The notes beneath the pieces were generated by a model, which ran no database searches, had not been told where the DNA came from, and saw only the letters and a list, made by a program, of their open reading frames with translations. From contig NC_061869.1 in assembly GCF_907164915.1 (NCBI RefSeq), forward strand, positions 26,839,616 to 26,903,615: a DNA stretch of 64,000 nucleotides, written 5' to 3'. This DNA is from Impatiens glandulifera. Lineage: Eukaryota > Streptophyta > Magnoliopsida > Ericales > Balsaminaceae. Of this stretch, positions 1 to 64,000 are shown piece by piece. The translations under genes were made by a program, and so were the position numbers. Every line of letters begins with the position of its first letter. Within the stretch, counting starts at the first letter, position 1.

Positions 1-31
1 GACATATCATATCGATTCATATTCTCTCAAA

Positions 32-3000
32 ATGGTGAAGAAAATCACGCTTGTTCACTGTACTTTGCAGGTGGACTTTCCATCTGTGTACACCTTCGAT
101 CAGCCGGAAGTGGTGAAGATGTTCCAAACCCTAGAATATTCTGGGTTGAGGAAGTATCTGGGCGGACCGTTCGTCTTCTATGAAGATGAAGTTCGCGAGT
201 TTTTCAAAACGGCGGTTATGGTGGATGATTCCATCGTAGAAACCATCAACGGAAAGGAGATCTCGTTTGACGAAGAAGTGTATGCGGAGTTCTTTGAACT
301 CCCAACGGAGGATCATCTGTTCGATTTGGTGCTCTCTTCTGAGGTCATGGAGGAAATGAAGACTTCCTTCTCTACTGATGGTTCCAAAATCAATGTTAAT
401 GGATATAAGAAGGTATTAAAGCCCCATTTTATTCTCCATAACGACGTTGTGGCGAAGGCGCTGCAAGGGATGTCCGACTCGTTCAACCTTTATAGTCAAG
501 ACCGTTTTGACTATATGTGCACTATCTCTAAAGGAATCCAAGTGAACTGGGGTCATACCCTGTTCCAGAATCTGTGTTACTCCATATGCCAGAGTAACAA
601 GGAAAGCATCACCTATGCGGCTCAATTGAGCCATCTATTGAAGTTCTTGGGGGTTCCTGTCGGTGAACCAACGCAAATTAACTCTGCAAGAGTTTTTATC
701 GATTCTACGGTTTCCAGCACACTGATCATTGTAAAGAACAACCTAGAGTCTGCTTCTGGAGCCTCTAGTTTCAAGACTGGTGGAAGGCCTTCCACGCGAT
801 CAAACCATCTACTTATGTTGTGTCAACAGGGGCAAAGAGAACCAGAATCGTGAATGAATCGGAGGCCAGTTTCTCCAGCATGAAGAGTCCAAGTCAGAAG
901 GACATGGAATTTGTCAATTCAAGAGTAAAGCAAGGTCCAGGCGTACTTGCTGCAACCCCGATGACATCTGTATCTACTCCCTCAACTTTCCTGAGGAAAC
1001 CTTCGAGGTCCTGTGCCTCGAAGGAGAAGAAGACAAAGGCGCCCCGCGCGTCTAAATCTGCTAAGGTAACGTCTTCTAAGTCTGTGGCTGCTGTGCCAAA
1101 GTTTGTTGTTCCCGAAGTGGAACAAGCTGAATCTGTCTTCTCTCCCCTGAGAGAATCTGCTGAAGGGCCTGCTGTTGAGTCAGTCGGTCCAATTGTTGAA
1201 TCTATTAACAGGGTAGAATCCCCTGTTACTAAATCTGATCAGGTAGCCGCCGGTGCTACAGAGTCGTCCATACTAGAACAAGGTGTTGTTCCTACCCTTG
1301 CTGCTGGTAAACCCATCATTCCTACTCCCAAGGACTCCTTGGTAGTTGGAAAAATCGTTTGCTGAGAGCTTCCTGCTGAGCTCTGTCTGAAACCTCAATC
1401 GGCCTTCGAATTGTTGCGGGCCAGGAAAGGAGCAAAAGGAATCGTCATTGGTGAACCCAGACCTATTCCAAAACCTGTAGAGGTTGTTGGAAAAGGAAAG
1501 TCAATTGCTCTTCAAGCTCCTAAGAAGGTGTCTGAAGCAAGAGAAATCGTTGATCTGATCTTGGATCAAGTAAAGGTTCTCTCATCCGAGAAATTAGAGA
1601 TCTATGATTCCTGGCATACTGAGAGGTTGTCCTCTAGCTATAATGGTTCTCTGTCCAATGCTGCCATAACGAAAGAATGGAAGAAGAGAGTGGCAAACGA
1701 GAAGAGGGTCCTGAAGTGGGCAAGAACTTCAGATGCGACTGAAGCTTTGAACAAAAGAGAGTTGGTGGAATCTTGCATTCTTGGGAAAACTCTGTTCCCA
1801 ATTTATGAAGCCAGGAAAGCAAACTTCAACCCTGACGTAAAAGGAGCTCCTATTGAAACCAAAGTTCTAAAGAAGTTAAATGATATCATGGAAGGCTATG
1901 TCTCTGTCGCATCCAGATACATCCATGGCGCCGATTGCTCTGGCGCAAAACCGCTCAATGAAGAAGAAGCCATGGACATTTCAAATGCTGATGAATCAGA
2001 TGCTGCTCTCCTGATCGAATTCGGGACCCTGTCTGCCGAAGAGAGATGCATTCAAGATCACCCTTTTCAAGAGCTTCCCAATGAAGATGAAGCAATGGTG
2101 AATGTTCAAGAGCCTAAACAAGCTCCTGTAACAAATGTTGAAGAAGCAATCTTGGAAGATGTAGTTGAGGAGGCTTCAAAATCTCCTTCTGAAGAAGACG
2201 TGATTATAACCCCTATTGTGAGAACAGAGGGTGTTCAAGAAATATTGGCTGAGGCCAATCAGCCTGAAACTGCAAGAACTGAGGGGGAACCCTCTAAGGA
2301 AAAAGGTGATGAAGAAGAAGGTTCCTCGTCTAAAGAGGAATAGGATGAGCAACCCAAATTTGTTAAGATCGACTTATTTCCCAAAGGTGCTGTGGGAAGT
2401 GTTCACGAAAATATAACCAATCCCGGTCACTATGCTGGAAGTTTGCTCGAAAGATTCGAAAGGGCACAGAAAGAAATTGACGAAGAAGAGGCACAAGAGA
2501 AAGCTGCTAAGGATGTTGAAGTTCATCAGCCAGAGCAATCCTTGCAGGTTCATACAAACTTTGAGCCTATTCAAAGTATGGCTGCACAATCTGAAGAAGT
2601 GTCCTCTCACGAAGGTCCATCCGCTGGAGGAAATAATATGTTAAGATCTATGAGGTCTATATTTTCAACAATGCAGAAGACAATGTGTCAATCAATGATT
2701 TCCAGGGAAGAGGAAAGAGCGAATTTTGATAAAATGTTCAATATCCTATCTGAGTTGGATAAGACCCTGAAGTTGAACACCTATGAGACCCATGTCTCTA
2801 ATGTGAAGTTTGGAAAATTTGAGCAAGAATGCTTCAGCCGCCAATCTGAACTATTCGACATTGAGAGGCACATCAATGACGAATGCCACAAGGAAACCTT
2901 AGATGAATTCACTTTGGTGAAGAATCAGCTGGTGGAAATGCAGGGTTGCATGAACCGAAACGACAATGAACGACAAGCCTTTGCCGAGAACCTTGCCAGA

Positions 3001-3376
3001 AAAATTTCAAGCCAAGGAAGATGCCTTACGTAATGATGAAAGTGAACAACCTCAACTAGTTCAAGCGGAGTCTAGCAGGAGGAACAATGGCGTAGCAACT
3101 GGGACAAGATCCAAGCGGGCCATCTATTCTGATGACAATCCTAGGCCAACCAAGAGATGCGGTGGCCGAAGTGGCTCTAAACGCGGTGGAAGAAATGGTG
3201 GCGGCAGAGGTAGACTGTCTGATTTTGATCGAGGTGGACGTGGCATTATTGCTGAGCGTGGAGGTAGATCGAATGCAAGAGGTCGTGGCGGTCGCGGCTA
3301 TCCTCACTTCATGAACATACTTCCCGGACAAGAAATGAGTCCAACCGATCCTCGAGTAAAAGGGGAAGAACAATGA
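32..3376 (+). pseudogene. Family-A post-pol ORF: retroelement domain + acidic linker + coiled coil + RGG tail (broken)
   Basis: I read this as one ancestral ORF of about 1,100 codons. The first ~245 residues carry the post-pol domain also found at 12919, 57423, 58608 and 59795: a VDF motif, a SLE-type helix with SGLRKYL, then VREFF, LPTE, a VNW segment and YAAQLSHLLKFLGV. A long Ser/Pro/Glu-rich acidic linker follows, then a Glu/Lys-rich helical part (about 2392-3030), and a C-terminal RGG/GRG tail (about 3150-3310) that would suit RNA binding. The frame is broken by a frameshift near 765-780, in-frame stops at 1363 (TGA) and 2341 (TAG), and a second frameshift near 2970-3030. The ATG at 32 lies shortly inside the window, so the promoter is outside. 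The ORF lies directly upstream of the polypurine tract, so it is the last gene of the element. Function is unknown; a link to the Pfam putative plant transposon domain (Transposase_32) is possible but untested. Confidence 0.75.
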
Positions 3377-3553
3377 TCTCTCTTCTTTTACTCTGCTTAA
3401 CTTTACTGAATATGGTTTTTGATACGTTTTTCGAATACTAGTTCCTTTGAATGATTTGTGTAAGTGAACAAGTTGGTTGTTTATTTATTGGATGAATGCA
3501 TGTTGTGTTATTTGTATGGAGGTTTACAATTTCTTCATCAAAAAGGGGGAAAT
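3377..3553 (+). promoter_or_regulatory. 3' untranslated spacer and polypurine tract of family-A element
   Basis: This short T-rich spacer ends in the tract AAAAAGGGGGAAAT (about 3540-3553) directly before the LTR start TGTTGGG. That is the expected plus-strand primer of a Ty1/copia element and it fixes the element's orientation as plus. Confidence 0.8.
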
Positions 3554-5843
3554 TGTTGGGTCAAATTATTTTGAATAAGTGTTGAAATAATTTATCCCCT
3601 GGTATTTTGATGATGAAATAATTTATAAGTTTTGATACAGGTGTATTAAGACAAACATGTCTTTAGACTTGGTTCTAATGAGGGTCAGTAGACCGATTTT
3701 GATCTCCATTCGCATTAAGTTAGACGCAAGTCTAATGAAATTAGACGCTCAGTCTAACTCAACGGAATTAGATGGGGGCAGTCTAATAGACGCATGAATT
3801 AGACGTAAGTCTAATAGAATTAGACGTACAGTCTAACTCATCAGAGTTAGACGTGTAAGTCTAATAGATGTGTAAAGAATTAGACGGATAGTCTAATAAA
3901 TACATGGAATTAGACATGAGTCTAATAGAATTAGACGTACAGTCTAACTCATCGGAGTTAGACGTGTAAGTCTAATAGACGTGTAAAGAATTAGACAGGT
4001 AGTCTAATGAATACACGGAATTAGACATGAGTCTCATAGAATTAGACGTACAGTCTAACTCATCGGAGTTAGACGTGTAAAGAATTAGACAGGTAGTCTA
4101 ATGAATACACGGAATTAGACTTGAGTCTAATAGAATTAGACTTGAGTCTAATAGAATTAGACGTACAGTCTAATAGAATTAGACGTACAGTCTAACTCAT
4201 CGGAGTTAGACGTGTAGGTCTAATAGACGTAAAGAATTAGACGGATGGTCTAATGAATACGCAGAATTAGACGTGGTAGTCTAACTCAGTGGAGTTAGAC
4301 GTATCCGTCTAATGGTTACTACAATTAGACGGGTTGTCTAATTAGTGAAAGTTAGACGTGGGTCTAACTCCTTCAAACAAGTCTGAGGTAGAACCGGAAT
4401 TAAACGTGGTAGTCTAACTCAGTGGAGTTAGATGTACTGGTCTAATGGTTATTATAATTAGACGGGTTGTCTAATTAGTGAAAGTTAGACGTGGGTCTAA
4501 CTCCTTCAGATTAGTCTGAGGTAGAACCGGAATTAGACGTAGTAGTTTAACTCAGTGGAGTTAGACGTACCAGTCTAATGGTTATTATAATTAGACGGGT
4601 TATCTAATTAGTGAAAGTTAGACGTGGGTCTAACTCCTTCAGTTTAGTCTGAGGTAGAAACCGGAATTAGACGTGGTAGTCTAACTCAGTGGAGTTAGAC
4701 GTACCGGTCTAATGGTTATTATAATTAGACGGGTTGTCTAATTAGTGAAAGTTAGACGTGGGTCTAACTCCTTCAGATTAGTCTGAAGTAGAACCGGAAT
4801 TAGACGTGGTAGTCTAACTCATTGGAGTTAGAACCGGAACCGGAATGGTTATTGATATTAGACGCGAGTCTAATTTCATTAGACCAGGCGGTCTAATAGA
4901 CGTTTTTCATCAGAAGGAGTTGACTTATTTCATTAGAGTGATCCGTCTAACTGAAATACGTCTAATGCTCTGATTCAAGCAGTACGCTTGAATCTAGCAT
5001 TTCTCCTACCCACGTGCTATAGTTGTACCCTATTTCTTCTCCACTTTCCTGTGAAGATTAGTACAATAGCTATATGCATCCAATCAAGGAATGATACGTA
5101 AGAGAATTTTCCTCACATTACCCATTTTGCAGGTACATCCCTGATGGAATATTCGGCGCACTACCAGTTCGGTACGGCCACGATCCTTGTGCTCAGAGTC
5201 TGCTGTGTACAATAGATTCTTTCCAATAGAAGAGCGCCATGTATCATTCTTGAAGATTCGACCGTTAGCTTCTGATCAGTATTTAACCAATCCTTAGAGA
5301 AATGGACGAAGAACCTTACCAGATACGAAACCTTACGAACAACCAAACATTCTGATTTTGCAGAGAGACTACTCAATCATCTTGCTTACTGAACTCATTT
5401 TTGAAGCTTCTTTCTGATTGTACTGTGTGTCAATCGAGAGAGAGAGCTAGAATCAAAAACACCATTAGCTGAGTGATATTCTTCATTTTATTGTAATTGA
5501 ACAGAAAGTGTTTTGTTCAATAGTGAGCTAAGTGTGTGTGTAAACTGTATTTGATTCTCATCATATAGTGAATCCTTCTGGTGGTTGGAAGAAGGGGTGA
5601 CGTAGGAGAGTTTCTCCGAACATCCATAAACAAACTACTGTGTTCTTTATTTACTGTCATCTTTTCATATTTCGACTTGTGCTTCAAACCCAAGTAAACA
5701 ATTCTGCCTTGAATCCGTTTCAAGTGTTTACATAAGTTTGCGTAGAATAGAAAACGAATTAAATTCCTAATAGGATTTCTTTCAAACCGTTTTTCATAAG
5801 CCTTCATCCTTAGCCAGCTCTATCGATAAAGTCGATCCTATCA
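3554..5843 (+). mobile_element. 3' LTR of family-A copia element (A-LTR1, about 2.29 kb)
   Basis: The LTR begins TGTTGGGTC after a polypurine tract and ends GATCCTATCA. Its last ~900 bp align with 7500-8367, which is followed by a primer binding site, so the 3' boundary is well supported. The first half is a palindromic minisatellite (about 3700-4860). The second half holds the promoter/R/U5 part: a TATTTAA box near 5279, a GAGAGAGAG stretch near 5440, and the conserved block GGTGACGTAGGAG at 5596-5608 followed by CTCCGAACATCCATAAA. It is unusually long because of the repeats. No target-site duplication can be tested, since the 5' end of this element lies outside the window. Confidence 0.85.
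3700..4860. repeat. Palindromic minisatellite array (TTAGAC...GTCTAA) inside the LTR
   Basis: There are dozens of TTAGAC and GTCTAA hexamers, which are reverse complements, alternating with short spacers so that nearly every unit (for example TTAGACGTACAGTCTAA) can form a hairpin. The left part has irregular units of roughly 90-115 bp. From about 4260 to 4830 there is a higher-order unit of about 133-135 bp: the marker CTCCTTCA recurs near 4368, 4501, 4634 and 4769. The same hexamers appear at lower copy in the LTR at 7318 and in the post-pol leader at 12280-12540. Confidence 0.9.
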
Positions 5844-7317
5844 AATAATGACTCTCACTTCAGTGCCTAATCTGTAATCTTGTCATTCATATATACCTTC
5901 TTAATTTCACTTATAGTGATGATGTGTCCTATAAGTTGACATTTCTTCATATTATGTATATATTTGGAGTTCGAAGTTGGATCCTTTATATAGGCTATGA
6001 CATCATTGTTTTCAAAATAGATGTCAATAGATACTGAAATGCTAGGAACACCACAATATTCATCTAGGAACTTTCTCATCCGTACGATCTCATTTATTGC
6101 TACACTAGCAGCAATGTACTAAGTCTCTATTGTAGAATCTAATTTATATTACATGGGACTCTTTCAGCTCATAGTTCCTCTATTAAGGATGAACACATAA
6201 CACGATTTGAGACTTTAATTCTAAAAGCTTACATCAATATAGTCTTATACGATCAAATTTCCATATCTACATATATTAAGATATCATTATTCTTATATGT
6301 GCTTCACTATGTTTCTACAAAACATTGATTGTTATATGTGACAAATTTTCAAAATGTCTACAACATCTAGAAACCATGGTATACATGATAAATCCTACAA
6401 CATAAGCTATGAAATCTTGTTTATATTCTCAAGCTTGGCATGTGTTGTAGAACACTGCATCTTGTCGAGATATTTGTTATGTTGAATAAAAAAAATTTAC
6501 TTAGAATCTTTCATCTATCAAGAATTTATATATCTTAATTCAACTGTGTACTAGTCTTTTTTCCAAGTCTTTTATTGAAAAATATTTCTTTTGTCATCCA
6601 TTTACAAAATCTAACATCAGAATGTCATTCCAATACGTAGTATGTTATCCACATACAAGACAAAGAAGACTAACTTACTACCATTAAAATTCTTGTGACC
6701 ACAAGATGCTCTTCTTTAGTCATTCATTTACATGTATAAGGACCCTTTAATCTATTCATCAAATCAAAAGTGTCAACTCCTTGATGTTTCCTCTAGTCTA
6801 TAAATGGACTTCTGAAGCTTGTATATCGTTCGAGCATCATTTGAATCTTTAAAACATTCAATTTGTGTCATGTACACATCCTCTTCCCGAAAACATTTAG
6901 GAAAATATTTTGATATTCATTTTCCATCATTAGCTAAAAATATCATAATATATTTAATCATAAAAACTAGTGAAAGTAGCTATCTAATATCATAATAGCT
7001 AATATATACTATGAATTTGTATATGACAACAATCATTGCCTTGTAGACATATATATTTTTATTCTTGTTAGTTTTGAGTTTAAAAACATTTGTTTCATTT
7101 GTTTTATCTCATCATGCAAATCTATCAAGTATCATACTTGATTTTCAAACATCAAATTCATTTCAAACCTAACAACCTTAGACCATTTATTGGAGTCTAG
7201 ACCTATCACTCATTTCTTATATATAGAAGGTCATTATTATATTCTAACATAAGAAAATCAGACTTAAATTCATGTTGAAATCATCAAAATGTCTTGATTG
7301 TACCCTTGACCTTTAAT
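5844..7317 (-). pseudogene. Inverted, decayed copia RT-RNase H fragment (family E)
   Basis: On the minus strand this shows copia reverse transcriptase and RNase H remains with many stops. Near 7150-7230 there is a degenerate N-terminal RT motif (MFENQV). Near 6860-6900 there is EDVYMTQIECF followed by a KLQKSIY motif, matching the usual EEVYMxQPEGF...KLxKSLYGL stretch. At 6644-6655 the catalytic YVDD reads YVDN. The end of RNase H (LRKFLDE...VSIDIYFENN...HIITISE) is at 5867-6079. No gag, integrase or LTR of this element is visible. It sits between two family-A LTRs of opposite orientation to itself, so it is either older target DNA or a separate truncated insertion. Confidence 0.7.
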
Positions 7318-8367
7318 CATCAGATTAGTCTGAAGGGAGACATAGTTATACGTGTCGTCTAACAGATGAGAGTTAGACGTGCAGTCTAACTCCTTCAGAT
7401 TAGTCTGAAGGGAACCGTAATTAGACGTGTCGTCTAATCCCATTAGACCAGGTGGTTTAATGGATCCTGCTATTAGACGGGAGCTTCTAATATCATTAAA
7501 CGATGTCGTCTAAGTTAAAAACATTTAATGCCATGCTTAAGTAGTTGCTTGAACCTAGCATCCATCTACCCACGCTCTACTAGCTGTATGTTACTTCTGC
7601 TCCACTTTCCAATGAAGATCAGTGCGACAGTTAGTTGCAACCAATTGATTAATGCCACGTAAGAAAATATTCTTCCCACTACTTGTTTCTTGAAGGAATA
7701 TCCTAAAAGAATATTTGGCGCACTACCAGATTGGAACTACCACGATCCTGGTGCTTAGAGTCTGATGTGTACTATGGAAGCGTTCCAATGGAAGTTAGCC
7801 ACGTGTCATTATAGAAGATTTGACCGTTGGTACTTTCTCTCTATTTAAGATCTTCAAGGAAAACAGATGAATCATCGATCTATCGATACTCAAAGAATCA
7901 TACGCAAACTTACAAGCTGATATACAAAAGAGCTGCTTTCTTGCTTTACTGTGTGTTTATCAAGAGAGAGTTAAGCATTGTTTAGTTGAGTGAGATACTT
8001 CAATATATTTTAAGTTGAACAAAGTTTATTCTGTTCAACAGAGAGCTAGTCGTGCAACAGTATTTGATTCTAAGAAACATATAGTGAATCCTTCCGGTGG
8101 TTAGAAGAAGAGGTGACGTAGGAGAGTCTGCTCCAAACATCCATAAACAAACTGCTGTGTTATTTACATTCTGTCATATTCTCATTCTTTGGTTCTTAGC
8201 TTCAAACCTGAGAAAACGTTTCCGCACTTGAATCATTCAAGTGTTTCAAGGGTTTGTGAAGAATACAAAGTAATTTAAATACGTAACAGGATTTCTATCA
8301 AACCGTTTATTCGAAGCCGTCATCAATAGCCAGACCCCTGTCTCTATCAATTACGCCGATCCTTTCA
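7318..8367 (+). mobile_element. 5' LTR of second family-A element (A-LTR2, 5'-truncated)
   Basis: This aligns with the last ~1.05 kb of the LTR at 3554-5843. It starts within the CAGATTAGTCTGAAG repeat unit and ends GATCCTTTCA, immediately before a primer binding site. The TGTTGGG start and most of the minisatellite are missing. A TATTTAAG box lies near 7850 and the conserved U5 block GGTGACGTAGGAG is at 8112-8124. Confidence 0.85.
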
Positions 8368-8381
8368 ATTGGTATCAGAGC
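8368..8381 (+). promoter_or_regulatory. Primer binding site (tRNA-iMet type)
   Basis: ATTGGTATCAGAGC directly follows the LTR end. The TGGTATCAGAGC core is complementary to the 3' end of plant initiator tRNA-Met, the usual minus-strand primer of copia elements. Confidence 0.9.
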
Positions 8382-8416
8382 TCTGTTTATATTCTCAGGC
8401 ATCAAAAACATGAATC

Positions 8417-9610
8417 ATGTCTATCATCAATGAGATCCGTATTCTGTCAAGAGATAACTGCGAATAATGGATGATGAGAATGCAAGCTCACTTGGTTTCT
8501 CTTGATTGTGATATGTGGAGCGTAATTACTGATGGCCACATAAAAATTTCGAAGCCAAGATGTGAGTGAACTATTGAAAATAAGATGACCAATAACCTGG
8601 ACAACGTTGCCAAACATATTTTGTATCAATCGATCAACATAAAAATATTCTACGAGATCATGTCTTGTTCCTCTGTTAAAGAAATATGGGAGAAGCTGAC
8701 TCGGATCTATGGTCGAAATATTTAAGCCAAGAAAAATCAAAAAGATCAGAAAGTTTTCACGTGCGTTGAAAACAAATCCAAATGGGCTGACAACGATTCA
8801 GAGGACTCTCCTGTTGAAAAGGATACTGAAACTATAACATGCTTGATGGAAAATGATCAATCCAAAGTAAATGATATCTCTACACCAGAATTTACCAACG
8901 AAGAATTAACTACTGCACTCAATGAAATGGCCATTGTGTACAAGAAGTTATCAGATTCTTTTTATGAAATTAAAGTAAAATATGAGGCCAATATTTCTTT
9001 TTCACATAAAACGTCTGAATCAAATATTTTTGAAAAGAAATTAGTAGAGATCTCATCCGAGAATGAGATGCTCAAGGAATAGATTCAAACCCTTTCCTCT
9101 GAAAGCAAAATGTTAAACTATATTGTCAGTGCTTGGTCATGGTCTGAAGAAGTTGTCAAACATCAGATTAGTCTGTTGAATCCCGCTGGATCTAGATCCA
9201 GTTTAGGATTTGATGGAAATGACCCAAACCGATCCTGCAAAAAGTCAAACTCAGCTGCTAACAGGCTTAAGCTAATAAGCTTTGTAAAATGGAGTTTAAC
9301 TGATATTGAATCTGATCCCATTCATGAAGAGGTAGCTTCGGAGAATGAAATAACTTATGTTTTGCCGACTATTAGCTAGTTGAAAAATAAGTTAGAAGCA
9401 GGTAGTAAGTCTGGCAGTCTAAAACTTGGCAAGAAGTCAAGAATTTCTAAAAGAAAATCATCTTCTTCAAAGACTAAGCGATTAGTGGCTAGCAGGAAGG
9501 CGTTTGCTATGTCAAAATCATACGCATTAATCACAACACAAAATGGGAAATCCATCAAAATAACTCAAATATGGATTTCTAAGGGACTGATTGACCGAGG
9601 ACCCAATTGA
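8417..9610 (+). pseudogene. gag of family-A element (A1), broken and internally shortened
   Basis: This is a capsid-like polyprotein start: the MSIINEIRIL opening, then WMMRMQAHL, DMWSVITDG and VKEIWEKLTRIYG, which fit the UBN2-type Gag of SIRE-like copia elements. The same frame stays readable to 9610 but carries stops at 8465 (TAA), about 8563 (TGA), about 8721 (TAA), 9080 (TAG), 9377 (TAG) and 9608 (TGA). After the WEKLTRIYG segment the frame jumps straight to the Ser/Asp-rich region that normally follows the zinc knuckle, so the back half of Gag and the CCHC knuckle appear deleted. Lys/Ser-rich segments precede the protease. The start is the first ATG with a Gag-like reading after the primer binding site. 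Confidence 0.75.
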
Positions 9611-12161
9611 ATGTGGGTACCAAAAGATTGTAAATATTATTTTGTGTAGGTACAAGTGAATGATGGTCTCGAGGAATTTGTATGGTATCTTGATAGCGGC
9701 TGTTCCAGGCATATGATAGGAAACATACAGCTTCTCACTGATATAGCAGATTGTTTTGGACCTAAGATTACTTTTGGTGACAACAAGAAGGGTAAGACCA
9801 TGGGTAAGGGTAAGATTATCCATGGTAATCTAACCATTAATGACGTGTTACTTGTTGACAATTTGTGTTATAACCTGATTAGTTCTGTGATAATGGTTTG
9901 TCAGTTAATTTTCAAACTCATGCATGTTTAGTTAAGGATCAACATGGTAATACTTTATTAACTGATAGTAGAGTAGGAAACTCATATAAAATGAATTGGC
10001 AAAAAGAATCATCTGATCCTATGTGCATGATTGCCAAGAATGATCAGAAATGGTTATGTCATAAAAGATTAAACCATTTGAATTTTAAAACCATCAACAA
10101 CGTTTGTTCAAACAATTTAGTTATTGGATTACCTAAATTATAGTTTTCTAAGGACAAAATATGTTATGTTTGCCAGTTAGGCAAACAGGGCAGATCATCG
10201 TTCAAAAGTAAAGGGAAATCTCAATCCAGCCGTTGCTTAGAATTATTACACATGGATCTATTTGGTCCAATTCCTATAAAGAGCTTAGGAGGAATGAGAT
10301 TTTCACTAATTGTTATTGATGATTTTTCACGATTTACGTGGGTAGCATTTTTACAATCAAAGGATAAAACTGCTGAAAACTTGATTAAAATATTTAAAAG
10401 AATTCAGAATCAGAAATCTTTGAATATTGCTTGCATTAGAAGTGATCAGGGAACTAAGTTCACAAACAGATACCTTTCCTCTTATCTCGAGGAGTTTGGG
10501 ATTAGGCACGAGTTGTCTAGTGCCAGAACTCCACAGAAGAAATGCATTGCTGAGAGAAGAGTGAAGACTCTGAAGGAAGCTGCGAGATCTATGCTAGCTG
10601 AATCAGACGTACCTTAGAGGTTCTAGGCAGAAGCCATCAACACAACTTGCTACACACAAAATTGGTCAATAATTAAAAAACTTTTTGATAGAACTCTCTA
10701 TGAACTGTAATATGGAAGAATTCCCACAGTTTCATACTTTAAATTATTCGGGTGTAAATGTTTTATTCATAACAATGGAATGGTTTATTTGACCGCTTTT
10801 GATGCCAATGAAGATGCTGGATTCATGCTGGGATATTCCTCAGTAAGTAAGGCTTAAAGAGTATTTAACAACAAAACTCAAACTTTTGAGGAATCCCTTC
10901 ATATTATATTTGATGAGCCTGTTGAGAGTAACTCCATTGATCCCATTGACATTTCTAATAGATTAGAAGCGATTAGTCTTGTGACTGTAAGTGAGGAAGA
11001 AACTCTAGATAAACGGATGTCATTGTCTGATCATGTGGCTGATCCGGTTGAAATTCAACCAGACGTACAAAATCCTATTCAACAAACTGTTGAGAGTTTG
11101 GACGTTGTGGAGTCACATGGTCAGATGACCAATCCCTTTGGATCCAACTTCAGATAGAACATGAATCATCCACCAAAATTGATCATCAGAAATCCTTTCT
11201 CTCCTCGAAGGACAAGACGTCAATCAATGGGTGAAATGGCCAATTCTGCATTTATTTTTCAACTGGAGAAAGGAACCATACAATTAATGGATGCATGACA
11301 AATTTGAAATGAGTATGATGGGAGAATTAACTTTCTTCTTCGTTGTCCAAGTTCGTCAGCTGGAGAAAGGAACCTTCATCAATCAGACCAAGTATACCAA
11401 AGAGTTACTAAAGAAGTTTGGGATGGAGAACTGCTCTGCTGCAGCCACTCCAATGAGCTCCTCTAGTAAATTGGACAAAGATGATAGTGGTCAAAGTGTA
11501 GATGTCACAACCTATAGAGGTCTTATTGGGTCACTCCTATATGGTACTGCTAGTAGACCAGATATCCAATTTACTGTTGGTGTCTGTGGAAGATTCCAGG
11601 CTAATCCTAAACTTTCTCACTTTACTACTGCTAAACGCATTCTAAAATATTTAAAGGGAACTCAAAATGTGGGACTGTGGTATCCGAACGATTCCAGTTT
11701 CAATTTGACTAGTTTTCAGATGTAGTTTATGTAGGGTGCAAAATTGATAGAAAAAGCACGAGTGGAACTTGCCAGTTGCTTGGAGATCATCTTATCTCAT
11801 GGTTTAGCAAGAAGCAGACGTCGGTTGCCACGTCTACAGCTGAAGAAGAGTACTTTGCTGCTGTTAGTTGTTGCTCTCAGGTTCTATAGATTCAACAACA
11901 GCTTAAGGATTATGAGATTGAAGTTAAAGAATCCCCAATTTTCTACGACAACACAAGTGCTATCGCAATCACCTATAATTCAGTCAGACAAAGTACATCG
12001 AAATCAGGCATCACATTATCCGAGAGCATGTCAATCAGAAACATATTCGTCTTGAATACATTCCAACAAATTAACAAACGACAGAAATCTTCACGAAGCC
12101 TCTACCCGAAGCTAAGTTTTCTCACTTTAGAAGCATTTTAGGACTTATTGATCTTGATTGA
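9611..12161 (+). pseudogene. pol of family-A element (protease-integrase-[RT deleted]-RNase H), broken
   Basis: Order is PR-IN-RT-RH, diagnostic of Ty1/copia. The protease active site WYLDSGCSRHM is near 9680. A frameshift lies near 9890, then the pre-integrase zinc region (HKRLNHLNF; CYVCQLGKQ near 10160). The integrase core has HMDLFGPI near 10250 and RSDQGTKF near 10440. A long acidic stretch precedes RT. Most of RT including YVDD is missing: the frame jumps near 11260 to the late RT part (KFEMSMMGEL, 11300), and RNase H follows (RKSTSGTCQ, SKKQTSVATSTAE), with another frameshift near 11720. Stops include TAG at 10141 and 10615, a TGG-to-TAG change at about 10624, TAA in EL*YGR, and others. 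The C-terminus, which reads as LGLIDLD, ends at 12159-12161. Non-functional. Confidence 0.8.
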
Positions 12162-12918
12162 TGTTGTTATGTAAATAAATTGAGGGGGAAAATTGGTTCA
12201 AACGTAAATGGACAGACATGAAGACAAAGGTCTCAATACGTCCAATGAACTAGAAGTTTAAGAAGCATAACCACTTAGACGTACGTCTACTCAAGAAGTT
12301 TTTATCTTCTCTCGGGAACTCACATCTTGGTTAATTAACCCACGTGGTTAGACGTATACGTCTAATAGATGTTAGACGTTTTTATGACAAGAGCAATTGG
12401 ATGCTCACGTCTAATCAAACACACGTCTAATAAGTGTTGTTCATGCATAGTTAGATGTCTACGTTTAATAGACGTTAGATGTTTATAAGACACGTGATTA
12501 GACGCTTGCGTCTAATAGACCCATGCGTCTAATAGACGAATTTCCCAATAAGAAGTGAAGAATGTGAAAAGTATATTAAATGTCTAACTACTTGTCAAAT
12601 ATAAACCAGTCACTTCTCAAATAGATTGAAGACAAGTGTCTCTAAATTTTTCAAAAGTGACTAAAATTTCTGATAACGTTCTTCTATACGTCTAATACTG
12701 ACTGTGCAGTTTCATGATTAATATTAATTGATAGACATGTCCCTTGGGAATAGGTTTCTGAATTTTTTGACGAATGGTATAATCATTAAATATGAATTGT
12801 TTCACGTTAACTCTCTGATATTTAATGAATGGTGTCACTCAAATGGTTGAGTGCTCCTAAATCATTGTCTCTCTCTCTAGAATTTGAATCGTCAAATTCT
12901 TGTGTTCATCTTGACAAA
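12162..12918 (+). promoter_or_regulatory. Post-pol leader of family A with TTAGAC palindromes
   Basis: This spacer links the pol stop to the first post-pol ORF. It opens with GAGGGGGAAAATTGG, which aligns with the region after pol in family B (about 56950). It carries several inverted repeats of the LTR minisatellite type, including a perfect 18-bp palindrome TTAGACGTATACGTCTAA at 12348-12365 and TAGACGTACGTCTA near 12278. A TATAAAC sequence lies near 12600, and a CT-rich stretch (TCTCTCTCTCTAG) near 12868 precedes the ATG at 12919. Confidence 0.55.
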
Positions 12919-13582
12919 ATGACTTCTTTCACTCCAAAATCCCTGCAAGTAGATTTCAAATATGTTTCTACTCTGACGATTCCTGGAATGATTCAAATGT
13001 TTGAATCATTGAAAGCCTCTAGGTTGAAGAAGTTTCTTCTCCCTCACTGCATTTATCACGAACAAGTTGTTCGTGTGTTCTTCGAATCTGCTAGCTTTTA
13101 CCACAACAAATACATTCGTGCAAATATTCTTGGCAAAGACATATGCTTCTCTGAAGAAACATTTGGCTTGTTCTTCAGACTCCCAACCAAAGGTATCCAT
13201 GAGTTTCCTTCTTCCCCAAATGAGATTCTGTCTGAAATGATGAATGTCTTTTTAGATCAAACCTCCTAAGAGGAAACTCTTCCTGTTGAGTATCACGGGA
13301 AGAGTAACTTCTTGAAAGTTTAGTATGCCCTACTCAACGACATTATCTCCAAATCCTTTCTTGCAAAAGACTCCTTCTACATCTACTGTACGAAGGTCTT
13401 TTAAATGATGGTGCCCATCACAAGGGGTGTAGCCATCAACTGGTCGAAATTCCTCTTCATCAACCTGGTCAAAATGATATGCTCCCAGAAGAAGATCTTC
13501 GGTTATGATGCTCCTCTTTGCGCATTCCTTTGATGTCTTCTTGATGAACCTAGTCACGGGTTTCACTCCTCTTCCAAAATCT
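12919..13582 (+). pseudogene. Family-A post-pol domain ORF, tandem copy a
   Basis: The ATG at 12919 opens a domain of the 32/57423/58608/59795 type: QVDF, MFESLKASRLKKFLL, VVRVFFESA, FRLPTKGIHEF, then NDIISKSFL, INWSKFLFINLVKM and FGYDAPL. The frame has stops at 13267 (TAA), 13321 (TAG), about 13402 (TAA) and near 13530, but the domain remains readable to the repeat junction at 13582. The open reading extends upstream to 12829, but the CT-rich leader and alignment favour 12919. The large tail seen in other post-pol ORFs is absent because the sequence is cut at the duplication joint. Confidence 0.7.
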
Positions 13583-14176
13583 TGCTCACGTCTAATCAAA
13601 CACACGTCTAATAAGTGTTGTTCATGCATAATTAGATGTCTACGTTTAATAGACGTTAGATGTTTATAAGACACGTGATTAGACGCTTGCGTCTAATAGA
13701 CCCATGCGTCTAATAGACGAATTTCCCAATAAGAAGTGAATAATGTGAAAAGTATATTAAATGTCTAACTACTTGTGTACTTAGACTTTTAATCTTCTAG
13801 CTATCTGGACAGCTGTCATCTGCAAAGGTATTTGTCTATGTACTATTTCCCGCAAAATATAAACCAGTCACTTCTCAAATAAATTGAAGACAAGTGTCTC
13901 TCAATTTTTCAAAAGTGACTAAAATTTCTGATAACGTTCTTCTATACGTCTAATACTGACTGTGCAGTTTCATGATTAATATTAATTGATAGACGTGTCC
14001 CTTGGGAATAGGTTTCTGAATTTTTTGACGGATGGTATAATCATTAAATATGAATTGTTTCACGTTATCTCTCTGATATTTAATGAATGGTGTCACTTAA
14101 ATGGTTGAGTGCTCCTAAATCCTTATCTCTCTCTCTAGAATTTGAATCGTCAAATTCTTGTGTTCATCTTGACAAA

Positions 14177-14752
14177 ATGACTTCTTTCACTCCAAAATCC
14201 CTGCAAGTAGATTTCAAATCTATTTCTACTCTAACGATTCCTGGAATGATTCAAATGTTTGAATCATTGAAAGCCTCTAGGTTGAAGAAGTTTCTTCTCC
14301 CTCACTGCATTTATCACGAACAAGTTGTTCGTGTGTTCTTCGAATCCGCTAGCTTTTACCACAACAAATACATTCGTGCGAATATTCATGGCAAAAACAT
14401 ATGCTTCTCTGTAGAAACATTTGGCTTGTTCTTCAGACTCCCAACCAAAGGTATCCATGAGTTTCCTTCTTCCTCAAATGAGATTCTGTCTGAAATGATG
14501 AATGTCTTTTTAGATCAAACCTCCGAAGAGGAAACTCTTCCTGTTGAGTATCACGGGAAGAGTAACTGCTTGAAAGTTTAGTATGCCCTACTCAACGACA
14601 TTATCTCCAAATCCTTTCTTGCAAAAGACTCCTCCTACATCTACTGTACGAATGTCTTTTAAATGATGGTGTCCATCACAAGGGGTGTAGCCATCAACTG
14701 GTCGAAATTCCTCTTCATCAACCTGGTCAAAATGATCTGCTCCCAGAAGAAG
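14177..14752 (+). pseudogene. Family-A post-pol domain ORF, tandem copy b
   Basis: Nearly identical to the copy at 12919. It stays open past the TAA that ends copy a (reading SEEET) to a TAG at 14579, which all three copies share. A shared TAA in the VF*MM segment follows, so the gene was broken before it was duplicated. It ends at about 14752, where a deletion joins it directly to inverted family-C sequence. Confidence 0.7.
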
Positions 14753-17470
14753 AGTTAGAAAAGGAAGATATATCAAGAGAAGATATTGGACAAATGAGGA
14801 GTTCATGATGAGAAGTATAACGAAGGTAGCGGGGTATTCTTTTTACTATAGACCAATGAGTGGTGGTAGAAGACTACATGAAATGGCATACACGGTTGAA
14901 ACCAAATGCTAGTTCAAGTCGAGTATGCACCAAATATTGGAGAGCACCAATAATGTTGCGGTACAAAATTGGTTCAGAAAGAGTGTCGCCATCATGGCGA
15001 GATAAAGATGTCCCAGAAGAGATTGGAGTATTAAGAGGTTTTGACTCACTCATATTGGCTCAGATATGAATTTCATTGATATATTTTGATTGAGAGAGAA
15101 AAATGCCGGTGGTAGATATATGAGCTTCAATCTCGAAAAAATAGTGTAGTGGACCTAAATCTTTAAGAGTGGAAATATGGTTAAGTTGAGAGATGATTGA
15201 GGAGATGTGAGAGGAAGAATTACTAGTGAATATAATATCATCCACGTAGATAAGAAATAACGATGTAATTTGTGGAGAGTGGTCCATGAATAAAGAAGAA
15301 TCATTTTTGGTTTCTTGAAAACCAATGGGTACTTTGTGAAGAAGACCAGATTTCAAATAAAGAAGACCAGATTTCAAGGTAGTATACCATTTACGGGGAG
15401 CTTGTTTGAGTCCATATAGTACTTTGTGAAGTTTGCACACATTATTAAGATAATTTGGATGAGTGATCTCATGCGGTTGAGACATAAAAACTTCTTCGTG
15501 TAGAGTTCCATGTAGAAAGGCATTGTTAACATCGAGTTGATGAATAGGCCATCAATGTGTGATGGAAAGTGAGAGGATGGTCTGGATGGTAGTATGTTTT
15601 ACAGATGAATGAATGTTTCAAGATAGTCAATGTCTTCTTATTGATGAAATCCCAATAAAACGAGCCTTGTGACGTTTAATGGAACCATCAGCTCTTTGTT
15701 TGATTTTGAAAACTCATTTACAACCCACGATATTCTATGAAGATCGAGGAATAAGATACCACGTCTTGTTTTGAATTAGAGCATTAAACTCATTTGCCAT
15801 GAAGGAACGCCATTGAGTATCTTTATTGGTGGTGGTGGAGAAACATGTGGATGGAGAGGTGGAGACGGTGGTAATGTTCGCATTGTGAAGGGCATGGGTT
15901 TTGGCACGTGAGATCATATGATGAGAGGAACATTCAGGAGCATGTATAACGGAGGAAAGTTCATATATGAGAGTAGAAGGATTGATTTAAGATGAGTTGG
16001 TTATTGATGATGGTTGATAGGAGTTTGATGTTTGCGAGTTGGTTGGTGAAGATGGATGGTTGGAGTTTGATGATGATGATGAGTGTTCAAATGTTTGAGA
16101 AGATGGTACTTCAAGGATTTGTGATGTTAAAATTGGGGAGATTAGAGGTGAAGAAAGTGGAAGAAAATGAAAGTGCGGTGTTGGAGAGACCGATGGTGTA
16201 GAAAGATTTGTAGAATCTATAATGTACTTTTAAATGAAAATGTGTGTTCATCAAAAGTGACGTGACGAGAGAGATATTATGTCGGAAGGAAGGTGTAGGT
16301 AACGATAGCCTTTGTGATTTGGACTATAGCCAAGAAAAATACATTTTAGAGTTCGAAGATCATTTTGTGAGAGTTATATGATCGAGTGAGCGGAAAGCAA
16401 GAACATCCAAATTTTTTATGGAATAGCTAGTTAGGAGGACGATTAAAAAGAATTTCAAAGGGAGATTAACGAGGCTTTCCATTTGAAGAAAAAAAATAAT
16501 GAGATACATACTTGTCAAAATTACATCATCCCAATACGATAGGGGAATAAAAGCATGAGCAAGAAGAGTGAGACTCATTTTTGTAAGGTGTAGAATCTTG
16601 CGTTCAGCAACACCATTTTATTCACTTGTATAAGGGCATGATAGACGGTGTTGGATGATGCCATAAGTTTCAAGATAATATTTCAGACTCTTATATTCGC
16701 CTCCTCAATTAGATTGTAGAGCTTTTATAGATGTGTAGACTTGAGTTTCAACAAGTGTCTTGAATTTAATAAAAGCTGGAAAGACATCAGATTTTCTATA
16801 GATAGGATATAGACAAGTAAAGCAGCTGTAGTCATCGATAAAATGGACAAAATATCGAAAATTGTTAGTAGAGAAAAGAGGAGCTGGACCCTAAACGTCA
16901 GAATGTATTAATTTTAATGGAGACTTACAACGAGATTGAAAAACAGAAAAATGAATTTTTGTGCTTTTCCATATTGACAAGATTCACAAAAACTTAATTT
17001 CTTGTTGCCAATAATAGGTAAATGAAAAGAAGACATAATAAACGTTTATGTTAATGATGAAGGGTGTCTAAGACAATGATGCCAAGAGTTGGCAGATGAA
17101 CGAGTTCCAATAAAAGCTTGATGAGTGGACAGAGGGTTGACGATTGAGTTTATGCAATATAGCCCTTTTTAAGTGTGTCGCAAAAGAGTTCCCTCTTCAT
17201 GACCTGATCCTTGACAATACAATAATTTGGATGAAATTCAAAAAATATATTATTATCGACATAAAATTTGGAAACACTTAGAAGATTTTTGGTTATTAAT
17301 GGGACATGTAATATATTACATAAATGAAGGTTTTTATTAAAACATGGAATGAATGATTGCCCAATATTAGAAATATGAAGAGGGTTACCGTCTCCTATTT
17401 TAATAGTTTATGTACCATTATATGGAGTTGAGATGCTAAAATTGTCAAGATTCGTTGTGAGATAGTCAGT
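14753..17470 (-). pseudogene. Inverted family-C copia pol (integrase, RT, partial RNase H), broken
   Basis: Read on the minus strand. The protease near 17470-17400 has its DSGAT site changed to DYGAT. A pre-integrase segment (NSWHHCLRHPS) lies near 17090, and the integrase end (SYWDDVILTSMYLI) is at 16360-16578. RT starts near 15917 (MANEFNALIQNKTW); the palm segment KLHKVLYGLKQAPRKWY and catalytic YVDDIIF lie at 15060-15485, YVDD at about 15237-15248. A short internal repeat (LKSGLL twice) interrupts the RT. The RNase H part stops near 14753; the second half of RNase H and the 3' LTR are missing. Gag style and short LTR suggest an Ale-type lineage. Many stops and frameshifts; inactive. Confidence 0.75.
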
Positions 17471-17488
17471 AGCACCATAGTCGGGATA

Positions 17489-18576
17489 CTAGGCCGAGTC
17501 ATAAATAAGAGGAGGTGTAGCCATCATAACAGAGTGTGTCGTTGAATTTTGATTCTGACGACGTCGACAAGTTTCAATCAAATGACCTGTAAAGTTGCAA
17601 ATCTTAAAAAACAGACCCGATCGACAAACATTAATCGCATAACCAAAACGATTACACAATTGACATTGCATTTTATTTCTATTGGGCCTACGAGGCCTAT
17701 GACCCTAACCCGATAGTAGAAGCCAGATCAGAGTGTGAAAATTTAGATGAACTTGAAGACCCATTTATTTGATATCCATTAGAATTATCGGAGCTTAATT
17801 TATTGACAGTTTCATTTTATACACTATAATCACTCGTAAAGGATACCGAAAGTCACGATCATTGGAAGTGAGATGGTTTCGAAATTCTTCTCGATCCAAA
17901 AGCAATATTAACGGTTTGAGAGTTAGAGTCGAGTGATTCAAGGCGAATCTCATGTGTAAGAAGAATTCCTTGGACGTCTTCGATGGCGATGAGGTCGGTG
18001 CGAGTGGTTACAGCTATAGTGAGAGATTCGTATTCAGGACCAAGTCCTCCTAAAGGATAAAGGATGAATTCTTCTGGAGATATGTTTTTCTCAGCACCAG
18101 CGAGACTATCGATGATTAATTTTATTTTCAATAAATATTCGGCCATCGGGAATGAGTCCTTCTTTACCATCTGAAGTTGAAGACGAAGCTGCATTAAACG
18201 AACTTGAGAGGCCAATGTGCATTCTAAAGTAGACCAAAGTGCTTTAGATTTAGTGCATGTTTCACAACCACTTAGGCTAGGATGGATTCTGAAAAAGTAG
18301 AGAGAAGCCATGAAAGGATCCTTTGATCTTTGTTCCTCCCAAATTGTAAAAGCAAGATTTGGAATGAGGACACTAGATCCATCAGCAATATCGGCTTGGA
18401 AAAAGGCTTCAGGGGCAGAATTAGTTCAAGTAACATATAGATATAGGCCATAACCTTTTAGGTAGGTAAGATTTGAGATTTCCAAATAAGAAAAGTTTTT
18501 ATGATCGAGTTTAATGGATGTGATATTGTGAAAGAGATGAGTCGTTGAAGCGAAAAAAAGATGAAGAAAAGGCCAT
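17489..18576 (-). pseudogene. Inverted family-C copia gag, broken
   Basis: The minus-strand Gag is recognisable from ATG at about 18576. It includes KLDHKNFLIWKSQILPTLKG, then LWSTLECTLASQVRLMQLR, MAEYLLKIKLIIDSLAG and LGGLGPEYESLTIAVTTR, which match the UBN2 domain. It ends in a Cys-rich CCHC-like knuckle (CQLCNRFGYAINVC) at about 17640. Several frameshifts and stops break it. It lies just downstream of its own primer binding site and 5' LTR on the right. Confidence 0.75.
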
Positions 18577-18605
18577 GGATACAGAGGTTTGTTAAAACGA
18601 ATAAT

Positions 18606-18619
18606 GGCTCTAATACTAA
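18606..18619 (-). promoter_or_regulatory. Primer binding site of family C (decayed)
   Basis: On the minus strand this reads TTAGTATTAGAGCC, two changes from the canonical iMet-type TTGGTATCAGAGCC. It directly follows the LTR at 18620-18856. Confidence 0.75.
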
Positions 18620-18856
18620 GTTAGAAAAGATAAGTAAACAAGAACTTGATGTAGATTAAGAATGTATTTCTATGTGTTATTAAAATTACAAGAGTATGAA
18701 TTTATACAAAAATAAGAGAAACTAAAAGGTTAGAATATGTAAAGATTTTAAGTACACTTAATAGATGAAATATAAAAATCAAGAGACTAAGTGTGTTGCT
18801 CTTTAATTATAGAGTCTTTAATAAGGAGTTTGGTAAGAGTACTATAAGATATAACA
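18620..18856 (-). mobile_element. 5' LTR of inverted family-C element (about 237 bp)
   Basis: On the minus strand it begins TGTTATATCTTATAGTACTC and ends TTTTCTAAC just before the primer binding site. The length of about 240 bp is typical of small copia LTRs. It includes a TATAAATTCATA stretch. No 3' partner is present in this unit. Confidence 0.75.
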
Positions 18857-19017
18857 TATAAAATTTATTTAAACATAATTTAGTGTTAGAACATACAAAA
18901 CCGTTTATAATTTTCCTCAACTTTTTCAACAGGCCAAACAAATAATATAAGCTCTTTAAACCGGTCAACAATTACGAGTTTTGAATATTTATTCTAAATA
19001 ATCAAAAAGGAAGAAAT
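18857..19017 (+). mobile_element. 3' internal tail and polypurine tract of family-D element
   Basis: The last ~60 bases (TTTTGAATATTTATTCTAAATAATC then AAAAAGGAAGAAAT) resemble the end of family B before its LTR. This shows that family D is a related element of which only the tail and LTR remain. Nothing else is recognised in the stretch. Confidence 0.6.
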
Positions 19018-20559
19018 TGTTAGAATATAATTGTTAGAACTTATGAAAAGTCTAATGAATAGATAAAACTAATTTCAAATAAATATATATATTAAACCGC
19101 TAAGTCATATCAAGTATATTAATTGGTTTAAATATAGCAAGAAGGTTCTCTAGTGTAGTGGTAAACACTCCTGCCTGTCACACAGGTGACCAGTGATCGA
19201 ATCTCACCGACTATAAATAAAGTTTTGATATTTCAAGAAAGCTGATCAAAATAACGAAATTTACCTGTAAGCTTGACGGCTCTATAAAGATCGATCAACA
19301 GGCACTTAATGCTCCCGAAGAGGAGATCGGTCAACCGATACTTAATGCTCCTAAAGTAAAGACGGTTTTATAATGAAGCATGGCCGGTTAATTAAATACT
19401 TTGGCATTAAATGAGGAGTGACTTCTGTCATAAATGAGCTCTGGTTATTAAATGAGCTTCGGTTAATTAAATTCTTTCAGCTCCAGTTATTAAATGAACT
19501 ACAAACCGAAAATATACGGTTGGACATATCCGATCAACCTCTTGAAAAACGTAAACTACCATATATCTCCAACGGGCAGATCATCCAAACGATAATGAAT
19601 ACATTGAAGATAACATGTTAAGACAAAAAAATATTCCTTGATAATATGCAAAAGAAGGTTCTGAACCAGGCATGAGGCAGGATAATGATTATCTGACCTT
19701 ACCGATGTCCACAAGTAACCTTTAAGAGGCAGGCGGCTGCCCACTGCACAAATGTCATGTGTACAAAGACAAAGCGTGCAAGTTACCTAATCCAGACCAG
19801 CACGACTCCTTTTGACTAATCCCCGGATGAGAGAGAAATATGATCGTTGTCATATTTCCATTATAAAAAGAGGAAGCTGGAGAGCTGAAGAATAGTCAGA
19901 CGCTCCAGGACGTGCTATCAGATTACAAAGTTAAAGAGAGAAAAACTCCTTGCGCGATCCTTTCACTCTTACGAACATACCTTGAGAAATCTACCAAGCT
20001 ATTGACTGATAACAACGAACTGAAAAGTTCTGTGTATTTACATATTTGTAAAAGTGTATTACAATACTGTACAAGTATTGTAAAGTGAACATCGAGCAGT
20101 AAATAAGACTCGATTGTGTTTTGGAATATTCCTTAGTGAATAACGTTCTCACTGTTTGAGAAGAAGGGGTGAAGTAAGAGTTTTATCTCCGAACATCCAT
20201 AAAATATGTGTCTTGTGTTCTTCATTTATTTTCGGTCACCAAACCAACCGAACCGGTTTTCTCCCAAACCAACCGAACCAGTTTTCCCTTAAACCATCCA
20301 AACTGGTTTTCCCTTAAACCAACCGAACCAGTTTTCCTAACATTCCAACCAATTCTTCTCCATTCTATTCTTTAACTGATCTTTGTGTGTTGCTTCAAGC
20401 TGAAACAATCTATTTTCGCACTTGAACCCGGTTTAAGAGTTTGTGTGGTGTTAAGACAGATGTTAATTCTTAACCGAATTAGTGCCAACCGTTTTGTGTG
20501 TTTTAAGAGGTCTCCTTTGGCCAGACCCCGGTCCTCTATCGGCGATCCTGATCCTTACA
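19018..20559 (+). mobile_element. Family-D LTR, copy 1 (about 1.54 kb)
   Basis: Starts TGTTAGAATATAATTG after a polypurine tract and ends CCTGATCCTTACA. It has a TATAAAAA box at 19862-19869 and a variant of the conserved U5 block (GGTGAAGTAAGAG at 20168-20180, CTCCGAACATCCATAAA after it). CCAACCGAACCGGTTTTC-type repeats lie near 20240-20340. It is followed by unrelated AT-rich DNA rather than a primer binding site, so it is a 3' or solo LTR. It contains a tRNA-Asp-like sequence. Confidence 0.8.
19144..19215 (+). tRNA. tRNA-Asp(GUC)-like sequence inside the D LTR
   Basis: The sequence folds as a degenerate tRNA. It has a perfect 4-bp D stem (GTGT/ACAC), an anticodon arm CCTGC-CTGTCAC-ACAGG with a GTC anticodon and one mismatch, and a T arm with TCGAATC in the loop. 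The A-box-like TAGTGTAGTGG and B-box GATCGAATC both fit the Pol III consensus. The acceptor stem pairs poorly, so it is a pseudo-tRNA or tRNA-derived module, not a likely functional tRNA gene. Confidence 0.55.
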
Positions 20560-21945
20560 AGAGTAAATATTAATTGTCATTTTATTTGAAATACTATAAT
20601 AATAATGAAGACTAAAATTTGAAGGTGGTATTATTTTTAAGTTTGAAAGGTTTGAGAGCTTGTTTGAGGTTGTAAGGTTATTTGAAAAGATGAAAATTCC
20701 TTATATAAAAAAGTTAGCTCTTAACTCATTATGTTATTTAGGAGGTAGTTTAAGTGATTTCCATTTTTTCCATTTCTATATCTCAATGTCTTAGAGTTAA
20801 AAAATAAACTTAACTTGTCTTTCAAATCTTTTTCCCTCCGATGGCCTTTTTAGTATTGGAGGGTGCCTTGTTTTCCTTTTTATCACGTAGTTTTGAGTTA
20901 ATGTTGCGTTTTGTTCGACCCAACATCCTATTTAGCCGGATCGATTTTTTCGTCTCAGATTTTTATAGTCTGAATAATACTTTCAATCATCGGTGGGTCA
21001 TTTGCTACTCATACTTTCCGATTGTCTATAATCTAAGACAAATGTTAAAGACCGTTTTTAATGCAAAGATAGTTGCGGTGCACCTGTTACAAATGAGAAG
21101 TTTTTTTGTAGTGTATGATCAAAAATAGTATTAATAGATACATGTAAAATGGTCCCTAGATTAAAGATAAATTTTAAAAACTTTTTAAAAGAACAAGTTA
21201 ATTTTATAATTTATTGGAAGAACAATTTAGTTACAAAACAAATTTTGGAACAACTATTTATATTGAGAATACATCCAAAACAAACAATACTTTATGCATA
21301 AAAACAAATGAGATGTAGTATAATGAAGCAAACACATCATGGGAGAGAAACAAATAATGCAGCAATTGATTATCTATTTCAAACCAAATGAATGTGAATA
21401 ATGTACAACTTTAACATTTCTTTTAGTTCTAGAGAATATTTTTGACCCTTATAATTAGAATTTTTTTTTTTAAAATACATTGAATATAAAGGTCATTGAA
21501 GAACAAAAAAATACAACTTAAATAAAAGAAAAATGTCAAATGAAAAAAAAACATAATGCTGTCTAATTTATTTCATTTAGTAAAAAATGTAATCACAATT
21601 AATTTGTTATGTTTCAATACTATTTAAGACATTTCTATAAATCTATAATTCATAAACAATATTTAATTTTTAAATAAAAAATATTAATATACAAACACAC
21701 AAAATATTTGAGTAAACTAAATTTCATCAATCCATCTCAAAAGTAACATTGAAATATAGATATTATATTATATATAGTATATATAATTATTGACTTACAA
21801 TTTATAAAATTCATAAATATATAATCATATCAAAGTCGGGTATCTTTATAAACGAAAATAAAGTGACATTATAATCAAATATTTAATATTAGATGTGATT
21901 GTACTGCAAATGTTGTATCCTTAATCACGTCATTGTCTGAGGGCA
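20560..21945. other. AT-rich intergenic spacer, no gene recognised
   Basis: This lies between the D LTR and the 3' end of the ASG1-like gene. It contains a 95-codon plus-strand reading frame (20841-21128), judged non-coding because most differences from its copy at 41341 change the amino acid. The part next to the gene stop (about 21700-21945) is AT-rich with AATATTAAATATT-type stretches suited to poly(A) signals for the minus-strand gene. Confidence 0.6.
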
Positions 21946-23825
21946 TTAACGGTTAAAACGTTCATGAGGAATATGATCATCATCAACGGTGTTATTAACA
22001 TAATTATCTTGGTTGTGAGACACATAATTGTGAGGAAGTGAATTGTCACTGAAGTCTACTACTGGTGACTCGTCATTAAATAAGTGTTGCTCAATGTTTC
22101 GTAGTATTTCATTGTTGTTGTTTACTGTCCCATTAAATTGTACATTTTCCTCTTGTATAGAAGGCATAACATTTGACATGAATGGAATTTGGTCGCTCAT
22201 TGGTAGGGTGTTAAGTGCACCATATGTTTCTATTGTATCACCGAAATTGTTGATAGTGGAACTTTGTTGGTAATGCATACCTACAAGTAATAGATGAAAC
22301 AAAATAAGCAAATCATAGTTCTGTTTATTGCATATATGAGTAATAAGTTACCTGGATTTTGTAATGATGAGTCATGTATCTGAATAGAGTTCGGGTGATT
22401 ATGCATCTGAATAGAGTTCGAATGCTTCGAATGTAGGTTGTAGTTAGTCTGGTCATATTGTGGAGGAAACATTTGGGGCAATGGGTCATATTGTGGAGGT
22501 AACATTTGGGGTAATGGATCTGACATCTCTAGAGAGGGTACAGATTGGGGCAATATTCCCATACCAAATTGGATATTTGAAGTATTCGAATTGTTGGGTT
22601 GGAAGTACGGAAATTCTATCACGGGAAACACATTTTTACTAATATCCATCAAACGAGAATCACTTTGCAAGAGCGTCTCATAGTGTTTATCAAGTGTTCT
22701 AGGAGGAAACGTGACATGATGAATCCTAGAAAACAAAATTTGATAAAGATAAAATTGATGTATCTTAATTGACCCAATTTTGCATGGGATTTGAAGCTCA
22801 ATCCTTGACTATGAAATAATAAGTGGATATTAAATATGTATAACAAATATGAAATGAGACATCATTCCACTTTTGTTACACTATTCTTTATATAAGGTAC
22901 ATTCGTTTTTTTAATTAAAACTAAATTTACCTGAAAATGGATGCTTGACCTTGTGTGAAATCAAATGACTCTTCCCAAGTTGTTTTCCTCATCGGTACTG
23001 GGTCACGCTCTCGAAAGAATAGAGGAGATTTGTTCAACTAAAAAATAAAAGACATATTATCATAAAATCTCACCTTTTCAATCAAATCATGTTTCAAGTT
23101 TAGATTTATTTTGATAATTAATTAAACTATCAAATGGAGCATATTAAAAAATAAATAATGAAATAAAGAATGGAATGGTAGCTCTAACCAATAATTCTAA
23201 AGTTCCGGGTTGATTCTCAATCATAGTCGCCCTCATTGCATCGATGTCACTAAAATGAATCTCCATCTTACTTTTTAAGTTATTTTCCAAAATTTCCCAA
23301 GCGATTTTCTTAGTTGAATAGTAACATTTGGCCTTCAACTCACCTTCGTATCTTAAAACTTTCTGCATAATCATTAATTTAAGTGAATTAGTAATGTTAT
23401 CTAAAGAAACGATTATATGATCAACCTCTTAACGAGAGTCAATCTTTTGTTTTAACCCAATAACTATTATAACAAATTGTCAAAAAATTATAAATGGTCT
23501 AGAAGAAATCAAATATAACTAAACACAACAACATAGTCAATGGAGAACAAGATTTTGTGATCCAATAAAATCCTCACCTCCCAAGTGCCAATCTTGAGCA
23601 ATATTATTGGAAAATTGGTAGCTTTATACTTTTCTTGGGTTGATTTGGGCATTTCGAACTTTTCCAGGAAATGTACTTCATTGATACCCAATTCCATGTT
23701 ATGTCCGGAGCCCTCCAAAATATGTAAATGTATTTATTAAATACTAAAATAAAAGGAAGTGTGGACAAATGATATTTATAATTGCATACCACTGTCATGT
23801 TTGAAGAATCTATTCCATCCTCCAT
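21946..23825 (-). CDS. ASG1-like protein (At2g24100/At4g30780 family), copy 1, six exons
   Basis: Exons on the minus strand are 23825-23790, 23712-23578, 23362-23189, 23037-22931, 22725-22352 and 22280-21946. All introns have GT-AG ends and phases agree, giving 386 residues. The conserved core spans exons 2-5: LLKIGTWE, VLRYEGELKAKCYYSTKK, KMEIHFSDIDAMRAT, PGTLELL, SPLFFRERDP, FDFTQGQAS and the segment ending TLDKHYETLLQSDSRL. This matches plant ALTERED SEED GERMINATION 1-like proteins, whose biochemical role is unclear. The C-terminal half is Asn/Gln/Pro-rich and low complexity. The N-terminus is much shorter than in the Arabidopsis proteins as I recall them (roughly 460-590 residues). A TATA box lies 68-75 bp upstream of the ATG. 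It is the only host-type gene here and is repeated at 42469. Confidence 0.8.
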
Positions 23826-23892
23826 TAGACCAAATGTATTTCTCTTTCGATATCTCTGATCTACATATGCTTAAAACATATATTTGTTGCTA

Positions 23893-23900
23893 TATTTATA
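23893..23900 (-). promoter_or_regulatory. TATA box of ASG1-like copy 1
   Basis: On the minus strand it reads CCTATAAATATAG, placed 68-75 bp before the ATG at 23825. It is conserved at 44416-44423 before copy 2. Confidence 0.6.
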
Positions 23901-26900
23901 GGGCAAACTCATGAGTTAGAGAATAACATGAAAAAGAAGGATAGCAAGTTGAGATTTTGCTTCCAAACACTTTATTTTTTGATGGGTTCAAATTTAATGC
24001 GAAAGAGAAGAGGATAGATAACTATTTAAGATTTTGCTTAAAACAAACTATTTTGTAAATTATTTTGAAATCAACTACTTTGAGTTTTTTTATTCGAAAT
24101 TATGTTTTAGAATAGCTAGCTTGTGCCGCCAGTAATATGCATTTTGATTTTATTTTTAAGTAAAAATATTCATTTAAATTTATTTAAAATTAGATATTTC
24201 ACTATGTTTTCAAGATTATAAATATATATATTAAAAATAGTAGATTTGACTTCGAAACATTTTATCAACTATTTTATTTGAATAATTTAATATATTAATT
24301 GAACAATTTAATTATTGTCACGTATAACCATGTTAGGTTGAAGACTACTACTTAGAACTGCCCATAAACATAAATTGATTAAAAATATTATTAAAAATTT
24401 TATATTTATGTTTAAAACATAAAACCTACCAAACCAAGTACAACTCATTAACTAATTATGCTAATAATAAGACTTTATATTCTAAAATCAACACTAAATT
24501 TAATGATAGCGGGACATTCTTAACAAATATAACTTCGACTTTTTATGTAACTAATATATATATATATAATAATGTTTAATTTCAAAGTATAAATTGCTGG
24601 GTCGAATGTTGTAGTTATTTTGGATATATATGTGAGAGTAAATTGATATTTGGATCGGATTGTGGGTTGACCCGCCCATAAATTTTAAACGGTTTAAAAT
24701 AAAACAAAAAATGATATATGTATGTTTTAACTTCAACCTAACAAAAACAAGTACAACACTTTAACCAAATGTGATTAATTTATGATTTGTCGATGATTAA
24801 TAGTTTGGTAACAATTGAAAGTGATTAAAAAATATGAACAAATATTTGATTGATCAAATTGTGAGGGTACGATGTTAAATGTTAAAAAATATGAATCAAA
24901 TATTTGATTGACCAAAGTGAAAGTGTATGTTCAAGAGATAAGAAGTTCATGAGAGAAGATTAGTTGTTTTATCGAAATGAATAAAATGTGAAATGAGAGA
25001 GTTTTATTTTAATATATTATTCGTGATTTATTTAAAAAATTTTAAATAATATATATTATTATAATTTTAGTATTTTTTTTTTGTTTATATTTTTATCTGT
25101 GTGTATAGCAAGAAAATCTTCGTTTATTAATTTGCAAAGTTTAAAATCTAAAAATTATATATGATTAATTAATATTATTCATAATTAATAGGTGAATATG
25201 CTAATTTAAATTTACCATATATTTATAAATTTTATGCATTAAGAATATGGTTTATAATGTTTTGATGTTTCTTTTCCTATTTTTTTTAAACTTAATTATA
25301 CATAAACATAAATAAACACTTAAATAATATTATTTATAACTTAAACTCTTAAACAATTTATTTTAAATTGCAAATAACCCTAAATCATCCATATTATTAT
25401 GTTCTTTTTATGAGATTTGACAAAATAATTATTTAGAAACAATATTTTTAATTAATTTATAGCTTCAATTGTGTGTAAATATAATTATCGATTAATTTTG
25501 ATAAATAAATACATTTATATTTTATATAAATGTGGAGATACAACGATAAAAAATATATATATTTTGTTGAAACATTTTTATATAAATTTAATTATTTTTT
25601 ATTTATGTTACTTTAACAACTTTAGTATACTTTTTTAAAACAAGCAAATTTAACACAATCTTAAATTTATGAATAACATATCCACACAAAAAAAATACTT
25701 AAAGTAGATTTATAGTGATAAAATTTAAGAGATAAGAAAGACATGAATAAGATGTTACATTTTAGTAAAGAGATAAGATTTCAATTATCTAGTAATACAT
25801 GTAGATATGATTCATATTTTATGCATATTTCAATTTAAGGAATGATTTATTTAACTCATTTAAATGTGAAACTAATCAAGATAAACACAAAAATAAAATA
25901 TTTTGCAGAATCGTTTTAACATGACTATTTTCCATTTATGTTTCTTGATATACATTTTTTAAAGCAAATCTACAAAATCTTTATTTTTTGAGAAGCATAT
26001 CATACGCAAGAAACTATTTTAGGAGTTATAAATTTGTTGGAATAAGTTTAAGAGACAACAATAGATTAAAAAATATATTTAAGATCATATTTTAGATTAT
26101 CATATTTATAATATATATATAATATAATTTAAATTTAATGCATATTTTAAATTTAAGAAATGACTTTTAATTAAAGTAATAAATTAAATTATTTTTGTAT
26201 AACTATAAATTAATCATTTAAATCAAAGACCATTTTAATTTAAAATAATTATAGATAAAATATAATAAGATGTACAATATATTAACCTAAATTTTATCAA
26301 AATGAACTAAGAGATTCATCACAATAACAAATTTATAAACCCTTGTAACTTTTTAAATAAACATGTTCAAAAAAAAAAAACAAAAAACAAATCTAAAAAC
26401 ATAGGATCTAACTCTTCCAAACCAAAATCTTTGAATTCAAACATAAAATAAAATTTTAAAATATTTTATAATAAAAAAAAGATTGAAATTTGACTAAAGA
26501 ACTTTCTAATTAGGTTTATATATACATACAAAGTAAATGCAAGATCTAATTCAAATAAACTGTTTTTATATCAAAGCTAGTTCTTCCATATTGGTAAATA
26601 ATTAATCTATCACAATTGGCTTCATTTTTTTCTTTAAAATGAAAAAGAAAATGGGAATGAGAGAAGTATGATTACTGATAGACATTCCTCTCAATGCATG
26701 GTCATATGGTTGACTATTGAAATCTTGATGACGACCAATATATATATAACTAAAATCGATATTCCATCATTTTAGAATTACAATCATGATAATACACCAA
26801 AAAAATATTCTTTATTTAGAAAAAATTATATATACGCACAATTGTACATGAGACCTTAGATCATAGCTAATCCTTTACCTAAACAATTAACATATTACAT

Positions 26901-28013
26901 TTTCATGGGCTAAAGTTATTTTTGGCTCAAAATGAAAATAAAAAAAGGAAGGGGAAGAAATAGGGATTACCGATAGACATCCAGTCATTAACCTCGCGTC
27001 GATGCCGCCATTTATAGAATCCATCGACGCCTTTACTCTCTACATATGTAACTTGATTCATATCGCAACGTCTTCTTCTAAATTTTATTTATTTAGAGTA
27101 GTTATATATATATACACAAATTGAATGCAAGATACACTTCAAAGAAAATTCTTTCGTTTTAGCTTATACACATGCCTTTTATTGTTTAAAAGAGAAGTCT
27201 TTCAATCATATTTTTATTTACGACATACTACATTTATTTGAAATACATGTATTGCGGTTAAAAAGTTGAAAGCGACTAATGTTACGAATACACGCGTGTC
27301 AAAACCCATTTATGTTAGGGATACAATATGTTTATGGGCTTATTTCGATGTAGTCCAATTAGTAACTATAAAACAATAAAGAAACTTTAAGCCTAGTTTT
27401 AGACCTACAATCATTTTACATGTATAACCCCTCATTAAAGCCCCATCTAAAACTAGTGTTGATATACTTTTTTTTAATTATACTAGTGTAAATCTCTAAT
27501 TCGTGACAATGAAGACTTGAATTAGTGTGACCCAAAATTTAACTATGAGTATATAAAGTGAGATGATTAAATTATACTTAAATGAGTCTCTTTTTCACAT
27601 AATATATTTAAATTTATTGTTTTAAAAATTAATATGACATTTTCTTTAGTTTATACATTTTATGTGAACTCTTCTTTGTAATACTATGTAATAACACTTA
27701 TTAATACATAAAAAAAATGTTTGTGATATTTAAATAGTATTAAGGCATTTATAATTGATGTCATAAAACAATTATTCATTATTGCTAGCACTTCATGATT
27801 TGTTCTCTTAATAAATTATTCATAATTTTATTTTGGTAATTGATATACTAACTACTTATAAAATTATTTTTTATTTGTTCAAATCAAATAATATAAAATA
27901 AATGTCTAGAATCAATTATGACTAGTCTCATGATCATAAGACTAATGATTTTTTTAGATGCGAACTAACTGTTTTTCACGTTAACATCAGTTATCTTATG
28001 TAAGGATCATGCA
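23901..28013. other. AT-rich spacer upstream of ASG1-like gene
   Basis: Very AT-rich with microsatellite TA runs (for example 24555-24575). Two related stretches near 24350-24450 and 24650-24760 share GACCCGCCCATAAA and CAAGTACAAC-type motifs and look like an old short interspersed repeat. Two exon-like minus-strand blocks end at GTAATC donors (26749-26676 and 27061-26971), but they do not splice together in phase. No confident gene. Position 25954 is the same site at which a third copy resumes at 63923. Confidence 0.5.
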
Positions 28014-28362
28014 TAGGAGGGAAATTACGATATTATAAGTATCAAAAATATGGTACCGTAAGATCACATCGAAAAAATATAAGGTATATTACCGATATCA
28101 AAATTATTTGTATGGTAAAGGTATGAAATTTTTAAATTTTTTGTATATTGAGATATACCAAAATAATATTTATCAATTAATATATATATATATAATACTT
28201 ATGAGGAAATAAATTTAATATAAATTTACTTAAAGAAACATAAACTTTAAAAATGAAATTAAAATATAATTATAATGTATTATTATTATTCAATATATGT
28301 TATATATACCTTAACGATAAGATTGAACAAATATTCAATCAAATTTTCAATATTTTAGAGCG

Positions 28363-28563
28363 GTGGAAAGGAATGAAGCTAAGTACTCAATCCTTTTAAT
28401 TATTGTCAAGGATATTTTTACAATTTCATCCTCAATGGTTGCTAGTGAGTCTGCTTTTAACTTGGGTAAAATGATAGTTGATATTTTTAAGAGTAATTTG
28501 AGTCTTAAAATGGTGGAGGAATTGGTGTGCATAAATGGACTAAAAGTGATGAATTCAACATAA
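28363..28563 (+). pseudogene. hAT transposase C-terminal dimerisation fragment
   Basis: A 66-codon stretch reads YSILLIIVKDIF, then SSMVASESAFNLGK, then SNLSLKMVEELVCINGL. This is the classic hAT dimerisation signature (SxxxSESxFSxxxxxxxxxRxxLxxxxVExLxxxxxW) with the last Trp replaced. The rest of the transposase (zinc finger and RNase H-like core) is absent, so it cannot be active. Confidence 0.85.
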
Positions 28564-28759
28564 GAAAGGATCTTACGTACGAAGAACTTGAATTGTTCAA
28601 TTAAAATGAACAAATTAAAAAAAGTGAGAATTTTTTATTAATTAAGTCTAAATTAACTAATATTTATTATTATTATAATTATTATTATCTAACATGAATT
28701 GTATTATTAATTTATAAAACAAATTGTAGATACAAATGTGATTGAAGACCGTTCTGAAT

Positions 28760-29225
28760 CTCTATCCACTTTAGTCTAACTTAAATACTATACACCAGTT
28801 AATCATATGGCTCGCATTCTAGGAAAGACTCAGCATTCGTGATCATATCAGCAAGTATATGAGCATCCCGGACGCGAGTTGTCTTCTATACAGAGGAAAT
28901 GAAAATCATAGATCACCTATTCGGGAGCTACTGTATTGCTTCGGAGCTTTGGGACAGATTCTATAAAATCTTTGGAGCTGATCAGTTTCCCGAGCAAATT
29001 GAATGAAATCAAAGAAGCGACACTACTCAAATCCAAGGGAAATAAATTTGCAACAAGCGTGTTCAAGTACGGCTCTGGAGCAGTGGTGTATAACATTTGG
29101 AAAAAATGGAATTGAAGGGTATATGACAGAACCCGCAGGAGCGTTGAAAAGTTATGGAAAGATATTATATCGGATCGTAGAGCCCTCGTAGGAACATGGA
29201 GAAGAATTCCAAGCACAGAGTAGAA
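28760..29225 (+). pseudogene. LINE (non-LTR) retrotransposon C-terminal fragment
   Basis: Across shifted frames I read LSIRDHISKYMSIPDASC, then DHLFGSYCIASELWDRFYKIFGAD, then GAVVYNIWKKWN, and SVEKLWKDIISDRRALVGTWRR. These match the zinc-binding region and C-terminus following the reverse transcriptase of plant LINEs. An in-frame TGA and two frameshifts break it. It is nested inside the hAT element and is truncated at both ends. Confidence 0.65.
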
Positions 29226-29824
29226 CTAAAATTTCTGCAGGAACTGAAATTTACTGTTTTTTTAACTCACTAGAATTGAAAACATTGTAATCAGATAATT
29301 CATTTACGTTTTTAGCTTTTTAGCTTTTATTCAGAATATTATGACTTCAAAATAATTATAGGCCTGTCTAAAATGATCTCTTAAACTTGTGGTTTTTTCC
29401 CATTTTTGAGAATTTTTAATGAAATTACGCTAAGTCGTTTTTCAAAAACAAATACTATACACCTATATTTATTATTGATAATTTTAGTTTTTATATTTAG
29501 TTTTTAACATCAGCTAGTTTTTAAAAATGTTAGATTTAAAAAAGAATGTTTTATTTTATAATAAATAACTTTAATTTTTGATTTTGTGTAACGTTTGTTT
29601 AGTAACTATATTAAATTGTTTTTTGTTTAAGTTATTATGTTTTTTCAGATATGAAATGTATAATATAATATCGTACCGAAATTAAGGTATACCAAAATTC
29701 AGGTAAAATAATGTATACATATTTCTATACCGAAACTTTCGATAAGATATAAAAACTTTCGATAAGATATAAGATATGTATAATAAATAAAAGTATATCG
29801 TAATAACCTACCCTTAATCATACC

Positions 29825-30313
29825 CTTTAATACTTTGAAACAAGTTATTTACACTTTGAAACAAATTATTTACATTTTGTAAGAAGGCATACATGTTGTG
29901 TTTAAGTAACTAATGAATGCATCATAAAGTTTGATTCAAGTTATATATTGGGATTATTAGGTTTTAAGTGGAATTTCAGATCCAATCTCGTGATCTATAT
30001 GCTAAATTGATAAGATCGTTAATGCATATTGTTATTAGAAAATCAATGTTAATGTGTGAACTAGTTCAGCCCTATGGATACCGAAGGAGATAAGAGCCTC
30101 ACGTGTTGTTCATTGGTTCACACAAGCTCGGTTATAATTTCTTACGACCCCTTAAACGAATTAACAAGGGTAACACTCACTATTATTGTTTAGTTGAAAA
30201 GATGGTAATCTCATATAACTTACAATCTTTTTTAAGAAAAGTGATTATACATGTATTTTACAACAACTTCAAGTAATTGTGTTGAGTCCCACTTTTAATT
30301 GATCTCGCATCGT
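29825..30313. other. Spacer between hAT and B-element fragment
   Basis: AT-rich unique-looking DNA with a small direct repeat (ACTTTGAAACAAGTTATTTA / ACTTTGAAACAAATTATTTA near 29835-29875). No gene recognised. It joins family-B sequence at about 30314 at CACCAGG. Confidence 0.6.
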
Positions 30314-31546
30314 CACCAGGAGGCGTCGCACTTCTCTAGATCTCCACCTGAGGATGATGGCGGTCCGAATCCGGCTGCAACCGAGTATATCTCTCCTCAA
30401 CAGAACCCCATAATCAACGACATTGACCTCGGGACGGGTACACCTCCCACTGATCAGCACATATCTCTTCAAACCGATAATAAATCGGTACCGGCTGTAA
30501 CAGAAGATAGAGTACAGGATCTAATCGAGGAATTTGTCAATGCCGCCATTCTGCCGTGATAAAAGAAGATAAAAGAAACCGCGACTAAATCCATCGAGAT
30601 GATTGAGTCTACCAATAAAGAGCTAGAAACCGTGGTTGGACGGATCACGTCCGTTGAGGACAAATACGGCCTTACCGACCTTTTGCTCAGTGACACAACT
30701 GACATAACTAAGGTATTGGAGACCGTATCTAAGAAGTTAGAGAGCGATCTCGCTCTTACCAGCCAAAAGGTCGGTTTGGGAGAACTAAACCAAATAACAA
30801 CCAATCAAAGGCTGAACAAAATTGAAGGGGACCTATCTCAATCCGGTATCCAGGACGGATCCACACTTGAAGAAATAACAACGCTTAAAGAGAAGCATGC
30901 CAAGACCGAAGCCGATTTAAAGGCGGTCATCGAACAACTGGCGGAGATGATAGCGGCAAAGCTGGCAGCCGATAAAGTACTTGAGGAGGCAAATGAGCTC
31001 GCGGCTCAAAAGATTCAGGATGCCCTGGACGAGCAGGTCCGGCTTCAAAAGGAAACGGCACTAGCGGATGCGAACCAGGCCGGACATATGCAAACATTAG
31101 AAAACATTGCACCGGCCGTGGCGATTCAGCAAAATGAAGATGCAACTCGACTAATCGGCCAACAGTCAGCATACAATGAGTTCGCCGAGGCTCATAAGAA
31201 GTCCAAAGCGGTTGCTTCCCCATCCGGTCCGGTTACAAGAAAAAGAAAGTATTTTTCCAAGAGGGCGGCAATTTCAAAGCTATTGGACAACGTTACTGAA
31301 GCGGTTGTTGATCCTCCAATCAACCCGGTTTCGCAAGATGATGACGATCTCGAGGAAGAAACTGTACCGCTGACCAAAAGACCGCGAGGTCTTGAAGCAA
31401 TTCCACTTAGATCGTTTGCTCCACCAGATTCACCTTTCACCGGTACTTCAGGCGGTCAAGGATCCTCCTCCAGGCCTGCTCCAGCAGTCAAGGGAAAGGC
31501 AACTGATGAAATGCTGGAAAAATACATGCCCAAGAAGAAGAAATAG
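30314..31546 (+). pseudogene. Family-B third post-pol ORF, 5'-truncated copy 1 (coiled coil, lysine tail)
   Basis: Equivalent to 61220-62429. It begins in the middle of the protein, at the segment reading ASHFSRSPPEDDG. An in-frame TGA at 30557-30559 replaces a Trp codon (TGG at 61460 region), after which about 315 codons stay open to TAG at 31544-31546. The central part has long heptad-like Glu/Lys/Leu/Ala helices (EADLKAVIEQLAEMIAAKL), followed by a basic RKRK segment, an acidic DDDDLEEE stretch, and the end KYMPKKKK. The N-terminal domain is missing. It lies upstream of the family-B LTR, so it is the 3' end of an element truncated before the large duplication. Confidence 0.75.
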
Positions 31547-31867
31547 GCGCTTCCTTTAATTAATATTACCTATGTTTACCCTAGTATAATTATATATATA
31601 TATATATCAAGTATTTTTGGAAACCGGCTTACATTTTCATTCTTGCATGGTTTTGAATATTTTAAATAAAATAATCAAAAAGGGAGAAATTGATAAAGGA
31701 CAATTTTTTTTCTTCTCTAAAATTTTTCAAAAGACAAAATTTATCTCAAAATTTTCTAAGTCATTTTCCAAAAATCCGGCCAAATGAACTTTTAAAGAAA
31801 TCGGCCTACATTTTCATTCTTGCATTGTTTTGAATATTTTAAATAAAAGAATCAAAAAGGAAGAAAT
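31547..31867 (+). repeat. Duplicated polypurine-tract region before B-LTR1
   Basis: A ~180-bp segment is repeated in tandem. TTTTGAATATTTTAAATAAA with AATCAAAAAGGGAGAAATTG occurs near 31650-31690, and again ending at 31867 as AATCAAAAAGGAAGAAAT before the LTR TG. Only the second copy abuts the LTR. Confidence 0.75.
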
Positions 31868-33055
31868 TGTTAGATAAATTAGACCGGATAAAAAATAAGA
31901 AACTAACAAAACAAACTTCCTGTGCAGGAGAACGGTTAAAGAATTCAAATTAGGCTCGGTCAAGTAATTCAACCGGTCAAGTAATTCAACCGGTCAAGTA
32001 ATTCAACCGTTCAAGAACCTAACCGATCAAGAAGACAAGACCGGTCAGATAAGAAGACCAAAATCGTTAAACTACCGGCCAACCTGAAGTTATGAAAAAC
32101 CGGAAGACATCCTGTTAACCTAAACAACCGATCGGTGCAAATAAATACTTTGAGTATTTGTTGAAGATGATACCAAAGGGACAGACCTTAGTATTTCCAT
32201 ATTCATACAAGTCTGAGGACAATCTACAGGCTGCAGAAGACCGTCCGACAAGATCTTCCCACTCCGGGATAAATCAGAGGCGCAACCCTCCAGGTGCTGG
32301 CAACTGTCCAACCGACAATTGCCATATTAAGTAAAAGATAAACCTAACTGGTTTGACCTACACACTGGAAGCCTAAACCGCCAGGTTTGAATCACTGAAC
32401 CTCTGCTCAACCAATCAGATTCAAGAAGATGAAATGTGACTGTTGGCACATTTTACCTATAAAAGAAGGAGCTGAAGAGGAGTAAATGCAGTTCTAGAAG
32501 TTACAAGAGAAAACATTTAAGAGCTGCACCAACCTAAGTTATAAGTGATCTTTATCTCTCTACATTAAAAGAGTTTAAGCGTGTATTTGAAGCGAGATTA
32601 CAATTTCGGTGAGAATTGTATGAGTGTTTATCGAGCAGAAAATAATTCTCGATCGGATTGTGTTTGTGTATTCCTTAGTGAATATCCTTCTCGCGGTTTC
32701 GAGAGGAAGGGGTGACGTAGGAGTTTCTTCTCCGAACATCCATAAAAACCTGTCTTGTTATTTACTTTCTGCCGGCTTTACATACTAACCGACCCTGCCT
32801 AAACTGACTTACTGAATCCCAAAACCGACCCAGCAAACTCCAAACCGACCTTATCCAAATCTGGTTCTATTCATCCTATGTGTGAGCTGCTTCAACCTGA
32901 AACAAACCACTTCCGCACTTGAACTAGATTCAAGGGTTTGTGATAGTTTGTGTAGTATTAAAACCACGGTGTTAATCTCTAACCGGATTAAACACCAATC
33001 TTTGAGTACAAACCGGTCAGACCTCGGTCCCCCAGCCGCGACCTAGATCGTAACA
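31868..33055 (+). mobile_element. Family-B LTR copy 1 (1188 bp)
   Basis: TGTTAGATAAATTAGACCGG ... GATCGTAACA, flanked by a polypurine tract on the left and a primer binding site on the right. It therefore acts as the 3' LTR for the fragment at 30314 and the 5' LTR for the gag at 33095. CCAAT at 32411-32415 and TATAAAAG at 32458-32465 mark the promoter. The conserved U5 block GGTGACGTAGGAG is at 32711-32723, with a hairpin at 32686-32710 just before it. Confidence 0.9.
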
Positions 33056-33057
33056 AT

Positions 33058-33069
33058 TGGTATCAGAGC
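33058..33069 (+). promoter_or_regulatory. Primer binding site of family B (copy 1)
   Basis: TGGTATCAGAGC, complementary to the initiator tRNA-Met 3' end, three bases after the LTR end. Confidence 0.9.
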
Positions 33070-33094
33070 AGTTAGTTTCAATACTCAAGCAAGC

Positions 33095-33570
33095 ATGTCT
33101 TTCGATAAGCCTCCAATGCTAGAAGGTGATGATTTTGCCAACTGGAAGGCACACATGCACTTGCATTTAATCACCATGGATGACGAGATGCAGTTCATCC
33201 TGACTGAAGGACCGATAAAGATTGATAAAGAAAGGGAGGAATGGACAAAAGAAGACAGGAGAAGAAACAATCTGGACAACCATGCCAGAAACTGCATCAC
33301 TAACGGTTTGGACAGGAATACTTTTTATAAGGTCAGAGATTGTAAAACCGCAAAGGAAATATGGGAAGCGGTTATTCAAATTCATGAGGGAAATGAAAGA
33401 ACCAAGGAAAACAAGATAATGGTGACTACCCAGAAGTTTTAAAATATCAAGATGAAACTGGGGGAAACAATGAGGGAATACAATGACCGGTTCACAGATG
33501 TGATAGACGAGCTATCAACTCTTGGAAAGAAGTATGACAACAAGGAAATTATCATGAAAGCGCTAAGATC
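33095..33570 (+). pseudogene. Family-B gag, truncated at recombination junction
   Basis: Matches the start of the Gag at 51913: MSFDKPPMLEGDDFANWKAH, then AKEIWEAVIQIHEG. An in-frame TAA at 33440 (GAA in the other copy) breaks it. Homology stops at ...GCGCTAAGATC (33570), where the sequence switches to the family-A pol end. The ATG at 33095 is the same start as in the second copy. Confidence 0.85.
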
Positions 33571-33731
33571 AGAAACAGGCATCACATTATCCGAGAGCAT
33601 GTCAATCAGAAACAGATTCGTCTTGAATACATTTCAACAAATTAACAAACGGCAGACATCTTCACGAAGCCTCTACCCGAAGCTAAGTTTTCTCACTTTA
33701 GAAGCATTTTAGGACTTATTAATCTTGATTG
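33571..33731 (+). pseudogene. Family-A RNase H tail, fused to B gag
   Basis: Corresponds to 12001-12161: a frame-shifted RNase H C-terminus ending in IFTKPL- and LGLI-like segments. It marks the first bases of duplication unit 2. The joint with B gag shares only ATC with both parents. Confidence 0.8.
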
Positions 33732-34559
33732 ATGTTGTTATGTAAATAAATTGAGGGGGAAAATTGGTTCAAACGTAAAAGGACAGATATGAAGACAAAG
33801 GTCTCAATACGTCCAATGAACTAAAAGTTTAAGAAGCATAACCACTTAGACGTACGTCTACTCAAGTGTTTTTATCTTCTCTAGGGCACTCACATCTTGG
33901 TTAATTAACCCACGTGGTTAGACGTATACGTCTAATAGAAGGTTTTATGACAAGAGAAATTGGATGCTCACGTCTAATCAAACACACGTCTAATAAGTGT
34001 TGTTCATGCATAATTAGATGTCTACGTTTAATAGACGTTAGATGTTTATAAGACACGTGATTAGACGCTTGCGTCTAATAGACCCATGCGTCTAATAGAT
34101 GGATTTCCCAATAAGAAGTGAAGAATGTGAAAAGTATATTAAATTTATAACTACTTGTGTACTTAGACTTTTCATCTTCTAGCTATCTGGACAGCTGTCA
34201 TCTGTAAAGGTATTTGTCTATGTACTATTTTCCCGCAAAATATAAACCAGTCACTTCTCAAATAGATTGAAGACAAGTGTCTCTCAATTTTTCAAAAGTG
34301 ACTAAAATTTCTGATAACGTTCTTCTATACGTCTAATACTGACTGTGCAGTTTCATGATTACTATTAATTGATAGACGTGTCCCTTGGGAATAGGTTTCG
34401 GAATTTTTTGACGGATGGTATAATCATTAAATATGAATTATTTCACGTTAGCTCTCTGATATTTAATGAATGGTGTCACTCAAATGGTTGAGTGCTCCTA
34501 AATCCTTGTCTCTCTCTCTAGAATTTGAATCGTCAAATTCTTGTGTTCATCTTGACAAA
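33732..34559 (+). promoter_or_regulatory. Post-pol leader of family A, copy 2
   Basis: Same content as 12162-12918: the GAGGGGGAAAATTGG start, TTAGAC palindromes (TTAGACGTATACGTCTAA near 33918), TATAAACC near 34241 and a CT-rich stretch before the ATG. It keeps the ~75 bp lost near 12596. Confidence 0.55.
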
Positions 34560-35225
34560 ATGACCTCTTTCACTCCAAAATCCCTACAAGTAGATTTCAA
34601 ATCTGTTTCTACTCTAACGATTCCTGGAATGATTCAAATGATTGAATCATTGAAAGCCTCTAGGTTGAAAAAGTTTCTTCTCCCTCATTGCATTTATCAC
34701 GAACAAGTTGTTCGTGTGTTCTTTGAATCCGCTAGCTTTTACCACAACAAATACATTCGTGCGAATATTCTTTGTAAAGACATATGCTTCTCTAAAGAAA
34801 CATTTGACTTGTTCTTCGGACTCCCAACCGAAGGTATCCATGAGTTTCCTTCTTCCTCAAATGAGATTCTGTTTGAAATGATGAATGTCTTTTTAGATCA
34901 AACCTCCGAAGAGGAAACTCTTCCTATTGAGTATCACGGGAAGAGTAACTGCTTTAGAGTTTAGTATGCCCTACTCAACGACATTATCTCTAAATCCTTT
35001 CTTGCAAAAGACTCCTCCTACATCTACTGTACGAAGGTCTTTTAAATGATGGTGTCCATCACAAGGGGTGTAGCCATCAACTGGTCGAAATTCCTCTTCA
35101 TCAACCTGGTCAAAATGATCTGCTCCCAGAAGAAGATCTTCGGTTATAATGCTCCTATTTGCGTATTCCTTTGATGTCTTCATGATGAACCTGGTCACGG
35201 GTTTCACTCCTCTTCCAAAATCTTG
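34560..35225 (+). pseudogene. Family-A post-pol domain ORF, unit-2 copy
   Basis: The single copy here keeps more of the domain than either unit-1 copy. It is open from the ATG at 34560 to TAG at 34962, and readable on through NDIISKSFL, INWSKFLFINLVKM and FGYNAPI. Its stops (TAG 34962, TAA in VF*MM, and one near 35154) are shared with unit 1. It is cut at 35225 by inverted family-C sequence. Confidence 0.7.
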
Positions 35226-37930
35226 AACAACCAATCCAGTTAGAGTTAGAAAAGGAAGATATATCAAGAGAAGATATTGGACGAATGATGAGTTCATGAT
35301 GAGGAGTATGACGAAGGTAGCAGAGTATTCTTTTTACTATAGACCAATGATTGGTGGTAGAAGACTGCATGAATTGGCATACACGGTTGAAACCAAATGC
35401 TAGTTCAAGTCGAGTATGCACCAAATATTGGAGAGCACCAATAATGTTGCGGTACAAAATTGGTTCAGAAAGAGTGTCGCCATCATGGCGAGATAAAGAT
35501 GTCCCATAAGAGATTGGAGTATTAAGAGGTTTTGACTCACTCATATTGGCTCAGATATGAATGTCATTGATATATTTTGATTGAGAGAGAAAAATGCCGG
35601 TGGTAGATATATGAGCTTCAATCTCGAAAAAATAGTGTAGTGGACCTAAATCTTTAAGAGTGGAAATATAGTTAAATTGAGAGATGATTGAGGAGATGTG
35701 AGAGGAAGAATTACTAGTGAATATAATATCATCCACGTAGATAAGAAATAACGATGTAATTTGTGGAGAGTGGTCCATGAATAAAGAAGAATCATTTTTG
35801 GTTTCTTGAAAACCAATGGAAAGAAGACCAGATTTCAAGGTAGTATACCATTTACGGGGAGCTTGTTTGAGTCCATATAGTACTTTGTGAAGTTTGCACA
35901 CATTATTAAGATAATTTAGATGAGTGAACTCAGGCAGTTGAGACATAAAAACTTCTTCGTGTAGAGTTCCATGTAGAAAGGCATTGTTAACATCGAGTTG
36001 ATGAATAGGCCATCAATGTGTGATGGAAAGTGAGAGGATGGTCCGGATGGTAGTATGTTTGACAGATGAATGAATGTTTCAAGATAGTCAGTGTCTTCTT
36101 ATTGATGAAATCCCAATAAAACGAGCCTTGTGACGTTTAATGGAACCATCAGCTCTTTGTTTGATTTTGAAAACTCATTTACAACCCACGATATTCTGTG
36201 AGGATCGAGGAATAAGAGACCACGTCTTGTTTTGAATTAGAGCATTAAACTCATTTGCCATGGAAGAATGCCATTGAGTATCTTTATTGGTGGTGGAGAA
36301 ACATGTGGATGGAGAGGTGGAGACGGTGGCAATGTTCGCATTGTGAAGGGCACGGGTTTTGGCACGTGTGATCATATGATGAGAGGAACATTCAGGAGCA
36401 TGTATAACGGCAGAAAGTTCATGTATGAGAGTAGAAGGATTGATTTAAGATGAGTTGGTTATTGATGATGGTTGATAGGAGTTTGATGTTTGCGAGTTGG
36501 TTGGTGAAGATGGATTGGTGGAGTTTGATGATGATGATGAGTGTTCAAATGTTTGAGAAGATGGTACTTCAAGGATTTGTGATGTTAAAATTGGGGAGAT
36601 TGGAGGGTGAAGAAAGTAGAAGAAAATGAAAGTGCGGTGTTGGAGAGACCGATGGTGTAGAAAGATTTGTAGAATCTATAATGTACTTTTAAATGAAATT
36701 GTGTGTTCATCAAAAGTGACGTGACGAGAGAGATATTATGTCGGAAGGAAGGTGTAGGTAACGATAGCCTTTGTGATTTGGACTATAGCCAAGAAAAATA
36801 CAATTTAGTGAGCGGAAAGCAAGAACATTCAAATTTTTTTTATGGAGTAGATAGTTAGGAGGACAATTAAAAAGAATTTCAAAGGGAGATTAATGAGGCT
36901 TACCATTTGAATAAAGAAAATAATGAGATACATACTTGTCAAAATTACATCATCCCAATACGATAGGGGAATAAAAGCATGAGCAAGAAGAGTGAGACTC
37001 ATTTTTGTAAGGTGTAGAATCTTGCGTTCAGCAACACCATTTTATTCACTTGTATAAGGGAATGATAGACGGTGTTGGATGATGCCATAAGTTTCAAGAT
37101 AATATTTCAGACTCTTATATTCGCCTCCTCAATTAGATTGTAGAGCTTTGATAGATGTGTAGAATTGAGTTTCAACAAGTGTCTTAAATTTAATAAATGC
37201 TGGCAAGACATCAGATTTTCTATAGATAGGATATAGCCAAGTAAAGAAGCTGTAGTCATCGATAAAATGGACAAAATATCGAAAATCGTTAGTAGAGAAA
37301 AGAGGAGCTGGACCATAAACGTTAGAATGTATTAATTTTAATGGAGACTTACAACGAGATTGAGAAACAGAAAAATGAATTTTTTGTGCTTTTCCATATT
37401 GACAAGATTCACAAAAACTTAATTTCTTGTTGCCAATAATAGGTAAATGAAAAGAAGACATAATAAATGTTTATGTTAATGATGAAGGGTGTCCAAGACA
37501 ATGATGCCAAGAGTTGGCAGATGAACGAGTTCCAATAAGAGCTTGATGAGTGGACAGAGGGTTGACGATTGAGTTTATGCAATATAGCCCTTTTTAAGTG
37601 TGTCGCAAAAGAGTTCCCTCTTCATGACCTGATTCTTGACAATACAATAATTTGGATGAAATTCAAAAAATATATTATTATCGACATAAAATTTGAAACT
37701 CTTAGAAGATTTTTGGTTATTAATGGGACATGTAATATATTACATAAATGAAGGTTTTTATTAGAACATGGAATGAATGATTTCCCAATATTAGAAATAT
37801 AAAGAGGGTTACCATCTCCTATTTTAATAGTTTATGTACCATTATATGGAGTTGAGATGCTAAAATTGTCAAGATTCGTTTGGAGATAGTTAGTAGCACC
37901 ATAGTCGGGATACCAGGCCGAGTCATAAAC
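35226..37930 (-). pseudogene. Inverted family-C copia pol, unit-2 copy
   Basis: This reaches slightly further into RNase H than unit 1, reading NSNWIGC near 35230 in place of the usual DADWAGC. The RT (35551-35946) has KLHKVLYGLKQAPRKWY and YVDDIIF without the internal repeat seen in unit 1. The integrase (37107-37461) shows the pre-integrase CESCQYGKAQ, HSNVYGPAP and FIDDYSFFTWLY. The protease site is DYGAT near 37890. It is broken by many stops and inactive. Comparison of the two copies suggests the unit-1 RT repeat is a later change. Confidence 0.75.
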
Positions 37931-37969
37931 AGGAGGAGGTGTAGCCATCATAACAGAGTGTGTCGTTGA

Positions 37970-39032
37970 ATTTTGATTCTGACGACGTCGACAAGTTTCA
38001 ATCAAATGACATGTAAAGTTGCAAATCTTATAAAACAGACCCGATCGACAAACATTAATCGCATAACCAAAACGATTACACAATTGACATTGCATTTTAT
38101 TTCTATTGGGCCTACGAGGCCCATGACCCAAAGTAAAAGGCCCATTAGTAGATGGACACCCTAACCCGATAGTAGAAGCCAGATCAGAGTGTGAAAATTT
38201 AGATGAACTTGAAGACCCATTTATTTGATATCCATTAGAATTATCGGAGCTTAATTTATTGACAGTTTCATTTTATACACTATAATCACTCGTAAAGGAT
38301 ACCGAAAGTCACTATCATTGGAAGTGAGATGGTTTCGAAATCCTTCTCGATCCAAAAGCAAGATTAACAGTTTGAGAGTTAGAGTGGAGTGATTCAAGGC
38401 GAATCTCATGTGTAAGAAGAATTCCTTGGACGTCTTCGATGGCGATGAGGTCGGTGCGAGTGGTTATAGCTATAGTGAGAGATTCGTATTCAGGACCAAG
38501 TCCTCCCAAAGGATAAAGGATGAAATCTTATGGAGATATGTTTTTCTCAACACCAGCGAGACTATCGATGATTAATTTTATTTTCAATAAATATTCGGCC
38601 ATCGGGAGTGAGTCCTTCATTGCCATCTGAAATTGAAGACGAAGCTGCATTAAACGAACTTGAGAGGCCAATGTGCATTCTAAAGTAGACCAAAGTTCTT
38701 TAGATTTAGTGCATGTTTCACCAACCACTTAGGCTAGGATGGATTCTGAAAAAGTAGAAAGAAGCCATGAAAGGATCCTCTGATCTTGTTCCTCCCAAAT
38801 TGTAAAAGCAAGATTTGGAATGAGGACACTAGATCTATCAGCAGTATCGGCTTGGAAAAAGGCTTCAGGAGCAGAATTAGTTCAAGTAACATATAGATAT
38901 AAGCTATAACCTTTTATGTAGGTAAGATTTGAGATTTCCAAATAAGAAAAGTTTTTATGATCGAGTTTAATGGATGTGATATTGTGAAAGAGATGAGTCG
39001 TTGAAGCGAAAAAAAGATGAAGAAAAGGCCAT
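37970..39032 (-). pseudogene. Inverted family-C copia gag, unit-2 copy
   Basis: The minus-strand Gag runs from about 39032, with the CCHC-like knuckle CQLCNRFGYAINVC near 38090 and GLGPEYESLTIAITTR near 38500. It is frameshifted relative to unit 1 near 38525 and 38720. Same role and decay as the copy at 17489. Confidence 0.75.
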
Positions 39033-39061
39033 GGATACAGAGGTTTGTTAAAACGAATAAT

Positions 39062-39075
39062 GGCTCTAATACTAA
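39062..39075 (-). promoter_or_regulatory. Primer binding site of family C, unit-2 copy
   Basis: Minus-strand TTAGTATTAGAGCC, the same two departures from canonical as in unit 1, so the decay predates the duplication. Confidence 0.75.
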
Positions 39076-39312
39076 GTTAGAAAAGATAAGTAAACAAGAA
39101 CTTGATGTAGATTCAGAATGTATTTCTGTGTGTTATTAAAATTATAAGAGTATGAATTTATACAAAAATAAGAGAAACTAAAAGGTTAGAATATGTAAAG
39201 ATTTTAAGTACACTTAATAGATGAGATATGAAAATCAAGAGACTAAGTGTGTTGCTCTTTAATTGTAGAGTCTTTAATAAGGAGTTTGGTAAGAGTACTA
39301 TAAGATATAACA
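39076..39312 (-). mobile_element. Family-C 5' LTR, unit-2 copy
   Basis: Begins TGTTATATCTTATAG on the minus strand at 39312 and ends at the primer binding site. The counterpart of 18620-18856. Confidence 0.75.
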
Positions 39313-39473
39313 TATAAAATTTATTTAAACATAAGTTAGTGATAGAACATACAAAACCGTTTATAATGTTTCTCAACTTTTTTAACAGGCCAAACAAATA
39401 ATATAAGCTCTTTAAACCGGCCAACAATTACGAGTTTTGAATATTTATTCTAAATAATCAAAAAGGAAGAAAT
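39313..39473 (+). mobile_element. Family-D internal tail and polypurine tract, unit-2 copy
   Basis: The counterpart of 18857-19017. It ends in AATCAAAAAGGAAGAAAT immediately before the D LTR. Confidence 0.6.
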
Positions 39474-41084
39474 TGTTAGAATATAATTGTTAGAACTTAT
39501 GAAAAGTCTAATGAATAGATAAAACTAATTTCAAATAAATATATATATTAAATCGCTAAGTCATATCAAGTATATTAATTGGTTTAAATATAGCAAGAAG
39601 GTGCTCTAGTTTAGTGGTAAACACTCCTGCCTGTCACACAGGTGACCAGTGATTGAATCTCACCGACTACAAATAAAGTTTTTCTATTTCAGGAAAGCTG
39701 ATCAAAATAACGAAATTTACCTGTAGGCGAGATCGGCTCGGCCGTGGATACCGGTTTGGTAGCTTGACCGGTAGTCCGACTTCGGCTCTATAAAGATCGA
39801 TCAACAGGCACTTAATGCTCCCGAAGAGGAGATCGGTCAACCGATACTTAATGCTCCTGAAGTAAAGATCGATCAACCGGTTTTATAATGAAGCATGGCC
39901 GGATAATTAAATACTTTGGCATTAAATGAGGAGTGACTTCTGTCATAAATGAGCTCTGGTTATTAAATGAGCTTCGGTTAATTAAATTCTTTCAGCTCCA
40001 GTTATTAAATGAACTACAAACCAAAAATATACGGTTGGACATATCCGATCAACCTCTTGAAAAACGTAAACTACCATATATCTCCAACGGGCAGATCATC
40101 CAAACGATAATGAATACATTGAAGATAACGTGTTAAGACAAAAAAATATTCCTTGATAATATGCAAAAGAAGGTTCTGAACCAGGCATGAGGCAGGATAA
40201 TGATTATCTGACCTTACCGATGTCCACAAGTAACCTTTAAGAGGCAGGCGGCTGCCCATTGCACAAATGTCATGTGTACAAAGAGAAAGCGTGCAAGTTA
40301 CCTAATCCAGACCAGCACGACTCCTTTTGACCAATCACCGGATGAGAGAGAAATATGATCGTTGTCATATTTCCATTATAAAAAGAGGAAGCTAGAGAGC
40401 TGAAGAATAGTCAGACGCTCCATGACGTGCTATCAGATTACAAAGTTAAATAGAGAAAAATTCCTTGCGCGATCCTTTCACTCTTACGAACATACCTTGA
40501 GAAATCTACCAAGCTATTGAGTGATAATAACGAACTGAAAAGTTCTGTTTATTTACATATTTGTAAAAGTGTATTACAATACTGTACAAGTATTGTAAAG
40601 TGGACATTGAGCAGTAAATAAGACTTGATTGTGTTTTGGAATATTCCTTAGTGAATATCGTTCTCACAGTTTGAGAAGAAGGGGTGAAGTAAGAGTTTTA
40701 TCTCTGAACATCCATAAAATATGTGTCTTGTGTTCTTCATTTATTTTCGGTCACCAAACCAACCGAACCGGTTTTCTCCCAAACCAACCGAACCAGTTTT
40801 CCCTTAAACCAACCAAACTGGTTATCCCTTAAACCAACGGAACCAATTTTCCTACCATTCCAACCAATTCTTCTCCATTCTCTTCTTTAACTGATCTTTG
40901 TGTGTTGCTTCAAGCTGAAACAATCTATTTTCGCACTTGAACCCGGTTTAAGAGTTTGTGACAGTTTGTGTGGTGTTAAGACTGATGTTAATTCTTAACC
41001 GAATTAGTGCCAACCGTTTTGTGTGTTTTAAGGGGTCTCCTTTGGCCAGACCCCGGTCCTCTATCGGCGATCCTGATCCTTATA
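39474..41084 (+). mobile_element. Family-D LTR, unit-2 copy (about 1.61 kb)
   Basis: Same LTR as 19018-20559, but it retains ~55 bp near 39722-39780 and ~12 bp near 39866 that unit 1 has lost. Its terminal CA has become TA (CCTTATA). TATAAAAA is at 40377-40384 with CCAAT about 45 bp upstream, and the U5 block GGTGAAGTAAGAG is at 40683-40695. Confidence 0.8.
39600..39671 (+). tRNA. tRNA-Asp(GUC)-like sequence, unit-2 copy
   Basis: Same module as 19144-19215. The B box reads GATTGAATC (an otherwise invariant C changed to T) and the D stem has a changed base (GTTT/ACAC), so this copy is more decayed. The anticodon loop CTGTCAC is unchanged. Confidence 0.5.
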
Positions 41085-42468
41085 AGAGTAAATATTAATT
41101 GTCATTTTATTTGAAATACTATAATAATAATGGAGACTAAAATTTGAAGGTGGTATTATTTTTAAGTTTGAAAGGTTTGAGAGCTTGTTTGAGGTTGTAA
41201 GGTTATTTGAAAAGATAAAAATTCCTTATATAAAAAAGTTAGCTCTTAACTCATTATGTTATTTAGGAGGTAGTTTAAGTGGTTTCCATTTTTTCCATTT
41301 CTATATCTCAATGTCTAAGAGTTAAAAATAAACTTAACTTGTGTTTCAAATCTTTTTCCCTCCGATGGCCTTTTTAGTATTGGAGGGTGCCTTGTTTTCC
41401 TTTTTATCACGTAGTTTTGAGTTAATGTTGCGTTTTGTTCGACCCAGCATCCTATTTAGCCGGATCAATTTTTTCGTCTCAGATTTTTATAGTCTGAATA
41501 ATACTTTCAATCATCGGTGGGTCGTTTGCTTCTCATACTTTCCGATTTTCTATACTCTAAGACAAATGTTAAAGACCGTTTTTAATGAAAAGATAGTTGC
41601 GGTGCACCTGTTACAAATGAGCAGTTTTTTTGTAGTGTATGATCAAAAATAGTATTAAAAGATACATGTAAAATGGTCCCTAGATTAAATATAAATTTTA
41701 ATTTTTTTTTAAAAGAACAAGTTAATTTTATAATTTATTGGAAGAACAATTTAGTTACAAAACAAATTTTGGAACAACTATTTATATTGAGAATACATCC
41801 AAAACGAACAATACTTTATGCATAAAAACAAATGAGATGTAGTATAATGAAGCAAACACATCATGGGAGAGAAACAAATAATGCAGCAATTGATTATCTA
41901 TTTCAAACCAAATGAATGTGTATAATGTACAACTTTAACATTTCTTTTAGTTCTAGAGAATATTTTTGACCCTTATAATTAGAACTTTTTTTTAAAATAC
42001 ATTGAATATAAAGGTCATTGAAGAACAAAAAAATACAACTTAAATAAAAGAAAAATGTAAAATGAAAAAAAAAACATAATGCTGTCTAATTTATTTCATT
42101 TAGTAAAAAATGTAATCACAATTAATTTGTTATGTTTCAATATTATTTAAGACATTTCTATAAATCTATATTTCATAAAAAATATTTAATTTTTAAATAA
42201 AAAAATATTAATATACAAACACACAAAATATTTGAGTAAACTAAATTTCATCAATCCATCTCAAAAGTAACATTGAAATATAGATATTATATTATATATA
42301 GTATATATAATTATTGACTTACAATTTATAAATTCATAAATATATAATCATATCAAAGTCGGGTATCTTTATAAACGAAAATAAAGTGACATTATAATCA
42401 AATATTTAATATTAGATGTGATTGTACTGTAAATGTTGTATCCTTAATCACGTCATTGTCTGAGGGCA
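41085..42468. other. AT-rich spacer, unit-2 copy, no gene recognised
   Basis: Counterpart of 20560-21945, including the rejected reading frame at 41341-41652. Confidence 0.6.
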
Positions 42469-44348
42469 TTAATGGTTAAAACGTTCATGAGGAATATGAT
42501 CATCATCAATAGTGTTATTAACATAACTATCTTGGTTGTGAGACACATGATTGTGAGGAAGTGAATTGTCACTAAAGTCTACCACTGGTGACTCGTCACT
42601 AAATAAGTGTTGCTCAATGTTTCGTAGTATTTCATTGTTGTTGTTTACTGTCCCATTGAATTGTACATTTTCCTCTTGTATAGAAGGCATAACATTTGAC
42701 ATGAATGGAATTTGGTCGCTCATTGGTAGGGTGTTAGGTGCACCATATATTTCTATTGTATCACCGAAATTGTTGATAGTGGAACTTTGTTGGTAATGCA
42801 TACCTACAAGTAATAGAAGAAACAAAATAAGCAAATCATAGTTCTGTTTATTGCATATATGAGTAATAAGTTACCTGGATTTTGTAATGATGAGTCATGT
42901 ATCTGAATAGAGTTCGGGTGATCATGCATCTGAATAGAGTTCGAATGCATCGAATGTAGGTTGTAGTTAGTCTGGTCATATTGTGGAGGAAACATTTGAG
43001 GCAATGGGTCATATTGTGGAGGTAACATTTGGGGTAATGGATCTGCCATCTCTAGAGAGGGTACAGATTGGGGCAATATTCCCATACCAAATTGGATATT
43101 TGAAGTATTCGAATTGTTGGGTTGGAAGTACGGAAATTCTATCACGGGAAACACATTTTTACTAATATCCATCAAACGAGAATCACTTTGCAAGAGCGTC
43201 TCATAGTGTTTATCAAGTGTTCCAGGAGGAAACGTGACATGATGAATCCTAGAAAACAAAATTTGATAAAGATAAAATTGATGTATCTTAATTGACCCAA
43301 TTTTCATGGGATTTGAAGCTCAATCCTTGACTATGAAATAATAAGTTGATATTAAATATGTATAACAAATATGAAATGAGACATCATTCCACTTTTGTTA
43401 CACTATTCTTTGTATAAGGTACATTCTTTTTTTTAATTAAAACTAAATTTACCTAAAAATGGATGCTTGACCTTGTGTGAAATCAAATGACTCCTCCCAA
43501 GCTGTTTTCCTCATCGGTACTGGGTCACGCTCTCGAAAGAATAGAGGAGATTTGTTCAACTAAAAAATAAAAGACATATTATCATAAAATTTCACATTTT
43601 CAATCAAATCATGTTTCATGTTTAGATTTATTTTGATAATTAATTAAACTATCAAATGGAGCATATTAAAAAATAAATAATGAAATAAAGAATGGAATGG
43701 TAGCTCTAACCAATAATTCTAAAGTTCCAGGTTGATTCTCAATCATAGTCGCCCTCATTGCATCGATGTCACTAAAATGAATCTCCATCTTACTTTTTAA
43801 GTTATTTTCCAAAATTTCCCAAGCGATTTTCTTAGTTGAATAGTAACATTTGGCCTTCAACTCACCTTCGTATCTTAAAACTTTCTGCATAATCATTAAT
43901 TTAAGTTAATTAGTAAATATTATCTAAAGAAACGATTATATGATCAACTTCTTAACGAGAGTCAATCTTTTGTTTTAACCCAATAACTATTATAACAAAT
44001 TATCAAAAAATTATAAATGGTCTAGAAGAAATCAAATATAACTAAACACAACAACATAGTCAATGGAGAACAAGATTTTGCGATCCAACAAAATCCTCAC
44101 CTCCCAAGTGCCAATCTTGAGCAATATTATTGGAAAATTGGTAGCTTTATACTTTTCATGGGTTGATTTGGGCATTTCGAACTTTTCCAGGAAATGTACT
44201 TCATTGATACCCAATTCCATGTTATGTCCGGAGCCCTCCAAAAAATGTAAATGTATTTATTAAATACTAAAATAAAAGGAAGTGTGGACAAATGATATTT
44301 ATAATTGCATACCACTGTCATGTTTGAAGAATCTATTCCATCCTCCAT
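42469..44348 (-). CDS. ASG1-like protein, copy 2, six exons
   Basis: Exons are 44348-44313, 44235-44101, 43884-43711, 43559-43453, 43248-42875 and 42803-42469, with the same splice sites and the same 386-residue length as copy 1. There is no frameshift or stop. Differences are concentrated in the low-complexity C-terminal half. In the last exon I count seven amino-acid-changing and four silent differences, which is not strong purifying selection. Changes elsewhere include Thr to Ala in the KTTWEE segment, Arg to Gly before TLDKHYE, and Lys to Met in HSKHS. The minus-strand TATA box is kept at 44416-44423. Whether both copies are transcribed cannot be told from sequence. Confidence 0.8.
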
Positions 44349-44415
44349 TAGACCAAATGTATTTCTCTTTCGATATCTCTGATCTACATATGCTTAAAAC
44401 ATATATTTGTTGCTA

Positions 44416-44423
44416 TATTTATA
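44416..44423 (-). promoter_or_regulatory. TATA box of ASG1-like copy 2
   Basis: CTATAAATATAG on the minus strand, 68-75 bp before the ATG at 44348, as in copy 1. Confidence 0.6.
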
Positions 44424-47400
44424 GGGAAAACTCATGAGTTAGAGAATAACATGAAAAAGAAGGATAGCAAGTTGAGATTTTGCTTCCAAACACTTTATTT
44501 TTTGATGGGTTCAAATTTAATGCGAAAGAGAAGAGGATAGATAATTATTTAAGATTTTGCTTAAAACAAACTATTTTATAAATTATTTTGAAATCAACTA
44601 CTTTGAGTTTTTTTATTCGAATTTATGTTTTAGAATAGCTAGTCTGTGCCGCACGTAATAATCATTTTGATTTTATTTTTAAGTAAAAATATTCATTTAA
44701 ATTTATTTAAAATTAGATATTTCACTATATTTTCAAGATTATAAATATATATATATATATATTAAAAATAGTAGATTTGACTTCGAAACATTTTATCAAC
44801 TATTTTATTTGAATAATTTAATATATTAATTGAACAATTTAATTATTGTCACGTATAACCATGTTAGGTTGAAGACTACTACTTATATCTTAAAAAATAT
44901 TTACTAAGGAATTTTATACTCAACTTCATATATATATATATATAAAAGAGTAAATGCATATTTGGGTCGAATTGTGGGTAGAACTGCCTATAAACATAAA
45001 TTGATTAAAAATATTATTAAAAATGTTATATTTATGTTTAAAACTTAAAACCTACCAAACCAAGTACAACTCATTAACTAATTATGCTAATAATAAGACT
45101 TTATATTTTAAAATCAACACTAAATTTAATGATAGCGAGACATTCTTAACAAATATAAATTCGACTTTTTATGTAACTAATATATATATATATATATAAT
45201 AATGTTTAATTTCAAAGTATAGATTGCTGGATCGAATGCTGTAGTTATTTTGGATATATATGTGAGGTAAATTGATATTTGGATCGGATTGTGGGTTGAC
45301 CCGCCCATAAATTTTAAACGGTTTAAAATAAAACAAAAATGATATATGTATGTTTTAACTTGCAACCTAATAAAAACAAGTACAACACTTTAACCAAATA
45401 TGATTAATTTATGATTTGTCGATGATTAATAGTCTGGTAACAATTGAAAGTGATTAAAAAATATGAACAAATATTTGATTGATCAAATTGTGAGGGTACG
45501 ACGTTAAATGTTAAAAAATATGAATCAAATATTTGATTGACCAAAGTGAAAGTGCATGTTCAAGAGATAAGAGGTTCATGAGAGAAGATTAGTTGTTTCA
45601 TCGAAATGAATAAAATGTGAAATGAGAGAGTTTTAGTTTAATATATTATTCGTGATTTATTTAAAAAAATTTAAATAATACATATTATTATAATTTTAGT
45701 ATTAATTTTTTTTTGTTTATATTTTTATCTGTGTGTATAGGAAGAAAATCTTCGTTTATTAATTTGCAAAGTTTAAAATCTAAAAATTATATATGATTAA
45801 TTAATATTATTCATAATTAATAGGTGAATATGCTAATTTAAATTTACCATATATTTATAAATTTTATGCATTAAGAATATGGTTTATAATATTTTGATGT
45901 TTCTTTTCCTATTTTTTTTTAAACTTAATTATACATAAACATAAATAAACACTTAAATAATATTATTTATAACTTAAACTCTTAAACAATTTTAAAAAAA
46001 TTGCAAATAACCCTAAATCATCCATATTATTATGTTCTTTTTATGAGAATTGACAAAATAATTATTTAGAAACAATATTTTTAATTAATTTATAGCTACA
46101 ATTGTGTGTAAATATAATTATCGATTAATTTCGATAAATAAATACATTTATATTTTATATAAATGTGGAGATACAACAATAAAAAATATATATATTTTGT
46201 AGAAACATTTTTATATAAATTTAATTGTTTTTCATTTATGTTACTTTAAGAACATTAGTATACTTTTTTAAAACAAGCAAATTTAACACAATCTTAAATT
46301 TATGAATAACATATCCACACAAAAAAAATACTTAAAGTAGATTTATAGTGATAAAATTTAAGAGATAAGAAAAGATATGAATAAGATGTTACATTTTAGT
46401 AAAGAGATAAGATTTCAATTATCTAGTAATACATGTAGATATGATTCATATTTTATGCATATTTTAATTTAAGGAATGATTTATTTAACTCATTTAAATG
46501 TGAAACTAATCAAGATAAACACAAAAATAAAATATTTTGCAGAATCGTTTTAACATGACTATTTTCCATTTATGTTTCTTGATATACATTTTTTTTAAAG
46601 CAAATCTACAAAATCTTTATTTTTTGAGAAGCATATCGTACGCAAGAAACTATTTTAGGAGTTATAAATTTGTTGGAATAAGTTTAAGAGACAACGATAG
46701 ATTAAAAAATATATTTAAGATCATATTTTAGATTATCATATTTATAATATATATATATATAATATAATTTAAATTTAATGCATATTTTAAATTTAAGAAA
46801 TGACTTTTAATTAAAGTAATAAATTAAATTATTTTTGTATAACTATAAATTAATAATTTAAATCAAAGACCATTTTAATTCAAAATAATTATAGATAAAA
46901 TATAATAAGGTGTACAATATATTAACCTAAATTTTATCAAAATGAACTAAGAGATTCATCACAATAACAAATTTAAAAACCCTTGTAACTTTTTAAATAA
47001 ACATGTTCAAAAAAACAAAAAAAAAAACAAATCTAAAAACATAGGATCTAACTCTTCCAAACCAAAATCATTGAATTCAAACATAAAATAAAATTTTAAA
47101 ATATTTTATAATAAAAAAAAGATTGAAATTTGACTAAAGAACTTTCTAATTAGGTTTATATATACAAATAAATGCAAGATCTAATTCAAATAAACTGTTT
47201 TTATATCAAAGCTAGTGCTTCCATATTGGTAAATGATTAATCAATTGGCTTCATTTTTTTCTTTAAAATGAAAAAGAAAATGGGAATGAGAGAAGTATGA
47301 TTACTGATAGACATTCCTCTCAATGCATGGTCATATGGTTGACTATTGAAATCTTTATGACGACCAATATATATATAACTAAAATCGATATTCCATCATT

Positions 47401-48568
47401 TTAGAATTAGAATCATGATAATACACCAAAAAAATATTATTTAATTAGAAAAAATTATATATACGCACAATTTGACATGAGACCTTAGATCATAGCTAAT
47501 CCTTTACCTAAACAATTAACATATTACATTTTCATGGGCTAAAATTATTTTTGGCTCAAAATGAAAATACAAAAAGGAAGGGGAAGAAATAGGGATTACC
47601 GATAGACATCCAGTCATTAACCTCGCGTCGATGCCGCCATTTATAGAATCCATTGACGCCTCTACTCTCTACATATGTAACTTGATTCATATCGCAACGT
47701 CTTCATCTAAATTTTATTTATTTAGAGTAGTTATATATATATATATACAAAATTGAATACACTTCAAAGAAAATTCTTTCGTTTTAGCTTATACACATGC
47801 CTTTTATTGTTTAAAAGAGAAGTCTTTCAATCATATTTTTATTTACGGCATACCACATTTATTTTAAATACATGTATTACGGTTAAAAAGTTGAAAGCGA
47901 CTAATGTCACGAATACACGCGTGTCAAAACCCATTTATGTTAGGGATACAATATGTTTATGGGCTTATTTCGATGTAGTCCAATTAGTAACTATAAAAAA
48001 ATAAAGAAACTTTAAGCCTAGTTTTAGACCTACAATCATTTTACATGTATAACCCCTCATTAAAGCCCCATCTAAAACTAGTGTTGATATATTTTTTTAA
48101 TTATACTAGTGTAAATCTCTAATTCGTGACAATGAAGACTTGAATTAGTGTGACCCAAAATTTAACTATGAGTATATAAAGTGAGATGATTAAATGATAC
48201 TTAAATGAGTCTCTTTTTCACATAATATATTTAAATTTATTGTTTTAAAAATTAATATGACATTTTCTTTAGTTTATACATTTTATGTGAACTCTTCTTT
48301 GTAATACTATGTAATAACACTTATTAATACATAAAAAAAATGTTTGTGATATTTAAATAGTATTAAGGCATTTATAATTGATGTCATAAAACAATTATTC
48401 ATTATTGCTAGCACTTCATGATTTGTTCTCTTAATAAATTATTCATAATTTTATTTTGGTAATTGATATACTAACTACTTATAAAATTATTTTTTATTTG
48501 TTCAAATCAAATAATATAAAATAAATGTCTAGAATCAATTATGACTAGTCTCATGATCATAAGACTAA
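44424..48568. other. AT-rich spacer, unit-2 copy
   Basis: Counterpart of 23901-27945. It retains about 110 bp (near 44888-44985, with TA microsatellite and GGGTCGAATTGTGGGTAG) missing from unit 1 at about 24353. The exon-like minus-strand block at 47690-47600 is conserved. No confident gene. Confidence 0.5.
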
Positions 48569-48786
48569 TGATTTTGTGTAACGTTTGTTTAGTAACTATA
48601 TTAAATTGTTTTTTGTTTAAGTTATTATGTTTTTTCAGATATGAAATGTATAATATAATATCGTACCGAAATTAAGGTATACCAAAATTCAGGTAAAATA
48701 ATGTATACATATTTCTATACCGAAACTTTCGATAAGATATAAGATATGTATAATAAATAAAAGTATATCGTAATAACCTACCCTTA
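48569..48786 (+). mobile_element. hAT 3' remnant after a 1633-bp deletion
   Basis: Only the last ~220 bp of the hAT element remain, ending in ACCTACCCTTA with the ATCATACC half of its target duplication after it. The deletion end points in unit 1 are 27946 and 29578, flanked by the 7-bp repeat TGATTTT, one copy of which remains at 48569-48575. So unit 2 lost sequence; unit 1 did not gain it. Confidence 0.85.
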
Positions 48787-49282
48787 ATCATACCCTTTAA
48801 TACTTTGAAACAAGTTATTTACACTTTGAAACAAATTATTTACATTTTGTAAGAAGGCATACATGTTGTGTTTAAGTAACTAATGAATGCATCATAAAGT
48901 TTGATTCAAGTTATATATTGGGATTATTAGGTTTTAAGTGGAATTTCAGATCCAATCTCGTGATCTATATGCTAAATTGATAAGATCGTTAATGCATATT
49001 GTTATTAGAAAATCAATGTTAATGTGTGAACTGGTTCAGCCCTATGGATACCGAAGGAGATAAGAGCCTCACGTGTTGTTCATTGGTTCGCACAAGCTCG
49101 GTTATAATTTCTTACGACTTCATAAACGAATTAACAAGGGTAACACTCAGTATTATTGTTTAATTGAAAAGATGGAATCTCATATAACTTACAATCTTTT
49201 TTAAGAAAAGTGATTATACATGTATTTTACAACAACTTCAAGTAATTGTGTTGAGTCCCACTTTTAATTGATCTCGCATCGT
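48787..49282. other. Spacer between hAT remnant and B fragment, unit 2
   Basis: Counterpart of 29817-30313. No gene recognised. Confidence 0.6.
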
Positions 49283-50408
49283 CACCAGGAGGCGTCGCAC
49301 TTCTCTAGATCTCCACCTGAGGATGATGGCGGTCCGAATCTGGCTGCAACCGAGCATATCTCTCCTCAAGAGAACCCCATAATCAACGACACCGACCTCG
49401 GGACGGGTACACCTCCCACTGGTCAGCACGTATCTCTTCAAACCGATAATGAATCGGTACCGGCTGTAACAGAAGATAGCGTAAAGGATCTAATCGAGGA
49501 ATTTGTCAATGCCGACATTCTGCCGTGACAAAAGAAGATAAAAGAAACCGCGACTAAATCCATCGAGATGATTGAGTCTACCAATAAAGAGCTAGAAACC
49601 GCGGTTGGACGGATCACGTCCGTTGAGGACAAATACGGCCTTACCGACCTTTTGCTCAGTGACACAACTGACATAACTAAGGTATTGGAGACCGTATTTA
49701 AGAAGTTAGAGACTGATCTCGCTCTTACCAGCCAAAAGGTCGATTTGGCAGAACTAAACCAAATAACAATCGATCAAAGGCTGAAAAAAATTGAAGGGGA
49801 CCTGTCTCAATCCGATATCCAGGCCGGATCCACACTTGAAGAAATAGCAACGCTTAAAGAGAAGCATGCCAAGACCGAAGCCGATTTAAAGGCGGTCAAC
49901 GAACAACTGGCGGAGATGATAGCGGAAAAGCTGGCAACCGATAAAGTACTTGAGAAGGCAAATGAGCTCGCGACTCAAAAGATTCAGGATGCCCTGGACG
50001 AGCAGGTCCGGCTTCAAAAGGAAACGCCACTGGCGGATGCGAACCAGGCCGGACATATGCAAACATTAGAAAACATTGCACCGGCCGTGGAGATTCAGCA
50101 AAAAGAAGATGCAGCTCGACTAATCGGCCAACAGTCATCATACAATGAGTTCGCCGAGGCTCATAAGAAGTCCAAAGCGGTTGCTTCCACATCCGGTCCG
50201 GTTACAAGAAAAAGAAAGTCTTTTTCCAAGAGGGCGGCAATTTCAAAGCTATTGGACAACGTTACTGAAGCAGTTGTTGATCCTCCAATCAACCCGGTTT
50301 CGCAAGATGATGACGATCTCAAGGATCCTCCCCAGGCCTGCTCCAGCAGTCAAGGGAAAAGCAACTAATGAAATGCTGTAAAAATACATGCCCAAGAAGA
50401 AGAAATAG
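49283..50408 (+). pseudogene. Family-B third post-pol ORF, 5'-truncated copy 2
   Basis: Same truncation point as 30314 and the same Trp-to-TGA stop (49526-49528). The coiled-coil part is then open from 49568 to about 50320. A deletion of about 120 bp removes the PLTKRPRG region between GATCTC and AAGGATCCTCC, shifting the frame, and a further TAA replaces a Glu codon near the end. Encodes no complete protein. Confidence 0.75.
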
Positions 50409-50730
50409 GCGCTTCCTTTAATTAATATTACCTATGTTTACCCTAGTATAATTATATATATATATATATCAAGTATTTTTGGAAACCGGCTTACATTTTC
50501 ATTCTTGCATGGTTTTGAATATTTTAAATAAAATAATCAAAAAGGGAGAAATTGATAAAGGACAAATTTTTTTTCTTCTCTAAAATTTTTCAAAAGACAA
50601 AATTTTTCTCAAATTTTTCTAAGTCATTTTCCAAAAATCCGGCCAAATGAACTTTTAAAGAAATCGGCCTACATTTTGATTCTTGCATGGTTTTGAATAT
50701 TTTAAATAAAAGAATCAAAAGGGGAGAAAT
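50409..50730 (+). repeat. Duplicated polypurine-tract region before B-LTR2
   Basis: Tandem ~180-bp copies with AAAAAGGGAGAAATTGATAAAGG near 50540 and AAAAGGGGAGAAAT at 50717-50730 just before the LTR. Confidence 0.75.
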
Positions 50731-51873
50731 TGTTAGATAAATTAGACCGGATAAAAAATAAGAACCTAACAAAACAAACTTCCTGTGTAAGAGAACGGTT
50801 AAAGAATTCAAATTAGGCTCGGTCAAGTAATTCAACCGGTCAAGAACCTAACCGATCAAGAAGACAAGACCGGTCAGATAAGAAGACCAAAATCGTTAGA
50901 CATCCGGCCAACCTGAAGTTTTGAAAAACTGGAAGTCATCCGGTTAACCTAAACAATTGATCGGTGTAAAAAGAAACTTTGAGTATTTGTTGAAGATGAT
51001 ACCAAAGGGACATACCTTAGTATTGCCATATTCATACAAGTTTGAGGACAATCTGCAGGCTGCAGAAGACCGTCCGACAAGATCTTCCCACTCCGGGATA
51101 AATTAGAGGCGCAACTGTCCATCCGACAGTTGCCATATTAAGTAAAAGACAAACCTAACTGGTTTGACCTACACACTAGAAGCCTAAACCGCCATGTTTG
51201 AATCACTGAACCTCTGCTCAACCAATCAGATTCAAGAAGATGAAATGTGACCGTTGGCACATTTCACCTATAAAAGAAGGAGCTGAAGAGGAGTAAATGC
51301 AGTTCTAGAAGTTACAAGTTACAAGAGAAAACATTTAAGAGCTGCACCAACCTAAGTTATAAGTGATCTTTATCTCTCTACATTAAAACAGTTTAAGCGT
51401 GTATTTGAAGCGAGATTACAATTTCGGTGAGAATTGTATGAGTGTTTATCGAGCAGAAAATAATTCTCGATCGGATTGTGTTTGTGTATTCCTTAGTGAA
51501 TATCCTTCTCGCGGTTTCAAGAGGAAGGGGTGACGTAGGAGTTTCATCTCCGAACATCCATAAAAACCTGTCTTGTTATTTACTTTCTGCCGGCTTTACA
51601 TACTAACCGACCCTGCCTAAACCGACTTACTGAATCCCAAAACCAACCCAGCAAACTCCAAACCGACCTTATCCAAATACGGTTCTATTCATCCTGTGTG
51701 TGAGCTGCTTCAACCTGAAACAAACCACTTCCGCACTTGAACTAGGTTCAAGGGTTTGTGATAGTTTGTGTAGTATTGAAACCACGGTATTAATCTCTAA
51801 CCGGATTAAACACCAATATTTGAGTGCAAACCGGTCAGACCCCGTTCCCCCAGCCGCGACCTAGATCCTAACA
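50731..51873 (+). mobile_element. Family-B LTR copy 2 (1143 bp)
   Basis: TGTTAGATAAATTAGACCGG ... GATCCTAACA. A ~20-bp deletion (near 50830) and one near 51115 relative to the other B LTRs. TATAAAAG at 51269-51276 and U5 block at 51529-51541. One base of the preceding hairpin is mutated (CAAGA for CGAGA). Confidence 0.9.
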
Positions 51874-51875
51874 AT

Positions 51876-51887
51876 TGGTATCAGAGT
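51876..51887 (+). promoter_or_regulatory. Primer binding site of family B (copy 2, mutated)
   Basis: TGGTATCAGAGT: the last base is changed from C to T relative to 33058-33069. Confidence 0.85.
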
Positions 51888-51912
51888 AGTTAGTTTCAAT
51901 ACTCAAGCAAGC

Positions 51913-53683
51913 ATGTCTTTCGATAAGCCTCCAATGCTAGAAGGTGATGATTATGCCAACTGGAAGGCACGCATGACCCTTCATTTAATCACCATGAATG
52001 ACGAGATGCAGTACATCCTGACTGAAGGACCGGTAAAGATTGATAAAGAAAGGGAGGAATGGACAAAAGAAGACAGGAGAAGAAACAATCTGGACAGCCA
52101 TGCCAGAAACCGCATCACTAACGGTTTGGACATGAATACTTTTTGTAAGGTAAAAAATTGCAAAACCGCAAAGGAAATATGGGAAGCGGTGATTAAAATT
52201 CATGAGGGAAATGAAATAACCAAGGAAAACAAGATAATGGTGGCTACCCAGAAGTTTGAAAATATCAAGATGAAACCGGGAGAAACAATGAGGGAATACA
52301 GTGACTGGTTCACAGATGTGATAGACGAGCTATCAACTCTTGTAAAGAAGTATGACAACAAGGAAATCATCATGAAAGCGCTTAGATCCTTTCCAAGTGC
52401 ATGGGATATAAAGACAATGGTGATGAGGGAATCAAACTGTCTAAGCAAGATGAAGCTACACGATGTGTTCGAAGATCTTAAGGCATATGAGTTTGAAATG
52501 AGATCTAGGACTGAATATGAAGTTTCAGCCTCAACCTCTACTAAAGCCTTAGTCACATCCATAGAACCGGTTGCTCCTACACCGACCAGAACCGCTGAAC
52601 AGTTCACCGAGGATGCCATGGCAATGCTTGCTCAGAAATTTGGCAGATTCATGAAGAGAAGCCAACCGACAAACAACAACAACTATAACTACGGTGATAA
52701 ATCTAATGTTAGATGTTATAACTGCAATTGTTTGAGACATTTCAGGTGGAAATACAGAAAACCAAGACGGGATGACCGGAAACCGGACGATCAGAACCAC
52801 CGAAACAACTATCAACAAACCGGTGAAGGAAGTGAAGTTTAGAAAGCACTGATAGCCGATGACGGAGGAAGCTTATGGGCTCACAGTGACAGTGATGATG
52901 AACTCACATGTCTCATGGCAAATGAGGAACAAGTATTTGACTCTCCCTGTGAAGAATTTACTAAAGACGAATTATTTAATGCACTGAATGACATGGTAGC
53001 AGAGTATAAGAACCTATTAACACTAATACCAACCCAACTCAACTTTAGAACCGACCCCATAACACCAATCTTGACCGAACCAAAGACCATCCAACCTGAT
53101 AAAATCCTAGAAACCGAGATAGCACCTGAAATATCCTCTAAGACCAAAAAATTCAAAGAGTCAGTTCAAGAATTGACCGAAGAGGTTGATGCCCGAACCC
53201 AGTATCGAATAGCCACATGGAAAAGATCTAGTGAAATGGTGAACCAAATGTCTAGGTACAAGAGACATCCCAAATGCAAATTTGGTCTTGGGTACAAAGA
53301 CAACAAATCCGCCAAACCAGAACCATTTGGACAAAATGAAGCTTACAAAAGGCAATCCTCCCTTCGTAAAATTTGTCAAGAGCATATCAACCGACGATGA
53401 GGAACAAGGTGATTCAAAACCGGACGACGAAATAACTTATGTAAGTCCAACTGACTCCAAAAATTGGCTTCATCCTGAGAAAAGGAAAGCCAACCGGCCC
53501 AAAGGTAAGAAAGCCGAACCACACAGGATAAACCAAAGGCCACCTCCGAATAAGGCACTCTTAGGAAAACAAAAAGACCTCAAACCGAGTATAGGAAAAC
53601 TAGTTAGAACCATAACCGGGAAAGTTGTCCGACTTATTAAAGTCTGGATACCTAAGGGACTAATCACTTGTGGACCAAAGTAA
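51913..53683 (+). pseudogene. Family-B gag, broken
   Basis: A Gag with MSFDKPPMLEGDDYANWKAR, AKEIWEAVIKIHEG and a KPGETMREYSDWFTDVIDEL segment (UBN2-like). The CCHC knuckle near 52713-52755 reads CYNCNCLRHFRWKY: its last Cys has become Tyr, so zinc binding would fail. A TAG stops the frame at 52840. The same frame resumes with an acidic Ser/Asp stretch and reads to 53400, then a frameshift near 53340-53370 leads to a Lys/Pro-rich segment ending IKVWIPKGLI and a TAA at 53681. That TAA is followed at once by ATGTGGGTACC, the same arrangement as at 9608 in family A. The pol frame is already open from 53670. Confidence 0.8.
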
Positions 53684-56600
53684 ATGTGGGTACCAAATAG
53701 TTGTAAATATGTATATTTTGCAGGATATGAAGAAACAGCTAGGAAACTCCGAGTGGTACCTGGATAGCGGTTGCTCCAGACACATGACTGGAAACAACAA
53801 TCTTCTAACCGACATCAGAATAGAAACTGGTGCAATGATTACCTTCGGTGATAACTCAAGAGGTAGAACTGTGGGCAAGGGTAATATTATACATGGTAAT
53901 TTAACAATTGATAATGTACTTTTAGTTGAGAACCTACATTTTAACCTACTAAGCATTAGTCAGATGTGTGATGCTGGATACACTATAGAATTCCTTAAAC
54001 ATGCATGCTTAGTTAAAAACTCTCAAGGTAACATACTACTAACCAGAAATATGTTAGGAAATATATACAAGGTAGATTGGAAAAACAAAGTAGAACACCC
54101 TGTTTGCATGGTAGATAAAACCGATCAAACCTGGCTGTGGCATAAAAGGTTAAACCACTAAAACCTGAAAACTTTAAACTATATCCGCGGTAAAAAGCTG
54201 GTTCAAGGAATTCCTGATATAGTATTCAATAAGGATAAAGTTTATTCAGATTGTCAAATGAGTAAACAAACTAAATCAACCTTTAAGAGTATAGGACACA
54301 TTCAGTCTAACCGATGCTTAGATCTCCTTCACATGGACCTATTTGGACCAATTAGGGTCGTCAGCCTAGGTGGTATGCTCTATACTATGGTAGTTGTTGA
54401 TGATTATTCTAGGTATACATGGATAATATTCCTAGCATCCAAACGTGAAACCGCATCAAACTTAATCACATTACTTAAACGTTTGAAAATGAAAAATCAA
54501 CACGCATAAATAGCATTAGGAGTGATAGAGGAACCGAATTTACAAATAGCACCTCGAATGCATTTCTTGATGAATCCGGCATTAGACACGAGTTGTCTAG
54601 CGCTAGAACTCCTCAACAGAACGGCCTGGCCGAGAGAAGAAACCGAACTCGCAAGGAAGCCGCAAGGTCCATGATAGCCGATTCGGGTGTTGCCTAGAAA
54701 TTCTGGGCTGAGGCTATCAATATTGCATGTCATACCCAAAACCGGTCTCTGATTAACAAGTTTCACAACAAAACACCGTATGAAGTATACTTTGATAGGA
54801 TTCCTAACCTTAGGTATCTTAAAATTTTCGGTTGTAAATGTTATATTCATATAAATGGCAAAAATTACCTATCTGCTTTTGATGCAAAATCCGATATTGG
54901 GATCATGTTAGGTTACTCAGCAGTCAGTAAAGTTTATAGAGTGTATAACACCAGAACTTTAACTGTGGATGAATCTCTTCATATTATTTTCGATGAATCG
55001 ATTGAAAGTAACACTGCTTCATCCTTTGATCTACATAACAGATTGGAAAACAACAATATCCATTCTGATAGTGAAGATGAGGTTCCGTTTTTCAGACGGT
55101 TTGTCCATGACCAAATGGGTGATGATGAAACTCAGTCGGATCAAGCTGCCACACAGCAGGAAGTTGACACCTCGGTTCAAACTGAGGAAATCGGTCGGTC
55201 TGACATTTTTGTTCAACCTACCGATATGTCTAGCCTTGATCAAATAAACGGTGATTTGGTAGACACTCCTGAACCTAATCTCAAAAGGAACACAAATCAT
55301 CCTCCTGAGCTTATTATAGGTTATCCTTCAAAGCTTGTCCAAACTAGGCAATAAATCTTGGAGGAATACTTTAATTCCGCTTTCATATCCCAGATTGAGC
55401 CGAAAAGGGTGGATGAAGCACTGTCAGATCCGGATTGGATCTTGGGAATGCAAGAAGAGTTAAACCAGTTTGAAAGTAACAAAGTCTGGTACCTAGTCCT
55501 TAGACCGAAAGATCATCCGGTCATAGGAACAAGATGGGTATTTAGAAATAAACTCATTGAAGACGGTTTGGTCACGAGGAACAAAGCCAGATTAGTGGCA
55601 CAAGGATACAAACAGGAAGAAGGCATTGATTTTGAAGAATCATTTGCCCCTTTAGCTAGGATTAAAGCCATTATGATTTTTCTGGCCTTTGATGCCTTCA
55701 AAAATTTTAAAGTTTTTCAAATGGATGTCAAAAGTGCATTTTTGAATGGTGACCTATGTGAGGAAGTATATGTTGAACAACCGCCCGGTTTTAAAAATGT
55801 TGATCTTCCTAATCATGTATACCGCTTAAACAAAGCATTGTACAGTTTAAAATAAGCTCCTAGAGCTTGGTATGATACACTAATTACGTTTCTGTTAAAA
55901 CATGACTTCACCATAGGTTCGGTAGATAAAACCCTATTTAAATTTGAGAAAAAGGAGAATATCCTACTTGTTCAAATATATGTGGATGACATCATTTTCA
56001 GATCAACCGATCCTAAGCTATGTGATAAATTCTCAACCTTGATGACTAACAAATTTGAGATGAGTATGATGGGAGAATTAAGCTTCTTCCTAGGTCTTCA
56101 GGTTAAACAGCTAGAAGGAGGAACTTTTATAAGTCAACCCAAATACACAAAGGAACTTCTAAAGAAATTTGGGATGGATACATGCTTCTCAGCCGCTACC
56201 CCAATGAGCTCATTAGTCAAATTGGACAAGGATGATGACGGTCAGGCAGTAGACCTAACGGCCTATCATGGAATTATCGGTTCACTCCTATACCTGACAG
56301 CAAGTAGACCAGATATACTATTTTCGGTCGGAGTGTGTGGAAGATTCCAGACTAATCCAAAACAGTCTCACTACACAGCCGCAAAGCGAATCTTAAAATA
56401 CCTAAAAGGAACCCCTGAAGTCGGTCTGTGGTATCCAAAGGACTCATCGTTCAACCTCACAAGTTACTCAGATGCAGACTATGCAGGCTGTAAAGTTGAC
56501 AGAAAAAGTACCAGCGGAACATGCCAATTCCTAGGTGATCGGCTTATTTCATGGCACAGCAAGAAGCAAACATCGGTTGCCACATCAACCGCAGAAGCTG

Positions 56601-56935
56601 AATATCTGGCAGCCGGAAGTTACTGTTCACAACTTCTATGGATCCAATAACAACTGAAGGATTTTGGTACACCGCCGAAGAGTCCCCAATATTCTGTGAT
56701 AACACAAGTGCCATAGCAATCACATACAATCCAGTCCTACACTCTTGAACCAAGCACATCTACATAAGGCATCACTTCATCCGGGAACATGTCATGTTGA
56801 AGTATATCCGGCTGGAATACGTATCAACAGAACAACAAGTAGACGGTATCTTCACAAAGCCCCATGCAGGAAGCTAAGTTTTCTTACTTCAGAAACATAC
56901 TCGGTTTAACCGACATTAATCAACTCATTTCTTAA
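53670..56935 (+). pseudogene. Family-B pol (PR-IN-RT-RNase H), broken
   Basis: The protease WYLDSGCSRHMTG lies near 53752. The pre-integrase zinc region is HKRLNH with TAA at 54159, and YSDCQ where CxxC is expected. Integrase has HMDLFGPI near 54332, RSDRGTEF near 54518 after a frameshift near 54500, and the C-terminal FWAEAIN. RT has [33 protein letters not shown] and YVDDIIF near 55978. RNase H has YSDADYAGC, RKSTSGTCQ and SKKQTSVATSTAEAEY to about 56640. Stops include TAG at about 54696 (Trp), TAA at 55352, TAA at 55853 (Gln) and TAA at 56648 (Gln), plus a frameshift near 56670. Unlike family A1, the RT core is present. The end aligns with LGLTDIN, stop at 56933. Confidence 0.85.
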
Positions 56936-57422
56936 AACTCTCAAAGGTCTAAAAGGAAAATCGGTTCGGACAGACAAAACCGGCAGTTCTACCAAGGTAC
57001 CTATTGAAGAACAGCTTCGTCTATCAGTCACAGTTAACCGACCGGTTACTTAGTGCGTGCACCAATTAACCGCATCGGGACAAATGACTGAAAACCGACC
57101 AGTTTGGAAATATTGTACTATGGACTATTTGGTCTTCGAACAAAAGTGGAACAATTATTTGTGTTTAAATATATCTGTTCTGAAAAAGTACCTTTTCAAA
57201 GCAAAATGGTCATACCTTAAAAGACGTGAAGATATGATATCTTTCACCGTCCAGGCCTATGACTCACATCCTAGGTTGTAGACATACTTATTTTATGCAA
57301 TATGTCTTATCCTATGGTCAATAGAATACATTAACTGCCACCTACTGGATAATACTATCATCCCTCCACTAATATATAAGTTAGGTAAACATCATACAAA
57401 ATATTCACAAGTATCAACTTAT
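56936..57422 (+). promoter_or_regulatory. Post-pol leader of family B with TATA-like box
   Basis: Spacer between the pol stop and the first post-pol gene. It opens with AAAAGGAAAATCGGTTCGGACAGAC, which aligns with family A at 12183. A TATATAAG box lies at 57373-57380, about 50 bp before the recognisable domain. Otherwise no coding is seen; the reading frame at 57057-57281 has no family resemblance. Confidence 0.45.
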
Positions 57423-58184
57423 CATCTCACTAAGACAAAACTGTCTCAGTTTCAAAACGTTCTCCAAGCTGATTTCAACTCTGCTCAAGGAACTGAACAC
57501 TAGGAGATATTCAAAATGATCAAGTCTCTTGAAGATACTGGTCTAAAATCCTTTTTAGATGAGAAACATGTCATCTTCTCTGAAACCGTTCTGGAGTTCT
57601 TCTACAATGCAAGGATCTTACGCGGTACTCCGTACTTTAACACCCTTATTCAATCAAGGGTTGGAAGAACCGTGTTTGACTTTTCGGAGAGTGATTTTGC
57701 CTAGTGCTTCGACCTTCCGAAGAAAGGGCTTACCGATCTAAACGTTCCAGCCGAACTAAAGGCCGAAATTTCTTTGAACTTCTCTAGGTCAAACCGTCCC
57801 GTCAGTGACCACGGTTCTAGGTCATCACTGAGGGTTGAATATCAGCTTCTCAATGATATCATCGGTCGGGGTATCCTGGGAAAAGATGTGACCAACACTT
57901 ACTGTGCCACAGTTTTCAACATGATGACCGCTATCACAACAGATACATCGGTCAACTGTTCCAGGGTGCTTTTTGATGTCTTGATCTGGATGATCACCAC
58001 TCGCTATACCGGCCTCATTCCCCAGATCAGCTGCCTACTCATAGAACTCGGGGTTCCGCTCTGTCCGGGCGAAGGGCTAAACCAGATCCAAGTCATAACT
58101 AGGGAAGTTGCCGACTCATTCTATGAGCGGTTCGAGAAGGCCTGGAAAAGGAAGAACCGACATGTCAACTCCTCCGGAAATTAA
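57423..58184 (+). pseudogene. Family-B post-pol gene I (retroelement domain, about 250 codons)
   Basis: One frame reads VLQADF, MIKSLEDTGLKSFL, VLEFFYNARI, CFDLPKKGL, LLNDIIGRGIL, FNMMTAI, NCSRVLF and LIPQISCLLIELGVPL, then ends in a basic KAWKRKN tail with TAA at 58182. These motifs align in order with post-pol genes II and III and with the family-A ORFs. In-frame TAG codons at 57501 and 57702 break it, and no ATG is found at the expected start near 57420. The ATG at 57516 would omit the first helix. Function unknown. Confidence 0.7.
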
Positions 58185-58607
58185 GTCACTCCTTCTTACA
58201 ACCGGTCATTTTGTTGTACGAACATTTTATATTGTCATTCTACTCCATTATGATCTTTTCGACTAATCTATGTGTTTCTTTCGGTTTGCTGTAACACCAC
58301 TTTCTTTAATGAAAAGTAACTTTTGATTTCCAACTACATGGGAAATTACACAAACCTAGTTACTTCCTAACTAGATTCTCCACCTCGAGCTCCGCAACCG
58401 GTCAAAAGTAACTCCTTCCCAAGGAGTTTTGGAAACATAAATATTCCCAACCTTAATAAGACAAAACGGAATATTGGCATTAAATGCCCCTATTTTCCCT
58501 CCAATCTCAAAACTATATAAGGAACCCCCCTTTATCAATTTGGCATACCTCCAAACAACTTATAATTTCTTAAACTCTCTCTCTCTCTCTTAGCAAAATT
58601 TGAAAGA
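58185..58607 (+). promoter_or_regulatory. Intergenic spacer with CCAAT, TATA box and CT-rich leader before gene II
   Basis: Downstream of gene I it holds T-rich DNA with TTAATGAAAAG near 58312, a plausible poly(A) signal. It then has CCAAT at 58501-58505, TATATAAG at 58514-58521 and a (CT)n leader at about 58574-58591, with the ATG at 58608. Box spacing and the pyrimidine leader match an ordinary plant core promoter. Confidence 0.5.
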
Positions 58608-59309
58608 ATGTCGAATCGTACTCTAAGAAACTATATTTGCATTGATTTCGACTCCGTCCTCAAAGATGAGGATCTTGAAGTGAAGGAACTCCTCTTTGAA
58701 TCCCTCATCGACACCAGCCTTCGTGACTTTCTTGAAGAATCCGGACCCCTCTTCATTCCAGAGGTAATGGAATTCTTCAATAATGCATCCATCTCCGGCG
58801 ATGCCATTATTTCTATCGTGAAGAACCACACATTTGTTCTTCACGAAAGCGAATTCTCCCGAATGTTCCGTCTTCTCACTGAAGGTTTCTCCGATTTCCT
58901 ATCCCGGGTGGGGAGTGCAGCGGTTGACTATGCGGAAATGTTTTCCGGAACCGAGGTACCGGTGGAGAACTACGGTCTGAAAAACCGCTTCGCCCACCAC
59001 ATCCAACTCCTTCACGAGATCGTCAACCGATCCATCATCTACCAATCTCCGAATCAAAATTATTCCAAGAAAGTCTTCGACATGATGACCTACATCATCA
59101 GCAACACCCCCATCAATTGGTCATCGGTCATCTTCAATAACTTGAAAACCATGGTCGTAACAAAGAAAAGTTTCGGCTATGCCCCCCACATCAGCCGGTT
59201 CCTTCGTACACACCATCCAAATCTTAGACCGGGTACCCCGGCGTACCTATCAAATGTTCTCCACGAGGAAGGGGTGGAGGACAAACTCTCTAAAATAGTC
59301 ATTACATGA
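58608..59309 (+). CDS. Family-B post-pol gene II (retroelement domain, 233 aa, intact)
   Basis: This is the only uninterrupted ORF of the element. Order of motifs: CIDFDSVL, LFESLIDTSLRDFL, VMEFFNNASI, FRLLTEGF, LLHEIVNRSI, KVFDMMTYII, INWSSVIFNNLKTMV, FGYAPHISRFL, then a short C-terminus. The LPTEG motif reads LLTEG. It is predicted to be all-alpha and soluble; I see no signal peptide, membrane segment or catalytic motif. It lies 94 bp from its TATA box and 423 bp from gene I. A relation to the Pfam putative plant transposon protein domain is suggested by the VxEFFxNA ... FxLPTEG spacing. Codon choice is richer in C at third positions than the AT-rich surroundings. Survival of a 702-bp frame in a decayed element may be chance. 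Confidence 0.7.
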   Translation: MSNRTLRNYICIDFDSVLKDEDLEVKELLFESLIDTSLRDFLEESGPLFIPEVMEFFNNASISGDAIISIVKNHTFVLHESEFSRMFRLLTEGFSDFLSRVGSAAVDYAEMFSGTEVPVENYGLKNRFAHHIQLLHEIVNRSIIYQSPNQNYSKKVFDMMTYIISNTPINWSSVIFNNLKTMVVTKKSFGYAPHISRFLRTHHPNLRPGTPAYLSNVLHEEGVEDKLSKIVIT

Positions 59310-59794
59310 TCTATAATCCCGTATCTTGTGTACTTTAAACTGATTTGTGTATCGGTCTCTATTATGCTTTCTCTTATTGAATGATCAATTAAATTTCTAA
59401 GTTCGAAAACCGAGTCAAAATTACATTAATAGAATATCGGTCTAAATGATCAACCGGTTACAAACGCTAACCGCTCGCTTAAATCACCGGTTAAATAACC
59501 GTCTAATGAGTAGACCGGCTACATTGAATAACCGCTTCATCACCGGTTAAATAACTGCATCAAATTCCCGCCCAATGTTTGCCGCCCATCGCTTGCCGCC
59601 CAAAGTCATTTTGGAGGGTAAATTCCCGCCCAAATCTGATGTGACAGTTCGCGGCGGTTGAGATTCCAACCCGCGACTATAAATATGGTCCTTAGTCATT
59701 TTACTTCATTCTTACGCGAAACGACTTTCTCTCTATCGCTTTCAAATCTCTAAAATTTCTCACGCTCTCGATATCTCGGTTTCTTCAACTCACA
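59310..59794 (+). promoter_or_regulatory. Intergenic spacer with TATA box and pyrimidine-rich leader before gene III
   Basis: A T-rich 3' part of gene II (TGTGTA, AATTAAATT near 59388-59398) is followed by GC-richer DNA with CCGCCCA repeats (GCCGCCCA near 59581 and 59594). A TATAAATA box lies at 59678-59685, and a leader rich in CTCT and TTTC runs to the ATG at 59795, 117 bp from the box. Confidence 0.5.
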
Positions 59795-62429
59795 ATGGGT
59801 CGCGAATCTGTAATTTTCACCCACATTGTCCAGGTCGATTTCGATGAAATTCGAGCAAATGGATCGGCGGAAACAAAACGGGTGTTAACCCAAATCTTTA
59901 AGTCCGGTCTTGAACACTTCTTGAACGGATCGTTCATCTTGTATCAAGAAGCGGTTACCGAGTTCTTTCAAACCGCCGAACATAGCGAAGGAACGATAAC
60001 TGCAGTAGTAGGCGGTAAACCGTTCAAACTCACCATGGAGTCGGTTGTTGAGGTCCTCCATCTGCCAACCGAGGGGAGCGACTTCTCGATGTTTATAGAC
60101 GAGGATACATTCCAAGCGGTTTGCCGGGATGTTTCGGATACTGTGGTACCAATAGTAGTGTCCGGTAAGAAAAACTCACTTAAACCGGAACTTAGACCGT
60201 TATGCGAGATCCTGTCTAAGTCGGTTCAAGCATGGAGGCAACTATGATAGTCTTACTCGAATGAAGATCGATATGATTGTCGGTTTAGTCAACGGCACTA
60301 AAATTAACTGGGCGAAGGTAGTCTTCACCAACCTATGTGAGATGGTGGATCCTTCATCTAAACGGTCATGGGGATACGCCGTTCCACTCGGCAAACTGAT
60401 GCGTCATTTCAACGCTGACACCGGCCCTGGTGTCTTTCTCCCCCCAGCAAATTCGTAAAAGCTCATAACTTTATTAGACCAGAGGAGAAACAAGGAAAAA
60501 CAAAGGTCTCCGGCAATACAAGCGGCCGAAGGAAGACAACAGCTAAAAAGAAGAAGACTCCGGCTAAAGACAAATCCGGAAGCAAGGCGGATCAACAACC
60601 GACCGAATCAGCTAATCTACAGTCCGACACTTTCCATACAGAAAATTCGGCATCCAGCTCTGGCCGAACCGCTTCACACCACACCGGAGAGGATCAGACT
60701 GGCAAAGGGAAAGAACCGATGGTCGAAGAACAATCGTCCAGAACTGATAATGTTGATGCCGGTTCGGGCAGACAATAGGAAGAAAATGAAACCGCGGATG
60801 AAAGCATTCGTCAAATGGGCGAGGACCTTGTCAAACAAATCATGAACGAAATCCACGTTCAGGCTCACGCTGCAAACGATGTCTACTTTCAATGGGCCCT
60901 GAACCGGCAGGAAATCTTCTACACCAACATGCTACCGGAACATCCTGCTGACCGGAGATACGAAAAGCTGGTTGAGATGGAAGCGGAAGTCATCAACCTC
61001 ACAAAGGCTTATAGCGTCTTGACCGCTCTTCGAAGAAGTAGGATGGTGGAACCGCATGCCCGGTTACTGGGGCTCACCGAACATATCCAACTTCTTCGAG
61101 AAAAGAACATCCCTGGGACGGAGGAATCCCAGTTCGAGATCCTAGTGCTGGATATGCTAGCGGTCAAAGAACGGGAACTGACCGATGAGTTGACACGGTT
61201 GGAAGCGGAACCCGAGCACCAGGTGGCGTCGCACTTCTCCAGATCTCCACCTGAGGATGATGGAAGTCCGAATCCGGCTGCAACCGAGCATATCTCTCCT
61301 CAACAGAACCCCATAATCAACGACACTGACCTCGGGACGGGTACACCTCCCACCGATCAGCACGTATCTCTTCAAATCGATAATGAATCGGTACCGGCTG
61401 TAACAGAAGATAGAATAAAGGATCTAATCGAGGAATTTGTCAATGCCGCCATTCTGCCGTGGCAAAAGAAGATAAAAGAAACCGCGACTAAATCCATCGA
61501 GATGATTGAGTCTACCAATAAAGAGCTAGAAACCGCGGTTGGACGGATCACGTCCGTTGAGGACAAATACGGCCTTACCGACGTTTTGTTTAGTGACACA
61601 ACTACAGATCTAAGGTATTGGAGACCGTATCTAAGAAGTTGGAGACCGATCTCGCTCTTACCAGACAAAAGGTCGGTTTGGCAGAACTAAACCAAATAAC
61701 AACCGATCAAAGGATGAACAAAATTGAAGGGTACCTGTCTCAATCCGGTATCCAGGCCGGATCCACACTTAAAGAGAAGCATGCCAAGACCGAAGCCGAT
61801 TTAAAGGCGGTCACCGAACAACTGGCGGAGATGATAGCGGCAAAGCTGGCAACCGATAAAGCACTTAAGGAGGCAAATGAGCTCGCGGCTCAAAAGATTC
61901 AGGATGCCATGGACGAGTAGGTCCTGCTTCAAAAGGAAACGGCACCGACGGATGCGAACCTGACCGAACATATGCAAACATTAGAAAACATTGCACCGGC
62001 CGTGGCGATTCAGCAAAATGAAGATGCAGCTCGATAATCGGCCAACAGTCAGCATACAATGAGTTCGCCGAGGCTCATAAGAAGTCCAAATCGGTTGCTT
62101 CCCCATCCGGTTCGGTTACAAGAAAAAGAAAGGCTTCTTCCAAGAGGGCGACAATTTCAAAGCTATTGGACAACGTTACTGAAGCGGTTGTTGATCCTCC
62201 AAGCAACCCGGTTTCGCAAGATGATGACGATCTCGAGGAAGAAACCGTACCGCTGACCAAAAGACCGCGAGGTCTTGAAGCAATTCCACTTAGATCGTTT
62301 GCTCTACCAGCTTCACCTTTCACCGATACTTCAAGCTGTCAAGGATCCTCCTCCAGGCCTGCTCCAGCGGTCAAGAGAAAGGCAACTGATGAAATGCTGG
62401 AAAAATACATGCCCAAGAAGAAGAAATAG
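59795..62429 (+). pseudogene. Family-B post-pol gene III (domain + basic linker + coiled coil + lysine tail), broken
   Basis: The ancestral ORF was about 870 codons. The N-terminal domain (to about 60450) has VQVDFDEI, IFKSGLEHFLNGSF, VTEFFQTAEH, LHLPTEG, INWAKVVFTNLCEMV and WGYAVPLGKLM. A Lys-rich TAKKKKTPAK segment follows, then a Ser/Thr/Glu-rich linker, a helical region from about 60815 with long Glu/Lys/Leu stretches (coiled coil about 61460-61920), and the basic RKRK, acidic DDDDLEEE and terminal KYMPKKKK. Lesions: frameshifts near 60235, 60450, 61610 and 62034, and TAG at 60776 and 61918. It sits just before the polypurine tract, like the family-A ORF at 32-3376, and shares that architecture. 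Two truncated copies lie at 30314 and 49283. The basic segments could be nuclear signals or nucleic-acid contacts (inference). Confidence 0.75.
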
Positions 62430-62744
62430 GGGCTTCCTTTAATTAATATTACCTATGTTTACCCTAGTATAATTATATATATCAAGTATTTTTGGAAACC
62501 GACCTACATTTTTATTCTTGCATGGTTTTGAATATTTTAAATAAAATAATCAAAAAGGGAGAAATTGATGAAGGACAATTTTTTTTTTCTTCTTTAAAAT
62601 TTTTCAAAAGACATAATTTTTCTCAAATTTTTCTAAGTCATTTTCCAAAAATCCGGCCAAATGAACTTTTAAAGAAACCGGCCTACATTTTCATTCTTGC
62701 ATGGTTTTGAATATTTTAAATAAAATAATCAAAAAGGGAGAAAT
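62430..62744 (+). repeat. Duplicated polypurine-tract region before B-LTR3
   Basis: A ~180-bp unit in tandem: CTTGCATGGTTTTGAATATT with AAAAAGGGAGAAATTG occurs near 62517-62568 and again at 62696-62747. The second tract directly precedes the LTR start; the first is followed by GATGAAGGAC instead of the LTR. Confidence 0.8.
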
Positions 62745-63922
62745 TGTTAGATAAATTAGATCGGATAAAAAATAAGAACCTAACAAAACAAACTTCTTGT
62801 GCAAGAGAACGGTTAAAGAATTCAAATTAGGCTCGGTCAAGTAACTCAACCGGTCAAGTAATTCAACCGATCGAGAACCTAACCGATCAAGAAGACAATA
62901 CCGGTCAGATAAGAAGACCAAAACCGTTAGACATCCGGCCAACCTGAAGTTATGAAAAATCGGAAGTCATTCGGTTAACCTAAACAACCGATCAGTGCAA
63001 ATAGACACTTTGAGTATCTGTTGAAGATGATACCAAAGGGACAGACCTTAGTATTGCCATATTCATACAAGTCTGAGGACAATCTGCAGGCTGCAGAAGA
63101 CCGTCCAACAAGATCTTCCCACTCCGGGATAAATTAGAGGCGCAACCCTCTAGGTGCAGGCAACTGTCCAACCGACAGTTGCCATATTAAGTAAAACACA
63201 AACCTAGCTGGTTTGATCTACACACTGGAAGCCTAAACCGCCAGGTCTGAATCACTGAACCTCTGCTCAATGAATCAGATTCAAGAAGATGAAATGTGAC
63301 TGTTGGCACATTTCACCTATAAAAGAAGGAGCTGAAGAGGAGTAAATGCAGTTCTAGAAGTTACAAGTTACAAGAGAAAACATTTAAGAGCTACACCAAC
63401 CTAAGTTATAAGTGATCTTTATTTCTCTACATTAAAAGAGTTTAAGCGTGTATTTGAAGCGAGATTACAATTTCGGTGAGAATTGTATGAGTGTTTATCG
63501 AGCAGAAAATAATTCTCGATCGGATTGTGTTTGTGTATTCCTTAGTCAATATCCTTCTCGCGGTTTCGAGAGGAAGGGGTGACATAGGAGTTTTATCTCC
63601 GAACATCCATAAAAACATGTCTTGTTATTTACTTTCTGTCGGCTTTACATACTAATTGACCCTGCCTAAACCGACTTACTGAATCCCAAAACCGACCCAG
63701 CAAACTCCAAATCGACCTTATCCAAATCCGGTTTTATTCAACCTGTGTGTGAGCTGCTTCAACCTGAAACAAACTACTTCCGCACTTGAACTAGGTTCAA
63801 GGGTTTGTGATAGTTTGTGTAGTATTGAAACCCCAATGATAATCTCTAACCGGATTAAACACCAATCTTTAAGTGCAAACCGGTCAGACCCCTGTCCCCC
63901 AGCCGCGACCTAGATCCTAACA
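62745..63922 (+). mobile_element. Family-B 3' LTR (copy 3, 1178 bp)
   Basis: TGTTAGATAAATTAGATCGG ... GATCCTAACA, followed by non-element DNA, so this is the true 3' end. TATAAAAG at 63318-63325; U5 block GGTGACATAGGAG at 63578-63590; intact hairpin TCTCG/CGAGA at 63556-63571. Confidence 0.9.
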
Positions 63923-64000
63923 ATTTTTTTAAAGCAAATCTACAAAATCTTTATTTTTTGAGAAGCATATCATACGCAAGAAACTATTTTAGAAGTTATA
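63923..64000. repeat. Third copy of the AT-rich spacer (homologous to 25954-26033)
   Basis: After the LTR, ATTTTTTTAAAGCAAATC and the following ~60 bases match 25954-26033 and 46588-46666 nearly base for base. The match begins exactly at the LTR end, so the element abuts a further copy of the duplicated spacer. Confidence 0.85.

Follow-up and report, generated by a model that had tools for sequence, protein, structure and literature searches.

Three coding regions, designated A, B, and C, lie between pol and the 3′ LTR of a copia element in a 64,000-nucleotide stretch of the Impatiens glandulifera genome (NC_061869.1; hereafter the window). They raise the question of whether an LTR retrotransposon can carry one accessory gene in three diverged copies and, if so, what kind of product such genes encode. 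The features of the locus and the related copies in the window are listed in Table 1.

Table 1. Features of the element containing A, B, and C, and other copies of the domain in the window
Feature	Coordinates	Strand	Evidence and remarks
D, domain copy in another element	32..850	+	Charged tail to 3376, then tract AGGGGGAAAT, then LTR; PF20167 E = 3e-4
E1, domain copy directly after pol of another copia element	12829..13530	+	No Pfam match
E2, recent tandem duplicate of E1	14087..14749	+	Self-comparison; no Pfam match
E3, single copy, segmental duplicate of E region	34470..35195	+	No Pfam match
5′ LTR (TGTTAG...CTAACA)	50731..51873	+	Self-comparison, sequence; TATA box at 51269 near the middle; C-rich stretch near 3′ end
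LTR/primer-binding junction, ATTGG + TATCAGAGT	51874..51887	+	Sirevirus-type, one mismatch (last base)
gag-pol, several breaks	51913..56898	+	ORFs, Pfam (gag Retrotran_gag_2, RVT_2); end similar to another copia pol
TATA-box match upstream of A	57373..57379	+	50 bp before 57423, 77 bp before 57450
A, first post-pol domain copy	57423..58184	+	Two in-frame stops; protein alignment; PF20167 E = 0.18 with X at stops
TATA box (CTATATAAGG) upstream of B	58514..58520	+	94 bp before B start codon
B, second domain copy, intact 233-aa ORF	58608..59309	+	ORF, protein alignment, PF20167 E = 0.009
Highest CpG observed/expected of the element	59431..60030	+	1.55 and 1.62 in two 300-bp windows, around C start
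TATA box (CTATAAATA) upstream of C	59678..59684	+	117 bp before C start codon
C, third domain copy, N-terminal two thirds; open over 150 aa	59795..60244	+	No Pfam match
C, C-terminal part of third copy, other frame	60246..60455	+	Protein alignment; no Pfam match
C, long charged tail ending in KKKK, with breaks in the frame	60458..62429	+	ORFs, self-comparison
Polypurine-like tract CAAAAAGGGAGAAAT, two copies (62551–62565, 62730–62744)	62551..62744	+	Sequence; second copy abuts 3′ LTR
3′ LTR	62745..63922	+	Self-comparison, sequence; TATA box at 63318

The three regions were found where they had been predicted and contain the same ordered motifs, namely (V/A/I)DF, L..(S/G)L..FL, V.EFF..A, an F.L.TEG-like segment, (I/V)N(W/C)...F..L, and a (G/L)YA-like stretch followed by an (I/L)..LL-like helix, within a homologous domain of ~200 aa. 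When B was used as the tblastn query against the window, A was detected at 5e-23 (one stop read through; 32.5% over 209 aa), and the value for C was 1e-14; with the C1 piece of C as the query, the values were 4e-9 for B and 1e-7 for A. The scores between the N-terminal halves exceeded the maximum of 200 shuffles for every pair (A-B, 149 vs 51; A-C, 112 vs 54; B-C, 116 vs 52), and those between the C-terminal parts exceeded their own shuffle maxima for A-B (80 vs 38) and B-C (100 vs 44), whereas the A-C C-terminal score (38 vs 41) was not significant alone. DNA similarity among the three is almost nil, the best being a 19-base match (E = 0.005), which indicates that conservation is at the protein level. 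Judged from these alignments, A, B, and C almost certainly constitute a paralogous array, and the original prediction of three tandem, strongly diverged paralogs is thus supported. That prediction also spoke of three reading frames, a term that is loose for A and C because of the stops in A and the frame changes in C: three domain regions are present, of which only B is an intact ORF. No ATG is found in A from 57423 up to the domain, and in C the frame is lost at 60245, resumed from 60458 after the segment in the other frame, and broken anew in the tail. The three genes were observed together in a single element.

The element is of the SIRE type of Ty1/copia, as determined by its junction motifs. 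The Sirevirus junction is defined as CA/ATTGG/TATCAGAGC (PMC2829016), and CA/ATTGG/TATCAGAGT, differing in the last base, occupies 51872–51887; a copy at 33059 has the junction with TATCAGAGC. The SIRE-type signs comprise this CA/ATTGG/TATCAGAG junction, C-rich LTR ends (recognized by eye, without a statistic, before the ends of both LTRs and apparently corresponding to the Sirevirus integrase signal ~21 bp from the LTR end, for which a 19-bp motif has been published), a central TATA box in each LTR, and, less clearly, a repeated tract before the 3′ LTR. The tract departs from the AGGGGGAG octamer, copies of which are expected before the 3′ LTR of Sireviruses: two copies of the variant CAAAAAGGGAGAAAT are found here, and the octamer itself has no occurrence in the whole window. 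The D element carries AGGGGGAA before its LTR, a variant that has also been described in ToRTL1 and Tnd-1 (PMC2829016). Inverted repeats around the tract/3′ LTR junctions were not significant, the best match being equalled in 64 of 500 shuffles for this element and in 41 of 500 for the D element, and three published Sireviruses likewise lack one (PMC2829016). CGG-CCG dyad boxes, which some Sirevirus members lack, are absent from both LTRs and are not clustered before C, where a single CGGTTAAATAACCG dyad (59488) lies in the 485 bp of the B-C interval. The CpG peak around the beginning of C, the third ORF, parallels that reported for the Sirevirus env region (PMC2829016). No Rfam match was found in the element, and the 5′ and 3′ LTRs differ by a K80 distance of 0.051 (3′ end taken one base longer). 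Further differences from the Sirevirus 'env-like' gene (eORF-3′F), which likewise occupies the sense strand between pol and the 3′ LTR, are that three paralogous ORFs are present here, whereas a single so-called envelope gene is usually described, and that no transmembrane segment was seen.

On profile evidence, the domain is distantly related to PF20167 (Transposase_32), a family annotated as 'Putative plant transposon protein'. In the Pfam search that had been proposed as a check, weak collinear matches to this 177-position family were obtained for D (21.1 bits, positions 14–177), B (16.4 bits, 8–174), and A (12.1 bits with X at stops, 4–147; E values in Table 1), and for the I. glandulifera protein P0121 (E = 0.027, 14.8 bits, positions 15–85); no sequence reached the gathering cut-off of 45 bits. 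C1, C2, the E pieces, P0122, and the open pieces of A taken alone gave no match to PF20167. A search with B alone against 5.8 billion proteins yielded 187 candidates, none at E ≤ 1, and a search with the domain alignment produced 3047 candidates, of which 2, both I. glandulifera proteins, were matches. In the same collection, a control reverse transcriptase (RT) piece gave 7896 matches among 7987 scored, with many named plants among the 120 listed; plant proteins are therefore represented in the collection, in which B has no relative with enough short words in common. The matches to the RT piece bear general names only, among the 120 of 7896 listed. In viral contigs, seven stretches matched the pattern for B and five that for D, and 19 stretches of prokaryote contigs matched the D pattern, the only one used there; none was confirmed. 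No match was found in PHROGs for B and D, or to PF10536 and PF04195 at E ≤ 10 in the domain pieces.

Several accessory ORFs of plant LTR elements can be compared with this domain. PF20167 has been reported in Athila 3′ ORFs, and ORF(+) of sunflower Athila 14 has a sense post-pol position (PMC11728184). Remote collinear profile similarity and a sense post-pol position link the domain to PF20167 and Athila ORF1 (PF03078), but here the similarity is below the gathering cut-off, the element is copia, and three copies are present. The plant mobile domain (PF10536) of gypsy elements and the host genes MAIN/MAIL1 is likewise found as an accessory domain in LTR elements of plants (PMC6317226, PMC5418596), but of another retrotransposon superfamily and without a match here. 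The Transposase_28 (PF04195) ORFs of Retand also lie between pol and the 3′ LTR (PMC11963269), but these are antisense, whereas the genes studied here are in sense orientation and gave no PF04195 match. Sense 3′ ORFs occur in 74% of SIRE elements and are called very heterogeneous (PMC6317226). The suggestion of an 'undescribed system' therefore needs to be narrowed: the domain is not wholly new, being a remote PF20167 relative in a position where SIRE ORFs were already reported, and 'system' exceeds the evidence, as nothing shows the three proteins acting together. No established role was found for PF20167, so that the match to this family does not refute the original suggestion. In the available parts of the open-licence literature searched, no description was encountered of a copia element whose post-pol ORFs form a tandem set of paralogs, which does not prove that such an element has never been described.

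The predicted lack of a membrane segment or signal peptide was upheld by Kyte-Doolittle hydropathy in all 14 pieces analysed, the highest 19-residue mean being 1.54 (piece A2), so that an envelope function is not supported; on this basis the products are very probably soluble, non-envelope proteins. The third paralog had been described as fused to a coiled coil. In the window copy, the C domain and tail are not in one open frame; the I. glandulifera protein P0122 matches D residues 12–50, then D residues 206–259, and then the first 57 residues of the D tail piece. P0122, in which the middle of the domain is absent, supports the fusion of C to its tail. Evidence for the coiled coil fell short of a demonstration: when the heptad pattern of five tail pieces was tested crudely, 3 to 24 of 100 shuffles scored as well, which is not decisive. 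The tails of C and D aligned with a score of 70, below the shuffle maximum of 80, and are not claimed to be homologous. A tail copy at 30599–31546 is an intact 315-aa ORF with basic (NLS-like) clusters. The fold models of B and D were poor (pLDDT 47 and 42). Of the 148 PDB matches that Foldseek returned for the B model at E ≤ 10, none reached E ≤ 0.001, and the domain profile matched no PDB chain at E ≤ 10. The layout of helices, a hairpin, and an LP.EG-like turn, noted in a poor model, may resemble that of PF10536.

One TATAWAW match is located 50–117 bp before each of A, B, and C. The plus strand of the element contains eight such matches, two in the LTRs and six internal, including these three. 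When each upstream region was shuffled 5000 times, a match 40–130 bp before the start occurred in 9.0, 6.5, and 8.8%, giving a product of 5e-4 (1e-3 for a 30–150 bp window), values to be read with the facts that the start of A is uncertain and that the windows were picked after the boxes were seen. Two matches also occur on the minus strand of these three regions. No TATAWAW is found upstream of the E copies (12400–12960, 13600–14220, and 34000–34600); when the scan was widened ahead of E1 and E3, it turned up nothing but matches to the looser TATAWW, at distances of 141 to 425 bp. An internal promoter for Sirevirus env is regarded as supported, not conclusively identified (PMC2829016), and both stop-codon suppression and an internal promoter are given as mechanisms of env expression (PMC3414828). 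From the placement of the boxes, A, B, and C are each probably under an independent internal promoter.

The domain is not confined to this element. Four further copies (D and E1–E3) were detected by tblastn in other elements, so that three distinct elements in the window contain it, with 23–40% amino-acid identity and the motifs aligned. The predicted amplification of an accessory family is borne out by the E element, in which the same gene has recently been duplicated in tandem: the E1 and E2 blocks are 97–99% identical, with a single copy in E3. In a tree of the N-terminal half, A groups with B (0.93) and not with E, and C and D are separated from A, B, and E (0.825); the C-half tree supports none of these groupings and has others at 0.459 and 0.736. 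Because the two half-trees disagree, orthology of C with D and of A with E is only suggested.

On balance, we favour as an overall explanation a SIRE-type element with three tandem PF20167-like accessory genes that have their own internal promoters and soluble products. One such gene would have been duplicated into three tandem paralogs between pol and the 3′ LTR, each copy being a putative transcription unit expressed from its internal promoter and not by read-through from pol, and none encoding an envelope. The third product has a long charged tail whose basic clusters would suggest the nucleus. The most likely function would be regulation of the element's own expression or of nuclear steps, perhaps against host silencing, and the three copies may have split or diversified roles; a nuclear regulatory or anti-silencing role is put forward tentatively. 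That the array is instead the usual Sirevirus env-like gene in extra copies, encoding an envelope or a cell-to-cell spread protein, appears quite improbable. Position and orientation are those of SIRE env-like ORFs, the third copy has a charged tail, the CpG peak lies at the C start, and env-like genes share little beyond transmembrane and coiled-coil domains according to MASiVEdb (PMC3414828); however, neither a transmembrane-like segment nor a signal peptide was detected by hydropathy in the pieces of A, B, C, and D (A2 being nearest), and the sole repeated Pfam signal is PF20167, which is no envelope family.

A functionless array, captured and duplicated by chance and now drifting, is an unlikely but not negligible alternative. 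It is consistent with the broken state of A and C, with the stops in the E copies, and with tail dN/dS values of 1.9 and 2.8 between copies, which reveal no purifying selection. The tail value is also 1.7 in the segmental duplicate and thus looks like noise or mutation bias; other pairs gave 0.66 (gag) and 0.45 (E2/E3) on few changes, and RT was unscorable because silent sites are saturated. Since gag-pol of the same copy is broken too, decay after insertion can account for the stops, and retention of the domain in three elements with aligned motifs, while DNA similarity among A, B, and C has almost vanished, suggests long-term selection. We also regard as doubtful that only C, with its tail, is a true accessory gene and that A and B are relics or recombined in from E-type elements, because B is intact with a TATA box close upstream and the N-half tree places A with B, a grouping that the C-half tree does not back.

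The role of the Sirevirus post-pol gene is described as unproven in PMC2829016 and PMC3414828. With the new observation of a TATA box close upstream of each of three paralogs, the idea that Sirevirus 'env' genes have internal promoters can be tested concretely and cheaply. The array of three paralogs, each with its TATA box, speaks against the name 'env-like' in this SIRE-type element, and the remote PF20167 link connects a copia element with accessory ORFs known from the gypsy elements called Athila. It is conceivable, if rather doubtful, that some Sireviruses possess a multigene accessory locus of three diverged paralogs with their own TATA promoters, expressed apart from the genomic transcript and encoding soluble, partly nuclear regulators of host silencing or nuclear steps; if so, its layout would be comparable to that of the regulatory genes of complex retroviruses.

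The domain of about 200 aa encoded downstream of pol in the SIRE-type Ty1/copia element is present in three related copies (A, B, and C), and further copies (D and E1–E3) reside in other elements of the window. Used as a query against the window, B matched A at 5e-23 and C at 1e-14, and C1 (the N-terminal piece of C) matched B at 4e-9 and A at 1e-7. Among A, B, C, D, E3, and E1, all 15 pairs of N-terminal halves exceeded the best of 200 shuffles, as did 14 of the 15 pairs of C-terminal parts, with A–C the sole exception and A–D barely above the shuffle best (52 vs 51). In DNA comparisons, the match between A and B spans 19 bases (E 0.005) and the one between B and C 13 bases (E 0.69); A and C show no match at E<=1. 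With DNA matches this short or absent, the copies resemble one another in protein sequence, and they must have duplicated long ago. The original prediction of three strongly diverged post-pol paralogs is thus borne out, but as a reading frame only B stands, A and C being interrupted.

Features of the studied element and further domain copies in the window
Feature	Position	Remark
5' LTR	50731-51873	
gag-pol	51913 to about 56898	several breaks
A	57423-58184	same domain as B, C; two stops
B	58608-59309	same domain as A, C; only intact one of the three
C	59795-60455	same domain as A, B; frame breaks
3' LTR	62745-63922	
TATAWAW (+), LTRs	51269, 63318	
TATAWAW (+), pol	54850	
TATAWAW (+), upstream of A / B / C	57373 / 58514 / 59678	
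TATAWAW (+), before 3' LTR	62474, 62476	overlapping pair, AT-rich stretch
D	32-850	separate element, truncated by window edge
E1	12829-13530	downstream of pol, third element
E2	14087-14749	downstream of pol, same element as E1
E3	34470-35195	segmental duplicate of E1/E2 element

E1 and E2 represent a recent tandem duplication, whose unit measures about 1.2 kb with block identities of 97.4 and 99.0%, the same type of event as would have produced A, B, and C, whereas E3 is a single copy. The duplicated region (12402-14753) holds the post-pol gene, and the segmental duplicate lacks this duplication. In the LTR of the D element (3779-4832), TTAGAC/GTCTAA repeat units form an extensive array with periods of 21 to 267 bp.

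The window is plant DNA in which LTR elements are abundant. The two LTRs of the studied element differ by a K80 distance of 0.051 (1143 sites), and 5.8 kb separate pol from the 3' LTR. The LTR/primer junction, CA/ATTGG/TATCAGAG, the C-rich LTR end, the TATA box in the middle of the LTR, and a pair of polypurine-like tracts fit the description of Sirevirus in PMC2829016. Counting against this assignment, the octamer is a variant form, the inverted repeat sought was not significant, and dyad boxes showed no clustering. An upstream partial copy, matching the tail from 49283 on, terminates in the 5' LTR, and the same layout recurs at 30314-33570 inside a segmental duplication, indicating a head-to-tail arrangement. 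This tandem segmental duplication (12002-33570/33573-52388; about 20 kb, 93–97% identity by block) has borders within retrotransposon sequence (pol end and gag).

Comparison with PF20167 (Transposase_32, 'Putative plant transposon protein') gave matches under the cut-off for D (3e-4), B (0.009), A with X at its stops (0.18), and the I. glandulifera protein P0121 (0.027), covering most of the profile for D, B, and A and positions 15-85 for P0121. C1 and C2 (the C-terminal piece of C) returned no PF20167 match, and neither did the open pieces of A alone, the E pieces, the I. glandulifera protein P0122, or the tail, gag, and RT pieces. In sunflower, PF20167 occurs in an Athila 3' ORF and is described as related to Athila ORF1 (PMC11728184). 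In predicted protein P0121, an NF-Y/histone-fold domain (PF00808, 1e-12) is joined to the accessory domain, whose identity to D is 67% across 115 aa; this could reflect an erroneous gene model or else a host–element gene fusion.

Like C, D carries a long charged tail after the domain. P0122 matches D residues 12-50 (74%) and 206-259 (63%) and also the start of the tail piece (63% over 57), whereas it lacks the central part of the domain; the occurrence of domain parts and tail start in one protein supports a domain–tail fusion. The C tail, clearest in the intact copy at 30599-31546, shows clusters of basic residues and a KKKK end, suggesting a nuclear destination. Where the C tail has lysines, the D tail ends in an RGG-rich stretch (2966-3376), suggestive of RNA binding. 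Among the tail copies at 30599-31546, 49568-50368, and 61504-62429, amino-acid-changing differences per site exceed silent ones (dN/dS 1.7 to 2.8), probably through noise or mutation bias, as the excess is also present between segmental duplicates.

For Sireviruses, stop-codon suppression and an internal promoter are both given as expression mechanisms (PMC3414828); SIRE1 relies on the former, and an env internal promoter is described as proposed but not conclusively identified (PMC2829016). Eight plus-strand TATAWAW motifs occur in the 13.2-kb element, one of them before each of A, B, and C. When the region upstream of each gene was put through 5000 dinucleotide shuffles, a motif turned up 40-130 bp ahead of the start in 9.0 (A), 6.5 (B), and 8.8% (C), a product of 5e-4 (1e-3 for 30-150 bp), with windows set after the boxes were seen. 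As the A start is also uncertain and two matches occur on the minus strand of these regions, the boxes lend moderate support to candidate internal promoters. No such box was found near the starts of the E copies, which argues against generality of the pattern. CpG observed/expected maxima (1.55 and 1.62) lie at 59431-60030, the start of C.

As originally predicted, no membrane segment is apparent by hydropathy: none of 14 pieces contained a transmembrane-like stretch (highest 19-residue Kyte-Doolittle mean, 1.54). Two fold models were too poor for use. Plant mobile domain proteins take part in silencing in Arabidopsis, and their MULE-captured copies have been speculated to work against silencing (PMC5418596). 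By analogy with these proteins, which is one of position and kind rather than of computed homology, a regulatory or anti-silencing role may tentatively be put forward as the likeliest single function.
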